This document shows, in pieces, positions 1 to 64,000 of a stretch of DNA of 64,000 nucleotides. The notes beneath the pieces were generated by a model, which was not told the origin of the DNA, did not search any database, and was given only the letters and a program-made list of their open reading frames with translations. A program made the translations under genes and the position numbers. Source of the stretch: Lachnospiraceae bacterium (GTDB lineage: Bacteria; Bacillota; Clostridia; Lachnospirales; Lachnospiraceae). The DNA is taken from the NCBI GenBank assembly GCA_024696945.1, contig JAILGF010000071.1:124001-188000 (forward strand), in the 5' to 3' direction. How positions within the stretch are numbered: position 1 is the stretch's first letter; every line of letters starts with the position of its first letter.

Positions 1-1
1 T

Positions 2-649
2 TCAGAGATCAACGAGTGCATGCTTGAAAAGGCTGAGATAGAGAAGCAGTACGAGCTTGAACGTAATCAGTTCCTCCAGGTTGAAAATCAGGTTAATGCC
101 ACATTGTTTAATGCTCAGGGCAGAAAGAAGGATCTTGAGGCACAGGCTCAGGAGTCCGAAAACAGGTATTCCTACAAGGAACAGACCGAGAGAAAGAGAT
201 TGCTTAAATTAAAGGACGATTTAAGGACTGCATTTGCAGCGGTTGAGCTTGCCGGAGAGATCGAGGCAATATTCCGTGAGAAAGCAGCTTCGGGCAATCG
301 TAAAAAGGCTCTGCTTTACAAGCAGAAGACTGAAGACAGGGAAAATGCAGAGAAAGAGCTTGACTCCATCAAGAGCCAGTTCGAGGTAGCTCAGATAAAC
401 AGCAAGGCGACCATAGAAGAACATCAGAAGGTTAAAGAGAAATTTGACAAGGACCTTGCCGCTATCAATGAGACTATTGAGGAAAACCAGTCAGTCATAG
501 CTGCAAAGAAAGAGAGCATGCAGGTACTTAAAGACAGAAGTAAGGCTGTAGATGACAGAAGGGCGGTAGCAAACAAGAAGATCAAGGACATTGAGGATTC
601 AATGCGTGATATAGATATTAAGATAAGGGAAGAAGAGGCAAAACATTAA
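2..649 (+). CDS. Coiled-coil protein of the XpaC/TelA operon, 5' truncated by window edge
   Basis: The frame is open to the left edge, so the true start lies outside the window; the first visible ATG is at 20. The visible 215 or so residues are almost entirely charged heptad-like sequence rich in Glu, Lys, Gln and Ala, with no Cys, no membrane segment and no recognisable enzyme motif, so a long alpha-helical coiled coil is the only structural statement possible. It ends 23 bases before the next gene and is the visible head of a run that continues through XpaC and TelA homologues. A role as an accessory factor of the TelA system, for example in the cell envelope, is inferred from position only. 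I do not recognise the family. Confidence 0.7.
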   Translation, partial: SEINECMLEKAEIEKQYELERNQFLQVENQVNATLFNAQGRKKDLEAQAQESENRYSYKEQTERKRLLKLKDDLRTAFAAVELAGEIEAIFREKAASGNRKKALLYKQKTEDRENAEKELDSIKSQFEVAQINSKATIEEHQKVKEKFDKDLAAINETIEENQSVIAAKKESMQVLKDRSKAVDDRRAVANKKIKDIEDSMRDIDIKIREEEAKH

Positions 650-672
650 GCTAGAGAAAGGCGGATTACAAA

Positions 673-1995
673 ATGACTGTAGATGAAATTTTTACAAGCG
701 AATCTGAGCATTTGTATTTCAGACTCATAGCTGCCCGTAACGCCCTAAATGCAGCCAACGATTCAGATACAATACAGGTTCTAAACGAAATACTCGATGA
801 AACACTGAATAACATAGACAGGATCGGAACCGAAGAGGAAATAGCGGCAGCCGAGGAAATAGTTGTAAGGAAGAGCAACAAGACAGTAAAGGATTATCTG
901 AGCTGCCAAAAGTTCAATCTTATAGCTACGGCCGTTATGTTCGTTACCGCAGTCGGTGCCGCTCTGGCTCTTCTTATGATCATCGTAGGAAGCAGTGATA
1001 AGGTTAAACCTATTGTGGCAGTTGTGATTGTTGCAGCAGGTATTATCGGTATGGCATTCTTCGTATCCAGATACATGAAGAAACGTATGGATCAGGCACG
1101 TGAAGAACTGAAAGGCAAAACAGTAATAGGTGTTAAGATCAATACCGGTGTAGCAACAACCTCTACAAAGACGACAACGTCGTCTTCGGCAAGTACTAAG
1201 AAGGAGAAGTCATCTTCATCATCATCTTCTTCAGCATCTGTCGGAAAAACAAAGGTAGTAAGGAATTACTTCGGTGTTATAAAGGTAGTCCTTTTACTGG
1301 CTATTATCGCAGTATTGGGCTTCACCGTTTACACTAAGCGTACACAGATTGTAGATTCCATCAAAATCATTATGTACAATATCGGATTATATGATCCGGC
1401 TCCCGCTGCGGACAGTGAACGTTTTGCAGAGATAAGGACAACACTGATCAATAAGAGAAAGGGCATCTACTATAATAAGGCTGAGGATCTGTTTGCAAAC
1501 GAGCAATATGCCGAGGCTGCTGAAATGTATAACCAGTGCTATGGATACAAGGATGACGTAGAGGCTAAGATTCTTCTTTCAAATAACTGCAAGTACTATG
1601 TAGAGGCAGAGGACGCCGTTGCAGATTCAATGATAAAGGCCCGTATCGCTCTTAACAATATCAAGCTTCCGTTTGATAACGTTACGATCCGCGGTAAGAA
1701 GATAAAGAATGTGGAAGTCCTTCTCGGACAGTATACGAAGTACCTTGACTATGTCGGTATTTACAGTGCAGGAGAAGAAACCTTCAACATTACAGATTTC
1801 TCTAAGGATAAGAACTTTAACGTATTTGTAGTGGAAAAGAAGCTCGGTAAGCTGGAGCTTTCCAACGCTACCGATATGGAAGATTATGATTACGCGGTAC
1901 AGAAGAAGTCCGGTGAGGATGTGATCAAGTGGTACATCGCACAGGATAATGTTCTTAAGGTTACCGCTGAAGGTGAGATCAAGCTTAGAAAATAA
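673..1995 (+). CDS. Membrane protein with Ser-rich linker and TPR-like region (unknown function)
   Basis: 440 residues. An N-terminal soluble helical part (about 1-75) is followed by two membrane segments (about 85-108 and 114-132), a linker with a Ser/Thr/Lys-rich tract (about 158-195), a third membrane segment (about 205-222) and a C-terminal domain. Residues about 270-315 contain a helical pair (AEDLFANEQYAEAAEMY type) resembling one tetratricopeptide unit, often seen in Lachnospiraceae membrane proteins. Odd number of membrane helices suggests the C-terminal domain faces the opposite side from the N-terminus. It sits between a coiled-coil gene and xpaC, 30 bases from the latter, so cotranscription is likely. 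No catalytic motif is visible; function unknown. Confidence 0.75.
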   Translation: MTVDEIFTSESEHLYFRLIAARNALNAANDSDTIQVLNEILDETLNNIDRIGTEEEIAAAEEIVVRKSNKTVKDYLSCQKFNLIATAVMFVTAVGAALALLMIIVGSSDKVKPIVAVVIVAAGIIGMAFFVSRYMKKRMDQAREELKGKTVIGVKINTGVATTSTKTTTSSSASTKKEKSSSSSSSSASVGKTKVVRNYFGVIKVVLLLAIIAVLGFTVYTKRTQIVDSIKIIMYNIGLYDPAPAADSERFAEIRTTLINKRKGIYYNKAEDLFANEQYAEAAEMYNQCYGYKDDVEAKILLSNNCKYYVEAEDAVADSMIKARIALNNIKLPFDNVTIRGKKIKNVEVLLGQYTKYLDYVGIYSAGEETFNITDFSKDKNFNVFVVEKKLGKLELSNATDMEDYDYAVQKKSGEDVIKWYIAQDNVLKVTAEGEIKLRK

Positions 1996-2025
1996 TTCCG
2001 TATATCGGAAGGAGTTACCATAAGG

Positions 2026-2766
2026 ATGGCAAAGAAGTTTAAAAAAAGTCCCTGGAGTTCGGCGGGACCCGTATATGTTGCGTCAGCTGTGCTTATCGGC
2101 TGGGCGATAGCATTTACGCCGACATCTGTTTCTGGCTTCTTCCTGGCCGGACTAGCCTCGTTCTGCGGGTGGGCCATCAGTAAGCTGTTTTGGCCCAAGA
2201 CTTTGGTGGAGATAGAGGACAGTTCAAAAAAAGCGGAGCAGAAACCGGAACCGGAACCCGAAAAGCAGGAGGAAGTAAAGCAGGAAACGGATCCCGGCAT
2301 AAAGAAACGTCCGAGAACGGGCGACAGCACGATAGACAAGCTTCTTGATGAAGAAGAAAAAGCCATTGCTGAAATGAGAAGGCTTGACAAGGCCATAGAG
2401 GATGAAAAGGTTTCAGCCCAGATAGTACATTTGGAGGACGTAACCACAAAGATAGTGAATTTTATAGTGGAGAATCCCAACAAGAAGGGACAGGTAAGAA
2501 AATTCTTCAATTATTATCTGCCTACTACTCTGAAGCTTTTAAATGCTTATGACAGAATGGATGAAACGGGCATATCCGGAATGAATATTGACGGAACAAA
2601 GGGCAAGGTCGAAGAAATGATGGATACATCACTTGCAGCCTTCGACAAACAGCTTGATGCCCTATATGCGGATGATGCTCTTGACATTTCTGCCGAAATT
2701 AAAGTAATGGAAGGAATGTTGGCTCAGGAAGGCCTCAAGGAAGATGCCATTTCGGGCCTGAAATAA
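2026..2766 (+). CDS. xpaC: XpaC family protein (5-bromo-4-chloroindolyl phosphate hydrolysis family)
   Basis: 246 residues. Two hydrophobic segments near the N-terminus (about 12-30 and 33-50) anchor it in the membrane; an acidic Pro/Glu/Lys linker (about 65-95) leads to the helical XpaC domain, recognisable from the stretch around RKFFNYYLPTTLKLL and the DALYADDALDISAEIKVME ending. In Bacillus subtilis xpaC is likewise adjacent to the telA homologue yaaN. Despite the name, enzymatic hydrolysis has not been firmly shown for this family; the link to TelA and envelope stress is by genome context. Preceded by a GGAAGGAG ribosome site with an ATG at 2026; 31 bases separate it from telA. Confidence 0.85.
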   Translation: MAKKFKKSPWSSAGPVYVASAVLIGWAIAFTPTSVSGFFLAGLASFCGWAISKLFWPKTLVEIEDSSKKAEQKPEPEPEKQEEVKQETDPGIKKRPRTGDSTIDKLLDEEEKAIAEMRRLDKAIEDEKVSAQIVHLEDVTTKIVNFIVENPNKKGQVRKFFNYYLPTTLKLLNAYDRMDETGISGMNIDGTKGKVEEMMDTSLAAFDKQLDALYADDALDISAEIKVMEGMLAQEGLKEDAISGLK

Positions 2767-2797
2767 AAAAGTACAAGTTTTTTAGGAGGAGATATAA

Positions 2798-4081
2798 ATG
2801 GATAACGGAATGCCTTCATTAACACTGGATCCCAATGCTGCTATGGCAGCGCCGGCTGCACCCGCAGCACCTTCGTTGGAGGCTATGGCACCTTCAGCCC
2901 CGGCAATGGCTACAGCACCGGCTGCACCGGCTATGGCTACCGCTCCTTCAATGCCTACAGCAGCTGCTGCATTTGAGCCCACCCTCACACTGAATCCCGA
3001 GGCTGAGCAGCAGAAGCAGGAGCAGCCCAAGCAGGAAGAACAGGTTGTCACAATTGATGATTCCATGCTTTCAGCTGAGGAAAAGGCCATTGTTGATGAT
3101 TTCGCATCAAAGATCGACATTGCAGATTCAAATATGGTTATGACATATGGTGCTGCAGCACAGCAGCATATAGCCGGTTTCTCTGAGAGTGCTCTTAACA
3201 GTGTTAAGACAAAGGACTTGGGAGAAATCGGTGAGACGCTTTCATCACTCGTTGTTCAGTTAAAGACTCTCGATCAGCCTGAGAAAAAAGGAATCGCAGG
3301 CTGGTTCCAGAAGAAAAAGAACAGCCTTGAGGAAATGAAGGCCAACTACTCAAAAGCAGAGACCAATGTTGATAAAATAGTTGAAATGCTCGAACAGCAT
3401 CAGGTTACCCTTATGAAGGATATCGCACTGTTCGACCAGATGTATGAACTGAACCTGAAGTATTATAAAGAGCTTACCATGTATATCATTGCAGGTAAGA
3501 AGAGATTGGCAGAGGTCAGAGCCACAAAGCTTCAGGAACTCAGAAAAAAGGCTGAGGAGACCGGTGCACAGGAGGATGCTCAGGCATACAACGATTTTGC
3601 AAATCTCTGTGAGAGATTTGAGAAGAGACTTCATGATCTTGAGCTTACCCGAATGATCTCCATTCAGATGGGCCCTCAGACCAGAATGCTTCAGAACAAT
3701 GATACTCTGATGGTTGAGAAGATCCAGTCATCCATCGTTAACACCATTCCTCTTTGGAAGTCGCAGATGGTACTGGCACTCGGTATCGAGCACGGACGTC
3801 AGGCAACACATGCTCAGGCAGCGGTTACCGACATGACAAACGAGCTCTTAAAGAAGAACGCCGAGACATTAAAGATCGCTACCATAGAGACTGCAAAGGA
3901 AGCAGAAAGATCTGTAGTAGAGATCGAAACCTTAAAGGAAACAAACGAAAATCTTATCACAACCCTTGATGAAGTCATGAAAATCCAGACCGAAGGCAAG
4001 GCAAAGCGTGCAGCGGCCGAGCAGGAACTCGGAAGAATAGAAGGCGAACTCAAGGCAAAACTTATGGAGTTGCGTAGTTAA
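2798..4081 (+). CDS. telA: TelA family protein (toxic anion resistance)
   Basis: 427 residues. The first ~70 residues are a low-complexity Ala/Pro/Met-rich segment followed by a Gln/Glu-rich stretch; from about residue 80 the TelA/KlaA/YaaN domain begins, recognisable from the GIAGWFQKKKNSLEEMK region, the helical middle and the R-MISIQMGPQTRMLQNN segment. The family is named for plasmid tellurite resistance but most chromosomal copies have unknown roles in envelope or antimicrobial stress. Good AGGAGG ribosome site before ATG 2798. Its TAA overlaps the next ATG (TAATG), so translation of the next gene is probably coupled. The Ala/Pro head is unusual and may be a flexible interaction arm. Confidence 0.9.
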   Translation: MDNGMPSLTLDPNAAMAAPAAPAAPSLEAMAPSAPAMATAPAAPAMATAPSMPTAAAAFEPTLTLNPEAEQQKQEQPKQEEQVVTIDDSMLSAEEKAIVDDFASKIDIADSNMVMTYGAAAQQHIAGFSESALNSVKTKDLGEIGETLSSLVVQLKTLDQPEKKGIAGWFQKKKNSLEEMKANYSKAETNVDKIVEMLEQHQVTLMKDIALFDQMYELNLKYYKELTMYIIAGKKRLAEVRATKLQELRKKAEETGAQEDAQAYNDFANLCERFEKRLHDLELTRMISIQMGPQTRMLQNNDTLMVEKIQSSIVNTIPLWKSQMVLALGIEHGRQATHAQAAVTDMTNELLKKNAETLKIATIETAKEAERSVVEIETLKETNENLITTLDEVMKIQTEGKAKRAAAEQELGRIEGELKAKLMELRS

Positions 4082-5088
4082 TGGGAAAGATAAAAGAATT
4101 TTTCCGAAAGACAGGAGTGGCTTTGGGAGTACTTGCTGCTTCAATCATTGGTGTTATAAAGCTTACACCTCCTCTCGCTAACGGAAGCATTCTATCGGAA
4201 GGGCTCACTATAGCGGCAGGTTTGGCCTGTACGGGTGTAGTTATGATAGGCTGCGGAATAGGAAAGGCTATCCAGGTTGGCAAAGAAAAAAAGCTGCTGA
4301 AGGAAGCCAACGGTCCCGCCATTGAAAAGCCAAAGGAAACTGCAGCAAAAGAGCGGACAAACAGTGCTAAAAACACTAATACCGGTAATAACGATTTTGG
4401 CCAAAAGATGGGACAGACTGCCGAGAAGATAGGTGAGAAGATCAACGAGGGAGCAAACAGGCTGGGCGTAAAGCTTGAAGAGATATTTGGTAACGGAAGC
4501 AGACCGAATACCTCGGCAAATCCTTACAGTTCCACCGTAAATAACGGATCGAACCCATACAGTTCAAAAGACAGGATGTCTGCAGGACAGGGCGGAACCT
4601 ATAACGGAAAGCAGTACGGATCAAGCTATACAGGAGATGTGCGGGGAGCACAGCAGATGGGAAATACCGGCTACTACAGCGGTGGCCAGAACTCCTACAA
4701 TAACAATTACTATAATAACAATAACAACAGAAATAATCAAAATAATAGAAATCCTTACAACCAAAACAACAGGAACGGACAGAACGGTTACAATAACGGA
4801 TATCAGAACAATAACAACCGATACAATAACCAATATAACAACCAGAATGTCCAGTACGGTGGCGGAGCCGGAAACAGACCGAACAACGGCAATTACAATA
4901 ATCAGAACGTTCAGTATGGCAATTATGCCAACGGTGGAAACAATAACCGCAACAATACAGGTTACTCACAGAACACCAAACAGCCCAATACCAGCGGTCT
5001 TGAGGAAAGCGCTAAGAGCAATTATTTTGATAATGAACCGGGAAGCTCGTCGTACAGGAGCGGCCCCTTAAAGAAAGAAAAAATCTAA
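4081..5088 (+). CDS. Membrane protein with long Asn/Tyr-rich prion-like tail
   Basis: 335 residues. Two hydrophobic helices lie near the N-terminus (about 12-30 and 38-60, with Gly/Ile/Val content), followed by a charged linker and a helical stretch containing [17 protein letters not shown] (about 117-140). From about residue 140 to the end the sequence is low complexity; about 195-300 is dominated by Asn, Tyr, Gln and Gly with Arg, and runs such as [14 protein letters not shown]. Such composition is typical of prion-like, phase-separating or amyloid-forming segments. The start codon overlaps the telA stop and exonuclease III begins 1 base after its stop, so it is embedded in the operon. I do not recognise a named family; function unknown. 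Confidence 0.75.
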
Positions 5089-5089
5089 T

Positions 5090-5842
5090 ATGAAATTCAT
5101 ATCATGGAATGTAAACGGCTTGAGAGCTTGTATGCAAAAGGGCTTTGAGGACAGCTTCAAGGCGCTCGATGCGGATATTTTCTGTTTACAGGAAACGAAG
5201 CTGCAGGCCGGACAGCACGATTTCGAACCGGAAGGATATTATCAGTACTGGAATTATGCCGAGAAAAAGGGGTATTCCGGTACTGCCCTTTTTTCTAAGA
5301 AAGAACCCTTAAGTGTAACGAAGGGCATAGGAGTGGAGGAGCACGACCACGAAGGACGCGTAATAACGGCTGAGTATGAGAATTTTTACTTCGTAGTGGT
5401 GTATGTTCCCAATTCACAGAGGGAATTGGCGAGACTTCAATACCGCATGGAGTGGGAAAAGGCATTTTTGAACTATATTAAAGGCCTTGAGGCAAAAAAG
5501 CCCGTCATCTACTGCGGCGACCTTAACGTTGCCCACAAGGAGATAGATCTTAAGAATCCCAAGACAAATCATCTGAATGCCGGATTTACCGACGAAGAGA
5601 GAGCATGCTTTACAAAAGTCCTTGAAAGCGGCTATATCGATTCCTTCAGGTACTTTTATCCCGATAAGAAGGATATATATTCCTGGTGGTCATATATGTT
5701 TAAATCCCGTGAGAAGAATGCAGGCTGGCGTATAGACTATTTTGTGGTTTCGGAGAAGCTAAAAGACAGCATGAAGGATGCATCCATACATACCGAGATC
5801 ATGGGCTCGGACCACTGCCCGGTAGAACTGATTATTTTTTAA
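5090..5842 (+). CDS. exoA: Exodeoxyribonuclease III (AP endonuclease)
   Basis: 250 residues, the usual length. It cleaves DNA 5' to abasic sites and has 3'-5' exonuclease and 3'-phosphatase activity in base excision repair. Visible EEP-fold motifs are the N-terminal [15 protein letters not shown] (metal-binding Glu), YVPNS, the [12 protein letters not shown] catalytic block, the late W-SYM-R...WRIDYF segment and the terminal SDHCPV with the catalytic His. It starts 1 base after the preceding gene, so it is expressed as the last gene of the telA operon, which is an unusual place for a repair gene. Followed by the tRNA-Arg promoter almost at once. Confidence 0.95.
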
Positions 5843-5849
5843 AAAGTAC

Positions 5850-5878
5850 TTGACATTCTCTTAGTTTTACAGTATTAT
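5850..5878 (+). promoter_or_regulatory. Sigma-A promoter of tRNA-Arg
   Basis: TTGACA (5850-5855), 17-base spacer, TATTAT (5873-5878), placing transcription start about 20 bases before the tRNA 5' end. It lies directly after the stop of the exonuclease III gene. Confidence 0.8.
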
Positions 5879-5903
5879 AAGTAACGTCGTTGAAAAACGA
5901 AAT

Positions 5904-5977
5904 GTGTGTGTAGCTCAGCTGGATAGAGCGTCTGGCTACGGACCAGAAGGTCGCGAGTTCGAATCTTGTCACACACA
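5904..5977 (+). tRNA. tRNA-Arg (anticodon ACG)
   Basis: A 74-base cloverleaf without encoded CCA. Acceptor stem GTGTGTG (5904-5910) pairs with CACACAC (5970-5976), discriminator A at 5977; D-arm GCTC...GAGC; anticodon stem TCTGG/CCAGA around loop CTACGGA, giving anticodon ACG (A34 normally deaminated to inosine to read CGU/CGC/CGA); T-arm GCGAG-TTCGAAT-CTTGT. The acceptor stem is a simple alternating purine-pyrimidine run, and the T-stem has two G-U pairs. The gene stands alone between its own promoter and terminator. Confidence 0.95.
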
Positions 5978-5982
5978 TAAGT

Positions 5983-6017
5983 GGCCTCAAACTTATTTCC
6001 GTTTGGGGCCTTTTTTT
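5983..6017 (+). terminator. Rho-independent terminator of tRNA-Arg
   Basis: Stem GGCCTCAAAC (5983-5992) with GTTTGGGGCC (6001-6010), one G-U pair, 8-base loop, then seven T. It begins 5 bases after the tRNA. Confidence 0.9.
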
Positions 6018-6106
6018 AACATCGGTCCGTGCAATTTCATACACGGTCAAATAAATGGAAATCTTATATAAAAACATAGATTTCCGGTTGAATCTGGGAG
6101 TTAGAA

Positions 6107-6844
6107 ATGAAGAAAAGAACAACAGCATTCAGGATAACTGCGGCATCCATGCTGATATTTGTATTAATGCTTGCCATGGGGTCATTTACTATCAAGTCCT
6201 ATGCACAGGAATATGAAGAGATCAGAAGCAGTATCGTTTTGGCAGAAGCAGATACAACGAACGCAGGTACCGTTACTACGGGAACGGATCAGGCAGTATC
6301 TACCGATACGGTTGCAGCGTCAGAGGGAACTGAAGAAGAGAAGCCTTCACTGGCGGAGAAGCTTGCCAATAAGCTCTCGGGGCTTCCGGACGAGCTTGTA
6401 TGCTTTGTTATTTCTATGATACCTGTTGTAGAACTGAGAGGCGGACTTATCGTTGCGGCAATTAAGGGTATCCCGCTTTTTAGAGCAATTGCCGTATGCA
6501 TAGCCGGAAATCTGGTTCCGATACCTTTCATTCTGCTTCTTATTACTCCGATCTTCACATGGTTAAAAAAGACCAAGCTGTTCAAGCCCATAGTAGAAAA
6601 GCTTGAAAAAAAATCAATGGGTAAGAGCGAAAAGATACAGAAATACGAGTTCCTGGGACTCATGCTTTTTGTAGGAATACCGCTTCCGGGAACCGGAGCA
6701 TGGACAGGATCACTTATAGCATCCCTTCTTGAGATAAAGGTTAAGAAGGCTTTCCCTGCTATCTGCCTGGGACTTATTATGGCAACGATTATTATGTGCT
6801 TTATTACATACGGTATCCCGTGGCTTATTTCGAATGTATTCTAA
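6107..6844 (+). CDS. COG2426 small multidrug export-type membrane protein with signal-like N-terminal extension
   Basis: 245 residues. The core (about 95-245) matches the Sm_multidrug_ex (COG2426) family: helices with VISMIPVVELRGG, GNLVPIPFILLL and the GIPLPGTGAWTGSLIASLL loop are diagnostic. The family is DedA-like; transport of drugs is not well established. Unusually, the core is preceded by about 90 residues made of a signal-peptide-like segment (about 9-32, ending near SYAQ) and a Thr/Ala/Glu-rich spacer, which is not part of the usual ~160-residue family members. The ATG at 6107 has a GGGAG ribosome site. Monocistronic or with the next gene, 60 bases downstream. Confidence 0.85.
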   Translation: MKKRTTAFRITAASMLIFVLMLAMGSFTIKSYAQEYEEIRSSIVLAEADTTNAGTVTTGTDQAVSTDTVAASEGTEEEKPSLAEKLANKLSGLPDELVCFVISMIPVVELRGGLIVAAIKGIPLFRAIAVCIAGNLVPIPFILLLITPIFTWLKKTKLFKPIVEKLEKKSMGKSEKIQKYEFLGLMLFVGIPLPGTGAWTGSLIASLLEIKVKKAFPAICLGLIMATIIMCFITYGIPWLISNVF

Positions 6845-6904
6845 CTTGAAATGATCGATAAATACGACGCTATGCTGCGATAAACCAGCAGAATAGGAGA
6901 ATTT

Positions 6905-7747
6905 ATGGAACGATTGAGAAGTATCCGCAAAGAGGAACTTTTGGAACTGATAAAGAGATACAATATCGGTAAGAAACCTCTTTCAAAGCTTTTGGGCTGG
7001 GGTGAAACAACGGTACTTTTATACAGTGCCATGGATGAAATCCCCGATAACGAATATACCGAAAGACTGTATCAGCTTTATGTTGACAAAGGACAGTATC
7101 TTGAAGTCCTGATGAATAACAAGAGCAATATTACAGATATAGCATACAGGAAGAGCCTAAGGGCTATCCATCAGCCGATCCTGGACAACAGAATTCTTAT
7201 GGTTGCACAGTTCGTTATGGATATAAACCGCAAAGAGATTTCCCAGGCACGCCTTGAGGTTATACTGTTATGGTCCCAGATCGCTTCTCTTGTTCTTATG
7301 GATAAACCCTTGTTTGATGACATATATCAGCCGACAAAAGGAAACGGTAACTCACCTTATAAGACGGTGGCCGAAAAATACATGGAAAAGCAGTTCTTTG
7401 CTTTAGGAGACTGTCATGAAGCCGATGATCTGAGGAAAAACATCTATGAGGCATTTAAGGCAAAACTCGATCCGGTTCTTACGGAAGAAATAAAGGCTCT
7501 TATATCTCATATATCAGAGATGTTTTCATGGTACGGCGAGAAAGCTTTTTCTGAACTGCTTGCATTTGAGCGCTTTATACTCTGCGGTCCGCCCGATTCA
7601 AAGGAAAGAAGGCGTTCCGCATCTAACGAAACACTTAAAAAGCTATATGCAGAAGTCTTTACACAGGCAAAGATAAAGAAACTTTCGGATATTGATTCAT
7701 ATATTGCAAAGCTTATAAATAAACTGAGAATCAAAAAAGCGGATTGA
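6905..7747 (+). CDS. HTH protein with Panacea/DUF4065-like (SocA-type) region
   Basis: 280 residues. Residues about 8-60 form a short helix-turn-helix of the kind found at the C-terminus of MqsA/YgiT antitoxins (KPLSKLLGWGETTV followed by a Tyr-rich recognition region). Residues about 98-220 resemble a degenerate DUF4065/Panacea domain: an opening VAQFVMDINRKEISQARLEVILLW helix pair, KPLFDD, and later a SWYGEKAFSELLAFERFI segment. This HTH + Panacea order is known from antitoxins and phage-encoded regulators. No toxin-sized gene adjoins it; neighbours are a COG2426 gene and convergent typA. So it may be an orphan antitoxin or a transcription factor. The Panacea assignment is by eye and moderately certain. 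Good AGGAG ribosome site at ATG 6905. Confidence 0.65.
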   Translation: MERLRSIRKEELLELIKRYNIGKKPLSKLLGWGETTVLLYSAMDEIPDNEYTERLYQLYVDKGQYLEVLMNNKSNITDIAYRKSLRAIHQPILDNRILMVAQFVMDINRKEISQARLEVILLWSQIASLVLMDKPLFDDIYQPTKGNGNSPYKTVAEKYMEKQFFALGDCHEADDLRKNIYEAFKAKLDPVLTEEIKALISHISEMFSWYGEKAFSELLAFERFILCGPPDSKERRRSASNETLKKLYAEVFTQAKIKKLSDIDSYIAKLINKLRIKKAD

Positions 7748-7767
7748 CAATTGCAATCCGCTTAATT
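7737..7767. terminator. Bidirectional terminator between the HTH-Panacea gene and typA
   Basis: AAGCGGATTG (7737-7746) pairs with CAATCCGCTT (7754-7763), loop of 7. A-rich sequence lies on the left and TTAATTCTTTTG on the right, so it can serve both convergent genes. The upstream arm overlaps the stop codon of the + strand gene. Confidence 0.75.
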
Positions 7768-7775
7768 CTTTTGTT

Positions 7776-9602
7776 TTATGATTTCTTAAAACCTGCGCGC
7801 TTTCTTAACGTAGGATCAAGGATCTTCTTACGTATTCTTAAGTTCTTGGGTGTAACCTCAAGAAGCTCGTCATCATCAATAAATTCAAGTGCCTGTTCAA
7901 GAGAAAGGATCTTGGGAGGAGTAAGACGCAGAGCCTCATCCGCACTTGAAGAACGGGTATTGGTCATCTGCTTCCTCTTGCAGACGTTAAGCTCGATATC
8001 TTCTCCCTTGCCGCTCTGTCCGACAACCATTCCTGCATAAACCTGCTCGCCGGGACCTATGAACAGCGTTCCTCTTTCCTGAGCATTGTAAAGACCGTAT
8101 GTAACCGTCTCGCCGCCTTCAAAGGCTATAAGGCTTCCCTGCTTACGGAAGGAGATGTCTCCCTTGTAGGGACCGTAATCATCAAAGATTGTATTAAGGA
8201 TACCGTTACCCTTTGTATCGGTCATGAATTCGCCCCTGTATCCGATAAGACCTCTTGCGGGGATACTGAATTCAAGTCTGGTGTATCCGCCCGAAACGGT
8301 TGACATACCGAGCAGCTCACCCTTACGGGAAGAAAGCTTTTCAATAACCGTACCTGAAAACTCGTCCGGTACGTCAACAACTGCACGCTCCATGGGCTCC
8401 AGCTTTTCACCGTTCTCGCCCTTCTTAAAAATAACCTGAGCCTTGCTTACAGCAAATTCATAGCCTTCACGGCGCATTGTTTCGATAAGTATTGAAAGAT
8501 GAAGCTCACCACGACCGGAAACCTTGAATGCTTCGGTGGTATCGGTTTCCTCAACTCTCAAGCTTACATCAGTATTAAGCTCCCTGAAAAGCCTGTCTCT
8601 TAAATGTCTTGAAGTAACCCACTTACCTTCCTTGCCGGCAAGAGGAGAGTCATTTACACAGAAATTCATTGAAAGAGTGGGCTCCGAAATCTTCTGGAAA
8701 GGAATGGCTTCGGGTCTATCGGGAGCACAGAGAGTATCACCGATATGGATATCCTCTATGCCGGAGAAAGCAACTATCGAACCGATGGTAGCCTCCTGGA
8801 CCTCTACCTTCTTTAGACCCTCATATTCATAGAGCTTGCTGACCTTAACCTTCTTAACCTTGGAAGGATCATGGTAGTTCACGATAACTACGTCCTGACC
8901 AACTTTGATGGTACCGTTGTCAACCTTACCGACGCCTATTCTTCCGACGTACTCATTGTAATCTATTGTGCTGACAAGAACCTGCGTACCTCTTTCAGGG
9001 TCACCCTCGGGTGCGGGAATATATTCAAGTATGGTATCAAACAAGGGCTGCATGTTCTTGGGACTATCCTCAAGCTCCAAAATTGCAACGCCTGCCTTAG
9101 CCGAAGCGTAAACAAACGGACAGTCAAGCTGTTCATCGCTTGCATCAAGCTCGATAAAGAGCTCGAGTACTTCGTCGATAACACGCTTGGGGTCTGCCTC
9201 GGGACGGTCGATCTTGTTGATGCAGCAGATAACCGGAAGATTGAGCTCGAGCGCCTTCTTCAAAACGAATTTAGTCTGAGGCATGGGACCTTCAAAGGCA
9301 TCTACAACAAGGATAACGCCGTTAACCATTTTTAAAACACGTTCAACCTCACCGCCAAAATCAGCATGGCCGGGAGTATCGATGATGTTGATCTTTACCC
9401 CGTTGTAATTAACAGCTGTATTCTTAGAAAGAATGGTGATTCCACGCTCTTTTTCAAGGTCGTTTGAGTCCATGACTCTTTCTTCAACAACCTGATTAGC
9501 CCTGAAAACACCGCTCTGGCGAAGAAGCGCATCGACCAGTGTGGTCTTACCGTGGTCAACGTGCGCTATAATAGCAATATTTCTTATATCCTCTCGTTTC
9601 AT
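7776..9602 (-). CDS. typA: Translational GTPase TypA/BipA
   Basis: 608 residues from the chosen ATG at 9602, which begins [12 protein letters not shown] and has a GAGG ribosome site 8 bases upstream; an in-frame start 39 bases further upstream would add a hydrophobic stretch foreign to the family. The ribosome-binding GTPase acts in 50S assembly and stress/cold adaptation. G-domain motifs are visible in order: G1 AHVDHGKTT, the switch region with [26 protein letters not shown]; then EF-G-like domains II, III, V and the TypA-specific C-terminal domain. Length and order are normal. Convergent with the preceding gene and divergent from thrH. Confidence 0.97.
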
Positions 9603-9695
9603 AAGGAACCTCACATATATAAACAAAAATAAACCAACCAAACTTAATTATTTTATCAGTAATGGAAAAAAATGGCAAGTAAAATTTTTTGCTAT

Positions 9696-9726
9696 TATAT
9701 AGTAGGAATTTTGTGAAAATTGTCAA
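9696..9726 (-). promoter_or_regulatory. Possible typA promoter
   Basis: On the minus strand TTGACA (9726-9721) and TATATA (9701-9696) with a long 19-base spacer; a TATAAT overlaps it two bases further on. The hexamers are good but spacing is not ideal. Confidence 0.45.
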
Positions 9727-9750
9727 ATAAAAAAATCTTACCAAGTTAGT

Positions 9751-9779
9751 TTGACAAATAAGCATTTTTCGATTATAGT
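9751..9779 (+). promoter_or_regulatory. Sigma-A promoter of thrH
   Basis: TTGACA (9751-9756), 17-base spacer, TATAGT (9774-9779). It drives thrH and possibly the following diguanylate cyclase gene. Confidence 0.75.
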
Positions 9780-9854
9780 TATAAATCGGAAGATTGTATA
9801 TGTGCCTTGTGGTACTATGCAATGAATAATCATGCAAGGAGTGTAAGAAAAGAA

Positions 9855-10454
9855 ATGAACATAGTATGTCTTGACCTTGAAGGAGTATTGGTTCCGGAGA
9901 TCTGGATCGCATTTTCGGAGGCGAGCGGAATCCCGGAGCTCAGAAGGACTACAAGGGATGAGCCGGACTACAACAAGCTGATGAATTTCAGAATCGGAAT
10001 TTTAAAAGAGCACGGACTAGGATTAAAGGAGATACAGGAAACCATCGCAAAGGTTGATCCCATGCCCGGTGCATTGGAGTTCTTAAATGAGCTTCGTTCC
10101 ATAACACAGGTACTCATATTGTCAGATACATTCTCACAGTTTGCGGGACCTCTCATGAAAAAACTCGGATATCCTACAATTTTCTGCAATGAGCTGGTAG
10201 TGGGAGAGAACGGAGAGATAACCGGCTTCAAGATGAGATGCGAGCAGTCAAAGCTCAGTACAGTAAAAGCTCTTCAGTCTGTAGGCTTTGAAACGATAGC
10301 CGCAGGCGACAGCCATAACGATCTTGCGATGATACTTGCAAGTAAAGCAGGTTTCCTGTTCAGAAGCACTGAACAGATAAAGGCCGCACATCCCGAATTG
10401 CCTGCATTTGAGGAATATGACGAATTCCTGGATGCGATCCAAAAAGCGTTATAA
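9855..10454 (+). CDS. thrH: ThrH: phosphoserine phosphatase / homoserine phosphotransferase
   Basis: 199 residues from ATG 9855. A HAD-superfamily phosphatase of the ThrH type, which in Pseudomonas aeruginosa dephosphorylates phosphoserine and can transfer phosphate to homoserine. The opening CLDLEGVLVPEIWIAF has the HAD nucleophile Asp in the D-x-E-G form characteristic of ThrH/SerB; motif II LILSDTF and motif III AAGDSHNDLAMI follow. Several in-frame start codons lie upstream (from 9807); 9855 is chosen because it gives the family N-terminus, with AAGGAG 13 bases upstream, a slightly long spacing. The next gene begins 41 bases downstream. Confidence 0.9.
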   Translation: MNIVCLDLEGVLVPEIWIAFSEASGIPELRRTTRDEPDYNKLMNFRIGILKEHGLGLKEIQETIAKVDPMPGALEFLNELRSITQVLILSDTFSQFAGPLMKKLGYPTIFCNELVVGENGEITGFKMRCEQSKLSTVKALQSVGFETIAAGDSHNDLAMILASKAGFLFRSTEQIKAAHPELPAFEEYDEFLDAIQKAL

Positions 10455-10495
10455 TAAAAATTGACTATGCAATAAGTACCAGGAAAGGAGGAACC

Positions 10496-11590
10496 ATGTA
10501 CGATTCATTCCTACAGGAGCTTGTACAGATAAACTTTCTGCCTCTGTGCATCATAGTATTCCTGATAATTTTTATCGGTTTCAATGATGTATATGAGCAC
10601 GAAGTAACAAGAATGTTCGTAAGACCTATGTTCTTCCTTATCGTTTTGATAGTTATCGATAACGTCGACTATTATCTTTTGGAGGGTCAGAACACGGGCT
10701 TTATCCATGTACTGTCTGCCTTCCTAGGATACAACGTAAGACTTCTGCTTATGGTATCCCTGATACTTATCGAAATAAGGGATGAAAAGGATTTTTTCAA
10801 AAAACTTCTTTTTGTTCCCATCGTTATAAACCTGGTGATAACCTCACTCGCATTCTTTACCAAGCTCGTATTCTGGTACGGCGAAAACGGCGAGATAATG
10901 AGAGGACCTCTAAGTTATACACCTCATGCGATCTCGATCCTGCTTTCTGTAGTCTTGTTTGGTTACGGAATTTATATCCTCAAGTACGACAGATGGAGGG
11001 AGTGCATAGTTGTATGCCTTGCAACCTTCCTCTCGCTTATGGCAACCGCAGTCGAAACGCTTTTCCAGCTGCGAGGAATATTGATAGGTGTTGTATCGCT
11101 CGATGTAGCGTTCTTCTACATGTACATGCATGTCGAATACTTTAAGCTTGATATACTGACCGGTGCAAACAATCGTGTCAGCTTCTATGCCGATACAAAG
11201 AACCTTCACAGCCATGATGATGTTGTGGTATTCTCCATAGACTTAAATGACTTAAAGAAGATAAACGACACCAAGGGACATCCCGCAGGAGATGAGGCTA
11301 TAAGAGCTGCCGCAAAGATAATGAAGAAAAATCTTCATAAGGGCTGTCATCTTTACAGGATAGGCGGAGATGAATTCGTCATTGTCTGCATAGGTGTTGA
11401 TAAAGAACGTATCGAGAAGATGAAGACCAACCTCAACCTCGATATGCAGAAATCGCCTTACAGCTTCGCAATCGGTGCTGCTACAATGGTTGAACATGAG
11501 AAATTTGATGACGTATATATCCGCGCCGACAGGGAAATGTACAAGAACAAGCGCGAGATGAAGGGTGAAAGAAGAAGAGTTACAATATAA
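10496..11590 (+). CDS. Membrane-bound diguanylate cyclase (GGDEF)
   Basis: 364 residues. The N-terminal ~210 residues contain six to seven hydrophobic helices and form a membrane sensor region. The C-terminal domain (about 220-360) is a GGDEF domain with the intact signature IGGDEF (about residue 289) and the metal-binding DLNDLKKIND segment, so it should make cyclic di-GMP from two GTP. I do not see an RxxD inhibitory site just before the signature. Preceded by AAAGGAGG; terminated by a strong hairpin after the stop. The ligand sensed by the membrane part is unknown. Confidence 0.92.
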   Translation: MYDSFLQELVQINFLPLCIIVFLIIFIGFNDVYEHEVTRMFVRPMFFLIVLIVIDNVDYYLLEGQNTGFIHVLSAFLGYNVRLLLMVSLILIEIRDEKDFFKKLLFVPIVINLVITSLAFFTKLVFWYGENGEIMRGPLSYTPHAISILLSVVLFGYGIYILKYDRWRECIVVCLATFLSLMATAVETLFQLRGILIGVVSLDVAFFYMYMHVEYFKLDILTGANNRVSFYADTKNLHSHDDVVVFSIDLNDLKKINDTKGHPAGDEAIRAAAKIMKKNLHKGCHLYRIGGDEFVIVCIGVDKERIEKMKTNLNLDMQKSPYSFAIGAATMVEHEKFDDVYIRADREMYKNKREMKGERRRVTI

Positions 11591-11605
11591 AATATATAGA
11601 AAATC

Positions 11606-11631
11606 AGACGGCTTTTGGCCGTCTTTTTTTT
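11606..11631 (+). terminator. Terminator after the diguanylate cyclase gene
   Basis: Stem AGACGGC (11606-11612) with GCCGTCT (11618-11624), loop of 5, eight T. It begins 15 bases after the stop. Confidence 0.85.
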
Positions 11632-11775
11632 GTCTAAACCCACAAATACCTAACTTAAAGTTAGTTGTTTTTTTTACCATTTTTTGATATATTTTAAACA
11701 TGGGAAACTATTGGGTTTTGGGGAAAAGAAAAACTTTTAATACCCCGATAAAAATATAAATACGGAGGGAAAAAT

Positions 11776-14700
11776 ATGGACAAAAGAAGAAAAATCAGGC
11801 ATTTGATTCAGAAGATAGCCATAGTATTGGCTGTAATCCTTGCATTGCCTCAGACTCCTATGGCGCAGAATATAGGGTTGGGGTATAAGGAGGTATATGC
11901 GGAACCACTAGAAGACGCATACCCTAATATCATGGCTCATTTTCGCGGAAATGATCTTTTATTAACATTGGATTTTGACGTTGCTCCGGATAAAACCAGA
12001 CCTACTGGAACAATGTCATTATATTATTGTGATAATTATGATGATGAAGATATATTTTTAAAGACAATAGCTGAAAAAGTTCCGGTTGAAGGATATACCT
12101 GGGATAATATCCCGGCTGATCTTTTTAACAATGAGATTGGTTTATATTTCTATTATTCAGGAGATGACAATTATAGCGAACAGAATTATCGTTATTATGA
12201 CGAAGATGAAGAGGATTATATATATTGTGATCCATTATCGATTACTTTGATTCCTCCTACAATTACAACGCTTTCAGATGTAACAAGAACTGGGAATACA
12301 TATTCTTTTTCATTCGAAAGAAATCAGCGCCTTACAGAAATCAGAAAATATTTCTACATGGTTGTATCGAGTGACTCTACGGTTTTGTCTCCTGAAAGCT
12401 TGAGAGGAACTGTTTTATCAAAATGCCAGGGAGAAGAGCCCTTCTCAGGTCCTGAATATGGTTGGGGCGAAGTGAATAATAACGGAGATACGCCTTATGC
12501 TAATATTGAGTTTAATGGAAGCAGTTTGTATGAGGGCAGTTATGTTGTACAGCTGGTTCTGGAAGATACTTTAGGAGAATTGGTTGGTGACTTAAGTGAA
12601 ACATATGTTACGGACGAATTCCGTACGCCTTTTACATTTACATCTAATGATATTGTTGCAACATGTGCAGAAGGTTTGGTTTATGAAGGAGAACCTTTAA
12701 CACCCGAAGTGACAATTGCTGTGAGCCCGTATCTATATGATGATACCAGAAAAACAGCAGTAACTGAGCTGATTACCGCTACAGATTCCAACCTTTCATA
12801 CAGCTTTAAGCAGACTAGTGAATGGAATGGAACACCTGTAAACAATGCTGCAATCAGCTCAACAATAAACGGAGCAGGCGTGTTTGATATATATGCATCA
12901 GGTTCGCATAACGGTGACTCAATAAAGGCAGAACCTCTTGGTACCGTAGAGGTTGCAAGAGAAAAAGTTGATGCTCCTGATTTTGATGTAATGTCAGAAA
13001 TTGATGCTGAGGATAAATCGCTTTGTTTAGGTGTTGCTATATCAACCGCAGAAGGTGAAGATGAACCTACAGGCAAGGTAAAATATGAGTATTCAAAAGA
13101 TGGCAATACTTGGACGCTGATAGCTGACGAGCTGCCTATAGAAAATAGCGATTATATTTGGAATACAGTGCCTGCTGAATTAAAGGGCACGATATTTAAA
13201 GTAAAGGCATCTTATTCGGGAGACAAGGCATATAATCCTGCAGTTGATATAATTGATGTTGACCTTGAGGCTCCTTCAATTAAGTCCGTATCAAAGGTAG
13301 AAAGAGAAAATACTAATTATTCGTTTTCAATTGAGCTCAATAAGCAGGAATCGGAACAATTTGTGAGAGTATATTACCTATTTACTTCTTCAAATGAGAA
13401 CTATAGTGAAAAAACAGCTGAAGAAATAGTAGAAAATGCGACAGGATATTATGACTGCAATTTTGAAAACGAAACAGACTTAACAGCAAATATAGTTGCT
13501 GATGGAAATACTCTTGATGAAGGTATCTATGTCCTTCAGATAGTAGTAGTGGATATTAACGGAAACCTTAGCCGGAAACTGGTTACCGACCCCTTCACTA
13601 CTCCAATTACATTTACAAAAGCTGATATTTCAGCTTCGGTAGAAGAAAGTCTAACATATACAGGTTCTGAACTTACCTTTGAAGTTTCTCTTAGTGCTAT
13701 AAGCCTTTCTGAAATAAAAAGAACGGTTGTGGATGGATGGCTGACCAATGCATTAGCAGACGGTAAGATCACATTTAGTTTCAAGCAGATCGAGGATGGT
13801 AACGGAACAAGTGTTACAGCTGAGGCAAAAGCAAAGATTACTGATGCGGGAAAATATGAAATCTATGCAAGCTCTTCAGATGATGATTATGCAATAAATA
13901 ATGAGAGCTTGGGAACCCTTACTGTAGAAAAGGGTGAGGTTGAAAAACCTGATGCTGCACCTACTCTTAGTGCAACCGTTACGGAAGACAAACAATCATA
14001 TTTAGTAAGTGCTGACATCTCTTCAGTTACAAACAAAGGTGATAGGACTATAGAGTTTAGTTTCAACAATGGAGATTTCAGTACTGATAATACATTCTTA
14101 GCTGACAAAAATACAGAAGTAACCGTTAGCATACGTTTTGCATCAACGGTAAATACAAAAGAAAGTTATGCTGCTTCTTCAGAAACATTTAAGACAAACG
14201 GTGCTTCAGCAGCTCCAACGCTTACAGAAACGACAATCTTCTTAGGTGATTCTTTAGAAGTAAGTATTACTGCTAATGGTGAAAATGATGAAATCTATTA
14301 TACTTTAGATGGAACGGACCCTGATGCCTCAAGTCTTAAGGCTATAGGAAAGAAAAATTTAGAGATCAAGGAAACTACGACGGTTAAAGCAGTAACAGCT
14401 GAGGCCGGTAAGGTATTGAGTGATTGGGTTTCTGCTACTTATACTAAGAAATACGAGTTTTCTTCATTTGCTGTTAATACAGCTGTTTCACATAACGAAA
14501 ATAAGATTACATTAAGTGTAACTGCTGAAAATAAGACCGGTAACCCGAATCCTTCCGGAACTCTTAAATACGATTACTCAATAGATGGCAATACTTGGAC
14601 ACAGATAATCGATAATCTGACAATAGAAAATAGTGCTTATGTTTGGAATACAATGCCTGCTGAATTAAAGGGTACGATATTTAAAGTAAGAGCATCCTAT

Positions 14701-17700
14701 TCAGGAGATAAGCAATATAATGCTGTAGATAATACAATAAATGTTGATCTTGAGGCCCCTTCAATTGAATCTGTATCGGATGTAGAAAGAGTCAACACAA
14801 ACTATTCCTTTGGACTTAATTTTACAAAGCAAGAAACGGATCAATATGTGAAGATATATTACCTGTTTACTCCTTCAAGCGAGGCTTGTACTGAAACAGC
14901 AGCAGAAGTAGTTAAAAACGCAACAGGATATTGTGAATACCATTTTGAAAACAAAACGGACCTAATAGCAAATATAGTTGCTGATGGAAATAATCTTAAC
15001 GAAGGCACCTATGTTCTTCAGATTGTTGCTGAGGATATGTTCGGGAACCTTGGTGAAAAACTGGTTACCAAGGTTTTCACCACGCCTGCAACATATACAA
15101 GCACGGATCTTTCGGCTTCAGTAGAAAGTTTAGCATATACTGGTTCTGAACTGACCTTTGATGTTTCTCTATGCGCTAACGACAACCTTTCTGAGGCAGA
15201 TAAAACAATCGTTAGTCAATGGTTGACCAATGCATTAGCAAACGGAAAGATCACATTTAGTTTCAAGCAGATCAAGGATGGTAACGAAACAAGCGTTACG
15301 GCTGATGCTAAGGCTAAGATTACGGATGCGGGAATCTATGAAATCTATGCAAGCTCTTCAGATGCAGAATTTGCAATAAAGAATGAGAGCCTAGGGACTT
15401 TTAAGGTAAATAAGGGTGAAGGTGAAAAACCTGATGCATTACCTACGCTTATCACAAACTGGTCAGAAGACAGAAAGTCCTTTATAATAAGTGCAGACAC
15501 TTCTTCCGTTACGAACGGAAAGGATAAGATTTTTGAGTACAGTTTTAACAACGGACCATTTAGTACTAAGAATGAATTTCCTGCAGAAAAAGAAACAGAA
15601 GTAACCATTAGCATACGTTTTGCCCCTACTGCAAATACTGATACAAGCAGTGCCGTTACAACAACGGTTAAGACAAATGGCGTTTCAGCTGTTCCAACTT
15701 TAACAAAATCGACGTCATTTATAGATACCTTAGAAGTACATATTAAAGGAAAAAGTATCTATGATGAAATATATTATACACTTGACGGAACGGATCCTGA
15801 TGTTACAAGTACATTGGCTATCGGAAATGTAATCCTGGATATTGATGAGACCACAACAGTTAAGGCTGTGATGGCTGAAAACGGAAAAGTTTTGAGCGAA
15901 GTAGTGACTGTTACTTATACAAAAATTGTCGATCCTGCTTCATTTGCTATTAACACAGAAATATATGCCAAAGAAAATATAGTTAAATTAAGTGTTACTA
16001 TTGAAGGCGAGCCTGAAATATCAAAACCTACAGGTATTGTAAAATATGAGTATTCACTTGATGATGGTAATACATGGTCATTGATAGTTGATGATCAAAG
16101 TCTGACGAATACATATACCTGGTCCGTTCCGGCTGATCTTAAGGGAAAGATGTTTAAGGTTAAAGCTACCTATTCAGGGGATACAACATATAAGACATCT
16201 ACGGATACTGCCTTGATAGATCTTAAAGCACCAGAATTAACAGCTGTATCAAAGGTTACAAGGCAGAATACAGATTATTCATTTTCCTTCACTGTAGCTG
16301 AGGCTGATCCTTCAAATGAAGGACATTGTTATTATCTGTTTGCACCGTATAATGAAAACGGATATGACAGTATTAGAGCTTTAGATGTTGTTAACCATGC
16401 AGATGGGTCATTTGAGTTTAATTATGACAATTTTGCTACCGGTCATGATATAAATGGTACCGTAAACGGAGATACACTTTCTAAAGGAGTTTATGTACTT
16501 CAGATTGTTATTGATGACCATAATGGAAACATCAGTGAAAAGCTGGTTACTGAACCTTTCAGTACACCTGTCACATATACAAAAGAAGATTTTTCAGCTT
16601 TAGTAACAGGAAATCTTACTTATACAGGTTTAGCACAGACACCTGCTGTTTCATTGAGTGTCATCAGTTCTGATACGGGAAGAAATAAAACTGCAAGCGA
16701 ATGGCTGGCAGATGCATTAGAAAACAATAAGATCACATATAGTTTCAAGCAGATCAAGGATGGTGACGGAAATAGTGTAACTGCTGATGAACAGTCTAAG
16801 ATTACGGATGCCGGAACTTATGAGATCTACGCAATTTCCTCAGATGATGATTTCGCAATAAAGAAAGATAGCCTTGGTACGATCAATGTAGCTAAAGGGA
16901 TCTGTGAGGCACCTGATGCCGCACCCACACTTACAGCAACCGTTACGGAAGACAGGAGATCGTTTATTGTAAGTGCAGATATTTCATCTGTTACAAACAA
17001 AGAAGGTAAGATTGTCGAATACAGTTTCAATAACGGTAAATTCAGCACCGATAATACATTTGCAGCAGAAAAAGAAACAGAAGTAACAGTAAGCATACGT
17101 TTTGCAGCTACTATCAATACTAATGCAAGTGTTACTGCTACATCTGAGATATTTAAGACAAACGGCGCTTCAGTAGCTCCTACCATTACAGGATCAACAT
17201 CATTTACCGATTCTATGGAAGTCTACATTACGGCTAAGAATAAAGATGATGAGATTTACTATACGGTTGATGGTACGAAACCGGATGTTTCAAGTAAAAA
17301 GGGTATAGGAAGTGTATCTTTTAAAATCGAGGAATCTACATTAGTTAATGTTGTAACGGTCCAGAACGGCAAAGTGCTGAGTGAAATGGTTTCAGCGGAA
17401 TATACTAAGAATACACCTACGCAAGGGCCTACAAACACACCTACACCGGAACCTACAAACATACCTACGCAGGGACCTACAAACACACCTACGCCTGAAC
17501 CTACGGATACACCCACACCTAAACCTACGGCTACGCCTAAGCCTAAAAAGGTTAAGTCTGAAGGTATTTCTGTTGATAAAACTGAAGAAACCCTACATAT
17601 ATTTAAAGAGGGTATGGATGTTATTACCTTGACGGCAACTTTATCTCCTGATAACGTAACGAACAAAGCAGTAAATTGGGTTGTATCGGAAGAAGGAATA

Positions 17701-19443
17701 ATATCGTTAAGTTCCAACAGCAGTAAGAGTGGTGAAGCTATTATAGTAAAACCCCTAAAGGAAGGAGAAGTTACTATTACTGCTGTGGCGGCAGATAATA
17801 AGAAGAATTCGGCATCCGTAAAGATAAAAGTTATTGAAGACGATTCAATTAGAGTATGGTTTGAAAATCAAAAAGACACAATTAAATTAACTTATACAGG
17901 TGAGAAAATTACTCCAAAACTTTACGTTTATTATCACGATCAACTATTGACACAAGGTGTTGATTATAAAATATCATATTCTAATAATATAAATGTTGGA
18001 GAGAAAGCAAAAGTTAAGGTTACTTTTATTAGTTTGCCGGCTACGTATGAAACTTATTTTTCAATTATACCTTATTGCATAGATAATGGTAAAGGAGAAC
18101 CTGCAGAACATGTTAGTGTAACAGGTTTGGTATTACAAAATGATAAGAAACTAACCAATAACAACTTAGCAGTTTTTGTTTATGGAGTAAAAATAAGTAA
18201 AAAAATGTATTCATTTTCATGCGATACTGATGAGAATGGTAAAGAAACTGTAACTATAAAGGGAGAGAATAATCTTTGTGGTAGTATAACATTGCCTATA
18301 ATACGTGTCGCTAAAGGCAACAAACTTTCAATAAAAGTAAGATCATTTAACCCAAAAACCCGCGAATATAATGGTAAACCACAATACTTATCAGAAGATG
18401 AACTTGTAGTTGTTGATAAAAACAGTGGAGCAGTATTAGAAAAAGATGTTGATTATGAGGTTTGTTACCCGCCGGATATAACAAGTGCCGGGACTATAAA
18501 AGTAACTATTGTTGGTAAAGGGAATTATACAGGAGCCATAAAGAAATCCTTTAAAGTTGCCCCTGCCAAAAAAGCTACCATAAGTGTAAGTCTAATTCCT
18601 GAAGAAGGTAAAGAAGCCGGAAATTACTCTTATATCGGAAAGAATATCACTCCATCACTAGATGTCATTGCAACATTTCCCTCAGGGTATCAAGAAGAAC
18701 TGCAATCAGGAATTGATTATAAGATTTCTTATACGAAAAATATTGACATAGGTACTGCCACTTACACCATTTCTTTCATGGGGAATTATAAAGGAAAAAG
18801 TAAAATTATCGGAAACTTTAAAATTATAAAAAATGATATTTCAAAGATTTCTGTATATGTGCATGATATGGTTTATCAAAAGAAAGCAAAATATTTATTT
18901 TCTCCAATTGTCTTATTGAACGGGCAATTATTGGATAAGAAGAAGTATAAAGTAGAATATACTGATGCAGACGGAAATGATATTTCTAAGTCTAAGATCG
19001 AACTTGCGGCTGATGAAGACGAAAGAATTATAACTGTAACGATATTGCCTGATGAGAAATATATAAGTGGAAAAACTCCGTTAACAGCTACTTATCGTGT
19101 TATGAGGCCAAAGGGGAAAATAGATATTGGAAAAGCGAAAGTGACTATTATCAATAGGAAATCCGGGAAAACAGCCACATCTATTGGGTTTACAGGAGAT
19201 CCTATCTCTTTGCTGCCGAATGATCAATTAAGTCCTGCTTTTATAAGGCTTAGTGTTGATGGAAAAGTATTGTCAGATCAGGAATTATTAGAGTATTTTG
19301 ATATTACTTGTTATAATAATGTATTTAAAGGAACAGCCTATTATGTCATTACAGCAAAAGAAATAATTGAAAATGGGGTAAATGTTAATCCATATATCGG
19401 AACTAAAAATGGAAAATTTACTATAGCAAAATCCGGTTTATAA
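11776..19443 (+). CDS. Giant secreted repeat protein (Ig-like, chitobiase C-terminal-like and Big2 domains)
   Basis: 2555 residues. A signal peptide (about 1-42) is followed by a degenerate first unit (to about 395) and three long homologous units of about 493 residues each (about 399-893, 894-1385, 1386-1878). Each unit contains Ig-like beta segments with the recurrent EYS-DGNTW and FKVKASYSGD motifs, an EAPSI-SVSKV domain, a TYTGSEL domain, and ends in a chitobiase C-terminal-like segment with DEIYYTLDGTDPD. A Thr/Pro-rich linker (about 1879-1925, TPTPEPT repeats) precedes a Big2 domain (about 1928-2018) and a C-terminal region (to 2555) with MBG-like units such as GNYTGAIKKSF. No LPXTG motif, membrane tail or catalytic domain is visible. 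Likely an adhesin or cell-surface scaffold; how it is retained is unclear. Confidence 0.85.
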   Translation: MDKRRKIRHLIQKIAIVLAVILALPQTPMAQNIGLGYKEVYAEPLEDAYPNIMAHFRGNDLLLTLDFDVAPDKTRPTGTMSLYYCDNYDDEDIFLKTIAEKVPVEGYTWDNIPADLFNNEIGLYFYYSGDDNYSEQNYRYYDEDEEDYIYCDPLSITLIPPTITTLSDVTRTGNTYSFSFERNQRLTEIRKYFYMVVSSDSTVLSPESLRGTVLSKCQGEEPFSGPEYGWGEVNNNGDTPYANIEFNGSSLYEGSYVVQLVLEDTLGELVGDLSETYVTDEFRTPFTFTSNDIVATCAEGLVYEGEPLTPEVTIAVSPYLYDDTRKTAVTELITATDSNLSYSFKQTSEWNGTPVNNAAISSTINGAGVFDIYASGSHNGDSIKAEPLGTVEVAREKVDAPDFDVMSEIDAEDKSLCLGVAISTAEGEDEPTGKVKYEYSKDGNTWTLIADELPIENSDYIWNTVPAELKGTIFKVKASYSGDKAYNPAVDIIDVDLEAPSIKSVSKVERENTNYSFSIELNKQESEQFVRVYYLFTSSNENYSEKTAEEIVENATGYYDCNFENETDLTANIVADGNTLDEGIYVLQIVVVDINGNLSRKLVTDPFTTPITFTKADISASVEESLTYTGSELTFEVSLSAISLSEIKRTVVDGWLTNALADGKITFSFKQIEDGNGTSVTAEAKAKITDAGKYEIYASSSDDDYAINNESLGTLTVEKGEVEKPDAAPTLSATVTEDKQSYLVSADISSVTNKGDRTIEFSFNNGDFSTDNTFLADKNTEVTVSIRFASTVNTKESYAASSETFKTNGASAAPTLTETTIFLGDSLEVSITANGENDEIYYTLDGTDPDASSLKAIGKKNLEIKETTTVKAVTAEAGKVLSDWVSATYTKKYEFSSFAVNTAVSHNENKITLSVTAENKTGNPNPSGTLKYDYSIDGNTWTQIIDNLTIENSAYVWNTMPAELKGTIFKVRASYSGDKQYNAVDNTINVDLEAPSIESVSDVERVNTNYSFGLNFTKQETDQYVKIYYLFTPSSEACTETAAEVVKNATGYCEYHFENKTDLIANIVADGNNLNEGTYVLQIVAEDMFGNLGEKLVTKVFTTPATYTSTDLSASVESLAYTGSELTFDVSLCANDNLSEADKTIVSQWLTNALANGKITFSFKQIKDGNETSVTADAKAKITDAGIYEIYASSSDAEFAIKNESLGTFKVNKGEGEKPDALPTLITNWSEDRKSFIISADTSSVTNGKDKIFEYSFNNGPFSTKNEFPAEKETEVTISIRFAPTANTDTSSAVTTTVKTNGVSAVPTLTKSTSFIDTLEVHIKGKSIYDEIYYTLDGTDPDVTSTLAIGNVILDIDETTTVKAVMAENGKVLSEVVTVTYTKIVDPASFAINTEIYAKENIVKLSVTIEGEPEISKPTGIVKYEYSLDDGNTWSLIVDDQSLTNTYTWSVPADLKGKMFKVKATYSGDTTYKTSTDTALIDLKAPELTAVSKVTRQNTDYSFSFTVAEADPSNEGHCYYLFAPYNENGYDSIRALDVVNHADGSFEFNYDNFATGHDINGTVNGDTLSKGVYVLQIVIDDHNGNISEKLVTEPFSTPVTYTKEDFSALVTGNLTYTGLAQTPAVSLSVISSDTGRNKTASEWLADALENNKITYSFKQIKDGDGNSVTADEQSKITDAGTYEIYAISSDDDFAIKKDSLGTINVAKGICEAPDAAPTLTATVTEDRRSFIVSADISSVTNKEGKIVEYSFNNGKFSTDNTFAAEKETEVTVSIRFAATINTNASVTATSEIFKTNGASVAPTITGSTSFTDSMEVYITAKNKDDEIYYTVDGTKPDVSSKKGIGSVSFKIEESTLVNVVTVQNGKVLSEMVSAEYTKNTPTQGPTNTPTPEPTNIPTQGPTNTPTPEPTDTPTPKPTATPKPKKVKSEGISVDKTEETLHIFKEGMDVITLTATLSPDNVTNKAVNWVVSEEGIISLSSNSSKSGEAIIVKPLKEGEVTITAVAADNKKNSASVKIKVIEDDSIRVWFENQKDTIKLTYTGEKITPKLYVYYHDQLLTQGVDYKISYSNNINVGEKAKVKVTFISLPATYETYFSIIPYCIDNGKGEPAEHVSVTGLVLQNDKKLTNNNLAVFVYGVKISKKMYSFSCDTDENGKETVTIKGENNLCGSITLPIIRVAKGNKLSIKVRSFNPKTREYNGKPQYLSEDELVVVDKNSGAVLEKDVDYEVCYPPDITSAGTIKVTIVGKGNYTGAIKKSFKVAPAKKATISVSLIPEEGKEAGNYSYIGKNITPSLDVIATFPSGYQEELQSGIDYKISYTKNIDIGTATYTISFMGNYKGKSKIIGNFKIIKNDISKISVYVHDMVYQKKAKYLFSPIVLLNGQLLDKKKYKVEYTDADGNDISKSKIELAADEDERIITVTILPDEKYISGKTPLTATYRVMRPKGKIDIGKAKVTIINRKSGKTATSIGFTGDPISLLPNDQLSPAFIRLSVDGKVLSDQELLEYFDITCYNNVFKGTAYYVITAKEIIENGVNVNPYIGTKNGKFTIAKSGL
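12970..17410 (+). repeat. Three long tandem repeats inside the giant surface protein gene
   Basis: Approximate repeat units at 12970-14455, 14456-15930 and 15931-17410, each near 1.48 kb. Shared landmarks include the stretch encoding AELKGTIFKV in units 1 and 2 (ADLKGKMFKV in 3), the ITFSFKQI (or ITYSFKQI) segment, and the IYYTLDGTDPD segment at the end. Units 1 and 2 are closest by eye. A shorter divergent fourth copy precedes them. Confidence 0.8.
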
Positions 19444-19470
19444 GAGTGTTTTAGAGCAAAAAAATTGACT

Positions 19471-19506
19471 GGCGACAGGGCGATACGCCTCTGTCGCCGT
19501 TTTTTA
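19471..19506 (+). terminator. Terminator of the giant surface protein gene
   Basis: GGCGACAG (19471-19478) pairs with CTGTCGCC (19491-19498), with an inner GGCG/CGCC stem; followed by GTTTTTT. Begins 28 bases after the stop. Confidence 0.85.
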
Positions 19507-19508
19507 AT

Positions 19509-19537
19509 TTGACACCATTAAAAAAATATGATATTAT
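19509..19537 (+). promoter_or_regulatory. Sigma-A promoter of the AAA ATPase gene
   Basis: TTGACA (19509-19514), 17-base spacer, TATTAT (19532-19537), immediately after the preceding terminator. The repeat array 19545-19621 lies just downstream, so it overlaps the start site and the transcribed leader. Confidence 0.75.
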
Positions 19538-19544
19538 ATTTCAA

Positions 19545-19621
19545 ACAGTAAACGACAGTAAATAACAGTAAACGACAGTAAAAGACAGTAAAAGAATTTT
19601 CAAACAGTAAACGACAGTAAA
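19545..19621 (+). repeat. Seven phased ACAGTAAA direct repeats in the ATPase gene leader
   Basis: ACAGTAAA begins at 19545, 19555, 19565, 19575, 19585, 19604 and 19614. The first five are exactly 10 bases apart, one helical turn; the last two follow after a 19-base step, about two turns. The intervening dinucleotides are CG, TA, CG, AG, AG. The array sits between the promoter and the AAGGAGG ribosome site, with the last copy touching the ribosome site. This is the arrangement expected of an operator or iteron bound cooperatively on one DNA face, possibly by the ATPase itself. Confidence 0.85.
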
Positions 19622-19641
19622 AAGGAGGTTATAAACAATTT

Positions 19642-20688
19642 ATGGCTCTAACAGTTAAAAACCCCTATACTCTCGCTTTTGGAAAGGCTCCAAAACAGAT
19701 CATCTCCCGTAACTCAAGTATGAATGAGATAATAGATACCTTTAATGATGAGGATCCTTCACAGCAGTTATATATGATCACGGGAGTCCGTGGCAGCGGG
19801 AAAACAGTATATATGACAGAACTTTCCCGTAAGATAAAGGAATCGGGAGATTGGATAGTGGTAGAGCTTAATCCAGAGCTTGATCTCTTAGAGGGGCTGG
19901 CAGCAAAACTGTCAGGAGAAACAGCCTTAGCACAGATGTTTAGATCTGCAAAGATCAATCTTTCATTTTTCGGATTCGGGGTCGAGATAGATGGAGTAGC
20001 TCCGATAAGGGATATGAAAACGGCCATAGAAAAAATGCTGCAGACCTTGAAAAAGAATAATAAAAAAGTTTTGGTAACAATTGATGAGGCTTCAAACACC
20101 AATAATATGAGAGTGTTTGCGAGTGCTTTTCAGATATTTATCAGAAATAATCTGCCCATTTTCCTTGTAATGACCGGCTTGTACGAGAACATCGATCTGC
20201 TTCAAAATGAAAAAACGCTTACATTTTTGTACAGAGCTCCGAAGGTTGAACTTAAGCCGCTTAATATCCGGACCATAGCGGAAAACTATAAAGATACTTT
20301 TAAAATAGAAGAAAACACAGCGTTACATATGGCTAAGCTTACAAAGGGTTATTCGTTTGCATTCCAGGTATTGGGGTATTTCACTTGGAACAATAAAGGC
20401 GACTACAAGAAGGCATTAAAGGATTTCCGCCAATACCTTGATGATTACGTTTATGAAAAAATCTGGTCGGGTTTATCTAACGGAGATAAAAAGATGGCAT
20501 ATGGGATAGCAAAGATAAAATCCGGAAAGATATCTGAAATCAGAGAGCTGTTAGGAATGGAAACAAATGAGTTTAATCCGTACAGGAAGCGCTTGGTAAA
20601 ACGTGGAATTGTAAACGGTGATGAAAGAGGGTACGTTAGCTTTACATTACCATTGTTTGAAGATTATGTTCTTGATAATTATGATTAA
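19642..20688 (+). CDS. AAA/STAND-type ATPase with C-terminal winged helix
   Basis: 348 residues. Walker A GVRGSGKT (residues 48-55) and Walker B VLVTIDEAS (about 144-152) identify an AAA ATPase related to the ORC/Cdc6- and ExeA-like ATP-binding proteins. A sensor-like LVMTGLYE follows. The C-terminal ~70 residues (KIKSGKISEIRELLGMETNEF onward, ending in LFEDYVL) have the shape of a winged helix, so DNA binding is plausible. The ATG at 19642 has AAGGAGG upstream. The gene has its own promoter and a remarkable repeat array in its leader, and lies between a giant surface protein gene and a decayed GGDEF gene, so this may be an accessory segment. Function not known; defence, replication-like or regulatory roles are all possible. 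Confidence 0.8.
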   Translation: MALTVKNPYTLAFGKAPKQIISRNSSMNEIIDTFNDEDPSQQLYMITGVRGSGKTVYMTELSRKIKESGDWIVVELNPELDLLEGLAAKLSGETALAQMFRSAKINLSFFGFGVEIDGVAPIRDMKTAIEKMLQTLKKNNKKVLVTIDEASNTNNMRVFASAFQIFIRNNLPIFLVMTGLYENIDLLQNEKTLTFLYRAPKVELKPLNIRTIAENYKDTFKIEENTALHMAKLTKGYSFAFQVLGYFTWNNKGDYKKALKDFRQYLDDYVYEKIWSGLSNGDKKMAYGIAKIKSGKISEIRELLGMETNEFNPYRKRLVKRGIVNGDERGYVSFTLPLFEDYVLDNYD

Positions 20689-20711
20689 TCCTATAAAAAA
20701 GAGATAAATCT

Positions 20712-20961
20712 ATGATAGAATATTTTACTTATTACGCGTCCTCGAATATAGTGGGTATCATAATTTTTGGAATTATGCTCGCTCATGACTGTTTGGGTGT
20801 GGATGCAGGTGTGTTCCCGGTTAACAGATTTACAGTGCTAGGAACCAATTTTGCAAATGCTTTTAGATGATAACGATACCATACAGAAATGTATGCAGCG
20901 TGCGGATGACAAACTGTATGAGGATAAAGAACTGTGTAAGAAGCAGGAACAGGCTTCCTGA
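20712..20961 (+). pseudogene. Remnant of a GGDEF-domain gene (internal deletion and frameshift)
   Basis: From ATG 20712 a 52-codon frame reads MIEYFTYYASSNIVGIIIFG and resembles the N-terminal first helix of Lachnospiraceae membrane diguanylate cyclases; it stops at 20868-20870. In another frame, 20857-20961 encodes a segment with DDTIQ-like start, QRADDKLYEDKE and a Gln/Lys tail, which is the typical last helix of a GGDEF domain (ADxxMYxxK pattern). The whole core, including the GGDEF signature, is missing between them. The simplest reading is a gene whose middle was deleted, leaving both ends joined out of frame. The following phosphatase gene begins 13 bases later. Confidence 0.7.
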
Positions 20962-20974
20962 AAGGAGTTGGCAT

Positions 20975-23074
20975 ATGAAAAAGAGCATCAGGTTATTGGT
21001 TTTTGTTATAGCGGTTACATTCTGTATCAACTTAACGGCTCCTCTTTCAGCACAGGCTGCCGGAAGTATGTCCTTATCGGACAAGGGCTATACCTTGAAA
21101 CAGGTTATAGTCTTAAGCCGACACAATATCAGATCTCCTCTTTCTACAAAGGGTTCCGACCTTGAAACCGCAACACCGTATGAATGGTATAAGTGGTCAT
21201 CTGGAGCAAGTGAGCTTTCGCTCCGTGGCGGAGTTTTGGAAACCGAGATGGGGCAGTACTTTAAGGAGTGGCTTGAAAGCGAAGGGCTTATTCCCGAGAA
21301 TTATCATCCGGAAGGCAGTGAAGTCCGCTTTTATTCCAATTCTAAGCAGAGAACAATAGCAACCGCAAAGTATTTTTCGGCAGGTTTTCTGCCTACGGCC
21401 AATATCGACATTGAGTACCACGTTGAATTTGATAAGATGGACCCTGTGTTTACTCCGGACTTTAATTTCCTGAACGATGAGTACATAGAGGCTGCAGATG
21501 CGCAGGCACACCAGCTTTTTAATGATGCGGTCGCAAATCTGGACGATAACTATGAGCTTTTGGTCGATGTTATCGATATGTATGATACGGATAAATACGC
21601 TGATTATAATTTCGAAAATGGCTTTAATCTTTCCTATGCCATAGGTCAGGAGCCTAAGGTGAGTGGATCCTTGAAGCTTGCTACAAGCATCAGCGACGCA
21701 CTTGTCCTTCAGTATTATGAAGAAGCCGATCACGTTAAGGCTGCCTTTGGAAATGACCTGACTCTAAAGCAGTGGGAGGATATTTCCGAGATAAAGACAG
21801 TATATGGGGATATTCTATTTACGGTTCCGCTCATAGCTACCAATGTGGCAAATCCATTGGTTAAAGAAATCTATTCAGAGATGAATACCGAAGGCAGAGT
21901 ATTTACCTTCCTCTGCGGGCATGATTCAAACATAGGCAGCGTACTGGCGGCACTGGGCGTTAAGGACTACGAACTGCCGGATACAATAGAGAAAAAAGCA
22001 CCCATCGGATGTAAGATTGTTTTTTCAAAGTGGGAGAATAAAAAGGGTAAGGCATACTGGTCTGTTGACCTTGTTTATCAGTCCGTAGACCAGCTCCAGG
22101 AACAGCCCTTATTAGACCTTAAAAACGAGCCTGTTGTTTATCACTTAAGTTTTAACGGCATAAAGCAGAACAAGGATGGCTTGTATAAGGAAAAGGCAAT
22201 AAAGAAGCTTTTCAAGAATTCCATGAAGGAATATGATGATCTTTATTTAAAGTATTCCGATGTTGTGGCATTCTTAGGACCTGAAGGTACCTATACACAG
22301 GAAGCCTGCGAGAAGTTTTTTGGTAACGATGATACGCTGGTGCCATACAAAACAGTGGGTGATGCTGTTCAGGCGCTTGTAGATAAAAGGGCTAAATATG
22401 CCGTTATCCCTCAGGAGAATACAATAGGCGGAGCGGTTGTCGATTATGTGGATACGCTTATTGCCGAACCTTCCGTTTCGGTGGCCGGCGAGGTTGAGCT
22501 TACCATAAATCAGAACCTGCTGGCAGCTCCCGGAACCAAGCTTAGTGACATTAAGACTGTGTATTCGCATAAACAGGGCATTGCCCAGGGAACCGAATGG
22601 CTGAAGAAAAACCTGCCCAATTCCGAGGTGATCGAGGTGTCCAGTACCGCTGAGGGTGCAAGGCTTGTTTCAGAAGCGAATAAAGCTTTGTCTGAGAGTG
22701 GTGATAAAAACACATATGCCGCGATAGCATCCGCCGGTTGTGCGGATGTTTATGGGCTTGAAATTCTTGCAGAAGGTATTCAGGGAAACGAGAACAACAA
22801 AACCAGATTTTATGTCCTTTCCCTTGATAAGCCTTCGACAGAAACCAAAAACCGCTTAGCTTTTATAGCAAAAGGAAGCGCGAAAGAACTGCCTTCACTA
22901 ATATCAGGAATTGAGAAGCAGGGCATGACGCTTGTAACCATACATGACCGTCCGCTAAAGACGGTGCTCGGGGAATATTACTACCTTATCGAGTGCTCGG
23001 ATTGCAGCTATGAATCATACCTGAATATTTCGAAGAACAATAAATTTGAGTTCCGGTTCCTTGGATGTTTTTGA
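20975..23074 (+). CDS. Exported fusion: glucose-1-phosphatase-like acid phosphatase + prephenate dehydratase
   Basis: 699 residues from ATG 20975 (AAAGGAG upstream). Residues 1-29 form a signal peptide ending AQA-A. Residues about 35-425 are a histidine acid phosphatase closest in motifs to E. coli Agp: LSRHNIRSP (catalytic His50), the TKGSDLE and RGGVLE segments, and CGHDSNIGS (proton donor Asp, about 317). From about 430 a complete prephenate dehydratase follows: FLGPEGTYT, IPQENTIGG, the catalytic NKTRF (about 609), then a regulatory ACT domain with HDRPLKT in place of the usual ESRP (about 625-699). The reading frame is continuous. Prephenate dehydratase makes phenylpyruvate in phenylalanine synthesis and is normally cytoplasmic, so an exported copy fused to a phosphatase is unexpected. 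The joint function is unknown; no other aromatic-pathway gene is nearby. Confidence 0.9.
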   Translation: MKKSIRLLVFVIAVTFCINLTAPLSAQAAGSMSLSDKGYTLKQVIVLSRHNIRSPLSTKGSDLETATPYEWYKWSSGASELSLRGGVLETEMGQYFKEWLESEGLIPENYHPEGSEVRFYSNSKQRTIATAKYFSAGFLPTANIDIEYHVEFDKMDPVFTPDFNFLNDEYIEAADAQAHQLFNDAVANLDDNYELLVDVIDMYDTDKYADYNFENGFNLSYAIGQEPKVSGSLKLATSISDALVLQYYEEADHVKAAFGNDLTLKQWEDISEIKTVYGDILFTVPLIATNVANPLVKEIYSEMNTEGRVFTFLCGHDSNIGSVLAALGVKDYELPDTIEKKAPIGCKIVFSKWENKKGKAYWSVDLVYQSVDQLQEQPLLDLKNEPVVYHLSFNGIKQNKDGLYKEKAIKKLFKNSMKEYDDLYLKYSDVVAFLGPEGTYTQEACEKFFGNDDTLVPYKTVGDAVQALVDKRAKYAVIPQENTIGGAVVDYVDTLIAEPSVSVAGEVELTINQNLLAAPGTKLSDIKTVYSHKQGIAQGTEWLKKNLPNSEVIEVSSTAEGARLVSEANKALSESGDKNTYAAIASAGCADVYGLEILAEGIQGNENNKTRFYVLSLDKPSTETKNRLAFIAKGSAKELPSLISGIEKQGMTLVTIHDRPLKTVLGEYYYLIECSDCSYESYLNISKNNKFEFRFLGCF

Positions 23075-23098
23075 AACATTGTTAGGACCAAAAAAAAC

Positions 23099-23127
23099 TT
23101 GAAATAATAGCAGGAATATGGCATAAT
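23099..23127 (+). promoter_or_regulatory. Sigma-A promoter of proC
   Basis: TTGAAA (23099-23104), 17-base spacer, CATAAT (23122-23127), about 100 bases before the proC start. Confidence 0.65.
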
Positions 23128-23227
23128 AAGTTATTAAGTTAAAGTCTGCGGAACTGGCTTGATAAAGCGATCTGCAGTACAGAAAAACAAAATCCGGAGG
23201 ATATTTCCGGGGAAAGAGGAGAGAATT

Positions 23228-24022
23228 ATGAAGCTTGGTATAATCGGCGCAGGAAACATGGCCAGAGCCATTATCGGCGGTATTGTCAAGAAAGGTATTA
23301 TTGACGGAACAGAGATCATCTGCTCTTCACCTGATGAGTCGGACAGAACAAAAGCCCGCGATCAATTTATGATCAACGTTACAGGTGACAATAAAGCTGT
23401 TGTCAGAGAATCGGAGATAGTTATCTTCGCAGTTAAGCCTCAGGTAATCCCGCATGTTATAGATGAAGTTAAAGACATTATCGATGATGAAAAGCTTTTC
23501 ATATCCATTATTGCAGGCAAGAGCATTGAATGGTTTGAGAATGCGGTAGGAAAGAGCTTCAAGCTTATCCGTACCATGCCCAATACTCCAGCACTTGTCG
23601 GAGCAGGCATGACAGCCGTTACACCGAACAAGAAAGTAGATGATGCTGATCTTCAGAAAGCTATCAGCATCCTTTCATCCTTTGGCGAAGCCGGTGTTGT
23701 TCCCGAGTCCCTGATGGACGCTGTTGTTGCAGTTTCCGGAAGCTCGCCTGCATATGTATTCATGATGATAGAGGCTATGGCTGACGGTGCGGTAAGGCTC
23801 GGAATGTCAAGAGCCCTTGCTTATAAATTTGCGGCTCAGGCTGTTTACGGAAGTGCTAAGATGGTTCTTGAAACCGGAAAGCATCCCGCAGAGCTTAAGG
23901 ATATTGTATGCTCACCTGCAGGAACCACAATTGAGGCAGTAAGAGTCCTTGAAGAAATGGGCTTCAGAAGCTCCCTCATTGAGGCTATGGACGCTTGTGC
24001 CGATATATCGAGAAAGCTTTGA
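23228..24022 (+). CDS. proC: Pyrroline-5-carboxylate reductase
   Basis: 264 residues from ATG 23228, with AGAGGAGAG upstream; a farther in-frame start at 23159 would add 23 non-homologous residues. It reduces 1-pyrroline-5-carboxylate to L-proline with NAD(P)H. Motifs: N-terminal Rossmann GIIGAGNMA, FAVKPQ, the RTMPNTPALVGAGMT block, and the signature GSSPAYVFMMIEAMADGAVRLG, plus HPAELKD--CSPAGTTI near the end. Length is normal. The next gene starts 29 bases downstream and may be cotranscribed, though unrelated in function. Confidence 0.97.
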   Translation: MKLGIIGAGNMARAIIGGIVKKGIIDGTEIICSSPDESDRTKARDQFMINVTGDNKAVVRESEIVIFAVKPQVIPHVIDEVKDIIDDEKLFISIIAGKSIEWFENAVGKSFKLIRTMPNTPALVGAGMTAVTPNKKVDDADLQKAISILSSFGEAGVVPESLMDAVVAVSGSSPAYVFMMIEAMADGAVRLGMSRALAYKFAAQAVYGSAKMVLETGKHPAELKDIVCSPAGTTIEAVRVLEEMGFRSSLIEAMDACADISRKL

Positions 24023-24051
24023 TCTAAAATTTGGGAAAGGAAAGTATTAAA

Positions 24052-24990
24052 TTGAGCGAACAGATCATAAACACTACGGGTTTTCATACAAACCCCATAA
24101 TTAAAAACATATATACTGCGGATCCCGCTCCCTTTGTTTACGGAGATACACTTTATCTTTACACAACCCATGATGAGGATGTGCTTATCAACAACTTCTA
24201 TACCATGTTTGACTGGCGCTGTTTCTCAACTAAGGATATGGTAAACTGGACAGACCACGGGAAAATCTTCTCACTGGACGATATCAGCTGGGCTGATGAC
24301 AGGGCATGGGCTCCCCAGTGCGTGGAACGTAACGGGAAATTCTACCTTTATTGTCCGGTACATAAGAAGGATGACGGAATGGCAATAGCCGTAGGCGTTT
24401 CCGACAGCCCTACAGGACCGTTTAAGGATCTTGGTTATCCGCTTGTTGAAGAAGGCGATTGGAACGATATCGATCCTACCGTTTTTATCGATGATGACGG
24501 ACAGGCATATCTCTATTTTGGAAACCCCGAATTAAGATATGTCCTTCTGAACGAGGATATGATCTCCTATAACAAGGAAGTCGGAGTTGTAAAGATCCCG
24601 ATGACTGTTGAATCATTCGGAAAGGGCGGCCACATGACTGGCACCACTTACGGTGAAGGCCCTTGGTTCTATAAGAGAAACGGTCTCTATTATATGGTAT
24701 TTGCCGCATTTGGCGAGGGTAAAGGAAGAAATGAGCATTTTGCATACTCGACCTCTGAAAAACCCACGGGTCCCTGGACTTACCGCGGAATCCTAATGGA
24801 AGAGGGCCCTTGTTTTACCAACCATCCCGGTATATGTGATTTTAAGGGACATTCCTATCTTTTCTACCATACCGATGAACTCCCCGGAGGAAGTCTTTTC
24901 CACAGGAGCGTATGTGTTGCAGAATTTAAGTACAACGCTGACGGAACGATCGATACAGTAGAGAAGTGCAGCGGAGTTACCGCTGTTTAA
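24052..24990 (+). CDS. Cytoplasmic glycoside hydrolase family 43 enzyme (arabinosidase/xylosidase type)
   Basis: 312 residues from a TTG at 24052, chosen because GGGAAAGG lies about 11 bases upstream; another TTG at 24031 overlaps that ribosome site. No ATG is available near the N-terminus. The five-bladed propeller shows the three GH43 acidic residues: Asp in TADPAPF (about 24), Asp in NDIDPTVF (about 140) and Glu in YGEGPWF (about 202). No signal peptide, so it acts inside on imported oligosaccharides. Substrate specificity cannot be read from sequence; alpha-L-arabinofuranosidase or beta-xylosidase activity is usual. Followed 16 bases later by a secreted GH43 relative. Confidence 0.88.
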   Translation: MSEQIINTTGFHTNPIIKNIYTADPAPFVYGDTLYLYTTHDEDVLINNFYTMFDWRCFSTKDMVNWTDHGKIFSLDDISWADDRAWAPQCVERNGKFYLYCPVHKKDDGMAIAVGVSDSPTGPFKDLGYPLVEEGDWNDIDPTVFIDDDGQAYLYFGNPELRYVLLNEDMISYNKEVGVVKIPMTVESFGKGGHMTGTTYGEGPWFYKRNGLYYMVFAAFGEGKGRNEHFAYSTSEKPTGPWTYRGILMEEGPCFTNHPGICDFKGHSYLFYHTDELPGGSLFHRSVCVAEFKYNADGTIDTVEKCSGVTAV

Positions 24991-25006
24991 TGGTCAGGTA
25001 AGTGGA

Positions 25007-26713
25007 ATGAATAAGAAATATGGGAATGTTTTGAAGATTGCCTTGTGCTCTTTTGTGATTACGGCTGCTTTTACAGCCTGCTCGGGCAATTCTTCGGATA
25101 ATATCTCAGATGATAAAGCTTCTGATATAACTTCTACGGTTATCACAGAACAAGCAGCGGACATTACTGAAGAGATTAAAAAAGAAACGGATGAGATTCC
25201 GGACAGTACAAGCGAAAACAATATTACCTCGGAGGAAGATACAATGGATTATGAAGCACTGTTTAAGGAAGTGAAGCTGGCTAAATCATACAAGGGCGTT
25301 GCAAACAACAACCCCATAATAGAGCAGCATTACGGAGCTGACCCTTTTGCTCTTGTATATGATGATACGGTATATTTTTATATGACTGCCGATGCATATG
25401 AGTACGATGCAAAGGGTGAGATAAAGGAGAATTCCTACAGCCAGATCCGCAGCCTTTATGTTGTTTCAACAAAGGATATGATAAACTTTACCGATCATGG
25501 TGAGATTACCATTGCAGGTGCAAACGGTGCTACAAAATGGGCACATAATTCATGGGCTCCCGCAGCGGCATGGAAGATGATCGACGGAAAGCCTAAGTTC
25601 TTCCTGTACTTTGCAGACAACGGAGGAGGAATAGGCGTTGTTACTTCCGACAGCCCCGTTGGACCTTTTAAGGATGAGCTTGGTCACGGTCTTATAAGAC
25701 GTGATATGGAGAACTGCGGAAACGTTGAGTGGCTTTTCGATCCGGCGGTTCTTGTTGATGATGACGGAAAAGCATACATATATTTCGGTGGCGGAGTTCC
25801 CCGCGGAGAGGACGGACAGCCCAAGGCTGCACATCCCATGACGGCAAGATGTGCCCAGCTCGGTGACGATATGATGAGCCTTGTTGACGTACCTGCAGTT
25901 ATTGATGCACCTTATCTTTTTGAGGATTCGGGCATTCATAAGTTTGGTGATACTTATTATTACAGCTATTGCAGCAACTTTAACGTTGATGCAGCCGGAA
26001 CCGCTGAGTATGGATTTGAGAACGGTGAGATAATCATAATGGAAAGCAAGAATCCTTTGGGACCGTTCACCTTTAAGGAGAGAGTTCTTAAGAACCCCGG
26101 ATATTATTTCGGACTTGGCGGAAATAATCACCATGCGATCTTCAAATTCAAGGATCAGTGGTATATTACATACCATTCACGTATCTTGGAAAAGGAGCAG
26201 GGAATCCTGCACGGATACCGTTCGACAAGTATTGAAGAGATCAATATCGCAGAAGACGGAACCATCGGAAATGTAAAGATGACCAAGGATGCAAGAAAGC
26301 AGGTTGGTAATCTATATCCTTATGAAAAGATCAACGGCGCAACATTTGCAGTAATGGGCGGAGTTGATACAGCTCCCGCAGACGAAGTAAGCAAGCAGTA
26401 CGGATGCGGAAACCTTCTGCTTACGGCTGTTGATACAGGAGATTATGTAAAGCTCCAGGGTGTTGATTTCGGTACTGACGGAGCAAAGTCGGTAAGTGCT
26501 ACGGTACGCACAAACGGAAAAGACGGTGTTATAAGGGTTACCACAAAGTATCCCAATGGAACGGTAGCAGGTTATATCCACGTTAAATCCGACGGAGCAT
26601 TTGAAACTGTCTGCACAGCTGAATTCGCTGAAAAACTTACCGGTGTACAGGATGTATTCTTTACATTCTACGGAGAAGGATACGAGATAGTTGACTGGTC
26701 ATTCTCAAAATAA
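25007..26713 (+). CDS. GH43 lipoprotein with C-terminal CBM6-like domain
   Basis: 568 residues. An N-terminal lipobox (FTACSG, lipidated Cys about 25) and an acidic Asp/Glu/Thr-rich spacer to about residue 80 place it on the outer face of the membrane. The GH43 propeller (about 90-430) has GADPFALVY (general base Asp), LFDPAVLVDDDG (second Asp) and FEDSGIHK (general acid Glu). The last ~125 residues, with KLQGVDFG, VSATVRT and a DVFFTFYGEGYEIVDW ending, resemble a family 6 carbohydrate-binding module. Paired with the cytoplasmic GH43 just upstream, it suggests outside trimming of arabinoxylan-type polymers followed by internal hydrolysis. Ends at a strong bidirectional terminator. Confidence 0.9.
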   Translation: MNKKYGNVLKIALCSFVITAAFTACSGNSSDNISDDKASDITSTVITEQAADITEEIKKETDEIPDSTSENNITSEEDTMDYEALFKEVKLAKSYKGVANNNPIIEQHYGADPFALVYDDTVYFYMTADAYEYDAKGEIKENSYSQIRSLYVVSTKDMINFTDHGEITIAGANGATKWAHNSWAPAAAWKMIDGKPKFFLYFADNGGGIGVVTSDSPVGPFKDELGHGLIRRDMENCGNVEWLFDPAVLVDDDGKAYIYFGGGVPRGEDGQPKAAHPMTARCAQLGDDMMSLVDVPAVIDAPYLFEDSGIHKFGDTYYYSYCSNFNVDAAGTAEYGFENGEIIIMESKNPLGPFTFKERVLKNPGYYFGLGGNNHHAIFKFKDQWYITYHSRILEKEQGILHGYRSTSIEEINIAEDGTIGNVKMTKDARKQVGNLYPYEKINGATFAVMGGVDTAPADEVSKQYGCGNLLLTAVDTGDYVKLQGVDFGTDGAKSVSATVRTNGKDGVIRVTTKYPNGTVAGYIHVKSDGAFETVCTAEFAEKLTGVQDVFFTFYGEGYEIVDWSFSK

Positions 26714-26721
26714 TCAGATAA

Positions 26722-26756
26722 AAAAAGGCAAGGCTTTAAATGAGCCTTGCCTTTTG
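26722..26756. terminator. Bidirectional terminator
   Basis: AAAAGGCAAGGCT pairs with AGCCTTGCCTTTT around a TTAAATG loop, serving the GH43 lipoprotein gene on + and the glycosyltransferase gene on -. Confidence 0.85.
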
Positions 26757-26775
26757 CAATATACGCGAAAATTAT

Positions 26776-27756
26776 TTATGATTTCTTGTATAACCCTGGG
26801 AAGCTGATAAACAGCTTAACCTCATGCTTCAGTTTGGGGTTGTCCTTAAGGATTTCTTTTTGATTCTTATAAACTTCTTTTGCTTTTTCAACAATTTCCT
26901 TCTTTATCCTGGGTGAATCGGGCGTTTCAATCAGATGCGTGTAGGTTCTCATGAGTACTGTAAGATAAGTCTGATAGGTGTTCGGAAGAAATGCATCAAG
27001 ACCGTTTGTCTTAAAATACTCGATCCTACTTTCAAATGCGGTATTCATATCGGTATTCTTTACAGCAACTCTTGAGATACTACCTTCGCGAAGAAGATAG
27101 TAGTAGAGTATAGCTTCTGTATAAACCACCCTTTTGCACCGGTGTATAAAAAGATGAGCGGTAGCAACATCCTCGAATACCTTGCCTGCCGGGAACGGAA
27201 TCTTCTTTAGAATGTCCATTTTGTAAAGCTTATTCCAGGCAGATGTGAACTGCTGTATATGATTTGCGGAAAAATAGCCGTATTCCAGTTCACAGAGTTC
27301 CTTAAGCGCTTCCTCGGTAGTATAGACGGTAGTTTTGTTTTCGGGGTTTTCATCTACGTCTACCTTATCTTCAAACTTAACTCTTCGGTAATTGCCTATT
27401 GCCATATCGGCGTCGGCGTCGATAAGGTTGCGGTAGAGAACCCGGATACTGTCCCTGTGGATAAAATCATCTGAATCGACCAGCATACCGTATTTGCCGC
27501 TTGCAAGCTTCACGCCTTCGTTCCTTGCATCGGAGAGTCCGCCGTTTTTCTTATGGATACAGATGAAACGTTCATCTATGTGAGTGTATTCGTCGCAGAT
27601 TTTCTGGGAACCGTCGGTGGAGCCGTCATCCACCAGTATAACTTCGATATTTGAATAGGTCTGCTTTCTTATGGAATCAAGACAGTTCCTTAAGTATTTT
27701 GAAACGTTGTATACAGGTACAATTAAACTTATCAAGCAATCTTCATATTCTGCCAT
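26776..27756 (-). CDS. Family 2 glycosyltransferase
   Basis: 326 residues from ATG 27756, preceded by GGGAGG with 8-base spacing; a GTG nine bases further upstream would be too close to that site. GT-A fold motifs: SLIVPVYNVSKYL, VDDGSTDGS with nucleotide-binding Asp, GKYGMLVDSDDFI with the DxD metal site, and ED in KVFEDVAT as likely base. Transfers a sugar from a nucleotide donor to a surface glycan or polysaccharide. It stands alone, not in a polysaccharide cluster, so the acceptor is unknown. C-terminal helices are basic (KHEVKLFISF), consistent with peripheral membrane association. Confidence 0.9.
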   Translation of the reverse strand: MAEYEDCLISLIVPVYNVSKYLRNCLDSIRKQTYSNIEVILVDDGSTDGSQKICDEYTHIDERFICIHKKNGGLSDARNEGVKLASGKYGMLVDSDDFIHRDSIRVLYRNLIDADADMAIGNYRRVKFEDKVDVDENPENKTTVYTTEEALKELCELEYGYFSANHIQQFTSAWNKLYKMDILKKIPFPAGKVFEDVATAHLFIHRCKRVVYTEAILYYYLLREGSISRVAVKNTDMNTAFESRIEYFKTNGLDAFLPNTYQTYLTVLMRTYTHLIETPDSPRIKKEIVEKAKEVYKNQKEILKDNPKLKHEVKLFISFPGLYKKS

Positions 27757-27818
27757 GTTTTGCACCTCCCGCTGCTTTTATTCATTTTACCACCGGATGA
27801 GGGCTAAAGTCAAGACAT

Positions 27819-27844
27819 AAAAAAAGCCCGGAGCAAGCCGGGCT
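27819..27844 (-). terminator. Terminator of the lipocalin-like gene
   Basis: On the minus strand AGCCCGG (27844-27838) pairs with CCGGGCT (27831-27825), followed by a T run. It begins 12 bases after the stop at 27857. Confidence 0.85.
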
Positions 27845-27856
27845 AAAGATTTATGA

Positions 27857-28642
27857 TCATTCCTTCTCATATACATATGTGCAGGTAAGTGCATTTGAAG
27901 GGTCTCCGTTGAAGAGTGTAAGCGAACTGCCTGAAAGTGTTCCGGTGTAATCGATGGTACCGAGAAATTTCTCTGTCAGCTTGAAGCTCCCGCCTTCCAC
28001 AGACCAGTCGGGAACCTTGATCTCAAGGTCGTCACGGAAGGATTTGCCCGTTCCGTCTGCGTTAAGTACAAGCTTGAAGGGTTCTTCCTTCTTTGCTGTG
28101 TCGGGGTCACCTACAAACTTAGTATATTTACCGATATATGTTCCGGCTGCTGCAGCAGTTTCTGCACTGACCTGTTTTTCTTCCTTAACGGTTTTCTTTA
28201 TCTCAGAAGGAGTTTCGCCTACGCGGACTACCTGATACTGATCCATGATGATGAGTGTATTGCCAAGTTCTTCAATAGGCTTCCAGGGATTAATGGGCTC
28301 GTCAAATACGGTTCCTCTTTCACCGCTGTCTACCAGGAGCTTGCCATCCTCAAACTTGATAGGCATGTTCTTTACCATCATAAGCTTGCCGTCAACCAGT
28401 GCGCCCTGACCTGATTGTACGAAAGCATCGATTTCTTCCTGAGGAGTTCCCTCCGGGATTTTAACGGGATTACATATCTTTAATGAGTCATCCTCAACAG
28501 TAACCATAGTGTTTGCAAGCATCTTTAAGAAATTATCATCGGGAAGAGCGTTAAGCTGCTCATTTGTAAACCATTCCTGCTCGAATGTTTCAGCATTTAA
28601 TCCCTTAGCTGATACAAGTGTCCATAAACCTTTAATATCCAT
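27857..28642 (-). CDS. Lipocalin-like cytoplasmic protein (unknown function)
   Basis: 261 residues, no signal peptide or membrane helix. It appears to be two related beta-barrel halves: one opening with DIKGLWTLVSAK and a second opening with AGTYIGKYTKFVGDP (about 165), each followed by alternating strands with L-ADGTGKSF and GSFKLTEKF patterns, as in lipocalin-like or DUF-type stress proteins of Lachnospiraceae. No active-site residues are recognisable. ATG 28642 has GGAGGTT upstream, and it is transcribed alone between its own promoter and terminator. Function unknown. Confidence 0.7.
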   Translation of the reverse strand: MDIKGLWTLVSAKGLNAETFEQEWFTNEQLNALPDDNFLKMLANTMVTVEDDSLKICNPVKIPEGTPQEEIDAFVQSGQGALVDGKLMMVKNMPIKFEDGKLLVDSGERGTVFDEPINPWKPIEELGNTLIIMDQYQVVRVGETPSEIKKTVKEEKQVSAETAAAAGTYIGKYTKFVGDPDTAKKEEPFKLVLNADGTGKSFRDDLEIKVPDWSVEGGSFKLTEKFLGTIDYTGTLSGSSLTLFNGDPSNALTCTYVYEKE

Positions 28643-28712
28643 AGTTAACCTCCGTTTTTGTTTTTAGTCAGTTCTTTGTCCGAACCGGATGTTCCTGACC
28701 TATGTTGTTTTC

Positions 28713-28741
28713 ATTTTAACCGATAAACATTGATTTGACAA
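28713..28741 (-). promoter_or_regulatory. Sigma-A promoter of the lipocalin-like gene
   Basis: Minus strand TTGTCA (28741-28736), 17-base spacer, TAAAAT (28718-28713). Confidence 0.65.
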
Positions 28742-28790
28742 GACTCTAAAAAAATCTTATTAAGTTTACTAATTTTTCACATTTTTTCCT

Positions 28791-28819
28791 TTTACTTATA
28801 AAAGTGTTTGTGCTATAAT
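28791..28819 (+). promoter_or_regulatory. Sigma-A promoter of the NlpC/P60 gene
   Basis: TTTACT (28791-28796), 17-base spacer, TATAAT (28814-28819), about 45 bases before the start codon. Confidence 0.7.
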
Positions 28820-28865
28820 GTATATTGTGATTTTATGATTATCAGATTGTTTGGAGTTTTTATCT

Positions 28866-30707
28866 ATGAACAGGAAATCTTTCAAATTTATTCTTTTGGT
28901 TTTAACGATGGTATTGTCCACCGTTTTTGCCGGCATATTTTCAGCATATCCGGTATCCGCAAAATCGGAAGAGGAGTCTTTAAAATTTTCCAAAAGCAAA
29001 TATACTCTTTATGAAGGTAATACAAAGAGTTTAAATCTAATTTTCAACGGTGAAGAACAGTTTCAGGAAAGCTTTGATTTCTGGAACGGAGGCTGCTTCT
29101 CCAGTTCCGATGAAAGCGTTGTAAGCGTTGACTATTCGGGCTACATCCAGTGCCAGGGAACGGGAAAAGCCGTTATCACTGCATATTACGGTGATCTGAC
29201 CGCAAAATGCACTGTAAAGGTTAAGGCCAGCAAGATGGACATTACTGTGGATGAGGCTACCCTTTACTCACATCAGCAGGTTAATGTAACCTCATACGGT
29301 ATTAAGAATGTTGCAAGAACTTCCTGTGAGATCATTCCGGTTGACGGATGGTCACATTCCTGGGAGGATTATCCGACCGTTGAGAGTGACTTTAACGGGA
29401 ATTTCACAATAACTGCAGGCCGTTCGGGAGATTATCGTATACGTCTTATTGTTGAGAATAGTAAAGGGACCACATATTCAAAGAACTTCTCGCTCTATAC
29501 CGTTGAAGCGGGTCCGGATCGTACCGATATAAGCATTGCAATGGGGGGAGAAACGGAAGTCGCAATGATGGATTCCGATATAATGTCTGTTGAACTTGTC
29601 AAGTGGTATGAAGGATACAGTAACTACGAAAACTATCCTGAAAACGGAGATGAATCTGCATGTCCGATAGTTTCGGACGGAGCCGGCGGATTTTCCGGTA
29701 ACGGAGAGGCTACAGCAATTTATAACATAACCTATGAGGTTGAGGACGGAAGCATAGTAACTACCGAGGTCACGGTATCCTGCTATGATCCGGGTTATAT
29801 TCATTTTGATAAATATCTCTGGGTTGGTTCTACTTACAGACCCGAGTTTGAATACAGGAGATGGACTTCAAACGTAACATGCTCTTCATCAGATACGGAT
29901 ATAGTAGATATCAACGGAGATGAGTACTTTATTCCTATGCAGGCAGGTAAAGCCGTTCTTACCACAACGATTGACGGTGTTGTATACAAGGATGAGGTTG
30001 AAGTTCTTGACGTTCATATTGATGGCGACAGCATACTTACATGGACGGGAACAAGCTTCAGCTTTGCTGTAAGCGGTCTTTCGGATGATGCTAAGGTTGA
30101 ATATTCCAGCTCCAATACGGCAGTTGCTTCCATATCCAAAAAGGGAAAGCTTAAAACAAAGGAAAAAGGCTTCACCAAAATAACGGTAAGTGTAGATAAC
30201 GTTAAGCACAGCTTTGGTGTAAACGTAGGAGACGAGATTCCCATCAAAGCAGCTCTTGCAGCGGGCGAGGTGGTTGGAAAGGCTACGTACAGCCAGGACA
30301 GACGTATGGAGGAAGGCTACTATGACTGCAGCTCCCTTGCATGGAGGAGCTATGCCAAAACCGGTCTTAAGATAAAGGAACAGGATTATGCACCTACGGC
30401 TGCAGATCTTGCCAAGTATCTTGAGGACACAGGCTGCGCCATTTCATATGAAGTGCTTCCCGTTGATCAGATGATGCCCGGAGATCTGATATTCACAAGC
30501 TCCGGAAGAGACAACGGAAGATTCCTTTTTATCGATCATGTGGCAATGTATTATTCAACGAATTGCCAGGATGATAATTACATTGGCTGGGGAGAGAATG
30601 ACGATGTATACGGAACCATCGTTCATGCCGGATCCAGCGGAGGCGGAGTATATTTCAGTACATATCCTTTAAGTAATATAGTTATGATCGGAAGAGTAAA
30701 ACAGTAA
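28866..30707 (+). CDS. Secreted Ig-like repeat protein with NlpC/P60 endopeptidase domain
   Basis: 613 residues from ATG 28866 (a TTG at 28851 would only add five residues). Signal peptide about 1-33 (ending VSA-K). Several beta-rich Big2-like domains follow, for example SKYTLYEGNTKSL with a GTGKAVITAYYGD segment, and AVASISKKGKLKTKEKGFTKI near residue 420. The C-terminal ~150 residues are an NlpC/P60 cysteine peptidase: catalytic Cys in YYDCSSLAWRSY (about 488), His in FIDHVAMYY (about 557), and a third polar residue in the VHAG strand. The family cleaves D-gamma-Glu-diamino acid links in cell-wall peptides. The Ig domains probably bind the wall. Only 13 bases before the AI-2E-type gene. Confidence 0.9.
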   Translation: MNRKSFKFILLVLTMVLSTVFAGIFSAYPVSAKSEEESLKFSKSKYTLYEGNTKSLNLIFNGEEQFQESFDFWNGGCFSSSDESVVSVDYSGYIQCQGTGKAVITAYYGDLTAKCTVKVKASKMDITVDEATLYSHQQVNVTSYGIKNVARTSCEIIPVDGWSHSWEDYPTVESDFNGNFTITAGRSGDYRIRLIVENSKGTTYSKNFSLYTVEAGPDRTDISIAMGGETEVAMMDSDIMSVELVKWYEGYSNYENYPENGDESACPIVSDGAGGFSGNGEATAIYNITYEVEDGSIVTTEVTVSCYDPGYIHFDKYLWVGSTYRPEFEYRRWTSNVTCSSSDTDIVDINGDEYFIPMQAGKAVLTTTIDGVVYKDEVEVLDVHIDGDSILTWTGTSFSFAVSGLSDDAKVEYSSSNTAVASISKKGKLKTKEKGFTKITVSVDNVKHSFGVNVGDEIPIKAALAAGEVVGKATYSQDRRMEEGYYDCSSLAWRSYAKTGLKIKEQDYAPTAADLAKYLEDTGCAISYEVLPVDQMMPGDLIFTSSGRDNGRFLFIDHVAMYYSTNCQDDNYIGWGENDDVYGTIVHAGSSGGGVYFSTYPLSNIVMIGRVKQ

Positions 30708-30720
30708 CTTTGGAGGGGAC

Positions 30721-32133
30721 ATGAGCTTAAATCCATTTTCAAAGAAAAAGAAGAAAAACAAAGGTGTTGAAAAAGGGCATCGTGAACCGATAGTGATTAA
30801 GTTCTTTAAGGAAAAGGATCCTGAGAAGAAGATGCACGTCAGCATTGACGAAGAGAGTGAAGCCGCTGCTGAGGCTCCAAATACTGAAAGCGGGGAAGAA
30901 ACCCCAAAGAAGCATGCGAGGTTTGTTCCAAACGATAAGTATTTTACCATAACGGTATATGCTGTAATGGCACTTATTCTTGTTGTGCTTTTCGGTATCA
31001 TTATCGCCAATATTACACCCGTACTCGAAGGCATTAAACGTTTCCTGCATGTTCTTTCTCCTTTTATTATCGGTGCAATAATAGCGTTTGTCCTTACTCC
31101 TATAGTGAATTTCCTTGACGCATCACTATTTGAGAAGACCTTCAAGATCAAAAGTGCAAAGCTCAGAGCCGGGCTGTCTATAGCACTTACATATATCGTA
31201 TTTCTTGGATTGCTCGTTCTGGCAATGATGAAGCTTGTACCTGAGGTTAGCGACAGTGTTTCGGAGCTTATCGAAAAATCAAAGAATATATATTCATCGA
31301 TCACAAAGCCGTCTTCGGGTAGCACTGATACGACCACAGGCATACAGATAGCGGAAAGAACGGATAACAAGATCGATATTGAGGAAATCTTAACAAACAT
31401 TAAAGAAAACGGTGTGTCGGGACTTGCGGAAGAGGCTAAAAAATTCCTTCCCTCTCTGCTTGCCAACATAAGCGAGAAAATTCCCGGGTTTGTTACCGGA
31501 ACGTTTAACTGGTTGAAATCCCTGGTCACCACGATGATCAACATCTTGCTCGGCATAGCCGTTTCAATCTACATGGTTTGCGATAAGAGAAGGATTGCGG
31601 GAGCAGCAACAAAGCTTGTTTATTGTATCTTTAAACCGCATAAAGCAGAAAAGATTATCATCAATTGTAAGGAAAGCTTCCAGATATTTATCGGCTTTAT
31701 TATCGGAAAATCAATAGATTCGCTGATCATCGGAATACTGACGTTCTTCATGCTGAAGATATTCGGTCTTCCTTATGAGCTGCTGGTAGCAGTGGTGGTC
31801 GGCGTCACAAACATGATCCCTTTCTTCGGCCCGTTTATCGGAGCCATTCCGGGAGTTTTGCTGTACTTATGTATAGACCCTGTTTTTGCACTTATCTTCA
31901 TATTGATGATACTTGCGATCCAACAGTTTGACGGATGGATATTAGGCCCCATGATCCTCGGTGATTCAACGGGCGTACGTCCTATCTGGGTTATCTTCGG
32001 TATTACGGTCGGCGGGGCATATTTCGGTTTTACCGGAATGTTCCTGGGTGTTCCGTTCACCGCAGTTATCGTATATCTTGTAAATAAAGCGGTAGATAAG
32101 AAACTTAACGATAAACATATAGAGGTTCAATGA
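30721..32133 (+). CDS. AI-2E family transporter (PF01594 permease)
   Basis: 470 residues. A basic and acidic cytoplasmic N-terminus of about 75 residues (including LNPFSKKKKKNK) precedes eight or so membrane helices. The second half has the family hallmarks: FIIGKSIDSLIIGILTF, GLPYELLVAVVVGVTNMIPFFGPFIGAIPG and the FTGMFLGVPFTAVI ending. Members include the putative autoinducer-2 exporter TqsA and Na/H antiporters; substrate here is unknown. Begins 13 bases after the NlpC/P60 gene with GGAGGGG, and the GH2 gene begins 3 bases after its stop, so the three genes are probably one transcript. Confidence 0.9.
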   Translation: MSLNPFSKKKKKNKGVEKGHREPIVIKFFKEKDPEKKMHVSIDEESEAAAEAPNTESGEETPKKHARFVPNDKYFTITVYAVMALILVVLFGIIIANITPVLEGIKRFLHVLSPFIIGAIIAFVLTPIVNFLDASLFEKTFKIKSAKLRAGLSIALTYIVFLGLLVLAMMKLVPEVSDSVSELIEKSKNIYSSITKPSSGSTDTTTGIQIAERTDNKIDIEEILTNIKENGVSGLAEEAKKFLPSLLANISEKIPGFVTGTFNWLKSLVTTMINILLGIAVSIYMVCDKRRIAGAATKLVYCIFKPHKAEKIIINCKESFQIFIGFIIGKSIDSLIIGILTFFMLKIFGLPYELLVAVVVGVTNMIPFFGPFIGAIPGVLLYLCIDPVFALIFILMILAIQQFDGWILGPMILGDSTGVRPIWVIFGITVGGAYFGFTGMFLGVPFTAVIVYLVNKAVDKKLNDKHIEVQ

Positions 32134-32136
32134 TTT

Positions 32137-33813
32137 ATGGAGAATGAAACAACCCTGGTTCAGGAAAAGGAAAGGGTGATACCCTGGAATGTATATCCCA
32201 GACCGCAGATGCGTAGGGACAGCTTCCTGAATCTGAACGGGGAATGGGATTTTGAAGTAAGCAATTATGATTACATTCCCTCAAAATTCAACATGAATAT
32301 CATGGTTCCTTATCCTGTGGAATCCAAGCTTTCCGGAGTGGGCAAACACTTTAAAAAGGGAAGCAGGCTCTTTTACAGGAGGTTTTTTGATGCTCCGATG
32401 CGCATCCGATGGAGAAGGGTATTGCTGCACTGCGGAGGTATAGACCAAAGGGCAGAAATATATATCAACGGGAATTTTGTTATTGAATGGTGCACAGCGG
32501 TTGAAGGACCGATGACGGTGGATATTACTCCTTTCCTTAAGGATGTGAATGAGCTTATTATCAAGGTCGTTGACGATATGGACAGAAGCATTCCATACGG
32601 CAAGCAGAGCGAAACACCGAAAGAAATCTGGTATCCGCCGATTTCGGGCATATGGCAGACTGTATGGCTGGAGGCTGTTCCGGAGTATTATATTAAGGGA
32701 TTGAAAATGACTTCGACCCTCGAGTACTGTGATATCGAGATACAGGGAGTTGAAGAAGGAAAAGTTCTTTTTGAGGGGAAGAGCTATCATTTCTATGACG
32801 GAAAGATAAGGCTTACGCCGACGATAAAGAGATATTGGAAGCCTGATGATCCCCATCTGTATTTCTTCAGTATATATGTTGGAAATGATAAGGTTGATTC
32901 TTATTTTGCTTTAAGAACTCTTGAAGTTAAAGAGGAATACGGTGTTAAAAGACTTTGCCTTAACGGCGAACCGATCTTTTTCCACGGAATCCTTCATCAG
33001 GGTTATTGGCAGGACGGCCTTTATACTCCTGAAAGACCCGATGATTATAAGCTGGACATTGTTACCGCAAAGAATCTCGGTTTCAATACGATAAGAAAGC
33101 ATCTTAAGGTTGAAGCGGAAGAATTCTATTATCAGTGCGACCGTCTGGGAATGATAGTTTTCCAGGATATGGTGAATAACGGAAGATATTCAAAGCTGCG
33201 TGACGTTATACTTCCGATGATGGGTATGAGGAGACTGGGCGACAAGTTTAAACACAGGAGCAAGGTTTCTAGAAGATCATATATCGCCGCTGCACAGAAT
33301 ACCGTAAAAACATTGTACAGTCATCCAAGTATCTGTTATTGGACCCTGTTTAATGAGGGCTGGGGACAGTTTTGCAGCAGCCAGATATACGATCTGGTTA
33401 AGGGACTTGACAAAACACGTTTCGTTGACAGTGCTTCGGGCTGGTTTAAGGGCGGAAGAACGGATATAGAGAGTGTCCATTGCTATATGAAAAAGTTTAA
33501 GATACCTGTTTCGGAAAAACCGATAGTGCTTTCCGAATTCGGTGGGTATTCTTTAAAGGTCGAGGACCACAGCGGCTCCGGTCAGAGCTATGGCTACAAG
33601 CAGTTTGAGGACAGAAAGGGCTTCGTGGAATCCATCAGAACCCTTTATGAAAACGAGATCATTCCTGCTATAGGCAGGGGCTTGTGTGGCTGTATTTATA
33701 CTCAGTTCTGCGATGTGGAGCAGGAGACTAACGGCCTCATTACTTACGACCGTGTATACATTAAAGCGGATGATAAGATTTTCCACTCTATTTCGGAGAG
33801 GCTAAGGTATTAG
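32137..33813 (+). CDS. Glycoside hydrolase family 2 enzyme
   Basis: 558 residues, cytoplasmic, slightly shorter than typical beta-glucuronidases (~600). Sugar-binding jelly roll first (YPRPQMRRDSFLNLNGEWDF, then GIDQRAEIYINGNFV), then the Ig-like domain, then the TIM barrel starting near FFHGILHQGYW. The acid/base Glu lies in FNEGWGQ (about 406) and the nucleophile Glu in LSEFGGYS (about 467). Related to beta-galactosidase/beta-glucuronidase-like GH2 enzymes of gut bacteria; exact sugar not readable. It follows the permease with a 3-base gap. Downstream is a dispersed repeat, then an amidohydrolase. Confidence 0.9.
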   Translation: MENETTLVQEKERVIPWNVYPRPQMRRDSFLNLNGEWDFEVSNYDYIPSKFNMNIMVPYPVESKLSGVGKHFKKGSRLFYRRFFDAPMRIRWRRVLLHCGGIDQRAEIYINGNFVIEWCTAVEGPMTVDITPFLKDVNELIIKVVDDMDRSIPYGKQSETPKEIWYPPISGIWQTVWLEAVPEYYIKGLKMTSTLEYCDIEIQGVEEGKVLFEGKSYHFYDGKIRLTPTIKRYWKPDDPHLYFFSIYVGNDKVDSYFALRTLEVKEEYGVKRLCLNGEPIFFHGILHQGYWQDGLYTPERPDDYKLDIVTAKNLGFNTIRKHLKVEAEEFYYQCDRLGMIVFQDMVNNGRYSKLRDVILPMMGMRRLGDKFKHRSKVSRRSYIAAAQNTVKTLYSHPSICYWTLFNEGWGQFCSSQIYDLVKGLDKTRFVDSASGWFKGGRTDIESVHCYMKKFKIPVSEKPIVLSEFGGYSLKVEDHSGSGQSYGYKQFEDRKGFVESIRTLYENEIIPAIGRGLCGCIYTQFCDVEQETNGLITYDRVYIKADDKIFHSISERLRY

Positions 33814-33819
33814 TGGTTT

Positions 33820-33880
33820 TGTCATTCTGAACCACATCACAGTTTGCGAAGCAAAATGTGATGTAAAGCGAAGAATCTTA
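33820..33880 (+). repeat. Dispersed short repeat, long variant with internal hairpin
   Basis: Starts TGTCATTCTGA and ends AAGCGAAGAATCTTA, the ends of the repeat seen at 49291-49320 and 62783-62811. Here the middle contains a near-perfect 14-bp hairpin: ACATCACAGTTTGC, loop GAA, GCAAAATGTGATGT with one mismatch. Intergenic. Confidence 0.7.
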
Positions 33881-33899
33881 TGAACGATTAGGAGAGACT

Positions 33900-35198
33900 A
33901 TGAGTATCAAACTTTCTGGCGGAATTATCCTTGCAACAGGAGAAAACGGTGAATTTCAGGTCCTTGAGGGGAGCTGTATTGTTGTTAATGGGAAATATAT
34001 AGAATATATCGGTCCGGAGAACGAGGCTCCGGCTGCGGACGAGGTTAAGGACATGAAGGGAAGGATCCTCATGCCCGGTATTGTAAATTCACACTGCCAC
34101 GGTCCGATGACACTGCTCAGAGGCATAGGCGGAGGGCTTGCTCTTCAGGAATGGCTGACCACCGCTATATTTCCTATTGAGGATAAGCTTATTCCGGAGG
34201 ATGTCAGAATCGGCGAGGTCTGGGCTGTTATGGAAATGCTTGCAAGCGGCGTTACCTGTGTTTCGGAAATGTATGATTTCCCGGAACAGATGTGGCAGGT
34301 TCTTAAGGAAACAGGTATTAAAGGAAATGTTTCAAGAGTAGGACTTTCTTTTTCGGATACGGAGGAGATTCCTGCGGGAAGATTTAAGGAATGCGTTGAT
34401 TTTGCAGAGAATTTCAAGGATGAGGACGACAGAGTGCTTTCGGAATTCTGTCTTCACTCGGAATATCTTACAAAAGAGCCTTTTGTTAAGAGGATCGCAG
34501 AGGCCAATAAAAGCCTTCATAAGACTATGAACATACATGTTTCGGAAACAAAGCTGGAGCATGAGGAGTGCAAGGCAAGGCATAACGGGCTTACCCCCGT
34601 ACAGTATCTTGAAAAATGCGGTATTCTTGATGAAAGAACCTACGGTGCCCATTGTGTCTGGGTTGAAAAAGAAGACCTGGATATCATGAAAGATAAGAAA
34701 TTCTCGGTAGCCTTTAATCCTTCAAGCAATTGCAAGCTTGCTTCGGGTTTTGCACCTATAAACGATATGCTTGCAAAGGGTATCAATGTAGGAATTGGAA
34801 CAGACGGAACGGCAAGCAATGATAACCTGAACATGTTTGAAGAATTACATCTGGGTTCACTGCTGATAAAGAATTCAGCCAAGGATGCCACGGTGCTTAA
34901 TGCCGAAACCGTTCTTAAAATGGCCACGGTTAACGGAGCGAAGGCTTTGGGAAGAAATGATACGGGAGAGCTTAAGGTCGGCAAGCGTGCCGATATAATA
35001 GCCGTTTCCATGGATAAGCCGCATATGTATCCGGCTTTTGATATCATGAATCTTCTTGTATATTCCGCTCAGGGTTCGGACGTTGTTATGACAATGGTTG
35101 ACGGGAATATACTTTATGAGAACGGTATCTACATGACCATCGATGCCGAAAAAGCAAAAGCCGATATGAAGTCGAGCGTTTTAAGGCTTTATAAATGA
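33900..35198 (+). CDS. Amidohydrolase of the MTA/SAH deaminase (chlorohydrolase) family
   Basis: 432 residues. Metal-dependent TIM-barrel deaminase: MPGIVNSHCHGPM gives the HxH pair (His65, His67); IHVSET supplies the third His; ERTYGAHCVW the fourth; and GTDGTASNDNLNMFEEL the metal Asp. The overall pattern fits 5-methylthioadenosine/S-adenosylhomocysteine deaminase or related guanine-type deaminases. Exact purine or thio-purine substrate is not certain. ATG 33900 has AGGAGAG upstream. It ends 7 bases before the region leading into a cobalamin riboswitch; a link between adenosylcobalamin- or SAM-dependent metabolism and this gene is only suggestive. Confidence 0.85.
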   Translation: MSIKLSGGIILATGENGEFQVLEGSCIVVNGKYIEYIGPENEAPAADEVKDMKGRILMPGIVNSHCHGPMTLLRGIGGGLALQEWLTTAIFPIEDKLIPEDVRIGEVWAVMEMLASGVTCVSEMYDFPEQMWQVLKETGIKGNVSRVGLSFSDTEEIPAGRFKECVDFAENFKDEDDRVLSEFCLHSEYLTKEPFVKRIAEANKSLHKTMNIHVSETKLEHEECKARHNGLTPVQYLEKCGILDERTYGAHCVWVEKEDLDIMKDKKFSVAFNPSSNCKLASGFAPINDMLAKGINVGIGTDGTASNDNLNMFEELHLGSLLIKNSAKDATVLNAETVLKMATVNGAKALGRNDTGELKVGKRADIIAVSMDKPHMYPAFDIMNLLVYSAQGSDVVMTMVDGNILYENGIYMTIDAEKAKADMKSSVLRLYK

Positions 35199-35204
35199 TT
35201 AAAA

Positions 35205-35425
35205 GCAGTAGCGGAGTAAGGAATCAGGTGTGATGCCTGAGCGGGCCCGCCGCCGTATATAAACAATATATTGCACTTCATGTGTGATATGCCGGATCAA
35301 GCGGGAGGGAAAAGCTGCCGCAAGCTTACCCTTTAAAAAATACCATTGAAGCCTTGGCTTTGAGAAGGTGCGCAAGATCCGTATGTTTATGAGCCGGAAG
35401 ACTTAGCCGTGTTTTCTGTAGACCG
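35205..35425 (+). promoter_or_regulatory. Cobalamin riboswitch
   Basis: This 352-base gap (35199-35550) contains the conserved B12-box pattern: GTAAGGAATCAGGTGTGATG (35216-35235) then CCTGAGCGGGCCCGCCGCCGTAT (35236-35258), matching the core GGGAA-GGTG-AATCC-GCGGNCCCGCCACTGT layout; the peripheral stem region follows; and the closing AGCCGGAAGACTTAGCC (35392-35408) matches the AGYCAGGAGACCTGCC end. Downstream 35506-35521 has a CGGTTC-TTAT-GAACCG hairpin close to the GATCGGAGG ribosome site of the next gene, a possible expression platform. It controls the DUF4430 secreted protein, and should switch it off when cobalamin is plentiful. Boundaries are approximate. Confidence 0.88.
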
Positions 35426-35550
35426 TATGGTCGTCTGCGAGCACCGGATTTTGTATGAAAAACCGATTGTAAGTTTTCTTGAATACAGGAAGCTGTTTTT
35501 ATATACGGTTCTTATGAACCGAAAATATTTTTCTGATCGGAGGATAAGAT

Positions 35551-36450
35551 ATGAAAATAAGATTATCGAAATTTCTTTCCATGATCCTGATTGCGGCCTT
35601 GATCATGACAGGTTTTACCGGATTTTCCGGTAGTGTAAGGGTATCGGCAGCTGAGGAGATTAAGGTTTATGTAACAATCTCCGACAAAGGAACGCTTGTC
35701 TTAAAGCAGAAGACCGTTGAGGTTTCTGATGTGGATGGTGATGGTGCTCTTACAATCGCTGATGCACTTACTTGTGCACATGAGAAGTATTATGATGGTG
35801 ACAGTACTGCAGCAGGCTTTGCCTACAGTGAAAAGGAAGGCTATGATGGTTATTCCATTGACGTGCTCTGGGGTGATGACAGTGGAGCATTCATGTACTA
35901 TTTAAATGACGGTATGGCATGGAGCCTTGCAGATCCCATTAATGATGGCGATTACATTAACGCGTTTGTATTTCAGGATCAAGCATACTGGTCGGATGCC
36001 TATACTTTTTTCAACTCACATAAGATCGGTGTAAAGAACGGTGGTTCCAAGAAGGTAACACTTTCATACTATACCTATGATGAGAATTGGAATATTATTC
36101 CCACACCTCTTGCAAATGCAAAGATCATCATCAATGAAAAAGAGACTGAATATGTTACTAACAAGAAGGGTAAGGTAACTCTTAAGTTTGATAAGGCTGG
36201 CAGTTATTTTATCAGTGCAGTTAGCGATGACGTGACCATAGTTCCTCCTTCGTGCCTTATATTTGTACAGCCCAAGAAGGGTGACACTATAGAGGTTAAG
36301 AATGTAAACTATACTGTAACCAAGCTTGGCAAGGTTTCTACCGGCAAGAAGGGAAAGGTTACATTCTCTAAAGCAGCAAACGAAGGTAAAGAGGCTCCTA
36401 AGACTGTTGAATTTGCAGGGGTTACTTACAAGGTTAAGGTTGTTGATTGA
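35551..36450 (+). CDS. Secreted DUF4430 (transcobalamin-like) protein with EF-hand insert
   Basis: 299 residues. Signal peptide about 1-33 (ending VSA-A). Residues about 37-155 form a DUF4430 domain, the fold of the C-terminal beta domain of animal transcobalamin and intrinsic factor: MYYLNDGMAWSLADPINDGDYINAFVF is its signature. Inserted in it is a calcium-binding loop of dockerin/EF type with Asp60, Asp62, Asp64 and Asp71. A second beta-rich domain (about 160-255, with ITNKKGKVTLKF-like segment) is followed by a repeat-like tail rich in Lys. No anchor motif is seen. The riboswitch upstream makes binding of cobalamin or another corrinoid the best inference. Ends 19 bases before the DUF3842 gene. 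Confidence 0.85.
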   Translation: MKIRLSKFLSMILIAALIMTGFTGFSGSVRVSAAEEIKVYVTISDKGTLVLKQKTVEVSDVDGDGALTIADALTCAHEKYYDGDSTAAGFAYSEKEGYDGYSIDVLWGDDSGAFMYYLNDGMAWSLADPINDGDYINAFVFQDQAYWSDAYTFFNSHKIGVKNGGSKKVTLSYYTYDENWNIIPTPLANAKIIINEKETEYVTNKKGKVTLKFDKAGSYFISAVSDDVTIVPPSCLIFVQPKKGDTIEVKNVNYTVTKLGKVSTGKKGKVTFSKAANEGKEAPKTVEFAGVTYKVKVVD

Positions 36451-36469
36451 TAATTAAAGGTAATTTTTA

Positions 36470-36880
36470 ATGGATATTTTGGTTATGGACGCCCAAGGAG
36501 GCGGTCTGGGAAAACAGTTGATCACAAAGATAAAGAATGAATACCCGGATGTACATATTCTGGCTGTGGGTACGAATACCATTGCTACATCGGCCATGAT
36601 AAAGGCCGGAGCCGATGAGGCCGCAACCGGTGAAAATTCGGTGGTGGTTGCCTCAAAACAGGCTGATATTATCATCGGCCCGATAGGAATAGTCGTGGCC
36701 GATTCAATGCTTGGCGAGATTACACCTACTATGGCAAGAGCCGTAGCACAGTCCGGTGCTAAGAGAATACTCATACCGTTTAACAGCTGTCAAAATTATA
36801 TTGCTGGTGTCGGGGACCTTAATACCGGCAGGTTGGTTGAAGATGCTGTAGCTTATCTAAAAAAACTTCTTGACAATTAA
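36470..36880 (+). CDS. DUF3842 family protein
   Basis: 136 residues, cytoplasmic. Opens VMDAQGGGLGKQL, a Gly-rich nucleotide-binding-like loop, then VGTNTIATSAMIKAGAD and IGPIGIVVADSMLGEITP, the conserved centre of DUF3842. Function is unknown for the family, which is common in Clostridia. The 19-base gap suggests it is cotranscribed with the riboswitch-controlled gene upstream, but its weak ribosome site (AAAGGTAA) should be noted. The -35 box of the next promoter overlaps its stop codon region. Confidence 0.85.
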   Translation: MDILVMDAQGGGLGKQLITKIKNEYPDVHILAVGTNTIATSAMIKAGADEAATGENSVVVASKQADIIIGPIGIVVADSMLGEITPTMARAVAQSGAKRILIPFNSCQNYIAGVGDLNTGRLVEDAVAYLKKLLDN

Positions 36881-36898
36881 CTTGCAATCTGTGATAAT
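36870..36898 (+). promoter_or_regulatory. Sigma-A promoter for the binding-lipoprotein gene
   Basis: TTGACA (36870-36875), 17-base spacer, GATAAT (36893-36898), overlapping the end of the DUF3842 gene. Predicts a leader of about 190 bases before the ATG at 37096. Confidence 0.75.
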
Positions 36899-36904
36899 TT
36901 ACTA

Positions 36905-37064
36905 AGTGCAGATTTTGTGGATTGTCGGCAGAAGCAGGCATTATAAATACAGAAGTATTTGGTTTTGCAAAATATTGCATTATGATTATTATGGCCTGTG
37001 AAAAAATATGTATACCATGAAGGTATATCCTTTCGTATAAACGAGAGGGTATACCTTATTTTTT
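36905..37064 (+). promoter_or_regulatory. Structured leader ending in a terminator, candidate attenuator/riboswitch
   Basis: In the leader, GCAGGC (36934-36939) can pair with GCCTGT (36993-36998), enclosing AAATAC-AGAA-GTATTT (36945-36960) and TGCAA-AATA-TTGCA (36967-36980), a three-way junction. It is followed by a 16-bp hairpin AAGGTATATCCTTTCG/CGAGAGGGTATACCTT (37019-37056) and seven T (37058-37064), only 32 bases before the start codon. A terminator placed just before a ribosome site is typical of attenuation. It does not match the riboswitch classes I know. Confidence 0.55.
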
Positions 37065-37095
37065 TGAAACACAGGATTTAACAAGGGAGGAAACA

Positions 37096-38409
37096 ATGAA
37101 AAAAACGATCAGAAAAATTATGGCATTGAGCCTTGTCCTAATACTTACGTTGGGACTTTGTGCATGTAGTAGTACTCAAGAGCCAAAAAACAACGAAACA
37201 AATGTAACAACACAGGTTACTCAGGAGCCTGCAAAGGAAAAAGAGACAACACCGGTGGTTACAGAGGAGACAAAGCCCACAGAGGAAATCCAACCTACCG
37301 AGGAAGCAGCAGAAACAACACCGGAAGTGACAGCAGAGCCTGTAGGACCGAAGGAAGTTGAGATTACCGATATGATAGGAAGAACGGTAACTGTTGTACC
37401 GGGAAGCTACACAAGAGTAGTATGCATAGGTGCCGGAGCGCTTCGTATGTATTGCTATATAGGTGATGCAAACCTTCTTTGCGGAGTTGAGGATATTGAC
37501 AACGAGACACTTGAGGAAAGACCTAAGATGTTTGACGCAACACCCCGTCCTTATGTCCTGGCATACGGCGACATCTTCAGCAAGCTTCCTTCTTGCGGTG
37601 TAGGCGGACCTAACGCACAGGCAGCGGAAGCAGAGAAAATACTTTCCTGCAATCCTGACATAGTTATTTCTGAATATGAAGATGTTGAAAAGGAAGATGC
37701 TCTTCAGGATCAGCTTGGAGTACCGGTTATCACAATGAAGGTCGGCCCCGGAGGAGTATTTGACAATAACTTCAAGGGTTCTATGAGACTTTTGGGCACC
37801 ACATTCGGTGAAGAAGCTAAGGCAGAGGCACTTGTAAGCTTTGTGGAATCGGAGCAGGCCGAAATTATCTCGAGGACTGCAAATATTCCTGAAGAAGAGA
37901 AGCCTAACGTTTATATCTGCGGTCTCGGAAACTGGGGAACCACAAATCATCTTATGACAGCTCAGAATTATAACGTATTCAATATTGCAAACGTTAAAAA
38001 CGTTGTTAACGATCTTGAGAAGGATGGAATTCAGGCAATAGAAGAGGAAAAGTTTGTTTCGCTCGGAGATTCCATGGACATCATAATAATTGATGCCGCT
38101 GCATTAAAGAACATCAAACCTTTATATGCCGAAAATCCTCAGATGTTTGACGTATGCAAGGCATGGAATGAAGGAAATGTATATCTGGAGATGCCTTACA
38201 ACGCATATTATACAAACTTTGAGCTGGCACTTGCCAACACTTGGTTCATAGCAAAATCAGTATATCCCGATGCATTTGCAGATGTAGATATTACAGCAAA
38301 GACCAATGAAATCACCAAACAGTTCCTTGGTAAAGATCTTGCAGCTGAGATTTTCTCAAAGCCTACCAGTCTTGGCGGATATCAGAAGATAGATACGTCA
38401 GCTTTCTAG
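37096..38409 (+). CDS. ABC-type substrate-binding lipoprotein (metal-chelate/corrinoid class)
   Basis: 437 residues. Lipobox LGLCACSS (Cys about 24), a Thr/Glu/Pro-rich spacer to about 88, then a helical-backbone (Peripla_BP_2, FecB/BtuF-like) domain starting VEITDMIGRTVTVVPGSYTRVVCIG, with the VGGPNAQAAEAEKILSCNPDIVI linker typical of the class. It binds iron-siderophore, haem, cobalamin or another metal complex outside the membrane. No FecCD-type permease or ATPase is next to it, so it is an orphan here. AAGGGAGG ribosome site. The neighbouring cobalamin riboswitch makes a corrinoid ligand possible, but its own leader is not a cobalamin element. Confidence 0.85.
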   Translation: MKKTIRKIMALSLVLILTLGLCACSSTQEPKNNETNVTTQVTQEPAKEKETTPVVTEETKPTEEIQPTEEAAETTPEVTAEPVGPKEVEITDMIGRTVTVVPGSYTRVVCIGAGALRMYCYIGDANLLCGVEDIDNETLEERPKMFDATPRPYVLAYGDIFSKLPSCGVGGPNAQAAEAEKILSCNPDIVISEYEDVEKEDALQDQLGVPVITMKVGPGGVFDNNFKGSMRLLGTTFGEEAKAEALVSFVESEQAEIISRTANIPEEEKPNVYICGLGNWGTTNHLMTAQNYNVFNIANVKNVVNDLEKDGIQAIEEEKFVSLGDSMDIIIIDAAALKNIKPLYAENPQMFDVCKAWNEGNVYLEMPYNAYYTNFELALANTWFIAKSVYPDAFADVDITAKTNEITKQFLGKDLAAEIFSKPTSLGGYQKIDTSAF

Positions 38410-38432
38410 AAATTTTACAAACAGCCGGCATA

Positions 38433-38462
38433 CGAGCAGGTAATACCTGCTCGCTTTTTTTA
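38433..38462 (+). terminator. Terminator of the binding-lipoprotein gene
   Basis: CGAGCAGGT (38433-38441), loop AAT, ACCTGCTCG (38445-38453), then C and a T run. Confidence 0.9.
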
Positions 38463-38519
38463 TACAAGAGAAAAAAAAAACATATTCGGCATAAATTTAT
38501 CGAAAAAATATAAAGAATA

Positions 38520-38548
38520 GTGACAAATCAAGCAGTTTGTGATACAAT
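38520..38548 (+). promoter_or_regulatory. Sigma-A promoter of the nhaC-DUF4430-ECF operon
   Basis: GTGACA (38520-38525), 17-base spacer, TACAAT (38543-38548), about 55 bases before the ATG at 38605. The leader is short and holds no riboswitch. Confidence 0.65.
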
Positions 38549-38604
38549 ATTCAATGTTTTAGTTTGCATATTTACCAAAAACACAGTAGATGCAGGAGGT
38601 TAAA

Positions 38605-40254
38605 ATGAAAAAATATTCACTACTTATCGCAGTAGCTATACTTGTGGTTGCGATAGCTGTAATAGCCATTGTGAATGGAACAGCCGGTGAAGACTTCACC
38701 TTTGTAGGAAGATGGTGGTCATTACTGCCGCCGCTTGTCGCTATTGTTCTTGCTTTGATCACAAAGGAAGCATATTCATCACTTTTTGTTGGTATATTCC
38801 TTGGCGGGTTCATGGTATCGGGCTGCTCGCTGCTTGAAACATTTGATACCATTACTACAACCGGTGTTACATCAGCTATAGCAGATACCTCAGGAGTTCT
38901 TTTCTTCCTTGTTATCCTTGGAATTATTGTGGCTCTAATAAACCAATCCGGTGCATCACGTGCATTTGGTGAATGGGCAAAGAAGCATATTAAAACAAAG
39001 GCCGGAGCACTTTTTGCAACATTTGTGCTTGGTGTTCTTATTTTCATAGACGACTATTTCAACTGCCTTACTGTTGGTTCGGTTATGTCACCCGTTACCG
39101 ACAGCAAGAAGATTTCAAGAGTAAAGCTTGCTTACATCATCGATGCTACAGCAGCTCCCGTTTGCATGATAGCTCCCGTATCCTCATGGGCCGCTGCGGT
39201 ATCAAGTTGTGTGGAGAGCGAAACTTATTCGGGTATTGAACTTTTTGTTAGAGCAATTCCCTACAACTTCTATTCAATATTCACATTCGTATTTATTATA
39301 ACTCTGATCATCCTTGGCATTGATTATGGTAAGATGAGCGGTTTTGAGATAAAGGCTGAAAAGGATGGTGACTTAAGCGTACTCACAGTTGCTCTGAACG
39401 ATGAAAAAGAGGAAGTAAGAGTAAAAGAATACGGCCCCGCAAATCCTGCAAAGGGAAGAATCTACGATCTTATAATACCGATCGTACTTCTTATAATCTT
39501 GTCGATCTGGGGACTCTTGAGAGTCGGTTTCCAGGCAATAGAAGAGGGTTCGTTTGTTAAAGCCTTTTCAGAGACCGATGCAACCGTTGGACTTCCCCTC
39601 GGCGGTATTGTTGCACTTATAATAATTAGTATATATCTTATCATACGTAAGGTTGTTTCCTTTGAGGACGCAATGAAGTGTGTTCCGAAGGGCTTCATGG
39701 CCATGGTTCCCGCAATAACCATTTTGGTACTGGCAACGGCATTAAAGAACCTGACAGGTGAACTTGATGCTAAAACATTCGTAGAAGAAGTAATGGCAGA
39801 TGCGGCAGGACTTCAGTGGGCACTTCCCGCATTCGTATTTGTCATTGCCTGTGTCATTGCATTTGCAACCGGTACTTCATGGGGAACCTTTGGTATCCTT
39901 ATCCCCATTGTATCTGCTGTATTCCCTGAGAGCAGCTCATTGTTCTTCGTTGGTATTTCGGCATGTCTTGCAGGTGCTGTTTGCGGCGATCATTGCTCAC
40001 CTATTTCGGATACAACCATCATGTCATCCGCAGGTGCTCACTGCGATCATATTTCACACGTTGAGACACAGCTTCCGTATGCTATATCCGTTGCCGTTAT
40101 TTCATTTATCAGTTATCTATTGGCCGGAATTTTTGACGGAATGGGCGTTACCTTCCTTTCAATACCGATAGGTGTAATTCTTACGATCGGATTCCTATTC
40201 GTTATGAAGAAAATTGTTAAGACGGATAAAACAATGAAGGGTTTTAAAGCATAA
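38605..40254 (+). CDS. NhaC-family Na+/H+ antiporter-like transporter
   Basis: 549 residues from ATG 38605 with an AGGAGG site; an ATG 15 bases upstream overlaps that site. About 12 membrane helices. Landmarks of the NhaC superfamily: LLPPLVAIVLALITKEAYSSLFVGIFLGG, the IFIDDYFNCLTVGSVMSP helix with paired Asp, and FATGTSWGTFGILIPIV followed by GAVCGDHCSPISDTTIMSS. The family exchanges Na+ or H+, or carries organic acids and amines. The barrel-DUF4430 gene begins 8 bases after its stop, so it is the first gene of the apparent corrinoid-uptake operon. Whether it has a role in uptake or is a bystander is unknown. Confidence 0.9.
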   Translation: MKKYSLLIAVAILVVAIAVIAIVNGTAGEDFTFVGRWWSLLPPLVAIVLALITKEAYSSLFVGIFLGGFMVSGCSLLETFDTITTTGVTSAIADTSGVLFFLVILGIIVALINQSGASRAFGEWAKKHIKTKAGALFATFVLGVLIFIDDYFNCLTVGSVMSPVTDSKKISRVKLAYIIDATAAPVCMIAPVSSWAAAVSSCVESETYSGIELFVRAIPYNFYSIFTFVFIITLIILGIDYGKMSGFEIKAEKDGDLSVLTVALNDEKEEVRVKEYGPANPAKGRIYDLIIPIVLLIILSIWGLLRVGFQAIEEGSFVKAFSETDATVGLPLGGIVALIIISIYLIIRKVVSFEDAMKCVPKGFMAMVPAITILVLATALKNLTGELDAKTFVEEVMADAAGLQWALPAFVFVIACVIAFATGTSWGTFGILIPIVSAVFPESSSLFFVGISACLAGAVCGDHCSPISDTTIMSSAGAHCDHISHVETQLPYAISVAVISFISYLLAGIFDGMGVTFLSIPIGVILTIGFLFVMKKIVKTDKTMKGFKA

Positions 40255-40262
40255 GGTATTTT

Positions 40263-41996
40263 ATGGAAAAGAAAAAAATGCCGGCGAATGTACGGACATA
40301 CATTTTATTGGCCGTTCTCTTTTTGATCCTGTGTTTACCCGCAGACATACGTGTTAAAGCGGGAACGGATGGAAAAGCAAAGGCAAAGGAAATTTTTGAC
40401 GGTATTGTATCATACAATATCGCCGGTCCGGAAACCTCGGATATTCAGGAGTTCATAGATAAGGACCTGATTGGAAAAGTAGGCGGTACTGCTGAATGGT
40501 ATGTTCTTGGACTTTCGCAATACGGTAATTATGATTTTACAAAATACCGCACCGCCTTGGAGGATTATTTAAGCTCCAGGGAAGTTAAGGGCGCTTCCGC
40601 AAAATTAAAATTTGCACTGCTCTTAGCTTATGTAGATGCAGATGACAGTTTTTGGGAAAATGTGCTTTATGATGATTCCATCGGAAGTCAGGGAATCATG
40701 AGCTACGTTTTCGGGCTGCACATTATAAATAACGGATATAAAGGAAATATATCCGGATCGGATATATTTGACACATTAAAGGCATTAAGGCATGAAGACG
40801 GAGGTTGGTCCGTTACCGGAAATTTCGGGGATGTTGACGTTACTGCCATGGTCCTTCAGGCTTTGGCTCCGGGCTATTTAAACAATAATCTGTACGAACT
40901 GTCGGAAGGACAAAAGGAAGATCTTAAAGACCTGGTACAGGGCGGAGTTGATTTCCTTTCCGCCAGACAGCAGGAGGACGGGGATTTCGCAAGCTTCGGG
41001 GTACGCAATGCCGAGAGCACCGCACAGGTTATAACCGCGTTATCTGCACTTGGGATTGACTGTGCACAGGATGAACGTTTCATAAAGAACGGTAATTCGC
41101 CGATAGACGGACTATTGATGTTCAGGCTTAAGGACGGGAGCTTCTCTCATAAGGCAGAAGACGTTTCAAGTCCTTCGGCAACCGTTCAGACCTTTTACTC
41201 AATGGTAGCGTATCTTAGAATGTGTGAGGGTCAGACCCCACTCTATGTACGTGACAAAAATGAGAAGAAACTGGCCGAGATTTTGAATGACTCGGAAACT
41301 GAACCGAGTACTGTAGATACGAGTGAAAAAGACGTAACTACGGTGACAGAGTCAACCGCAAGCCAGACCGAAACAAACGCAAACCCGACAGAGTCAGCCA
41401 CAAGTCCGAACGGAGATAAATCAGGTTATAAGCCTTTTGCGATGCTAATAATAACCGGAGTATGCCTTGTCGTATGTTTTGTGCTTTTACTTTTAAAAAA
41501 GCATTGGAAAAATTTCCTGTTTGTTGGAATCGTAGGAATTGTCGGAATACTGATAGTCATTTTTACCGATTTCAGCAGTCCGGAAAATTATTACGGAACA
41601 CAAACGGAAAAAAACAATGCTGTCGGAACGGTCACAATGTCGATCCGCTGTGATATACTGGAAGGAAAAGAAATAAATGAGCATATCCCGAAGGATTACT
41701 GTATTCTTGCCGATACGCAGTTCAATCTGGAAGACGGAGAAACCGCATATGATATCCTTCTCGAAGCTGCAAAGCAGTTCGGAATAAGCGTAGAACACGA
41801 GGGCAGCTCGGATATTATATATATTTCAGGTATAAATTACCTGTACGAGAATGATTACGGCGACCTGTCCGGTTGGGTATATAAAGTAAACGGAACACTG
41901 CCGTCAATCGGCTGCGGCGGCTATAAACTATCACCCGGAGACGTCATTGAGTGGTGCTACACCCTCGACCTCGGAAACGATGCTGTAATGGAATAA
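40263..41996 (+). CDS. Membrane-anchored alpha-barrel + DUF4430 protein, intrinsic factor-like
   Basis: 577 residues. A signal-like helix (about 10-31), then an alpha/alpha barrel of prenyltransferase/terpene-cyclase type repeats (about 37-335): LRHEDGGWSVTG, ARQQEDGDFASFG and FRLKDGSFSHK each begin a helix pair. A Ser/Thr/Glu-rich linker (about 340-385) leads to two membrane helices (about 393-412 and 418-435), and the last ~120 residues are a DUF4430 domain with the signature SGWVYKVNGTLPSIGCGGYKL and GDVIEWCYT. Barrel plus beta domain is the order in human intrinsic factor and transcobalamin, which clamp cobalamin between the two. With a hairpin of two helices, both domains would lie outside. 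It is directly upstream of an ECF transporter, so it probably captures cobalamin or another corrinoid at the surface and hands it over. Ligand is inference. Confidence 0.85.
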   Translation: MEKKKMPANVRTYILLAVLFLILCLPADIRVKAGTDGKAKAKEIFDGIVSYNIAGPETSDIQEFIDKDLIGKVGGTAEWYVLGLSQYGNYDFTKYRTALEDYLSSREVKGASAKLKFALLLAYVDADDSFWENVLYDDSIGSQGIMSYVFGLHIINNGYKGNISGSDIFDTLKALRHEDGGWSVTGNFGDVDVTAMVLQALAPGYLNNNLYELSEGQKEDLKDLVQGGVDFLSARQQEDGDFASFGVRNAESTAQVITALSALGIDCAQDERFIKNGNSPIDGLLMFRLKDGSFSHKAEDVSSPSATVQTFYSMVAYLRMCEGQTPLYVRDKNEKKLAEILNDSETEPSTVDTSEKDVTTVTESTASQTETNANPTESATSPNGDKSGYKPFAMLIITGVCLVVCFVLLLLKKHWKNFLFVGIVGIVGILIVIFTDFSSPENYYGTQTEKNNAVGTVTMSIRCDILEGKEINEHIPKDYCILADTQFNLEDGETAYDILLEAAKQFGISVEHEGSSDIIYISGINYLYENDYGDLSGWVYKVNGTLPSIGCGGYKLSPGDVIEWCYTLDLGNDAVME

Positions 41997-42022
41997 TAAG
42001 GAAAGGTTAGGAATTATAAAAA

Positions 42023-42886
42023 ATGTTAAACTTTTATCTGCCTGATTTCTATAATAATTCAAATCTCATATGCCTTTTGGCGGATCTGATGAAACATTAT
42101 CCCGATAATTTTTACGATGATGTAAGGATCGGTGCCGCCTACGGCTCATTCCCCGGAGCCATCTGGAACGGCGGAAGAGTTGTTTGGGGAATAGAGTATA
42201 GGGAAAAGATGGAAAAACTCGTAAAGGAGTACAATGACAGGGGAATTGCTGTAAGACACACCTTTACCAACCCTTATATTGACGAAAGATACGTTAACGA
42301 CCGTTATTGCAATATGATCCTTGACGTTACCAACAACGGAATGAACGAGGTTATAGTCAATACCCAGGCACTTGAGGATTATGTAAGGGCGAACTATCCG
42401 AATTTTAAGATAATCTCATCAACCACCAAGTGCTTAGAGGACGTAAATGCGATAAACGAGGAGCTAAAGAAGGATTATTATCTTGTGGTTACGGATTCTT
42501 CTTTGAACAATACCGATACGCTGTTCAGCCTTGAGCCCAAGAGCAAGATAGAGGTTTTGGTAAATCATTACTGCCGTGATCATTGCCCGAACAGGCAGGA
42601 GCACTACAGCCAGATAGGAAAGGCACAGCTTAATTACACCGAGCTTCATTTCCCCGAGTGTAAGTTTACCGCAAGGAATTTCTATACTCTTATGGAGAAT
42701 CATTCATTTATTACCACGGATATGATCTTCGGAAAATACAAGGAAGCAGGTTTCAAGCATTTCAAGGTTGACGGACGTGCACATGCGCCGAGAAACGTCA
42801 TCGAAAGCTTCCTGTATTACCTTGCAAAGCCCGAATACAGGGATAAGATAAGGATATTCATTTATCAGCAGCTCTATAAATTATAA
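42023..42886 (+). CDS. U32-like TIM-barrel protein, candidate iron-sulphur protein
   Basis: 287 residues, cytoplasmic. I find distant but ordered similarity to peptidase U32 family proteins, including the real U32 gene in this window at 54494: a KIISSTTKCL segment where U32 has DIHVSTQAS, then a NHYCRDHCPNRQEH segment where U32 has its Cys cluster, and FKVDGRAHAPRNVIESFLYYL where U32 has FKIEGRMKSPEY. Four or more Cys are placed like those that bind a 4Fe-4S cluster in UbiU/UbiV. No proteolytic role is implied. It lies between the barrel-DUF4430 gene and the ECF T gene, so it may act on the imported corrinoid, or may be a chance passenger. Assignment by eye only. Confidence 0.6.
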   Translation: MLNFYLPDFYNNSNLICLLADLMKHYPDNFYDDVRIGAAYGSFPGAIWNGGRVVWGIEYREKMEKLVKEYNDRGIAVRHTFTNPYIDERYVNDRYCNMILDVTNNGMNEVIVNTQALEDYVRANYPNFKIISSTTKCLEDVNAINEELKKDYYLVVTDSSLNNTDTLFSLEPKSKIEVLVNHYCRDHCPNRQEHYSQIGKAQLNYTELHFPECKFTARNFYTLMENHSFITTDMIFGKYKEAGFKHFKVDGRAHAPRNVIESFLYYLAKPEYRDKIRIFIYQQLYKL

Positions 42887-42920
42887 TAGAAAACCCGGAC
42901 AGGAAGGGCTGATACAGACT

Positions 42921-43799
42921 ATGCGTGACATAAAGGAATACAATCCAATAACTGTCTTTATCTACTACATGGCGGTAGTTGTTGTTTCCATGTTCACCAT
43001 GAATCCTTTCCTGCATATCATATCTTTTATAGGAGGATTGGTTCAGTTCCTGATCCTCCCGGCAAAGGGTAAACTGAGGACACATATATGGTACTTTGTG
43101 CTGGGACTTATCCTGGCACTCGTAAGGCCGCTGTTTTCACATAACGGAGCAACGGTCCTGTTTATTATAAATGACAATCCGATAACAAAGGAAGCCTTTA
43201 TCTTCGGATTAAATTCCGCGATCATGGTCGTCGGAGTGCTTTATCTTTTCAGAATCTTTTCTGAGATAATGACGAGCGACCGCCTGCTGTATATATTCGG
43301 ACGTATTTCGCCTAAGACCGCTCTTATTCTTTCAATGGGGCTGCGGTATATACCCATGCTGAGGAATCAGAGGAAGATAACCGCCGATGCCCAGACTGCT
43401 ATTGGAATTAATAAGGATGACAATGTAATAGACCGGATACGCGGAGGCCTGAATGTCTTTTCAGCAACGGTTTCCTGGGGACTTGAAAACGGAATAGTCA
43501 CTGCTGACAGTATGGCCGCGAGAGGATACGGAGAAGGCAAAAGATCGTTCTATTATGATATAAGGTTTAAGAGCCGTGATGCGATAGTGGTTTCAGTTAC
43601 GTTCCTCTGCCTTATACCGATAGTGGCGGCTCTCGCATTAGATTCTTTTGATACGGTTTTTTACCCGCTTTTTACAATTGCGGAAATTGACGCCCTGGCT
43701 TTGACAGGATACATTTCTTACGGGATACTTGTTTTGATCCCGATCATTTTAAAGCTGCTGGAGAAACTCAGATGGAAATACTTAATGTCGAAAATCTGA
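42921..43799 (+). CDS. ECF transporter T component
   Basis: 292 residues. Energy-coupling-factor membrane scaffold (CbiQ/EcfT family) with about six hydrophobic helices. The two coupling motifs are visible: AARGYG-G (in SMAARGYGEGKRSF, about 197) and the ALILSMGLRYIPMLRNQ segment. It connects the S substrate-binding unit to the ATPases. The ATPase gene begins 28 bases before its stop, so the two are translationally coupled. Confidence 0.92.
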   Translation: MRDIKEYNPITVFIYYMAVVVVSMFTMNPFLHIISFIGGLVQFLILPAKGKLRTHIWYFVLGLILALVRPLFSHNGATVLFIINDNPITKEAFIFGLNSAIMVVGVLYLFRIFSEIMTSDRLLYIFGRISPKTALILSMGLRYIPMLRNQRKITADAQTAIGINKDDNVIDRIRGGLNVFSATVSWGLENGIVTADSMAARGYGEGKRSFYYDIRFKSRDAIVVSVTFLCLIPIVAALALDSFDTVFYPLFTIAEIDALALTGYISYGILVLIPIILKLLEKLRWKYLMSKI

Positions 43800-45412
43800 T
43801 ATTTAAATATCCGAAGTGTGATACTCCGGTGATCGACGACGTTAGTTTCTCGATAGATGAGGGTGAATTTGTGGTATTGTGCGGTCCGACCGGGAGCGGA
43901 AAATCGACGCTTTTAAGAAATTTAAAGCCTGAGATAACTCCGCTGGGTGAAAGAACCGGCAATATCAATATTTCCTCACGGGTTGGCTATGTTTGTCAGA
44001 ATCCCAAGCAGCAGGCCGTAACAGACAAGGTATGGCATGAGCTTGCATTCGGACTTGAAAATTTGAATATGCCGGTGGATGAGATGAGGATAAGGGTGGC
44101 GGAAATGGCTTCCTATTTCGGCATTGAGAGCTGGTTTGATAAACGGGTTGAAGAACTCTCCGGAGGACAGCTGCAGATGCTCAATCTTGCGTCCGTTATG
44201 GTCATGAACCCGGATGTTCTTATTTTGGATGAACCGTCCTCGCAGCTTGATCCTATGGCAGCTTCTGAATTCTTTACGACTCTCAAAAAACTGAACGACG
44301 ATTTTTCGCTTACCATAATAATCGCGGAGCACAGACTCGAAGAGCTGATCCCATGCTGTAACAGGCTTATGGTCCTTAAGGGCGGAAAGCTTATTCTTAA
44401 CGGAAGTCCCGAAGAAGTCCTAAATCGTATCGGAAGTGAAGAGGAGATATTTGATGCGCTTCCTTCAGCCTACAGATTATTTAAAAGCCTGCCCGATAAT
44501 ATTGCTCGCAATTTCACACAATCCGGAAAAACACCTGTTACGATCAGGGAGGGAAGGGAGCTTTTAAGAGGCATATGCAGACCGAAAAGCGATTACGATA
44601 ATCGGTCAGCCGGTGATCCCGGAGAAAAGAAGGAGAAGCTCCCCGCGCTTGAATTTAAGGATGTTTCTTTCAGGTTCTCCAAGGAAGCTTCGGATGCATT
44701 AAAGGATATGTCTTTTACAATATACACCGGGGAGATTTTTTGTTTCTTGGGAGGAAACGGCTCGGGAAAAACAACGGCATTGAACGTTGCGGCCGGACTT
44801 CTTAAGCCTTATGAAGGTACTGTCAGGGTATTCGGGAAAAAACTAAAGGAATATAAGGATCAAAGCCTTTATAACAAAAATCTTTCAATGCTTCCCCAGG
44901 ATGTTCAGACCATATTCCTACACAATACGGTAAGGGAAGAACTTGAAAGCAGGAACGCAATGAAATCCTTAGAGTTTATACCTTTTGACGGTGAAGCTCT
45001 GTTTGAAAAACATCCCTATGATCTTTCTGGAGGAGAACAGCAGCTTCTGGCTCTCGCCATAGTACTGGCTACTGATCCTAAGATAATACTTCTCGATGAA
45101 CCGACAAAGGGACTTGATGCGTATAGGAAGAAGAAGCTTGCAGAAATCCTTAGGAAACTAAAAGAAACAGGGATAACGATCGTTATGGTTACTCATGATG
45201 CAGCATTTGCGGCAGAGTGTGCTGACAGATGCGCCCTGCTTTTCAGAGGCAGCATGACAAGCATCGGACCGACAACCAAGTTTCTTTACGGAAACACGTT
45301 CTATACAACCCCCGTTTGCAGAATGAGCAGAGGGATAATTGAAGGTGCCGTAACAATTGAAGGCCTTAAAGCTATTATAGAGAGCAATACAGAACAAAAC
45401 GGAACAAAATGA
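43772..45412 (+). CDS. ECF transporter ATPase with two fused ABC domains (A1-A2)
   Basis: 546 residues with two ABC ATPase domains in one chain, where many ECF transporters use two genes. Domain 1 (about 1-230): Walker A GPTGSGKST, signature LSGGQLQML, Walker B VLILDEPSSQLD, switch His in IIAEHR. Domain 2 (about 290-520): GGNGSGKTT, Q-loop LPQDVQTIF, signature LSGGEQQLL, Walker B IILLDEPTKGLD, VTHDAAFA. Both sites look intact. It overlaps the T gene by 28 bases and the S gene by 4 (ATGA). Confidence 0.95.
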   Translation: MEILNVENLIFKYPKCDTPVIDDVSFSIDEGEFVVLCGPTGSGKSTLLRNLKPEITPLGERTGNINISSRVGYVCQNPKQQAVTDKVWHELAFGLENLNMPVDEMRIRVAEMASYFGIESWFDKRVEELSGGQLQMLNLASVMVMNPDVLILDEPSSQLDPMAASEFFTTLKKLNDDFSLTIIIAEHRLEELIPCCNRLMVLKGGKLILNGSPEEVLNRIGSEEEIFDALPSAYRLFKSLPDNIARNFTQSGKTPVTIREGRELLRGICRPKSDYDNRSAGDPGEKKEKLPALEFKDVSFRFSKEASDALKDMSFTIYTGEIFCFLGGNGSGKTTALNVAAGLLKPYEGTVRVFGKKLKEYKDQSLYNKNLSMLPQDVQTIFLHNTVREELESRNAMKSLEFIPFDGEALFEKHPYDLSGGEQQLLALAIVLATDPKIILLDEPTKGLDAYRKKKLAEILRKLKETGITIVMVTHDAAFAAECADRCALLFRGSMTSIGPTTKFLYGNTFYTTPVCRMSRGIIEGAVTIEGLKAIIESNTEQNGTK

Positions 45413-46095
45413 TAGTAATAAAGAACAACAAGCTTAAAAAAATACTGAAAATCCTGATACCGCTCATAATCATCCCGGCGGTAGCTGTCGGAGGTTCGCT
45501 GCTGTTTGATGAACAGAAGCACATCTTCGTATCTCTTTTGGTGGCCTTTCTTTCACTTGTTCTTTTTATTACCGGATTCGAAAAAAAAATAACAGGAACA
45601 AGAAGAATGGTTCTTGTTGCTGTTATGACAGCCATCAGCGTACTCGGACGGTTTATCCCGTTCTTTAAACCGATAACGGCAATAACGGTGATAACCGCCA
45701 TGTATCTTGGCGGGGAAGCCGGCTTCCTGGTCGGTTCGCTTTCGGCACTTATATCAAATTTTTATTTCGGACAGGGTCCGTGGACCGCTTTTCAGATGCT
45801 GGCTTGGGGCTTGATAGGGTTTATAGCGGGTCTGATGGCGGAGCCTCTAAAGAAAAACAGGATCCTTTTACTTGCGTACGGAGTATTGTCCGGCGTAGCA
45901 TTCTCATTTGTTATGGACGTATGGACGGTTCTATGGTACAGTGCGGGATTTGACATTGAGCTGTATCTATTGTCATTAAAAGCCGCCATACCCCATACGA
46001 TATTGTATGCAGTATCCAATTTCATCTTCCTGTTTGTTCTTGCAAAGCCCTTCGGCGAGAAGCTGGAACGCATTAAACTGAAATACGGTGTGTAA
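45409..46095 (+). CDS. ECF transporter S (substrate-binding) component, probably corrinoid
   Basis: 228 residues. Two short hydrophobic N-terminal helices, then the six-helix S-component fold: RRMVLVAVMTAISVLGRFI (with the Ala-rich helix 1 that contacts the T unit), GGEAGFLVGSLSALISNFYFGQGPWTAFQMLAWGL, and DVWTVLWYSAGF. The start overlaps the ATPase stop. The vitamin bound cannot be read directly; the two DUF4430 proteins in this neighbourhood point to cobalamin or a precursor, as for CbrT-type S units. Convergent, 4 bases from the CNNM gene end. Confidence 0.85.
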   Translation: MIVIKNNKLKKILKILIPLIIIPAVAVGGSLLFDEQKHIFVSLLVAFLSLVLFITGFEKKITGTRRMVLVAVMTAISVLGRFIPFFKPITAITVITAMYLGGEAGFLVGSLSALISNFYFGQGPWTAFQMLAWGLIGFIAGLMAEPLKKNRILLLAYGVLSGVAFSFVMDVWTVLWYSAGFDIELYLLSLKAAIPHTILYAVSNFIFLFVLAKPFGEKLERIKLKYGV

Positions 46096-46099
46096 AAGA

Positions 46100-47356
46100 T
46101 CAGGTTTCTATAAGCTCTATCTTTACCTTGGTAACCCTGTTTTTAGCAGTTGACATAACGGTATATTTGGCATTATCCCATACGATCGACTCACCGGGTG
46201 TGGGCAGATGATTTAAGAGATTGATGACATGCCCGGCTATTGAATCGTAGTCATCGGAGGAAAGTTCAAGACCGCAGGCTTTGTTTACGTCATCGAGAGA
46301 AGCGGAACCTGAGGCTTCAAACGTGGTATCGTTTATCCTGCGGACACTGTCAACCTCATCGGTATCGGTTTCGTCCCTTATTTCTCCGACTATCTCTTCC
46401 AAAAGATCCTCAATGGTCAGAAGACCGGCAGTGATACCGTATTCGTCAAGTACTATAGCCATTGATTTATATTTGTCCTTCAGCTCGCTCATGAGCTCGG
46501 AGGTCTTTTTTGTTTCAAAGGTAAAGAAGGGTTCACGCATATAATCGGTGACCTTAAACTCTTTTGACGGATCGTACTGTACGAGCAGATCCTTCGCCCA
46601 GATGATACCGACCACGTTATCGTGAGTCTCATGGTAAACGGGCATTCTCGAATACTGGTCTTTACGGAAGATGGAGATCAGTTCGTCGTAGGTGACAGAA
46701 TCTTCAACACAGGTCATGTTAATGGCGGGGACCATAACGTCCTTTGCCATTGTATCGCCGAAATCAACCACGTTGTTTATCATTTCATGCTCGTCATGCT
46801 CTATGACACCTTCCTCAGCGCTTGCTTCAACAATGGTTTTGAGCTCGTTTTCGGTCATGTGCGTACCGGTTTTGTTGGGATCGATGCGAAGAATAAACAT
46901 TACACCCCTTGCAAGTCCGGAAACGAGAAAGGTCAGGGGAGTAAAAAGTAATACGAGAAGATTGATGAGGGGAGCATAAAAGAAGGCCATCTTTTCGGCA
47001 TGGATCGAAGCCATTGTTTTAGGCGTGATCTCGCCGAAAATAAGAACTAAAAGTGTCAGGATGCCGGTTGCGATACCGATAGCGGCATTTCCGAAAAGCT
47101 TCTGCGCAAGTACCGTAGTAAGAGCGGAAGCAGCTATGTTGACTATATTGTTGCCTATAAGGATGGTACTAAGGAATTTCGTGTTTTTATCAAGCAGCGA
47201 CAGAACAAGGCCGGCTCTTTTAGAACCTTCATCGGCCATGGATTTTATTCTTAGCTTATTAAGAGATGTAAATGCAGTTTCGGCGGATGAGAAAAAAGCC
47301 GAAAGCAGTAACAGAACAAATAATATTATCAATCGCACCGCGTCACCGGAATCCAA
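46100..47356 (-). CDS. CNNM/CBS (HlyC/CorC-type) membrane transporter with TTG start
   Basis: 418 residues from TTG 47356, chosen because AAGGAG lies 9 bases upstream and a promoter lies at 47415-47443; the longer frame from 47611 would start upstream of that promoter and add 85 non-homologous residues. Architecture: DUF21 membrane domain with the opening LLSAFFSSAETAFTSLNKLR and GNNIVNIAASALTT, then a CBS pair (MVPAINMTCVEDSVTYDELI and YRIT-like TAGLLTIEDLLEEIVGEIRDE), then a CorC_HlyC C-terminal domain. Family members move Mg2+ or Co2+ (efflux or Na+-coupled). It is divergent from mgtE, so the two magnesium-related genes share one intergenic region. Confidence 0.9.
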   Translation of the reverse strand: MDSGDAVRLIILFVLLLLSAFFSSAETAFTSLNKLRIKSMADEGSKRAGLVLSLLDKNTKFLSTILIGNNIVNIAASALTTVLAQKLFGNAAIGIATGILTLLVLIFGEITPKTMASIHAEKMAFFYAPLINLLVLLFTPLTFLVSGLARGVMFILRIDPNKTGTHMTENELKTIVEASAEEGVIEHDEHEMINNVVDFGDTMAKDVMVPAINMTCVEDSVTYDELISIFRKDQYSRMPVYHETHDNVVGIIWAKDLLVQYDPSKEFKVTDYMREPFFTFETKKTSELMSELKDKYKSMAIVLDEYGITAGLLTIEDLLEEIVGEIRDETDTDEVDSVRRINDTTFEASGSASLDDVNKACGLELSSDDYDSIAGHVINLLNHLPTPGESIVWDNAKYTVMSTAKNRVTKVKIELIET

Positions 47357-47414
47357 AATATCACACTCCTTAAAGTTTTTTCCGGGGTTATGTGTTAACC
47401 CACGTCTTTCGTAC

Positions 47415-47443
47415 AGTATAGGGAATAAATTAAGAAAAGTCAA
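47415..47443 (-). promoter_or_regulatory. Sigma-A promoter of the CNNM/CBS gene
   Basis: Minus strand TTGACT (47443-47438), 17-base spacer, TATACT (47420-47415), about 60 bases before the TTG start. Confidence 0.7.
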
Positions 47444-47455
47444 TAAAAATTTTAG

Positions 47456-47484
47456 TTGTAAAATCATGACAAAGATAGTATAAT
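47456..47484 (+). promoter_or_regulatory. Sigma-A promoter of the mgtE leader
   Basis: TTGTAA (47456-47461), 17-base spacer, TATAAT (47479-47484), back to back with the minus strand promoter. Predicts a leader near 145 bases to the mgtE ATG. Confidence 0.7.
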
Positions 47485-47531
47485 ATAAATTTGTATCGGC
47501 TGTTTTTATCGGCTTGAAAGGAGGTGGTTTT

Positions 47532-47672
47532 ATGCGTACAGATGATTCTGACAGTTGCAGACGATGTGAAAAGTCTATAGGAGGCGATGTACCTCCTCGA
47601 TTGTGTACCATAAAACTGAATAAGGAGGACTCTTTTTATGACCGAGTTAGAAAAGGACATTTTGAATTCTGA
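47532..47672 (+). CDS. Putative 46-residue leader peptide upstream of and overlapping mgtE
   Basis: ATG 47532 with a very strong AAAGGAGGTGG ribosome site (47518-47527), 46 codons, ending TGA at 47670-47672, 35 bases inside mgtE in a different frame. The peptide opens MRTDDSDSCRRCEKSIGG, carries a CxxC and PPRLC, and ends in a basic KGHFEF. It resembles no family I know. The high-quality ribosome site and its place in a magnesium transporter leader recall the mgtL idea of translation-controlled leaders, but coding is not proved. Confidence 0.5.
   Translation: MRTDDSDSCRRCEKSIGGDVPPRLCTIKLNKEDSFYDRVRKGHFEF
47579..47628 (+). promoter_or_regulatory. Possible RNA switch controlling mgtE ribosome site
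   Basis: AGGAGG (47579-47584) pairs with CCTCCT (47592-47597) around a 7-base loop. The same CCTCCT can instead pair with the mgtE ribosome site AAGGAGG (47622-47628). A ribosome on the leader ORF would cover the first arm, changing which pairing forms. Confidence 0.45.
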
Positions 47673-49284
47673 TCAGGAGTCTGCAACCGATGACGGTGCC
47701 TGTACTGAGAATACTTTGGACAAGGCTGATCTGAATGAGGCAGCTGTGACTGAAGATAATGTAACTGAAGGTACTGCAGCTGAAGATGTTGTTAGTAACG
47801 ATGCAGATGGATTAGAGGAATCGGAGCTTCCGCCTGAGGTAGAGGAGCAGATTATGAATGCTACGTCTGCTCTCGTTTTGGAGGCGGACGCCAACAGAGC
47901 CCAGGATCAGGAGGCCGGTGATGAACCTGAGGATGATGAGGAATCTCAGGTAGATATCATGAAAGCCGTTATTGAGCGGAAGGATTTTAAGGAATTCCGC
48001 AGAATGGCTGCAGAAATGAATGAAGCCGATGTGGCTTCCGTAATGGAAGAGCTTGATGAGAGCGAGCTTTTAAAGTATTTCAGAGTATTACCAAAGAATA
48101 TCGCCGCTGACGTGTTTGCTTACCTGCCGATCGATCTTCAGCAGAGCATGATCCTGATGCTTACCGAAGGTGAGGCAACAAACATAATTGAAAACATGTA
48201 CGTGGATGATGCTGCCGACCTTTTTGATGAAATGCCGGCCAACGTTGTTACCAGGCTCCTGGCAAAGACGAGTGCAGAGACCAGAAGAACCATCAATCAG
48301 CTTCTGAAATACCCCGATGATTCTGCGGGAAGCATAATGACCACCGAGTACGAGGCATTAAAGCTTCACCTTAAGGTTTCAGAGGCTCTTGAAAAAATAA
48401 GAAATGACGGCATTGATAAGGAGACCATCAATACCTGCTATGTAATAGACAGAAATAGAAAGCTGCTGGGTACCGTAACATTAAGAAGCTTGCTGTTTGC
48501 TAAACCCGATATAGAAGTAGGGGATATCATGACGGAAAACGTTATTTCCGTTACCACCCTTACCGACCAGGAGGATGTTGCCAGGGACTTCCAAAAGTAC
48601 GACTTCTCAGTAATGCCCGTGGTTGACATTGAGGACAGATTGGTAGGCATTATTACGGTCGATGATATCGTCGATATCCTGCAGCAGGAGGCTACGGAGG
48701 ATATCGAAAAGATGGCAGCTATCAGTCCTACCGATGCTCCGTACATAAAGACCGGTGTATTTGAAACATGGAAGAAGCGTATTCCGTGGCTTTTATTGCT
48801 GATGATCTCAGCTACGTTTACCGGAATGATAATTGCGCATTTTGAAGATGCTCTTAGTAAATACGTTATACTTACATCATTTATCCCTATGCTTATGGAT
48901 ACGGGCGGAAATGCCGGAAGCCAGGCATCCGTCTCAATAATCCGTGCACTTTCACTTGATGAATTAAGCTTCAGCGACCTTCCAAAGACAGTATGGAAGG
49001 AATCAAGAGTATCGCTGCTTGTAGGAGCAACGCTTGCAGTGACTAATTTTGGTAAGCTTATGCTTGTTGACAGGGTAACTCCGGCGGTAGCGGCAGTTGT
49101 ATGTCTTACCTTGGTAGTTACGGTATTTGTTGCAAAGCTTGTAGGCTGTTCACTCCCCATGTTTGCAAAGAAACTGGGCTTTGACCCTGCGGTTATGGCT
49201 TCGCCGTTCATCACTACGATTGTTGATGCGCTGTCATTGTTGATTTATTTCGAGTTTGCAACCATGATACTTGGGATAGCATAG
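47638..49284 (+). CDS. mgtE: MgtE magnesium transporter
   Basis: 548 residues. The first ~100 residues are an acidic, low-complexity extension (Asp/Glu/Ala/Thr) not usual in the family (~450). The MgtE N domain (about 110-210, with LAKTSAETRRTINQLLKYPDDSAGSIMTTEY as the end) is followed by a CBS pair (FSVMPVVD-EDRLVGIITVDDI) and a five-helix membrane domain with LLMISATFTGMIIAHFE and MDTGGNAGSQASVS, the ion-path signature. Channel gating by cytoplasmic Mg2+ is known for the family. AAGGAGG site at ATG 47638. Confidence 0.95.
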   Translation: MTELEKDILNSDQESATDDGACTENTLDKADLNEAAVTEDNVTEGTAAEDVVSNDADGLEESELPPEVEEQIMNATSALVLEADANRAQDQEAGDEPEDDEESQVDIMKAVIERKDFKEFRRMAAEMNEADVASVMEELDESELLKYFRVLPKNIAADVFAYLPIDLQQSMILMLTEGEATNIIENMYVDDAADLFDEMPANVVTRLLAKTSAETRRTINQLLKYPDDSAGSIMTTEYEALKLHLKVSEALEKIRNDGIDKETINTCYVIDRNRKLLGTVTLRSLLFAKPDIEVGDIMTENVISVTTLTDQEDVARDFQKYDFSVMPVVDIEDRLVGIITVDDIVDILQQEATEDIEKMAAISPTDAPYIKTGVFETWKKRIPWLLLLMISATFTGMIIAHFEDALSKYVILTSFIPMLMDTGGNAGSQASVSIIRALSLDELSFSDLPKTVWKESRVSLLVGATLAVTNFGKLMLVDRVTPAVAAVVCLTLVVTVFVAKLVGCSLPMFAKKLGFDPAVMASPFITTIVDALSLLIYFEFATMILGIA

Positions 49285-49290
49285 ATTAAA

Positions 49291-49320
49291 AAGATCCTTC
49301 GCTATCGCTCAGGATGACAA
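49291..49320 (-). repeat. Dispersed short repeat
   Basis: Read on the minus strand, TTGTCATCCTGAGCGATAGC then GAAGGATCTT: the same element as at 33820 and 62783. Intergenic, just after mgtE. Confidence 0.7.
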
Positions 49321-49368
49321 ATGAAGATAAAATTATAGAAAAAGAAATAGTTTAAACGAGAGGAAAAT

Positions 49369-51168
49369 ATGCAAACAATACTTGATATATTAACAGAGAA
49401 GTTCTCAGCCGCCTTTGAGAAGGCCGGATATTCTGCAGAATACGGCAGGTGCGTGGTATCAAATCGTCCCGACCTTTGTGAATTCCAGTGTAACGGTGCT
49501 ATGGCTGCAGCTAAGGCGTATAAAAAAGCTCCGATAATGATAGCTAAGGAAGTGGTTGATCAGCTGCCTCAGGACGGATCGTTCAAAAGTGTAGAGGCTA
49601 TAGCTCCCGGATTTATCAATATTATTTTAAGTGAAGGGATTCTTAATGGTTATCTGAATGAGATGTCAGTGTCGGAAAAGAACGGTTTTGAGCCCAAGAG
49701 CGTAGGAAAGACCGCCGTTATCGATTACGGCGGAGCAAATGTTGCGAAGCCGCTCCATGTCGGACATCTGCGCCCGGCCATAATAGGAGAGAGTGTAAAG
49801 AGACTGCTTGCTTTTGATGGATATAAGACCATAGGCGACGCACATCTTGGTGATTGGGGTACCCCGATCGGTTTGATCTTTACAGAAATGCAGGAGAGAA
49901 ATCCCTCTCTGGTATTTTTTGATGAGAATTATACGGGTGAATATCCTGCAGAATGTCCCGTAACATTAAAGGAGCTTGAGGAAATATATCCTTTTGCAAG
50001 TGCGAAATCCAAAGAGGACGAGGAATACAGGGCAAAAGCAAGGCAGGCGGTATTTGAACTCCAGCAAGGCAGACGTGGATACAGGGCTCTTTGGGAGAGA
50101 ATAATGGATATCTCAAGGGCAGATTTAAAGAAAAATTATGAAGATAATCTGAATGTCCACTTTGAACTCTGGTATGGTGAAAGCGATGCCGATCCTTATA
50201 TCGCACCGATGATAGAGGATATGAAAAAACAGGGCATAGCCAAGATCAGCGAGGGCGCTCTTGTGGTTGATGTTAAGGAGGAATCCGATAACAAGGAAAT
50301 GCCGCCCTGTATGCTGCTTAAGTCGGACGGTGCCGTAGGTTATGATTCAACAGACCTTGCAACCATAGTACAGAGAATGAAGGATTTTTCTCCCAACAAG
50401 ATAATATACGTAGTCGATAAGAGACAGGGACTTCATTTCGAACAGGTATTTCGTGCTGTAAGAAAAGCCGGAATAGTCGGTGACGATACAGATCTTATAT
50501 TCCTCGGAAACGGCACGATGAACGGCAAGGACGGCAAGCCCTTTAAGACTCGTGACGGCGGAGTACTCCGGCTTGAAGCTCTGGTACAGGATGTAAGGGA
50601 CCATGTGGCTGAAAAGATGGCTGACAGGGATCTGAGTGACGAAGAGAAGTCTGAAATTGCCAGAAAGGTTGGCCTGGCAGCTCTTAAGTACGGTGACCTT
50701 TCAAATGCGGCTACCAAGGACTATATATTTGATATAGACAAGTTTACATCCTTTGAAGGAAATACGGGCCCCTATATCCTTTATACCATGGTACGTATCA
50801 AGTCCATCCTTGAGAAATATTCGTCCGTTACGGGCTTAAGCGTGTCCGACGTACGGGCAAAGGCTGCTTCTGGAGAGTACGGATTATCCGACATGGATGG
50901 TAATGATTCTGAGAAGAAGCTGAAGCTTCAGATCGCTCTGTTTTCAAACAGTGTGGCACAGGCTGTTGCCGAGATCGCACCTCACAAGGTATGCGCATAT
51001 CTGTTTGAACTCAGCAACTTCCTTAATTCGTTCTATCATGAGAATAAGATCGTAGCGGAAGAGAACGAGGATAAGCGAAAGGGCTTTATAGCACTTATAT
51101 GTCTGACATTAAAGCTTCTCGAAACAGGAATAGACCTTTTGGCAATAGAAGCTCCGGAAAAAATGTAA
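49369..51168 (+). CDS. argS: Arginyl-tRNA synthetase
   Basis: 599 residues. Class I synthetase: N-terminal Arg-tRNA add-1 domain, then DYGGANVAKPLHVGHLRP with the HIGH-equivalent HVGH (about 127), VDKRQGLHFEQVF (the conserved GxxxQxxHF loop), and the DALR anticodon-binding domain (LYTMVRIKSILEKY and the end). The KMSKS motif is replaced by GKPFKTRDGG, which is normal for many arginyl synthetases. Length is slightly above the usual 550-580. Starts AGAGGAAA 7 bases upstream. Confidence 0.97.
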   Translation: MQTILDILTEKFSAAFEKAGYSAEYGRCVVSNRPDLCEFQCNGAMAAAKAYKKAPIMIAKEVVDQLPQDGSFKSVEAIAPGFINIILSEGILNGYLNEMSVSEKNGFEPKSVGKTAVIDYGGANVAKPLHVGHLRPAIIGESVKRLLAFDGYKTIGDAHLGDWGTPIGLIFTEMQERNPSLVFFDENYTGEYPAECPVTLKELEEIYPFASAKSKEDEEYRAKARQAVFELQQGRRGYRALWERIMDISRADLKKNYEDNLNVHFELWYGESDADPYIAPMIEDMKKQGIAKISEGALVVDVKEESDNKEMPPCMLLKSDGAVGYDSTDLATIVQRMKDFSPNKIIYVVDKRQGLHFEQVFRAVRKAGIVGDDTDLIFLGNGTMNGKDGKPFKTRDGGVLRLEALVQDVRDHVAEKMADRDLSDEEKSEIARKVGLAALKYGDLSNAATKDYIFDIDKFTSFEGNTGPYILYTMVRIKSILEKYSSVTGLSVSDVRAKAASGEYGLSDMDGNDSEKKLKLQIALFSNSVAQAVAEIAPHKVCAYLFELSNFLNSFYHENKIVAEENEDKRKGFIALICLTLKLLETGIDLLAIEAPEKM

Positions 51169-51184
51169 GCGGTTTTATTAAGGA

Positions 51185-51213
51185 TTGACATTTTAGGAAA
51201 CTTTTTGTATAAT
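51185..51213 (+). promoter_or_regulatory. Sigma-A promoter of the SH3 membrane protein gene
   Basis: TTGACA (51185-51190), 17-base spacer, TATAAT (51208-51213): a perfect consensus, about 88 bases before the start. Confidence 0.85.
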
Positions 51214-51300
51214 ATGGTATTAAGTGGGAAAATGAGTATGTTTTTATGACAGGGTTAGGATCCTGATATTATAGTATAGTTTTAGAAATGAGGAAATGAA

Positions 51301-52371
51301 ATGTTGAGAAAACAGTTGAACATCTTTAAAGGAATACTGCTTGCGATATTGGTGGTCATCATATCACTTTCCATAAAAAATGTGAGTGCAAGAGCTGAAG
51401 AGGAAGGCGAAAGCTGGGTTCATTATGAAGGAACCGTAACGGTATCGAGTGCACTTAACGTAAGAACCGGTGCAGGAACGGGTTTTGACCAGCTTAAGGA
51501 TGAAACCGGAAATATCATTCAGCTTAAGCCGCAGGAAGAGGTAATAATCCTTGAGGATGTAGTATCGGATGACGGTAAGGTATGGTTCAAGGTACAGTTC
51601 GACCGTGAAGGAAAAACCTATGAGGGTTTTGCTACCAGTACATATATTGCAAAGAAAGAAGACAAACAGATAACTCCTACACCTTTACCTACACCTACAG
51701 CGACACCCACTCCCAGTCCTACTCCGATAGAAGAAATCGCCACTGCGACAAAAGCAGTTTCACCTTCTCCTTCACTTTCGGACAGTGACAAGGATTCGGA
51801 CAGCAAGGAAGGCGGAAATTCAAAATCAGCGATCCTTTTTGTAATATTCGCGGTTATAGCTGTTGCGGTTGTATTCTTCGGACTGTTCGTAATACTTGGT
51901 CTTGTTAAGCAGAACAAGCGCAAGAACAGGATACGTAACGCAAGAAAGGTTGACAAGATCAGATCGAACGATCAGGAAAATCAGAGCGGAAAACGCAGAC
52001 CTGAGATAAGACGTTCGGATGATGACGGAGCATATGTTCGTGAAGTAAGACAGAGCGTATATTATACAAATTCAGAGGATGAGGATGAGATCTACGGAAT
52101 CAAGTCCGAGACCGATGACAAGAGAAGCCTTAGAGCTGCGGTTGACAGACTTCAGCAGCACGATATCATCAATCACAAGGTATATGGTGAAGGCGAGGTT
52201 TATGACAATTCAGACGTTAAGCTGATGGAGGTTCGTTTCGGTAATGATGTTCGTTTCCTTAACAAGGATTCAATAGTTGCCAAGAAGCTTATCGAGATCA
52301 TCGATGACGAAGACCAGGCTACAGCAAGACGTAGAAATAAGCGTAACAGAAACAAGAGAAATGATTATTAA
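51301..52371 (+). CDS. Membrane protein with extracellular SH3b domain and cytoplasmic tail
   Basis: 356 residues. Signal or anchor helix (about 11-31), then a bacterial SH3 domain (about 40-120) with SALNVRTGAGTGFDQL and KVWFKVQF-type strands, a Thr/Pro/Ser linker (about 123-165), a membrane helix (about 178-202), and a basic/acidic cytoplasmic tail whose end (about 285-340, HKVYGEGEVYDNSD...VRFGNDVRFL) resembles the small beta-barrel that follows UvrD/PcrA helicases and other Tudor-like domains. Many SH3b domains bind wall peptides, so this may link the wall to the cytoplasm. Function unknown. Perfect promoter suggests strong expression. Confidence 0.8.
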   Translation: MLRKQLNIFKGILLAILVVIISLSIKNVSARAEEEGESWVHYEGTVTVSSALNVRTGAGTGFDQLKDETGNIIQLKPQEEVIILEDVVSDDGKVWFKVQFDREGKTYEGFATSTYIAKKEDKQITPTPLPTPTATPTPSPTPIEEIATATKAVSPSPSLSDSDKDSDSKEGGNSKSAILFVIFAVIAVAVVFFGLFVILGLVKQNKRKNRIRNARKVDKIRSNDQENQSGKRRPEIRRSDDDGAYVREVRQSVYYTNSEDEDEIYGIKSETDDKRSLRAAVDRLQQHDIINHKVYGEGEVYDNSDVKLMEVRFGNDVRFLNKDSIVAKKLIEIIDDEDQATARRRNKRNRNKRNDY

Positions 52372-52377
52372 ATAATG

Positions 52378-52409
52378 AAGCCTCCCGTTTTAAAGCGGGA
52401 GGCTTTTTT
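52378..52409. terminator. Terminator after the SH3 membrane protein gene
   Basis: AAGCCTCCCG (52378-52387) pairs with CGGGAGGCTT (52396-52405), followed by T. It can act for the convergent argH as well because A residues precede it only weakly. Confidence 0.8.
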
Positions 52410-52437
52410 AAATCAAGGTTTTTAGTGACTTGATCTA

Positions 52438-53811
52438 TCAGGAATTAATAACTTCTTCACAGTGCTGTATCATTCTCTCAACAGCCTGTGTTCCGGGAGC
52501 ACCGATAGTATTTCTTTTTTCAACACAGGTCTTTAAGGAAATCGCATCATAGATATCTTCCTCAAAAGCAGGAGAGAACTGCTTAAACTCGTCAACGGTA
52601 AGGTCATCGAGCGCACATTTCTTGTCTATGCAGTAAAGCACAAGCCTTCCGATGATTCCGTGTGCATCGCGGAAAGGAACTCCGTGAGTAACAAGATAAT
52701 CTGCGGCATCGGTTGCATTTGTGAAGCCGTTCTTTGCACTTTGAGCCATAACATCTTTATTGAAACGTATGGTGGCAAGCATTCCTTCGAAAAGGATGAT
52801 GGAATCGGTAACTGTATCCAAGGCATCGAAGAAAGCTTCCTTATCCTCCTGAAGATCCTTGTTGTATGCAAGAGGAAGTCCCTTCAAAACAGTAAGCAGG
52901 GTCATGAGTGAGCCATAAACTCTACCGGTTTTTCCTCTTACCAGCTCAGCAATGTCGGGATTTTTCTTCTGCGGCATTATACTGCTGCCCGTGGAATAGG
53001 AATCGTCTATTTCTATAAAACGGTATTCGTTTGTGTTCCAGATGATTATCTCCTCGCTGAAGCGGGAGAGATGCATCATTATAAGGGAGAAATCCGAGAG
53101 AAGTTCGATCAGATAATCTCTGTCCGAAACACCGTCCATCGAATTTTCGGTAGGACCGGAAAAATCAAGCATATGAGCGGTCATTTCCCTGTCGAGAGGA
53201 TAGGTTGTGCCTGCCAGCGCACCGGAACCCAGAGGAGAGTAATTCATTCTTGCAACGGCATCCTTAAGTCTACCACAGTCCCTTGCAAACATCTCAAAAT
53301 ACGCTCCGAGATGATGGGCAAGCGTAACGGGCTGGGCCTTCTGAAGATGGGTGAAACCGGGCATGTAGGTTTCCTTATTTTCCTTCATGATCTTCAGAAT
53401 AGTATTAAGAAGCTTCTTTAAATTTTTTGAAACCTCCTTAGCGGAAGCTTTTGCATAAAGCCTCATGTCAAGAGCAACCTGATCGTTCCTGCTGCGTCCG
53501 GTGTGGAGCTTCTTTCCTGCATCGCCTATCCTTTCGGTAAGGACCGATTCAACAAAGCTGTGGATATCCTCAGCCTCAGGATCTATGGTAAGCTTGCCGG
53601 ATTCAAGATCGCTGTAAATATCGGTAAGCCCTTTATGTATCTTTTCGGCATCCTCGCGGGAAATGATACCCTGGTTCCCGAGCATAAGAGCATGAGCCAT
53701 GCTTCCCTTGATATCTTCTCTCCAAAAACGGCTGTCAAAGGAGATTGACGAATTGTATTTGGCTACGAGTTCGTTTGTCTGACCCGTAAATCTGCCTCCC
53801 CAAAGTTTCAT
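52438..53811 (-). CDS. argH: Argininosuccinate lyase
   Basis: 457 residues from ATG 53811 (MKLWGGRF); an upstream in-frame ATG is not supported by homology. It splits argininosuccinate to arginine and fumarate, the last arginine-pathway step. Signature [12 protein letters not shown] with the catalytic Ser, the early [15 protein letters not shown], and [13 protein letters not shown] are all visible. Length normal. No other arginine gene adjoins except argS on the other strand, 1.3 kb away. Confidence 0.97.
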
Positions 53812-53848
53812 ATGTATATACCTTGCTTTCTTTTTTATGATTATCATT

Positions 53849-53877
53849 AGTATAGTGATATTTTTTAATATAGTCAA
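53849..53877 (-). promoter_or_regulatory. Sigma-A promoter of argH
   Basis: Minus strand TTGACT (53877-53872), 17-base spacer, TATACT (53854-53849). I see no obvious arginine-repressor palindrome at the start site. Confidence 0.7.
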
Positions 53878-53886
53878 GAGTGATAG

Positions 53887-53915
53887 TTGACAAAACAGAA
53901 AAAAAACTTTATTAT
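53887..53915 (+). promoter_or_regulatory. Sigma-A promoter of zapA
   Basis: TTGACA (53887-53892), 17-base spacer, TATTAT (53910-53915), divergent from the argH promoter. Confidence 0.75.
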
Positions 53916-53991
53916 ATATAATATCAGAAGAAAACCGAAGCAGGGCTTGGGTTTCCTATAATTGACAATCCGGGGAGGCTATGCATTAATT

Positions 53992-54420
53992 ATGGGCAGA
54001 AAAAATGATACCGAGGTAATCATTAAGAATAAGAGATACAGGCTTTCGGGCTTTGAAAACGAAGAGTATCTTCAGAGGATCGCAGCTTTCCTCAATAACA
54101 AATACAGCGAGATAAAGAAACAGGATACATATAAGAATCTTGACAGCGAGATGAAGGCTATCTTCCTTGAGATAAACCTTGTTGACGAGTACTTCAAGAT
54201 GAAGAACAAATATGAGGAATCCGAGGCCGACAGCGAGTCTAAGAGCAACGAGATCTATTCCATGAAGCATGAGATCATGAGCCTCCAGTCCAAACTTGAG
54301 ATTGCTCAGAACGAGATAGAGAAGCAGAAGGCCTTAAACATTGAGGAACAGAAGAAGAATATCAAGCTTGAGACTGAGCTGTCTTCCGAAAGAAAGAACC
54401 GAAAGGTCTCAGGAGAATAA
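53992..54420 (+). CDS. zapA: Cell division protein ZapA
   Basis: 142 residues from ATG 53992 (GGGGAGG 13 bases upstream; a TTG at 53962 would precede that site). N-terminal ZapA head with VIIKNKRYRLSGFENEEYLQRIAAFLN, then a long coiled coil to the end. ZapA binds FtsZ and bundles filaments at the division ring. The coiled coil is longer than in typical ~85-105-residue ZapA proteins, a pattern common in Clostridia. Confidence 0.88.
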   Translation: MGRKNDTEVIIKNKRYRLSGFENEEYLQRIAAFLNNKYSEIKKQDTYKNLDSEMKAIFLEINLVDEYFKMKNKYEESEADSESKSNEIYSMKHEIMSLQSKLEIAQNEIEKQKALNIEEQKKNIKLETELSSERKNRKVSGE

Positions 54421-54430
54421 GAAAAAAGAT

Positions 54431-54462
54431 AAGGCGGATCAGTAAATGCTGGTTCGCCTTTT
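54431..54462 (+). terminator. Terminator of zapA
   Basis: AAGGCGGATCAG (54431-54442) pairs with CTGGTTCGCCTT (54449-54460) with G-U pairs, followed by a weak T-rich stretch. The next gene begins at 54494. Confidence 0.6.
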
Positions 54463-54493
54463 GAATTTTTTAGTATCACGATAGGATAAAGAT

Positions 54494-56905
54494 ATGAAGA
54501 AAAAAGACTATTATAAACCGGAGCTTCTGGCTCCGGCAGGTTCCTTAGACGGAATGAGGGCTGCGATAAATGCGGGTGCTGATGCCGTATATATGGGAGG
54601 AACCAGGTTTGGAGCCCGCGCCTATGCCGATAATCCGGATGAAGCAGGCCTGCTAAAAGCCATAGAATTCTGCCATTTAAGGGGCAGAAAGCTGTATCTG
54701 ACTGTTAATACTCTTTTTAAGGAGGAAGAGCTTAAGGGCGAGCTCTATAATTATCTTCTTCCGTATTACAGAGAAGGCCTTGATGCCGTGATAGTGCAGG
54801 ATATCGGAGTAATGGAATTTATCGGTTCGAATTTCCCGAGGCTTGACATACATGTAAGCACTCAGGCTTCGATAACCATGGCCGAGGGCATAAATGCAAT
54901 AAGAAGTATGGTAAGCCGGCCAGAGAGCATTACCAGGGTAGTGCCTGCACGTGAGCTGAGTATGGACGAGCTGAACGCCATGAGAGAAGCTACGGACTTG
55001 GAGCTGGAGGTATTTATACACGGTGCGCTCTGCTGCTGTTACTCAGGACAGTGTTTACTCAGCAGTCTTGCCGGCGGAAGAAGCGGGAACAGGGGAAGAT
55101 GTGCCCAGCCGTGCAGAAGACTATATATAACCGAATGCCAAACGGTAAAGAGTAAGGGCTATTATCTTTCGCCAAAGGACATGTGTACTCTGCCGGTGTT
55201 AAAGGAACTGATAGATTGCGGCATCGATTCCTTTAAGATCGAAGGAAGGATGAAATCACCCGAATATGCGGCAGCTGTGGTATCCGTATACAGGGAAGCC
55301 ATAGACAATATATGTGAAAACAAAGAAACGATTGGGGACGGAGCGGAAATATTAAAGGAAATCTATAACCGCGGCGGCTTCAATGCGGGATATCTCCATG
55401 AGCATAACGGCCGGGATATGATGAGCACACAAAGACCGGGACATTACGGCGTAAAGGTTGGAGACGTAAGAAAATCCGAGGGCAGAAAGGCTTATATAAA
55501 CTTAACAGCAGACGTTGAAAAGGGTGATGTACTGGAGATACGCTCCCAAAATGGCGACAAGATATATGAGTTTACCGTAGGAGAAGCACTTAAGGCAGGT
55601 TCTAATACAGATGTTATTACCATGAGGGATCGATTGGCAGGAAAAGGGAATGAAGTATTCAGGACCAAAAATTCCGGCCTGCTTAACGGAATATATGATA
55701 AGTACATTGCGAAGGATATACCGGTACCGGTTGATATAAATGTAAAAGCCTTATCCGGTGAGCCTCTTTGGCTGTCATTTAGTCTCAAGTGTAAGAGTGC
55801 GGCAAATAGGGATACTGTATGCTCTAGTGTGGAAGCAACGGGCAACCCGGTACAGAATGCTCTTAAAACAGAAAGCACTCCGGAATCGATCGTAAAGCTT
55901 GTATCAGAACTTGGAAATACCGATTTTAAAGCAACTTCCGTAAATGCCGAGGTCGGCAGCGGGATTTTTGTACCCGTAGGAGAAATAAAAAGGCTTAAGA
56001 GGGAATGTGCTGAAGCCCTGAAGGAAAAAATACTGAAAAGTCATCACAGGGAGACTTACATAGCAGTTCAAGAAAGAAATTTTGAAAATCCGCTCGTCAA
56101 GAAAAAGACATTCGCTATCCTTGTAAGAACCTCCGAACAGCTGAAGAGTGCCCTTGAGGCTGACAAGACAGGCATAATCTCAGAGGTCTATCTTGACGGT
56201 GCCGCTATGCGCGACTGCCTGGAGCCTGTAGTAAAGACCGTGCTTGATTCAGGGAAAAAGCCCTTTATTAAGCTACCGAGGATTATAAGAGGCAACTATT
56301 CGGATGAAGTAAAAAAACTATGCGAAGCGTTTAAGGATAAAACAGGATTTTTGGCAACCGGGTATGAGGCTGTATCATTGCTTAAGGAGTGCGGAGCAAC
56401 CTACAGGACCGACCACAATCTCTATTGCTGGAACAACATGGCAAAAAACGTGCTCGGAACAGAATATACGCTCCCTGTTGAGCTGAATGAAAAAGAGCTT
56501 GGAACCATAGCGGACACTAACGGAGAACTTGTAATATACGGGTTGCTGCCGGTAATGATATCGGCACAGTGTGCTTATAAGACCGTGACCGGAAAATGCG
56601 GCCCGCATGACGATATCATACTAACGGATGAGAAGGGGTTTGGATTCAGAAGCCATTCGGAATGCGGATACTGTTATAATACACTCTACAATTCAGCCGT
56701 GCTCAGCCTCCTTCACAGAATAGACAGCGTACTTGCACTCAGCTGTGGAAGATACAGGCTTGAATTCACGTTCGAAACAGCTTCCGAAACGTCACTCATC
56801 ATAAGGGAGCTTGCGGGAGTTTTAGACGGGAACCGGCTTACACTTCCGTCCGAGATAATGGGACTCAAGCTTACCAACGGACATTTCACAAGAGGAGTGG
56901 AATAG
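54494..56905 (+). CDS. Peptidase U32 family protein with DUF3656 domain (RlhA-like)
   Basis: 803 residues. The U32 TIM barrel starts PELLAPAGSLDGMRAAINAGADAVYMGG and includes IHVSTQAS, the Cys-rich HGALCCCYSGQCLLSS (about 176) and FKIEGRMKSPEYAAAV; an RCAQPCR segment provides further Cys. A DUF3656 insertion (about 390-520) and a second U32-like half follow. E. coli RlhA of this family is needed for hydroxylation of 23S rRNA C2501; classic collagenase activity is not general. The Cys pattern is consistent with an iron-sulphur centre. Gene order zapA-U32 is common in Clostridia. Confidence 0.9.
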   Translation: MKKKDYYKPELLAPAGSLDGMRAAINAGADAVYMGGTRFGARAYADNPDEAGLLKAIEFCHLRGRKLYLTVNTLFKEEELKGELYNYLLPYYREGLDAVIVQDIGVMEFIGSNFPRLDIHVSTQASITMAEGINAIRSMVSRPESITRVVPARELSMDELNAMREATDLELEVFIHGALCCCYSGQCLLSSLAGGRSGNRGRCAQPCRRLYITECQTVKSKGYYLSPKDMCTLPVLKELIDCGIDSFKIEGRMKSPEYAAAVVSVYREAIDNICENKETIGDGAEILKEIYNRGGFNAGYLHEHNGRDMMSTQRPGHYGVKVGDVRKSEGRKAYINLTADVEKGDVLEIRSQNGDKIYEFTVGEALKAGSNTDVITMRDRLAGKGNEVFRTKNSGLLNGIYDKYIAKDIPVPVDINVKALSGEPLWLSFSLKCKSAANRDTVCSSVEATGNPVQNALKTESTPESIVKLVSELGNTDFKATSVNAEVGSGIFVPVGEIKRLKRECAEALKEKILKSHHRETYIAVQERNFENPLVKKKTFAILVRTSEQLKSALEADKTGIISEVYLDGAAMRDCLEPVVKTVLDSGKKPFIKLPRIIRGNYSDEVKKLCEAFKDKTGFLATGYEAVSLLKECGATYRTDHNLYCWNNMAKNVLGTEYTLPVELNEKELGTIADTNGELVIYGLLPVMISAQCAYKTVTGKCGPHDDIILTDEKGFGFRSHSECGYCYNTLYNSAVLSLLHRIDSVLALSCGRYRLEFTFETASETSLIIRELAGVLDGNRLTLPSEIMGLKLTNGHFTRGVE

Positions 56906-56930
56906 CGTATCATACGGATATAAAAACTAC

Positions 56931-56959
56931 TTGCACAATTCAGAAAAAAGGATTATAAT
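56931..56959 (+). promoter_or_regulatory. Sigma-A promoter of the Nudix gene cluster
   Basis: TTGCAC (56931-56936), 17-base spacer, TATAAT (56954-56959). Confidence 0.7.
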
Positions 56960-57003
56960 AAAATTTAAGTTTAGATAACACACCAAAAAGCAGGAGGCGG
57001 ATT

Positions 57004-57456
57004 ATGGTTGAAGCGACAAGCTGTGGCGGTGTTGTTATTTTCAGAGGGAAGATTTTGTTGTTATATAAGAATTATAAGAACAAATATGAAGGTTGGGTGC
57101 TTCCCAAGGGAACAGTTGAGAAGGGCGAGGAGCATAATGAGACCGCCCTGCGAGAGGTAAAGGAGGAGACCGGTGTTTCCGCACAGATCATTAAATATGT
57201 CGGAAAGAGCCAATATACCTTTAATACTCCGCAGAATGTCGTCCAGAAGGACGTTCACTGGTTCCTTATGATGTCTGATAGCTATTACAGCAAGCCACAG
57301 AGAGAGGAGTATTTTTGCGATTCCGGTTATTACAAATTCCATGAGGCATACCATTTACTGAAGTTTGCCAACGAAAAGCAGATTTTGGAACAGGCATACA
57401 ACGAGTATCTGGAGCTTAAAAAGAGTAACCTTTGGGGCAGCAAAAAGTACTACTGA
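57004..57456 (+). CDS. Nudix hydrolase
   Basis: 150 residues. Nudix box GTVEKGEEHNETALREVKEETGV-type in residues 36-58, with Gly, the REVKEETG helix and the KG start complete. It hydrolyses a nucleoside diphosphate linked to another group; diadenosine polyphosphates are plausible for this short form. CAGGAGG site at ATG 57004. GtrA begins 1 base after its stop. Confidence 0.93.
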   Translation: MVEATSCGGVVIFRGKILLLYKNYKNKYEGWVLPKGTVEKGEEHNETALREVKEETGVSAQIIKYVGKSQYTFNTPQNVVQKDVHWFLMMSDSYYSKPQREEYFCDSGYYKFHEAYHLLKFANEKQILEQAYNEYLELKKSNLWGSKKYY

Positions 57457-57457
57457 A

Positions 57458-57979
57458 ATGGATGAGAAGGAAAAGGAAGTAAAGGAGAAAAGCTTTTGGC
57501 AGAAGCTGTTCTCCCGAGAGGTCATCACATACGTGATAGCGGGAGTGCTGACAACCCTGGTAAATCTCATAGCAAAGTTTATATTTTATAATCTCATGGG
57601 AATAGATGAGAATATCACGACAGCATTGGCATGGGTCGTGGCAGTGGCTTTTGCATATGTCATAAACAATTACTGGGTATTTTTAAAGGGAAATGAGGGC
57701 GCAGCCAGGGAAACGGTAAAAATCCTTAAATTCACCATTGCAAGAATTGCAACCTACGTTATAGAGGCTGTCGGAATATATTTCTTCATTACAAAGGACT
57801 GGATACACTATATTTTGGAAATCTTTCCTTCGCTCTCAGAGAAAATATATTCATCACCCTACTGTGATACCATTAAGTTCTGGATAGTTCAGCTTCCTTT
57901 ACAGTTCCTTGTCATAGTGCTGAATTATCTGTTCAGCAAGCTGTTTGTCTTCGTTAACAGGAAGAGCGACAAAAATTAA
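57458..57979 (+). CDS. GtrA family membrane protein
   Basis: 173 residues from ATG 57458. Charged N-terminus, then four membrane helices: VITYVIAGVLTTLVNLIAKF is the GtrA opening, then WVVAVAFAYVINNYWVF, and QFLVIVLNYLFSKLFVF near the end. The family is linked to flipping or anchoring of polyprenyl-linked sugars for surface glycans and teichoic acid glucosylation. Start is coupled to the Nudix gene; its TAA overlaps the next ATG (TAATG). Confidence 0.9.
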   Translation: MDEKEKEVKEKSFWQKLFSREVITYVIAGVLTTLVNLIAKFIFYNLMGIDENITTALAWVVAVAFAYVINNYWVFLKGNEGAARETVKILKFTIARIATYVIEAVGIYFFITKDWIHYILEIFPSLSEKIYSSPYCDTIKFWIVQLPLQFLVIVLNYLFSKLFVFVNRKSDKN

Positions 57980-59187
57980 TGGAAAACAAGGTAATATTGA
58001 AAAAAGGAGAAGGTCGTACCATTAAAAAGGGCGGCCTTTGGATATTTGATAACGAAATAGCCGAGGAGCACATTGAGACCGAGAACGGTGATCTGGTCGA
58101 TGCCCTTGATTTTGACGGATACTTTCTTGGAAACGGGTTCATTAACACTAAATCCCACATCAGGGTAAGAATGCTCACAAGACGGACCAGGATAGGTGAG
58201 GAGATTACTCTTGATGAGCTTATCCGTGAAAGAGTCAGGTCGGCCTGGGAATACAGAAAAGCTGTTTCAGATATCTCAAGCTGCAGACTCATATTCGGCG
58301 AGGCTGATTTTTTACCGGGAATAGTAATAGACAAATTTGAAGACGTACTTGTCGTGGAATCCTTAGCACTGGGTATTGACCGGCTTAAGGGCAAGATCCT
58401 GGACGAGATTAAAAAGGTACTGGAAAAAGACGGTATAAAAATCCGAGGCGTTTATGAGAGAAGCGACGCAAAGGTCCGTTTGGAAGAAGGACTTCCGCGT
58501 TATAAGGGCTTCATAGGCGATGAATTTGACACCAAGGTTCTCATAACAGAGAACGATGTAAAGTATTACGTTGATGTATGTGACGGTCAGAAAACGGGGT
58601 TTTTCTTGGACCAGAAATATAACAGGCTGGCAGTATCCCATATCTGCAAGGATAAGGATGTGCTGGACTGCTTTACCCATACCGGATCGTTTGCGCTTAA
58701 TGCGGCAAAGGGTGGGGCGGCACACGTTACCGCAGTGGATATTTCGGAACTGGGCATAGCTCAGGCCCGGGAAAATGCAGAGCTTAACGGATTCGGATCT
58801 AAAATGGATTTTGTCTGTGAGGATGTTTTTGATTATCTTCCGAGGCTTGCTTCGGAGAGAAGGCAGTTTGACGTGGTCATTCTCGATCCTCCGGCATTTA
58901 CAAAATCCAGGGAATCAATAAAAAATGCTTCCAAGGGGTATAAGGAAATTAACCTTAGAGCCATGAAGATCATTAAGGACGGAGGGTTCTTGGCAACCTG
59001 TTCCTGTTCACATTTTATGAGCGAAGAATTGTTCCTTGAGGCTGTAAAGGCTGCCGCAAAGGACGCTCATAAAAGGATCAGGCAGGTGGAATACCGTACG
59101 CAGGGACCGGATCATCCGGTACTGTGGAACTCGGACAGCTCCTTCTACCTTAAATTCTTCATTTTGCAGGTTTGCAATGAGTTATAA
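57979..59187 (+). CDS. RlmI-like class I rRNA methyltransferase (PUA + SAM domains)
   Basis: 402 residues. An N-terminal PUA domain (about 1-75: LKKGEGRTIKKGGLWIFDNE) and a central RlmI-specific domain precede the SAM-binding fold: VLDCFTHTGSFALNAAKGGA (motif I), VTAVDISELGI, FDVVILDPPAFTKSR (catalytic motif IV) and ATCSCSHFM. E. coli RlmI makes m5C1962 in 23S rRNA. Start overlaps the GtrA stop. Length normal. Confidence 0.93.
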   Translation: MENKVILKKGEGRTIKKGGLWIFDNEIAEEHIETENGDLVDALDFDGYFLGNGFINTKSHIRVRMLTRRTRIGEEITLDELIRERVRSAWEYRKAVSDISSCRLIFGEADFLPGIVIDKFEDVLVVESLALGIDRLKGKILDEIKKVLEKDGIKIRGVYERSDAKVRLEEGLPRYKGFIGDEFDTKVLITENDVKYYVDVCDGQKTGFFLDQKYNRLAVSHICKDKDVLDCFTHTGSFALNAAKGGAAHVTAVDISELGIAQARENAELNGFGSKMDFVCEDVFDYLPRLASERRQFDVVILDPPAFTKSRESIKNASKGYKEINLRAMKIIKDGGFLATCSCSHFMSEELFLEAVKAAAKDAHKRIRQVEYRTQGPDHPVLWNSDSSFYLKFFILQVCNEL

Positions 59188-59204
59188 TTTCATGGAGGAA
59201 TTCA

Positions 59205-60875
59205 GTGGTTACCTTTAACGTAAGAACCAAGAACAAGACTGTCGGAATTCTTATCTGCTTTCTTTTGGCTCTTGTATTTGTCTTTATGACAAAATACGTT
59301 GAGACGCATAGGGATATGGAATTCGGCTTCGGCGGTCTGAAGCTTTCAGCCAACTCATTCCTAGGTATTCTTCAGGCAATGAAAGGTCTCATGTGTATAA
59401 TCATGGTCTGCATAGATTATAAAATGGGACGGATCATGGCTATTATTTTCATGGGCGGATCCACTGTTTTCATGTTCCTCGGGATCATCCAGAGAGGGGA
59501 TATGTCAACCCTCCCCGGTATCTACAATGCGATCATAACTATCATTTCCATAGTAATTATTTCTAACGGTCTTGCAAAGGCCGATAAACGTGCCGTTACG
59601 GATTTCCTTACGGGCTTAAGGAACAGACGAGGACTTTCGACCTTGCTTGTAAGCTCGATAAACGATAAGAAAAAATTCCATGTAGTATATTTTGAAATAG
59701 AGAATTTCAGGACGATCAACGACAATCTCGGTCACAAATACGGTGACGTGGCTTTAAAGGCTGTTGCTGAAAAGCTTAAGGAGATGGAAAACGAGAATAC
59801 GGTCTATGTGGGACGTATCAGCGGAGCCGAGTTCGCAGCAGTGGTATTCGAGCCGGTAGATCCTAAAGAATTTGCCTCAAAGGTAATCGACAGGATCGGA
59901 ACCAGCATAACCCATGTCGATGAGGGCTTTGATATAAGCATCGCACTTTCGGTATATTCGGGCGTTGCCTCGTATCCTAAGGATGCCGATAATGCGGACG
60001 ATCTGTTTAAGTTTTCCGATATTGCCGTATATAATGCAAGACTCGGACAGAACAAGAGCAGGATCTGCTTCTTTGATACCGACATGAAGGACAGGTTCTT
60101 CAGACAGATCGAGATTGAAAGAATAGTAAAGGAAAGCCTGTCACAGGATTATTTCTATCTGGTATATCAGCCGCAGTTTGAGATCAAGAGCAAGAAGCTC
60201 AGAGGCTTCGAAACTCTTATCAGGCTTAAACAGCCCGATGGGACAATGGTAAGCCCGGGGGAATTTATTCCCGTTGTAGAGCGTTCCGAGCTGATAATGA
60301 AGATCGACAGCTATGTTTTAAAGCGGGCTCTGCGCGAAGCTAAAAGCATGGTTGATCTCTGCAAGGATGAGATCATGGTATCGATCAATGTATCGGCCAA
60401 AAACATCTCGTCACCCGGATTTGCCGAAGAGGTTAAGGCAGCACTTGAGGCAACGGGCTATCCGCCTGAGTGTCTTGAGATAGAGATAACGGAGTATTCG
60501 TTTGCCGAATCCAAGGAAATAACCATTGAGAACGTTACCAAGCTTAGAAAGCTCGGTATCCAGATCGCACTTGATGATTTCGGAACAGGATACACATCTC
60601 TTTCACAGGTTATGCATCTGCCGATCAGCCTGCTAAAGATTGACAAGAGCCTGATCGACGATATAGAGAATAATCCCATGAACAGGGATTTCGTTGATGC
60701 CATCATATATATGGGACATCTTATGAAATGCGAGGTTATTTCCGAGGGTGTCGAATCCGATGAACAGCTAGACCTGTTGAAGGATCACGAATGTGACTTC
60801 GTTCAGGGCTTTGTTTGGGGCAAACCGTTAGAATACGACGTCGCATTGGATTTGTGTAAAAAAGAAGCCGTATAG
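59205..60875 (+). CDS. GGDEF-EAL protein with degenerate GGDEF motif, probable c-di-GMP phosphodiesterase
   Basis: 556 residues from GTG 59205 with GGAGG at 59194-59198. Four to five membrane helices (to about 120), then a GGDEF domain (about 130-285) where the signature reads SGAEF instead of GGDEF, so cyclase activity is unlikely. The EAL domain (about 300-556) reads ETLIR in place of EALLR but keeps the metal and catalytic residues: Asn in SINVSAKN, Glu in EIEITE, DDFGTGYTS, LKIDKSL, ISEGVES and FVQGF. It should hydrolyse c-di-GMP, with the broken GGDEF perhaps binding GTP as a regulator. Confidence 0.9.
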   Translation: MVTFNVRTKNKTVGILICFLLALVFVFMTKYVETHRDMEFGFGGLKLSANSFLGILQAMKGLMCIIMVCIDYKMGRIMAIIFMGGSTVFMFLGIIQRGDMSTLPGIYNAIITIISIVIISNGLAKADKRAVTDFLTGLRNRRGLSTLLVSSINDKKKFHVVYFEIENFRTINDNLGHKYGDVALKAVAEKLKEMENENTVYVGRISGAEFAAVVFEPVDPKEFASKVIDRIGTSITHVDEGFDISIALSVYSGVASYPKDADNADDLFKFSDIAVYNARLGQNKSRICFFDTDMKDRFFRQIEIERIVKESLSQDYFYLVYQPQFEIKSKKLRGFETLIRLKQPDGTMVSPGEFIPVVERSELIMKIDSYVLKRALREAKSMVDLCKDEIMVSINVSAKNISSPGFAEEVKAALEATGYPPECLEIEITEYSFAESKEITIENVTKLRKLGIQIALDDFGTGYTSLSQVMHLPISLLKIDKSLIDDIENNPMNRDFVDAIIYMGHLMKCEVISEGVESDEQLDLLKDHECDFVQGFVWGKPLEYDVALDLCKKEAV

Positions 60876-60898
60876 GGCTTTGAGAATAAGAGGCGGTA

Positions 60899-61096
60899 AT
60901 GAAAAAAGAGTATTCACCTGTTCTTCCCTTTGATGGGACGATGGAAGACAAATTTTCAATTTACGACGAGGAAAAATATACCTGCCGCGTCGATCTGTAT
61001 CAGACAGAAAAACCAATTAAGCTGCACCATAATTCTATGGTAAAATACTACAGCTACGGTGTTGATGTTAAGCCGGTCAGACTCGGCGGAGGCTGA
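60899..61096 (+). CDS. Small hypothetical protein (65 residues)
   Basis: MKKEYSPVLPFDGTMEDKFS start, Tyr-rich middle, ending in RLGGG. Starts 23 bases after the EAL gene with a weak AAGAGGCGG site. No membrane helix or known motif. It may be cotranscribed with the phosphodiesterase. Codon use and composition look coding, but length is short. Confidence 0.5.
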   Translation: MKKEYSPVLPFDGTMEDKFSIYDEEKYTCRVDLYQTEKPIKLHHNSMVKYYSYGVDVKPVRLGGG

Positions 61097-61196
61097 AAAA
61101 TGACGAAAAAACCTTGAGTCTATGAGTGTTTTTGCTAAAAATGGTTAATATGACTAACTATTTTGCTAAAATTGAAATGTTTTTGTAAAAAATATG

Positions 61197-61225
61197 TAGT
61201 ATTTTTTCACTATATATAGTATAAT
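61197..61225 (+). promoter_or_regulatory. Possible promoter of the HU gene
   Basis: TATAAT (61220-61225) with a weak TAGTAT 17 bases upstream. The 200-base region before HU is A/T-rich and contains TTTTGCTAAAA twice (61131 and 61161). Confidence 0.4.
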
Positions 61226-61299
61226 ACAGGCAGTGTAAAGGAAAAGACGGTCATCGTTTTTTCTTTACATAAATTTCGGACCGAAAGGGGTTTAATTCT

Positions 61300-61605
61300 A
61301 TGAACAAATCAGAACTTGTAGCAGCAGTAGCAGAGAAGACCGCCCTTACAAAGAAGGACGCAGCTAAGGCAGTTGAGGCCGTATTCGAAGTAATCGGCGA
61401 CACATTGCAGAAGAAGGCTAAGGTTCAGCTTATTGGCTTCGGAACCTTCCAGACCAGTGAGAGAAAAGCTCGTACAGGCAAGAATCCTCGTACAGGTGAG
61501 GCTGTTAAGATCGCAGCTAGCACAGTTCCTTCATTCAAGGCTGGAAAGGGACTTAAGGAGAAGGTTAACACCAAGCCCGCTAAGAAGGCTGCAAAGAAGA
61601 AATAA
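61300..61605 (+). CDS. hup: DNA-binding protein HU
   Basis: 101 residues. [32 protein letters not shown] is the HU dimer core; [22 protein letters not shown] is the DNA-contacting arm. A short basic tail (PAKKAAKKK) extends the usual 90-92 residues, as in several high-expression HU variants. Major nucleoid protein that bends DNA. Strong GAAAGGGG site, own terminator. Confidence 0.96.
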
Positions 61606-61625
61606 TCCTTTAAGAGTCTATTTAG

Positions 61626-61671
61626 AAAAATGCAGTTATAAGACTTATCGGTCTTATAACTGCATTTTTTT
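61626..61671 (+). terminator. Terminator of the HU gene
   Basis: TGCAGTTATAAGAC (61631-61644) pairs perfectly with GTCTTATAACTGCA (61651-61664), A run before and seven T after. Confidence 0.92.
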
Positions 61672-61712
61672 GAAAGCAGATCAAAGATACAAGCTAAACG
61701 GAGGAGACGGTT

Positions 61713-62774
61713 GTGCAGACATACAGGGTAGATGAGATTGAAAACAAGCTGATACTGGGAAGAAACGGACTAAACGAGCAGGGGCTTGCACTTTTCTGGA
61801 GCGGCAGCGGAATAGAACTCAACGTAAAGGCAAGAAGTCTTTACGTGAATATAGATTGCGCATATGATGATATGGAGCTAATGATGGATATCATCATTGA
61901 GGGAGAAAGAACACAGAAGCTTGTGCTTGACAGGGGCTTAAAGAAATACTTGGTTTTTAACGGGATGATACCCGAAAAGCCCGTTAACGTCAGGATAATA
62001 AGAGATACTCAGTGTATGACGGAAGAGAAGAACCATCACATGATCATTAAAAGCTTTGAAACCGACGGCAGCTTTGAGCCGGTGGAAGAGTATGGTTACA
62101 ATATCGAGTTTATCGGTGACAGCCTGACCTCGGGTGAGGGCTGCGGCCTTACCAAGAGAGTTGAATGGATACCGGTGATCTTTGACGCCACAGAGAATTA
62201 TTCCTATAAGACTGCCAAAATACTAAACGCAGGTTATCAGGTTATCTCAGAGAGCGGATGGGGTCTCTATGCTTCATGGGACGCCAATCTGAACAACGTA
62301 CTTCCCGATTATTATGAAAAGACCTGCGGAACTTCGAAGGACTCTGTAAGCATAGCTATGGGAGCGCATGAGGAATGGGACTTTGCGGGACCTGAAATGG
62401 ATGCTGTGATCGTTAATCTCGGAACAAACGACAACGGAGCCTTAAAGACAGGGAAATTTGAAAGAGAAGCCTTTATTGAGGCCTTTAAGGATAAAGGAAG
62501 GGAATTCCTTAAAACCATAAGAAAACATAACAATTCCTGTATGATAGTCTGGGCTTACGGAATGCTAGGAAACGATATGGAGCCGTATATTAAAGAGCTC
62601 ATAGGATCTTACAAGGCAGAATCGGGGGATACGAGAGTGGAATACCTGAGACTTCCCGAATGCATCGGTGATGATCTTGGGGTAAGAGCCCATCCCACAC
62701 CCGCCGCTCACGAGAAGATTGCAAGATGCTTGGCCGAACATCTTCAATCCTTACAGGCTTTTATGTTAAGGTAA
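61713..62774 (+). CDS. SGNH esterase of CE2 (acetyl xylan esterase) type
   Basis: 353 residues from GTG 61713 with GGAGGAG 10 bases upstream. An N-terminal jelly-roll domain (about 1-120) precedes an SGNH hydrolase (about 125-345), the CE2 arrangement. Block I IEFIGDSLTSGEG gives the nucleophile Ser (about 136); VNLGTNDNG gives the Asn block; and VRAHPTPAAHEKIA the His (about 328). No signal peptide, so it would deacetylate imported sugars, fitting the cytoplasmic GH43 and GH2 enzymes in this window. Specific acyl substrate unknown. Confidence 0.85.
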   Translation: MQTYRVDEIENKLILGRNGLNEQGLALFWSGSGIELNVKARSLYVNIDCAYDDMELMMDIIIEGERTQKLVLDRGLKKYLVFNGMIPEKPVNVRIIRDTQCMTEEKNHHMIIKSFETDGSFEPVEEYGYNIEFIGDSLTSGEGCGLTKRVEWIPVIFDATENYSYKTAKILNAGYQVISESGWGLYASWDANLNNVLPDYYEKTCGTSKDSVSIAMGAHEEWDFAGPEMDAVIVNLGTNDNGALKTGKFEREAFIEAFKDKGREFLKTIRKHNNSCMIVWAYGMLGNDMEPYIKELIGSYKAESGDTRVEYLRLPECIGDDLGVRAHPTPAAHEKIARCLAEHLQSLQAFMLR

Positions 62775-62782
62775 AACTAATA

Positions 62783-62811
62783 TGTCATTTTGAGCTTAGC
62801 GAAGAATCTTA
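62783..62811 (+). repeat. Dispersed short repeat
   Basis: TGTCATTTTGAGCTTAGCGA then AGAATCTTA: third copy of the element at 33820 and 49291. Intergenic, between the esterase gene and the rpsT terminator. Confidence 0.7.
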
Positions 62812-62812
62812 A

Positions 62813-62841
62813 CAAAAAAGGGACTCGAAATCGAGTCCCTT
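62813..62841 (-). terminator. Terminator of rpsT
   Basis: Minus strand AGGGACTCGA pairs with TCGAGTCCCT (62840-62831 with 62828-62819), two-base loop region AT, then six T. Lies 21 bases after the rpsT stop. Confidence 0.88.
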
Positions 62842-62861
62842 CACTGTTTCTTTGCAAAAAA

Positions 62862-63125
62862 TCAGTTAAGTGTGTTTACAGCCTTCTGAAGATTTGAAAT
62901 CTTATGAGCTACTGTATTTTTATGGTATACTCCCTTAGCACCTGACTTATCAAGATAAGCAGCAGCCTCTTTTAGAGAAGCAGCAGCAAGCTCCTTGTCG
63001 CCGGCAGCCACAGCAGCAAGAACCTTCTTTGATAATGTCTTAGCCTTGGACTTGATCATCTTATTTCTAAGTGTCTTTGTCTCGATAACCTTGATTCTTT
63101 TCTTTGCAGATTTAATATTTGCCAA
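62862..63125 (-). CDS. rpsT: 30S ribosomal protein S20, TTG start
   Basis: 87 residues, reading (M)ANIKSAKKRIKVIE from TTG 63125; this gives the family N-terminus and has AGGAGG 8 bases upstream, whereas the in-frame GTG at 63134 overlaps that site. Helical basic protein that binds 16S rRNA in 30S assembly. E. coli rpsT also uses a rare UUG start, which there is part of autogenous control. Alone on its transcript with promoter, ~105-base leader and terminator. Confidence 0.96.
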   Translation of the reverse strand: MANIKSAKKRIKVIETKTLRNKMIKSKAKTLSKKVLAAVAAGDKELAAASLKEAAAYLDKSGAKGVYHKNTVAHKISNLQKAVNTLN

Positions 63126-63230
63126 TGTTCTCACCTCCTATTACGCATACTCACAGCCATCCGTTTTTAAGGACGGCATTTGATGACATAGCCGATGAAT
63201 CCGGACACGGACGTTTCATCGAACACATAC
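63126..63230 (-). promoter_or_regulatory. Structured rpsT leader
   Basis: On the minus strand, CGATGAA...TTCATCG and GCCGTCC...GGATGGC can each form hairpins before the AGGAGG site. Candidate autoregulatory ribosomal-protein leader. Confidence 0.4.
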
Positions 63231-63237
63231 GCAATAG

Positions 63238-63265
63238 ATTATATCAAACAAATTGAAAAAGTCAA
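63238..63265 (-). promoter_or_regulatory. Sigma-A promoter of rpsT
   Basis: Minus strand TTGACT (63265-63260), 16-base spacer, TATAAT (63243-63238). Confidence 0.75.
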
Positions 63266-63300
63266 TAACTTTTTTAAAAAAACTTATTTTAACAGCCGAA

Positions 63301-64000
63301 CTATTTTAAGAACATTTTGAGCATCATACCGTACAGTTTTTTATAAGGCTGATATCTCATGGGAAGATCGAGCCATGTTTTCTTGTCCAGGATACTTTTT
63401 TTGTGTGAGAATGTATCGAAACCTGCTCTACCGTGATAAGCGCCTATGCCCGACTCACCAAATCCGCCAAAGCCCATATTGTTGGTAGCAAGATGGACTA
63501 CACAGTCGTTGATGCAGCCGCCGCCGAATGCCAGTTTGGTGGTAACATATTTTATTTTCTGTTTGTTTTTACCAAAGTAGTAACCGGCAAGAGGATGAGG
63601 TTTAGTATTAAGGAGGCTAACCAGCTCACGCAGATTAGTGAATGTGAGTATCGGCATGATAGGTCCGAAAATCTCTTCCCCCATGATCTTATCATCCCAG
63701 GTAACGTTATCCATGACGGTGGGTTCTATACGGAGCTTTTTGATGTCATGATATCCGCCATACACGATTTTTTCTTCATCAAGGAGATTTACAAGGCGGT
63801 TGAAGTGCTTTTCGTTGATTATCTTTCCGTAATCAGGATTGCTTAATGCGGAGTCGGAATACTGTCTGGAAATCTCATGCTTTACAGCTTTGATAAATTG
63901 GTCTTTAATGCTTTCTTCTACATAGATATAGTCAGGAGCAACACAGGTCTGACCGCAGTTTAAATACTTTCCGAATACAATACGTCTGGCTGCAAGCTTG
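63301..64000 (-). CDS. Aldehyde dehydrogenase (class 3-like), N-terminal part outside window
   Basis: The frame is open from the right edge to the TAG at 63301, giving about 232 C-terminal residues. The catalytic Cys lies in NCGQTCVAPDY close to the edge; the conserved EEIFGPIMPI (Glu-Phe of cofactor binding), GGGCINDCVVH, FGGFGESGIGAYHG and FSHKKS segments follow in the order seen in class 3/YwdH-type NAD(P)-dependent aldehyde dehydrogenases. The tail ends in a hydrophobic, basic helix (LYGMMLKMFLK), as in membrane-associated ALDH3 forms. Oxidises aldehydes to acids. The start and promoter are not visible. Confidence 0.93.
   Translation of the reverse strand, partial: KLAARRIVFGKYLNCGQTCVAPDYIYVEESIKDQFIKAVKHEISRQYSDSALSNPDYGKIINEKHFNRLVNLLDEEKIVYGGYHDIKKLRIEPTVMDNVTWDDKIMGEEIFGPIMPILTFTNLRELVSLLNTKPHPLAGYYFGKNKQKIKYVTTKLAFGGGCINDCVVHLATNNMGFGGFGESGIGAYHGRAGFDTFSHKKSILDKKTWLDLPMRYQPYKKLYGMMLKMFLK

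Follow-up and report, generated by a model that had tools for sequence, protein, structure and literature searches.

The gene at 40263 to 41996 of the window (the whole 64,000-nt stretch of Lachnospiraceae DNA analysed here) encodes a putative membrane-tethered, extracytoplasmic corrinoid-capture protein, hereafter the clamp protein (P0001). It probably serves a B12-auxotrophic Gram-positive bacterium of rumen type by feeding a CbrT-type ECF importer under cobalamin riboswitch control, and its predicted function, grabbing B12 at the cell surface, is very probably correct. An initial annotation of this DNA had proposed a surface capture step feeding an ECF vitamin transporter; the proposal is supported by the predicted fold, by riboswitches before the cassette, by an S component nearest to CbrT and by the lack of a match to CbiD. 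The domain content, predicted fold, membrane hairpin and its charge, gene neighbourhood, riboswitch association, S-component kinship and absence of a CbiD match were computed here; within this explanation we infer the topology, corrinoid binding, closure of the clamp, hand-over to the S component, an accessory role of a partner protein and riboswitch control of the window copy.

Domains and topology of the clamp protein

The clamp protein and its parts are located in the window as follows.

40263-41996, plus strand: clamp protein, 577 aa, ATG start
40371-41225, plus strand: alpha/alpha barrel, residues 37-321, predicted outside
41427-41564, plus strand: two-helix membrane hairpin with a positively charged loop, residues 389-434
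41619-41963, plus strand: DUF4430 / transcobalamin-type beta domain, residues 453-567, predicted outside

Hydrophobic stretches are found at residues 6-34, which are signal peptide-like (called from hydrophobicity only), and at residues 387-441, spanning two helices. DUF4430 (PF14478) is identified by Pfam at residues 492-567 with 63.6 bits (cut-off 23.8), and no barrel family matches the protein itself at E<=0.01. Across the alignment of 53 proteins, the clamp protein included, SQHop_cyclase_C is found in 44, Prenyltrans in 30 and DUF4430 in all 53. In every one of the 53 aligned proteins the segment joining the helices is positively charged (net at least +2); by the positive-inside rule it would lie inside, with the barrel and DUF4430 both outside.

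An AlphaFold2 model made from the 53-sequence alignment (mean pLDDT 86.2, pTM 0.71) comprises a helical barrel at about residues 37-321, a linker at about 336-388 that is modelled with low confidence, helices at 389-410 and 415-434, and DUF4430 strands within 453-567. The two membrane helices that had been placed between barrel and DUF4430 are therefore evident both in the hydrophobic stretch 387-441 and in the model. Within the modelled beta domain, strands 510-514 and 519-524 are inserted between helix 495-506 and strand 537-542; such a strand insert after the helix is typical of the transcobalamin-type SLBB domain.

Structural match to the animal B12 carriers

Searched with Foldseek against 350,542 PDB chains, the model has as its best 15 matches only transcobalamin, intrinsic factor or haptocorrin, with E values from 1.6e-8 to 2.0e-6 over 517-586 alignment columns and ahead of all other barrel proteins. 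The beta domain alone resembles the transcobalamin beta domain of 5no0 with a TM-score of 0.78 normalised by target. Model and search thus agree with the earlier suggestion that the barrel and DUF4430 follow one another in the domain order of the human B12 carriers, and the predicted structure contains both a barrel and a DUF4430 fold. Superposed over the whole chain, model and carriers fit poorly (rmsd 12-18 A, TM-score 0.28-0.36 normalised by query), so that the model gives no closed clamp.

The match is one of fold. Sequence profiles of the whole protein (E<=1), of DUF4430 (E<=10) and of the barrel (E<=10) retrieved none of the animal carriers (transcobalamin, intrinsic factor, haptocorrin) in the PDB, and the carrier family is absent among the three Pfam matches of the clamp protein at E<=0.01. 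As a single sequence against the PDB, the protein gave chance or weak squalene-cyclase matches only, and its DUF4430 region alone gave one chance match. With VIA-align, all 50 matches listed are barrel proteins with no B12 carrier among them, which excludes nothing.

The clamp protein therefore shares with the animal cobalamin carriers a barrel followed by a transcobalamin-type beta domain in the same order, and differs from them in having no sequence match by profile, in being bacterial and encoded in an ECF gene cluster, and in its predicted membrane hairpin (389-434) between the two domains, whereas the animal carriers are secreted and soluble. The beta domain also matches the fold of 3u7z (RUMGNA_00854 of Ruminococcus gnavus), with TM-scores of 0.68 and 0.76 by target for two chains, although the solved chains of 96-97 residues form a single domain, unlike the clamp protein. 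3u7z is deposited as a 'putative metal binding protein'.

Genes surrounding the clamp gene

The clamp gene is flanked by the following elements, given in their order along the window.

35167-35425, plus strand: cobalamin riboswitch RF00174, Rfam 39.1 bits (gathering score 31.5), full model 1-189
35551-36450, plus strand: secreted partner protein (D4430short), 299 aa, window copy without a Pfam match above cut-off
36470-36880, plus strand: DUF3842 protein, between partner and clamp gene, Pfam 167 bits
37096-38409, plus strand: Peripla_BP_2 (iron-siderophore/BtuF type) binding protein, Pfam 49.4 bits, best PDB match 2etv (E 1.1e-49)
38590-40254, plus strand: NhaC-like Na_H_antiporter protein, separated from the clamp gene by 8 nt, Pfam 166.9 bits
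42023-42886, plus strand: 287-aa ORF separating the clamp gene from the ECF genes, Peptidase_U32 matched weakly and below cut-off
42921-43799, plus strand: ECF T component (CbiQ family), PF02361 28.2 bits (cut-off 25)
43772-45412, plus strand: fused double ECF ATPase (CbiO-CbiO), ABC_tran in two stretches, TIGR04520 314.6 bits, just under the cut-off of 315
45409-46095, plus strand: ECF S component, related to CbrT, N-terminus longer by about 60 residues

A CbiQ-type T component, two ATPase domains and an S component are encoded together in the window, as in a group I ECF transporter. The clamp gene had been described as followed by an ECF importer; the ECF genes are indeed present at 42921-46095, but they do not follow at once, since the ORF at 42023-42886 intervenes. 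No match to this ORF was reported in the stretches around the relatives.

A profile of 26 aligned S components matches chain A of 6fnp in the PDB with E 2.6e-13, the next match being 4hzu at 0.0034; 6fnp we take to be ECF-CbrT, the entry itself being titled 'Membrane protein'. The alignment to 6fnp covers profile positions 61-227; ahead of it the S component carries an N-terminal extension (45409-45590) of some 60 mostly hydrophobic residues. This extension is possibly a contact for the clamp hairpin. ECF-CbrT of Lactobacillus delbrueckii, according to the available text of its description (PMC5997447), transports cobalamin and cobinamide and does so when purified in liposomes without an external capture protein; an E. 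coli laboratory strain deficient in btuF, btuC and metE served as host in that work. An ECF T component, two ATPase domains and a profile-related S component are common to that system and the window, whereas in the window the ATPases are fused, the S component is about 60 residues longer N-terminally and the gene of an external capture protein adjoins (compared with the same text, PMC5997447).

In 75 of 80 loci a relative of the partner protein is encoded ahead of the clamp gene, no more than 350 nt away. Among 47 aligned partner proteins a hydrophobic C-terminal stretch is found in 41 and PxTG in the last 60 residues in 27; the window copy is without this C-terminal PxTG/hydrophobic anchor common in its relatives. 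The partner may hold or concentrate corrinoid at the cell wall, in an accessory role. As a second DUF4430 protein the partner (35551-36450) has no sequence support: DUF4430 is not among the 22 Pfam families of the 47 aligned proteins, and comparison with the DUF4430 profile gave a probability of 0.9%.

The binding protein at 37096-38409 has no permease or ATPase genes of its own adjoining and sits between two terminator-like sites. It was considered as part of the clamp system and set aside, no match having been reported in the stretches around relatives. A Na_H_antiporter gene is also found upstream of the clamp gene in L035/L072 (same contig).

Association with the cobalamin riboswitch

The riboswitch at 35167-35425 is the only RF00174 match found in the source genome (86% complete). 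Compared with the Rfam consensus it has some 60 nt inserted, at a stretch where same-genus copies are variable; long core stretches are invariant across six same-genus copies, that of the window included. Between the riboswitch and the clamp gene lie the DUF3842, binding-protein and antiporter genes, terminator-like sites at 37020-37057 and 38433-38453 and a promoter-like site at 38520, and thus the window copy of the clamp gene may have escaped direct riboswitch control.

Among the relatives, the next same-strand matched gene downstream of RF00174 is the partner, a clamp-like gene or ECF-T for 17 of the 17 matches inside their stretches. Two riboswitch sequence profiles, built from 16 and 7 copies out of cassette loci, gave matches in 68 of 80 named loci; 12 of these 68 had supplied a profile copy and 56 were found without that help. 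The matches number 121, with many places matched by both profiles, and none occurred in 80 block-shuffled loci. Nearly all (119 of 121) share the strand of the cassette and lie no more than 1.3 kb ahead of its first gene, a few overlapping the called start of that gene, and in the ECF-first loci L094, L117, L131 and L136 the riboswitch stands before ECF-T. The remaining two matches belong to L124, which has two cobalamin-riboswitch-like elements (8900-8993 and 11733-11819), before the partner/clamp pair and between the clamp gene and ECF-T.

The profiles matched nothing in 12 of the 80 loci. Three of these (L071, L105 and L130) start no more than 260 nt from a contig end; an Rfam rescan of seven of the remaining nine was likewise negative for RF00174. 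In 15 further stretches of relatives without a nearby Rfam match, the profiles matched in 4 and not in 11. Whole-genome Rfam searches covered the genomes of 70 of the 80 relatives and were positive for RF00174 in 30 of 36 and 25 of 34; the assignment of genome-wide places to loci covered only the five behind the 'strong' profile and paired contig numbers with accession numbers. RF00174 is present in the genomes of L084, L098, L137 and L140 although the loci themselves show none.

Starting from the domain, 46 DUF4430 domains were found in 61 genomes; for 22 of them, spread over 18 of 33 genomes, RF00174 occurs on the same strand no more than 10 kb upstream, where about 0.2% would be expected per riboswitch; the other 24 have none within that distance. 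In an order-wide survey of 295 genomes, DUF4430 is present in 120 and RF00174 in 187. Among the rows listed, inspection by eye found a riboswitch with a downstream DUF4430 on the same contig and strand in G041, G175, G187, G221, G237, G262, G283 and G332, and a pair on opposite strands in G265. Short-frame DUF4430 proteins also occur in this survey, and DUF4430 alone is thus no evidence for B12.

Conservation of the cassette and its split forms

Relatives of the clamp protein are present in 32 of 61 genomes, including 23 of 24 same-genus genomes (the window's own among them). The cassette extends over rumen Lachnospiraceae, Ruminococcus and other Clostridia and is found in named isolates, e.g. 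Ruminococcus flavefaciens FD-1 (locus L095). A plasmid search gave no match. Locus counts refer to the 80 best matching of 343 relatives, i.e. the closest relatives and a biased sample. ECF-T is present within 9 kb in 74 of these 80 loci, the double ATPase in 73, the S component in 69 and the partner in 75, and ECF-T lies directly downstream of the clamp gene in 68; in this sample, homologues are mainly located beside ECF genes, as would be expected of the annotated role.

Six of the 80 loci are without ECF-T, and four of these end within 260 nt downstream of the clamp gene. The other two, L125 (clamp gene 10016-11671) and L116 (5751-7370), have a clamp gene and a riboswitch match with no ECF genes in the 9,979 and 3,783 nt downstream. 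In L125, a gene resembling murG (by eye) follows the clamp gene on the other strand.

In L054, L056 and L061, which represent three further genera (one belonging to the same family and two to others within the order), barrel and DUF4430 are encoded by separate neighbouring genes before ECF-T and double-ATPase genes. Here the barrel protein has an N-terminal hydrophobic stretch and the DUF4430 protein an N-terminal hydrophobic anchor; an anchored DUF4430 protein is likewise found in L055, L057 and L059. Neither the S component nor the partner of the window was matched in the split-form stretches. The neighbouring split genes support the two domains acting together, and the fused window protein looks like a split barrel and DUF4430 protein joined through their membrane anchors.

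Proposed mechanism and alternative explanations

The signal peptide would put the barrel outside, and the flexible linker (about residues 336-388) with the two-helix hairpin would bring the chain back outside. Barrel and DUF4430, on the same side, could then close on one corrinoid as do the alpha and beta domains of transcobalamin, the linker letting the barrel swing onto the membrane-close DUF4430. From the clamp, the corrinoid would pass to the neighbouring S component of CbrT type, with the ECF T component and ATPases driving its import; the system would be expressed once the cobalamin riboswitch sensed low B12. In the host, CbiD has no match in the source genome (86% complete) or in 14 same-genus genomes (0 of 15; several incomplete; CbiD alone searched), and a single B12-binding domain, carried by a frame 858 residues long, was found in the source genome.

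Corrinoids of the rumen and gut are diverse, and the main ligand of such a system may be another form than cobalamin, i.e. cobinamide or a cobamide whose lower base differs. This has a substantial chance of being correct, if somewhat below even. The failure of sequence profiles to match the animal carriers is in keeping with it, as is the transport of cobinamide by ECF-CbrT, according to the available text (PMC5997447); the riboswitch and fold evidence, however, fit any corrinoid form, and the data do not separate the forms. That P0001 is a corrinoid sensor or an adhesin-like surface protein and not a transport subunit would accommodate L125 and L116, with their clamp gene and riboswitch match but no ECF genes downstream, and the barrel-like matches in very large proteins of some relatives; it is very unlikely given that ECF-T directly adjoins in 68 of 80 loci and that ECF-T and ATPase genes come after the split forms too.

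Cobalt import is the classic role of CbiQ/CbiO-type genes, which B12 riboswitches often control, and the T component of the window belongs to the CbiQ family. The cassette might on these grounds import cobalt or another small solute, the riboswitch merely repressing a cobalt importer when B12 is plentiful, yet this is very unlikely: the S component resembles CbrT, cobalt needs no transcobalamin-like clamp, and the absence of CbiD from 15 of 15 same-genus genomes (some incomplete; CbiD alone searched) leaves no sign of corrin-ring synthesis needing cobalt. Hardly credible is a barrel acting as an enzyme (class II terpene-cyclase or prenyltransferase-like) that modifies a surface lipid with DUF4430 as accessory, since Foldseek ranks the B12 carriers first with both domains aligned, the barrel is predicted outside the membrane, and the ECF and riboswitch neighbourhood is frequent.

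Corrinoid capture ahead of a CbrT-type importer, the preferred explanation, may also be put more broadly. It is close to an even chance, though still tentative, that Gram-positive corrinoid ECF transporters include a large class in which a transcobalamin-like clamp, split and tethered, is a regular subunit. Its barrel and DUF4430 halves, encoded apart in some relatives and joined through their membrane anchors in others, would close on a corrinoid outside the cell, and the hairpin would dock on an S component whose N-terminus is extended by a hydrophobic segment. If true, such an ECF transporter would have a capture protein of its own outside the cell, and bacteria would still harbour a relative of the system that gave animals intrinsic factor.

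Relation to earlier work

To our knowledge, surface B12 capture in Gram-positive gut and rumen bacteria is much less known than the systems of Bacteroidetes, of which BtuG presumably acts in surface B12 capture. As far as the available accounts describe them, BtuG and BtuH capture B12 at the surface ahead of an importer and are analogous to the clamp protein in role; they belong to outer-membrane systems of Gram-negatives.

The available portions of Burroughs, Balaji, Iyer and Aravind 2007 (PMC1796856) describe a transcobalamin-like SLBB clade in Gram-positives, fused to a toroid and encoded in operons with CbiO and CbiQ, sometimes with a second surface SLBB protein. B12 scavenging, in hosts missing B12 biosynthesis, and lateral transfer to animals were proposed there. 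The surface capture idea is a rediscovery of this 2007 prediction, now with stronger evidence. The clamp protein shares with the toroid-SLBB proteins, as those portions present them, a predicted signal peptide, the toroid fusion, CbiO/CbiQ neighbours and a candidate second surface protein; the 2007 hosts miss B12 biosynthesis, and the present host gives no match to its key enzyme CbiD (one enzyme examined). The inter-domain hairpin, the riboswitch, the CbrT-type S component and the split pairs are not mentioned in the same portions (PMC1796856), and the partner here, compared with the second SLBB protein described in them, has no detectable DUF4430.

As far as the literature found extends and in the portions available, novelty lies in the hairpin-fused form and its split relatives, in the tie to the riboswitch, in an S component of CbrT type and in how widely the cassette occurs. 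The open-access literature searched yielded no recognisable account of bacterial transcobalamin-like proteins being put to an experimental test, and the 2007 capture prediction is apparently still without one. The present analysis turns that bioinformatic prediction into a concrete cassette in named isolates, with natural split forms suited to binding tests, and the cassette bears on the origin of the animal B12 carriers.

Elsewhere in the window, an ORF at 20867-23074 (735 aa) combines a histidine-phosphatase (branch 2) domain at residues 76-393 with a prephenate dehydratase domain at residues 467-654, an unusual fusion, and an ORF at 11776-19443 (2555 aa) has Fn3-associated and CHB_HEX_C matches.
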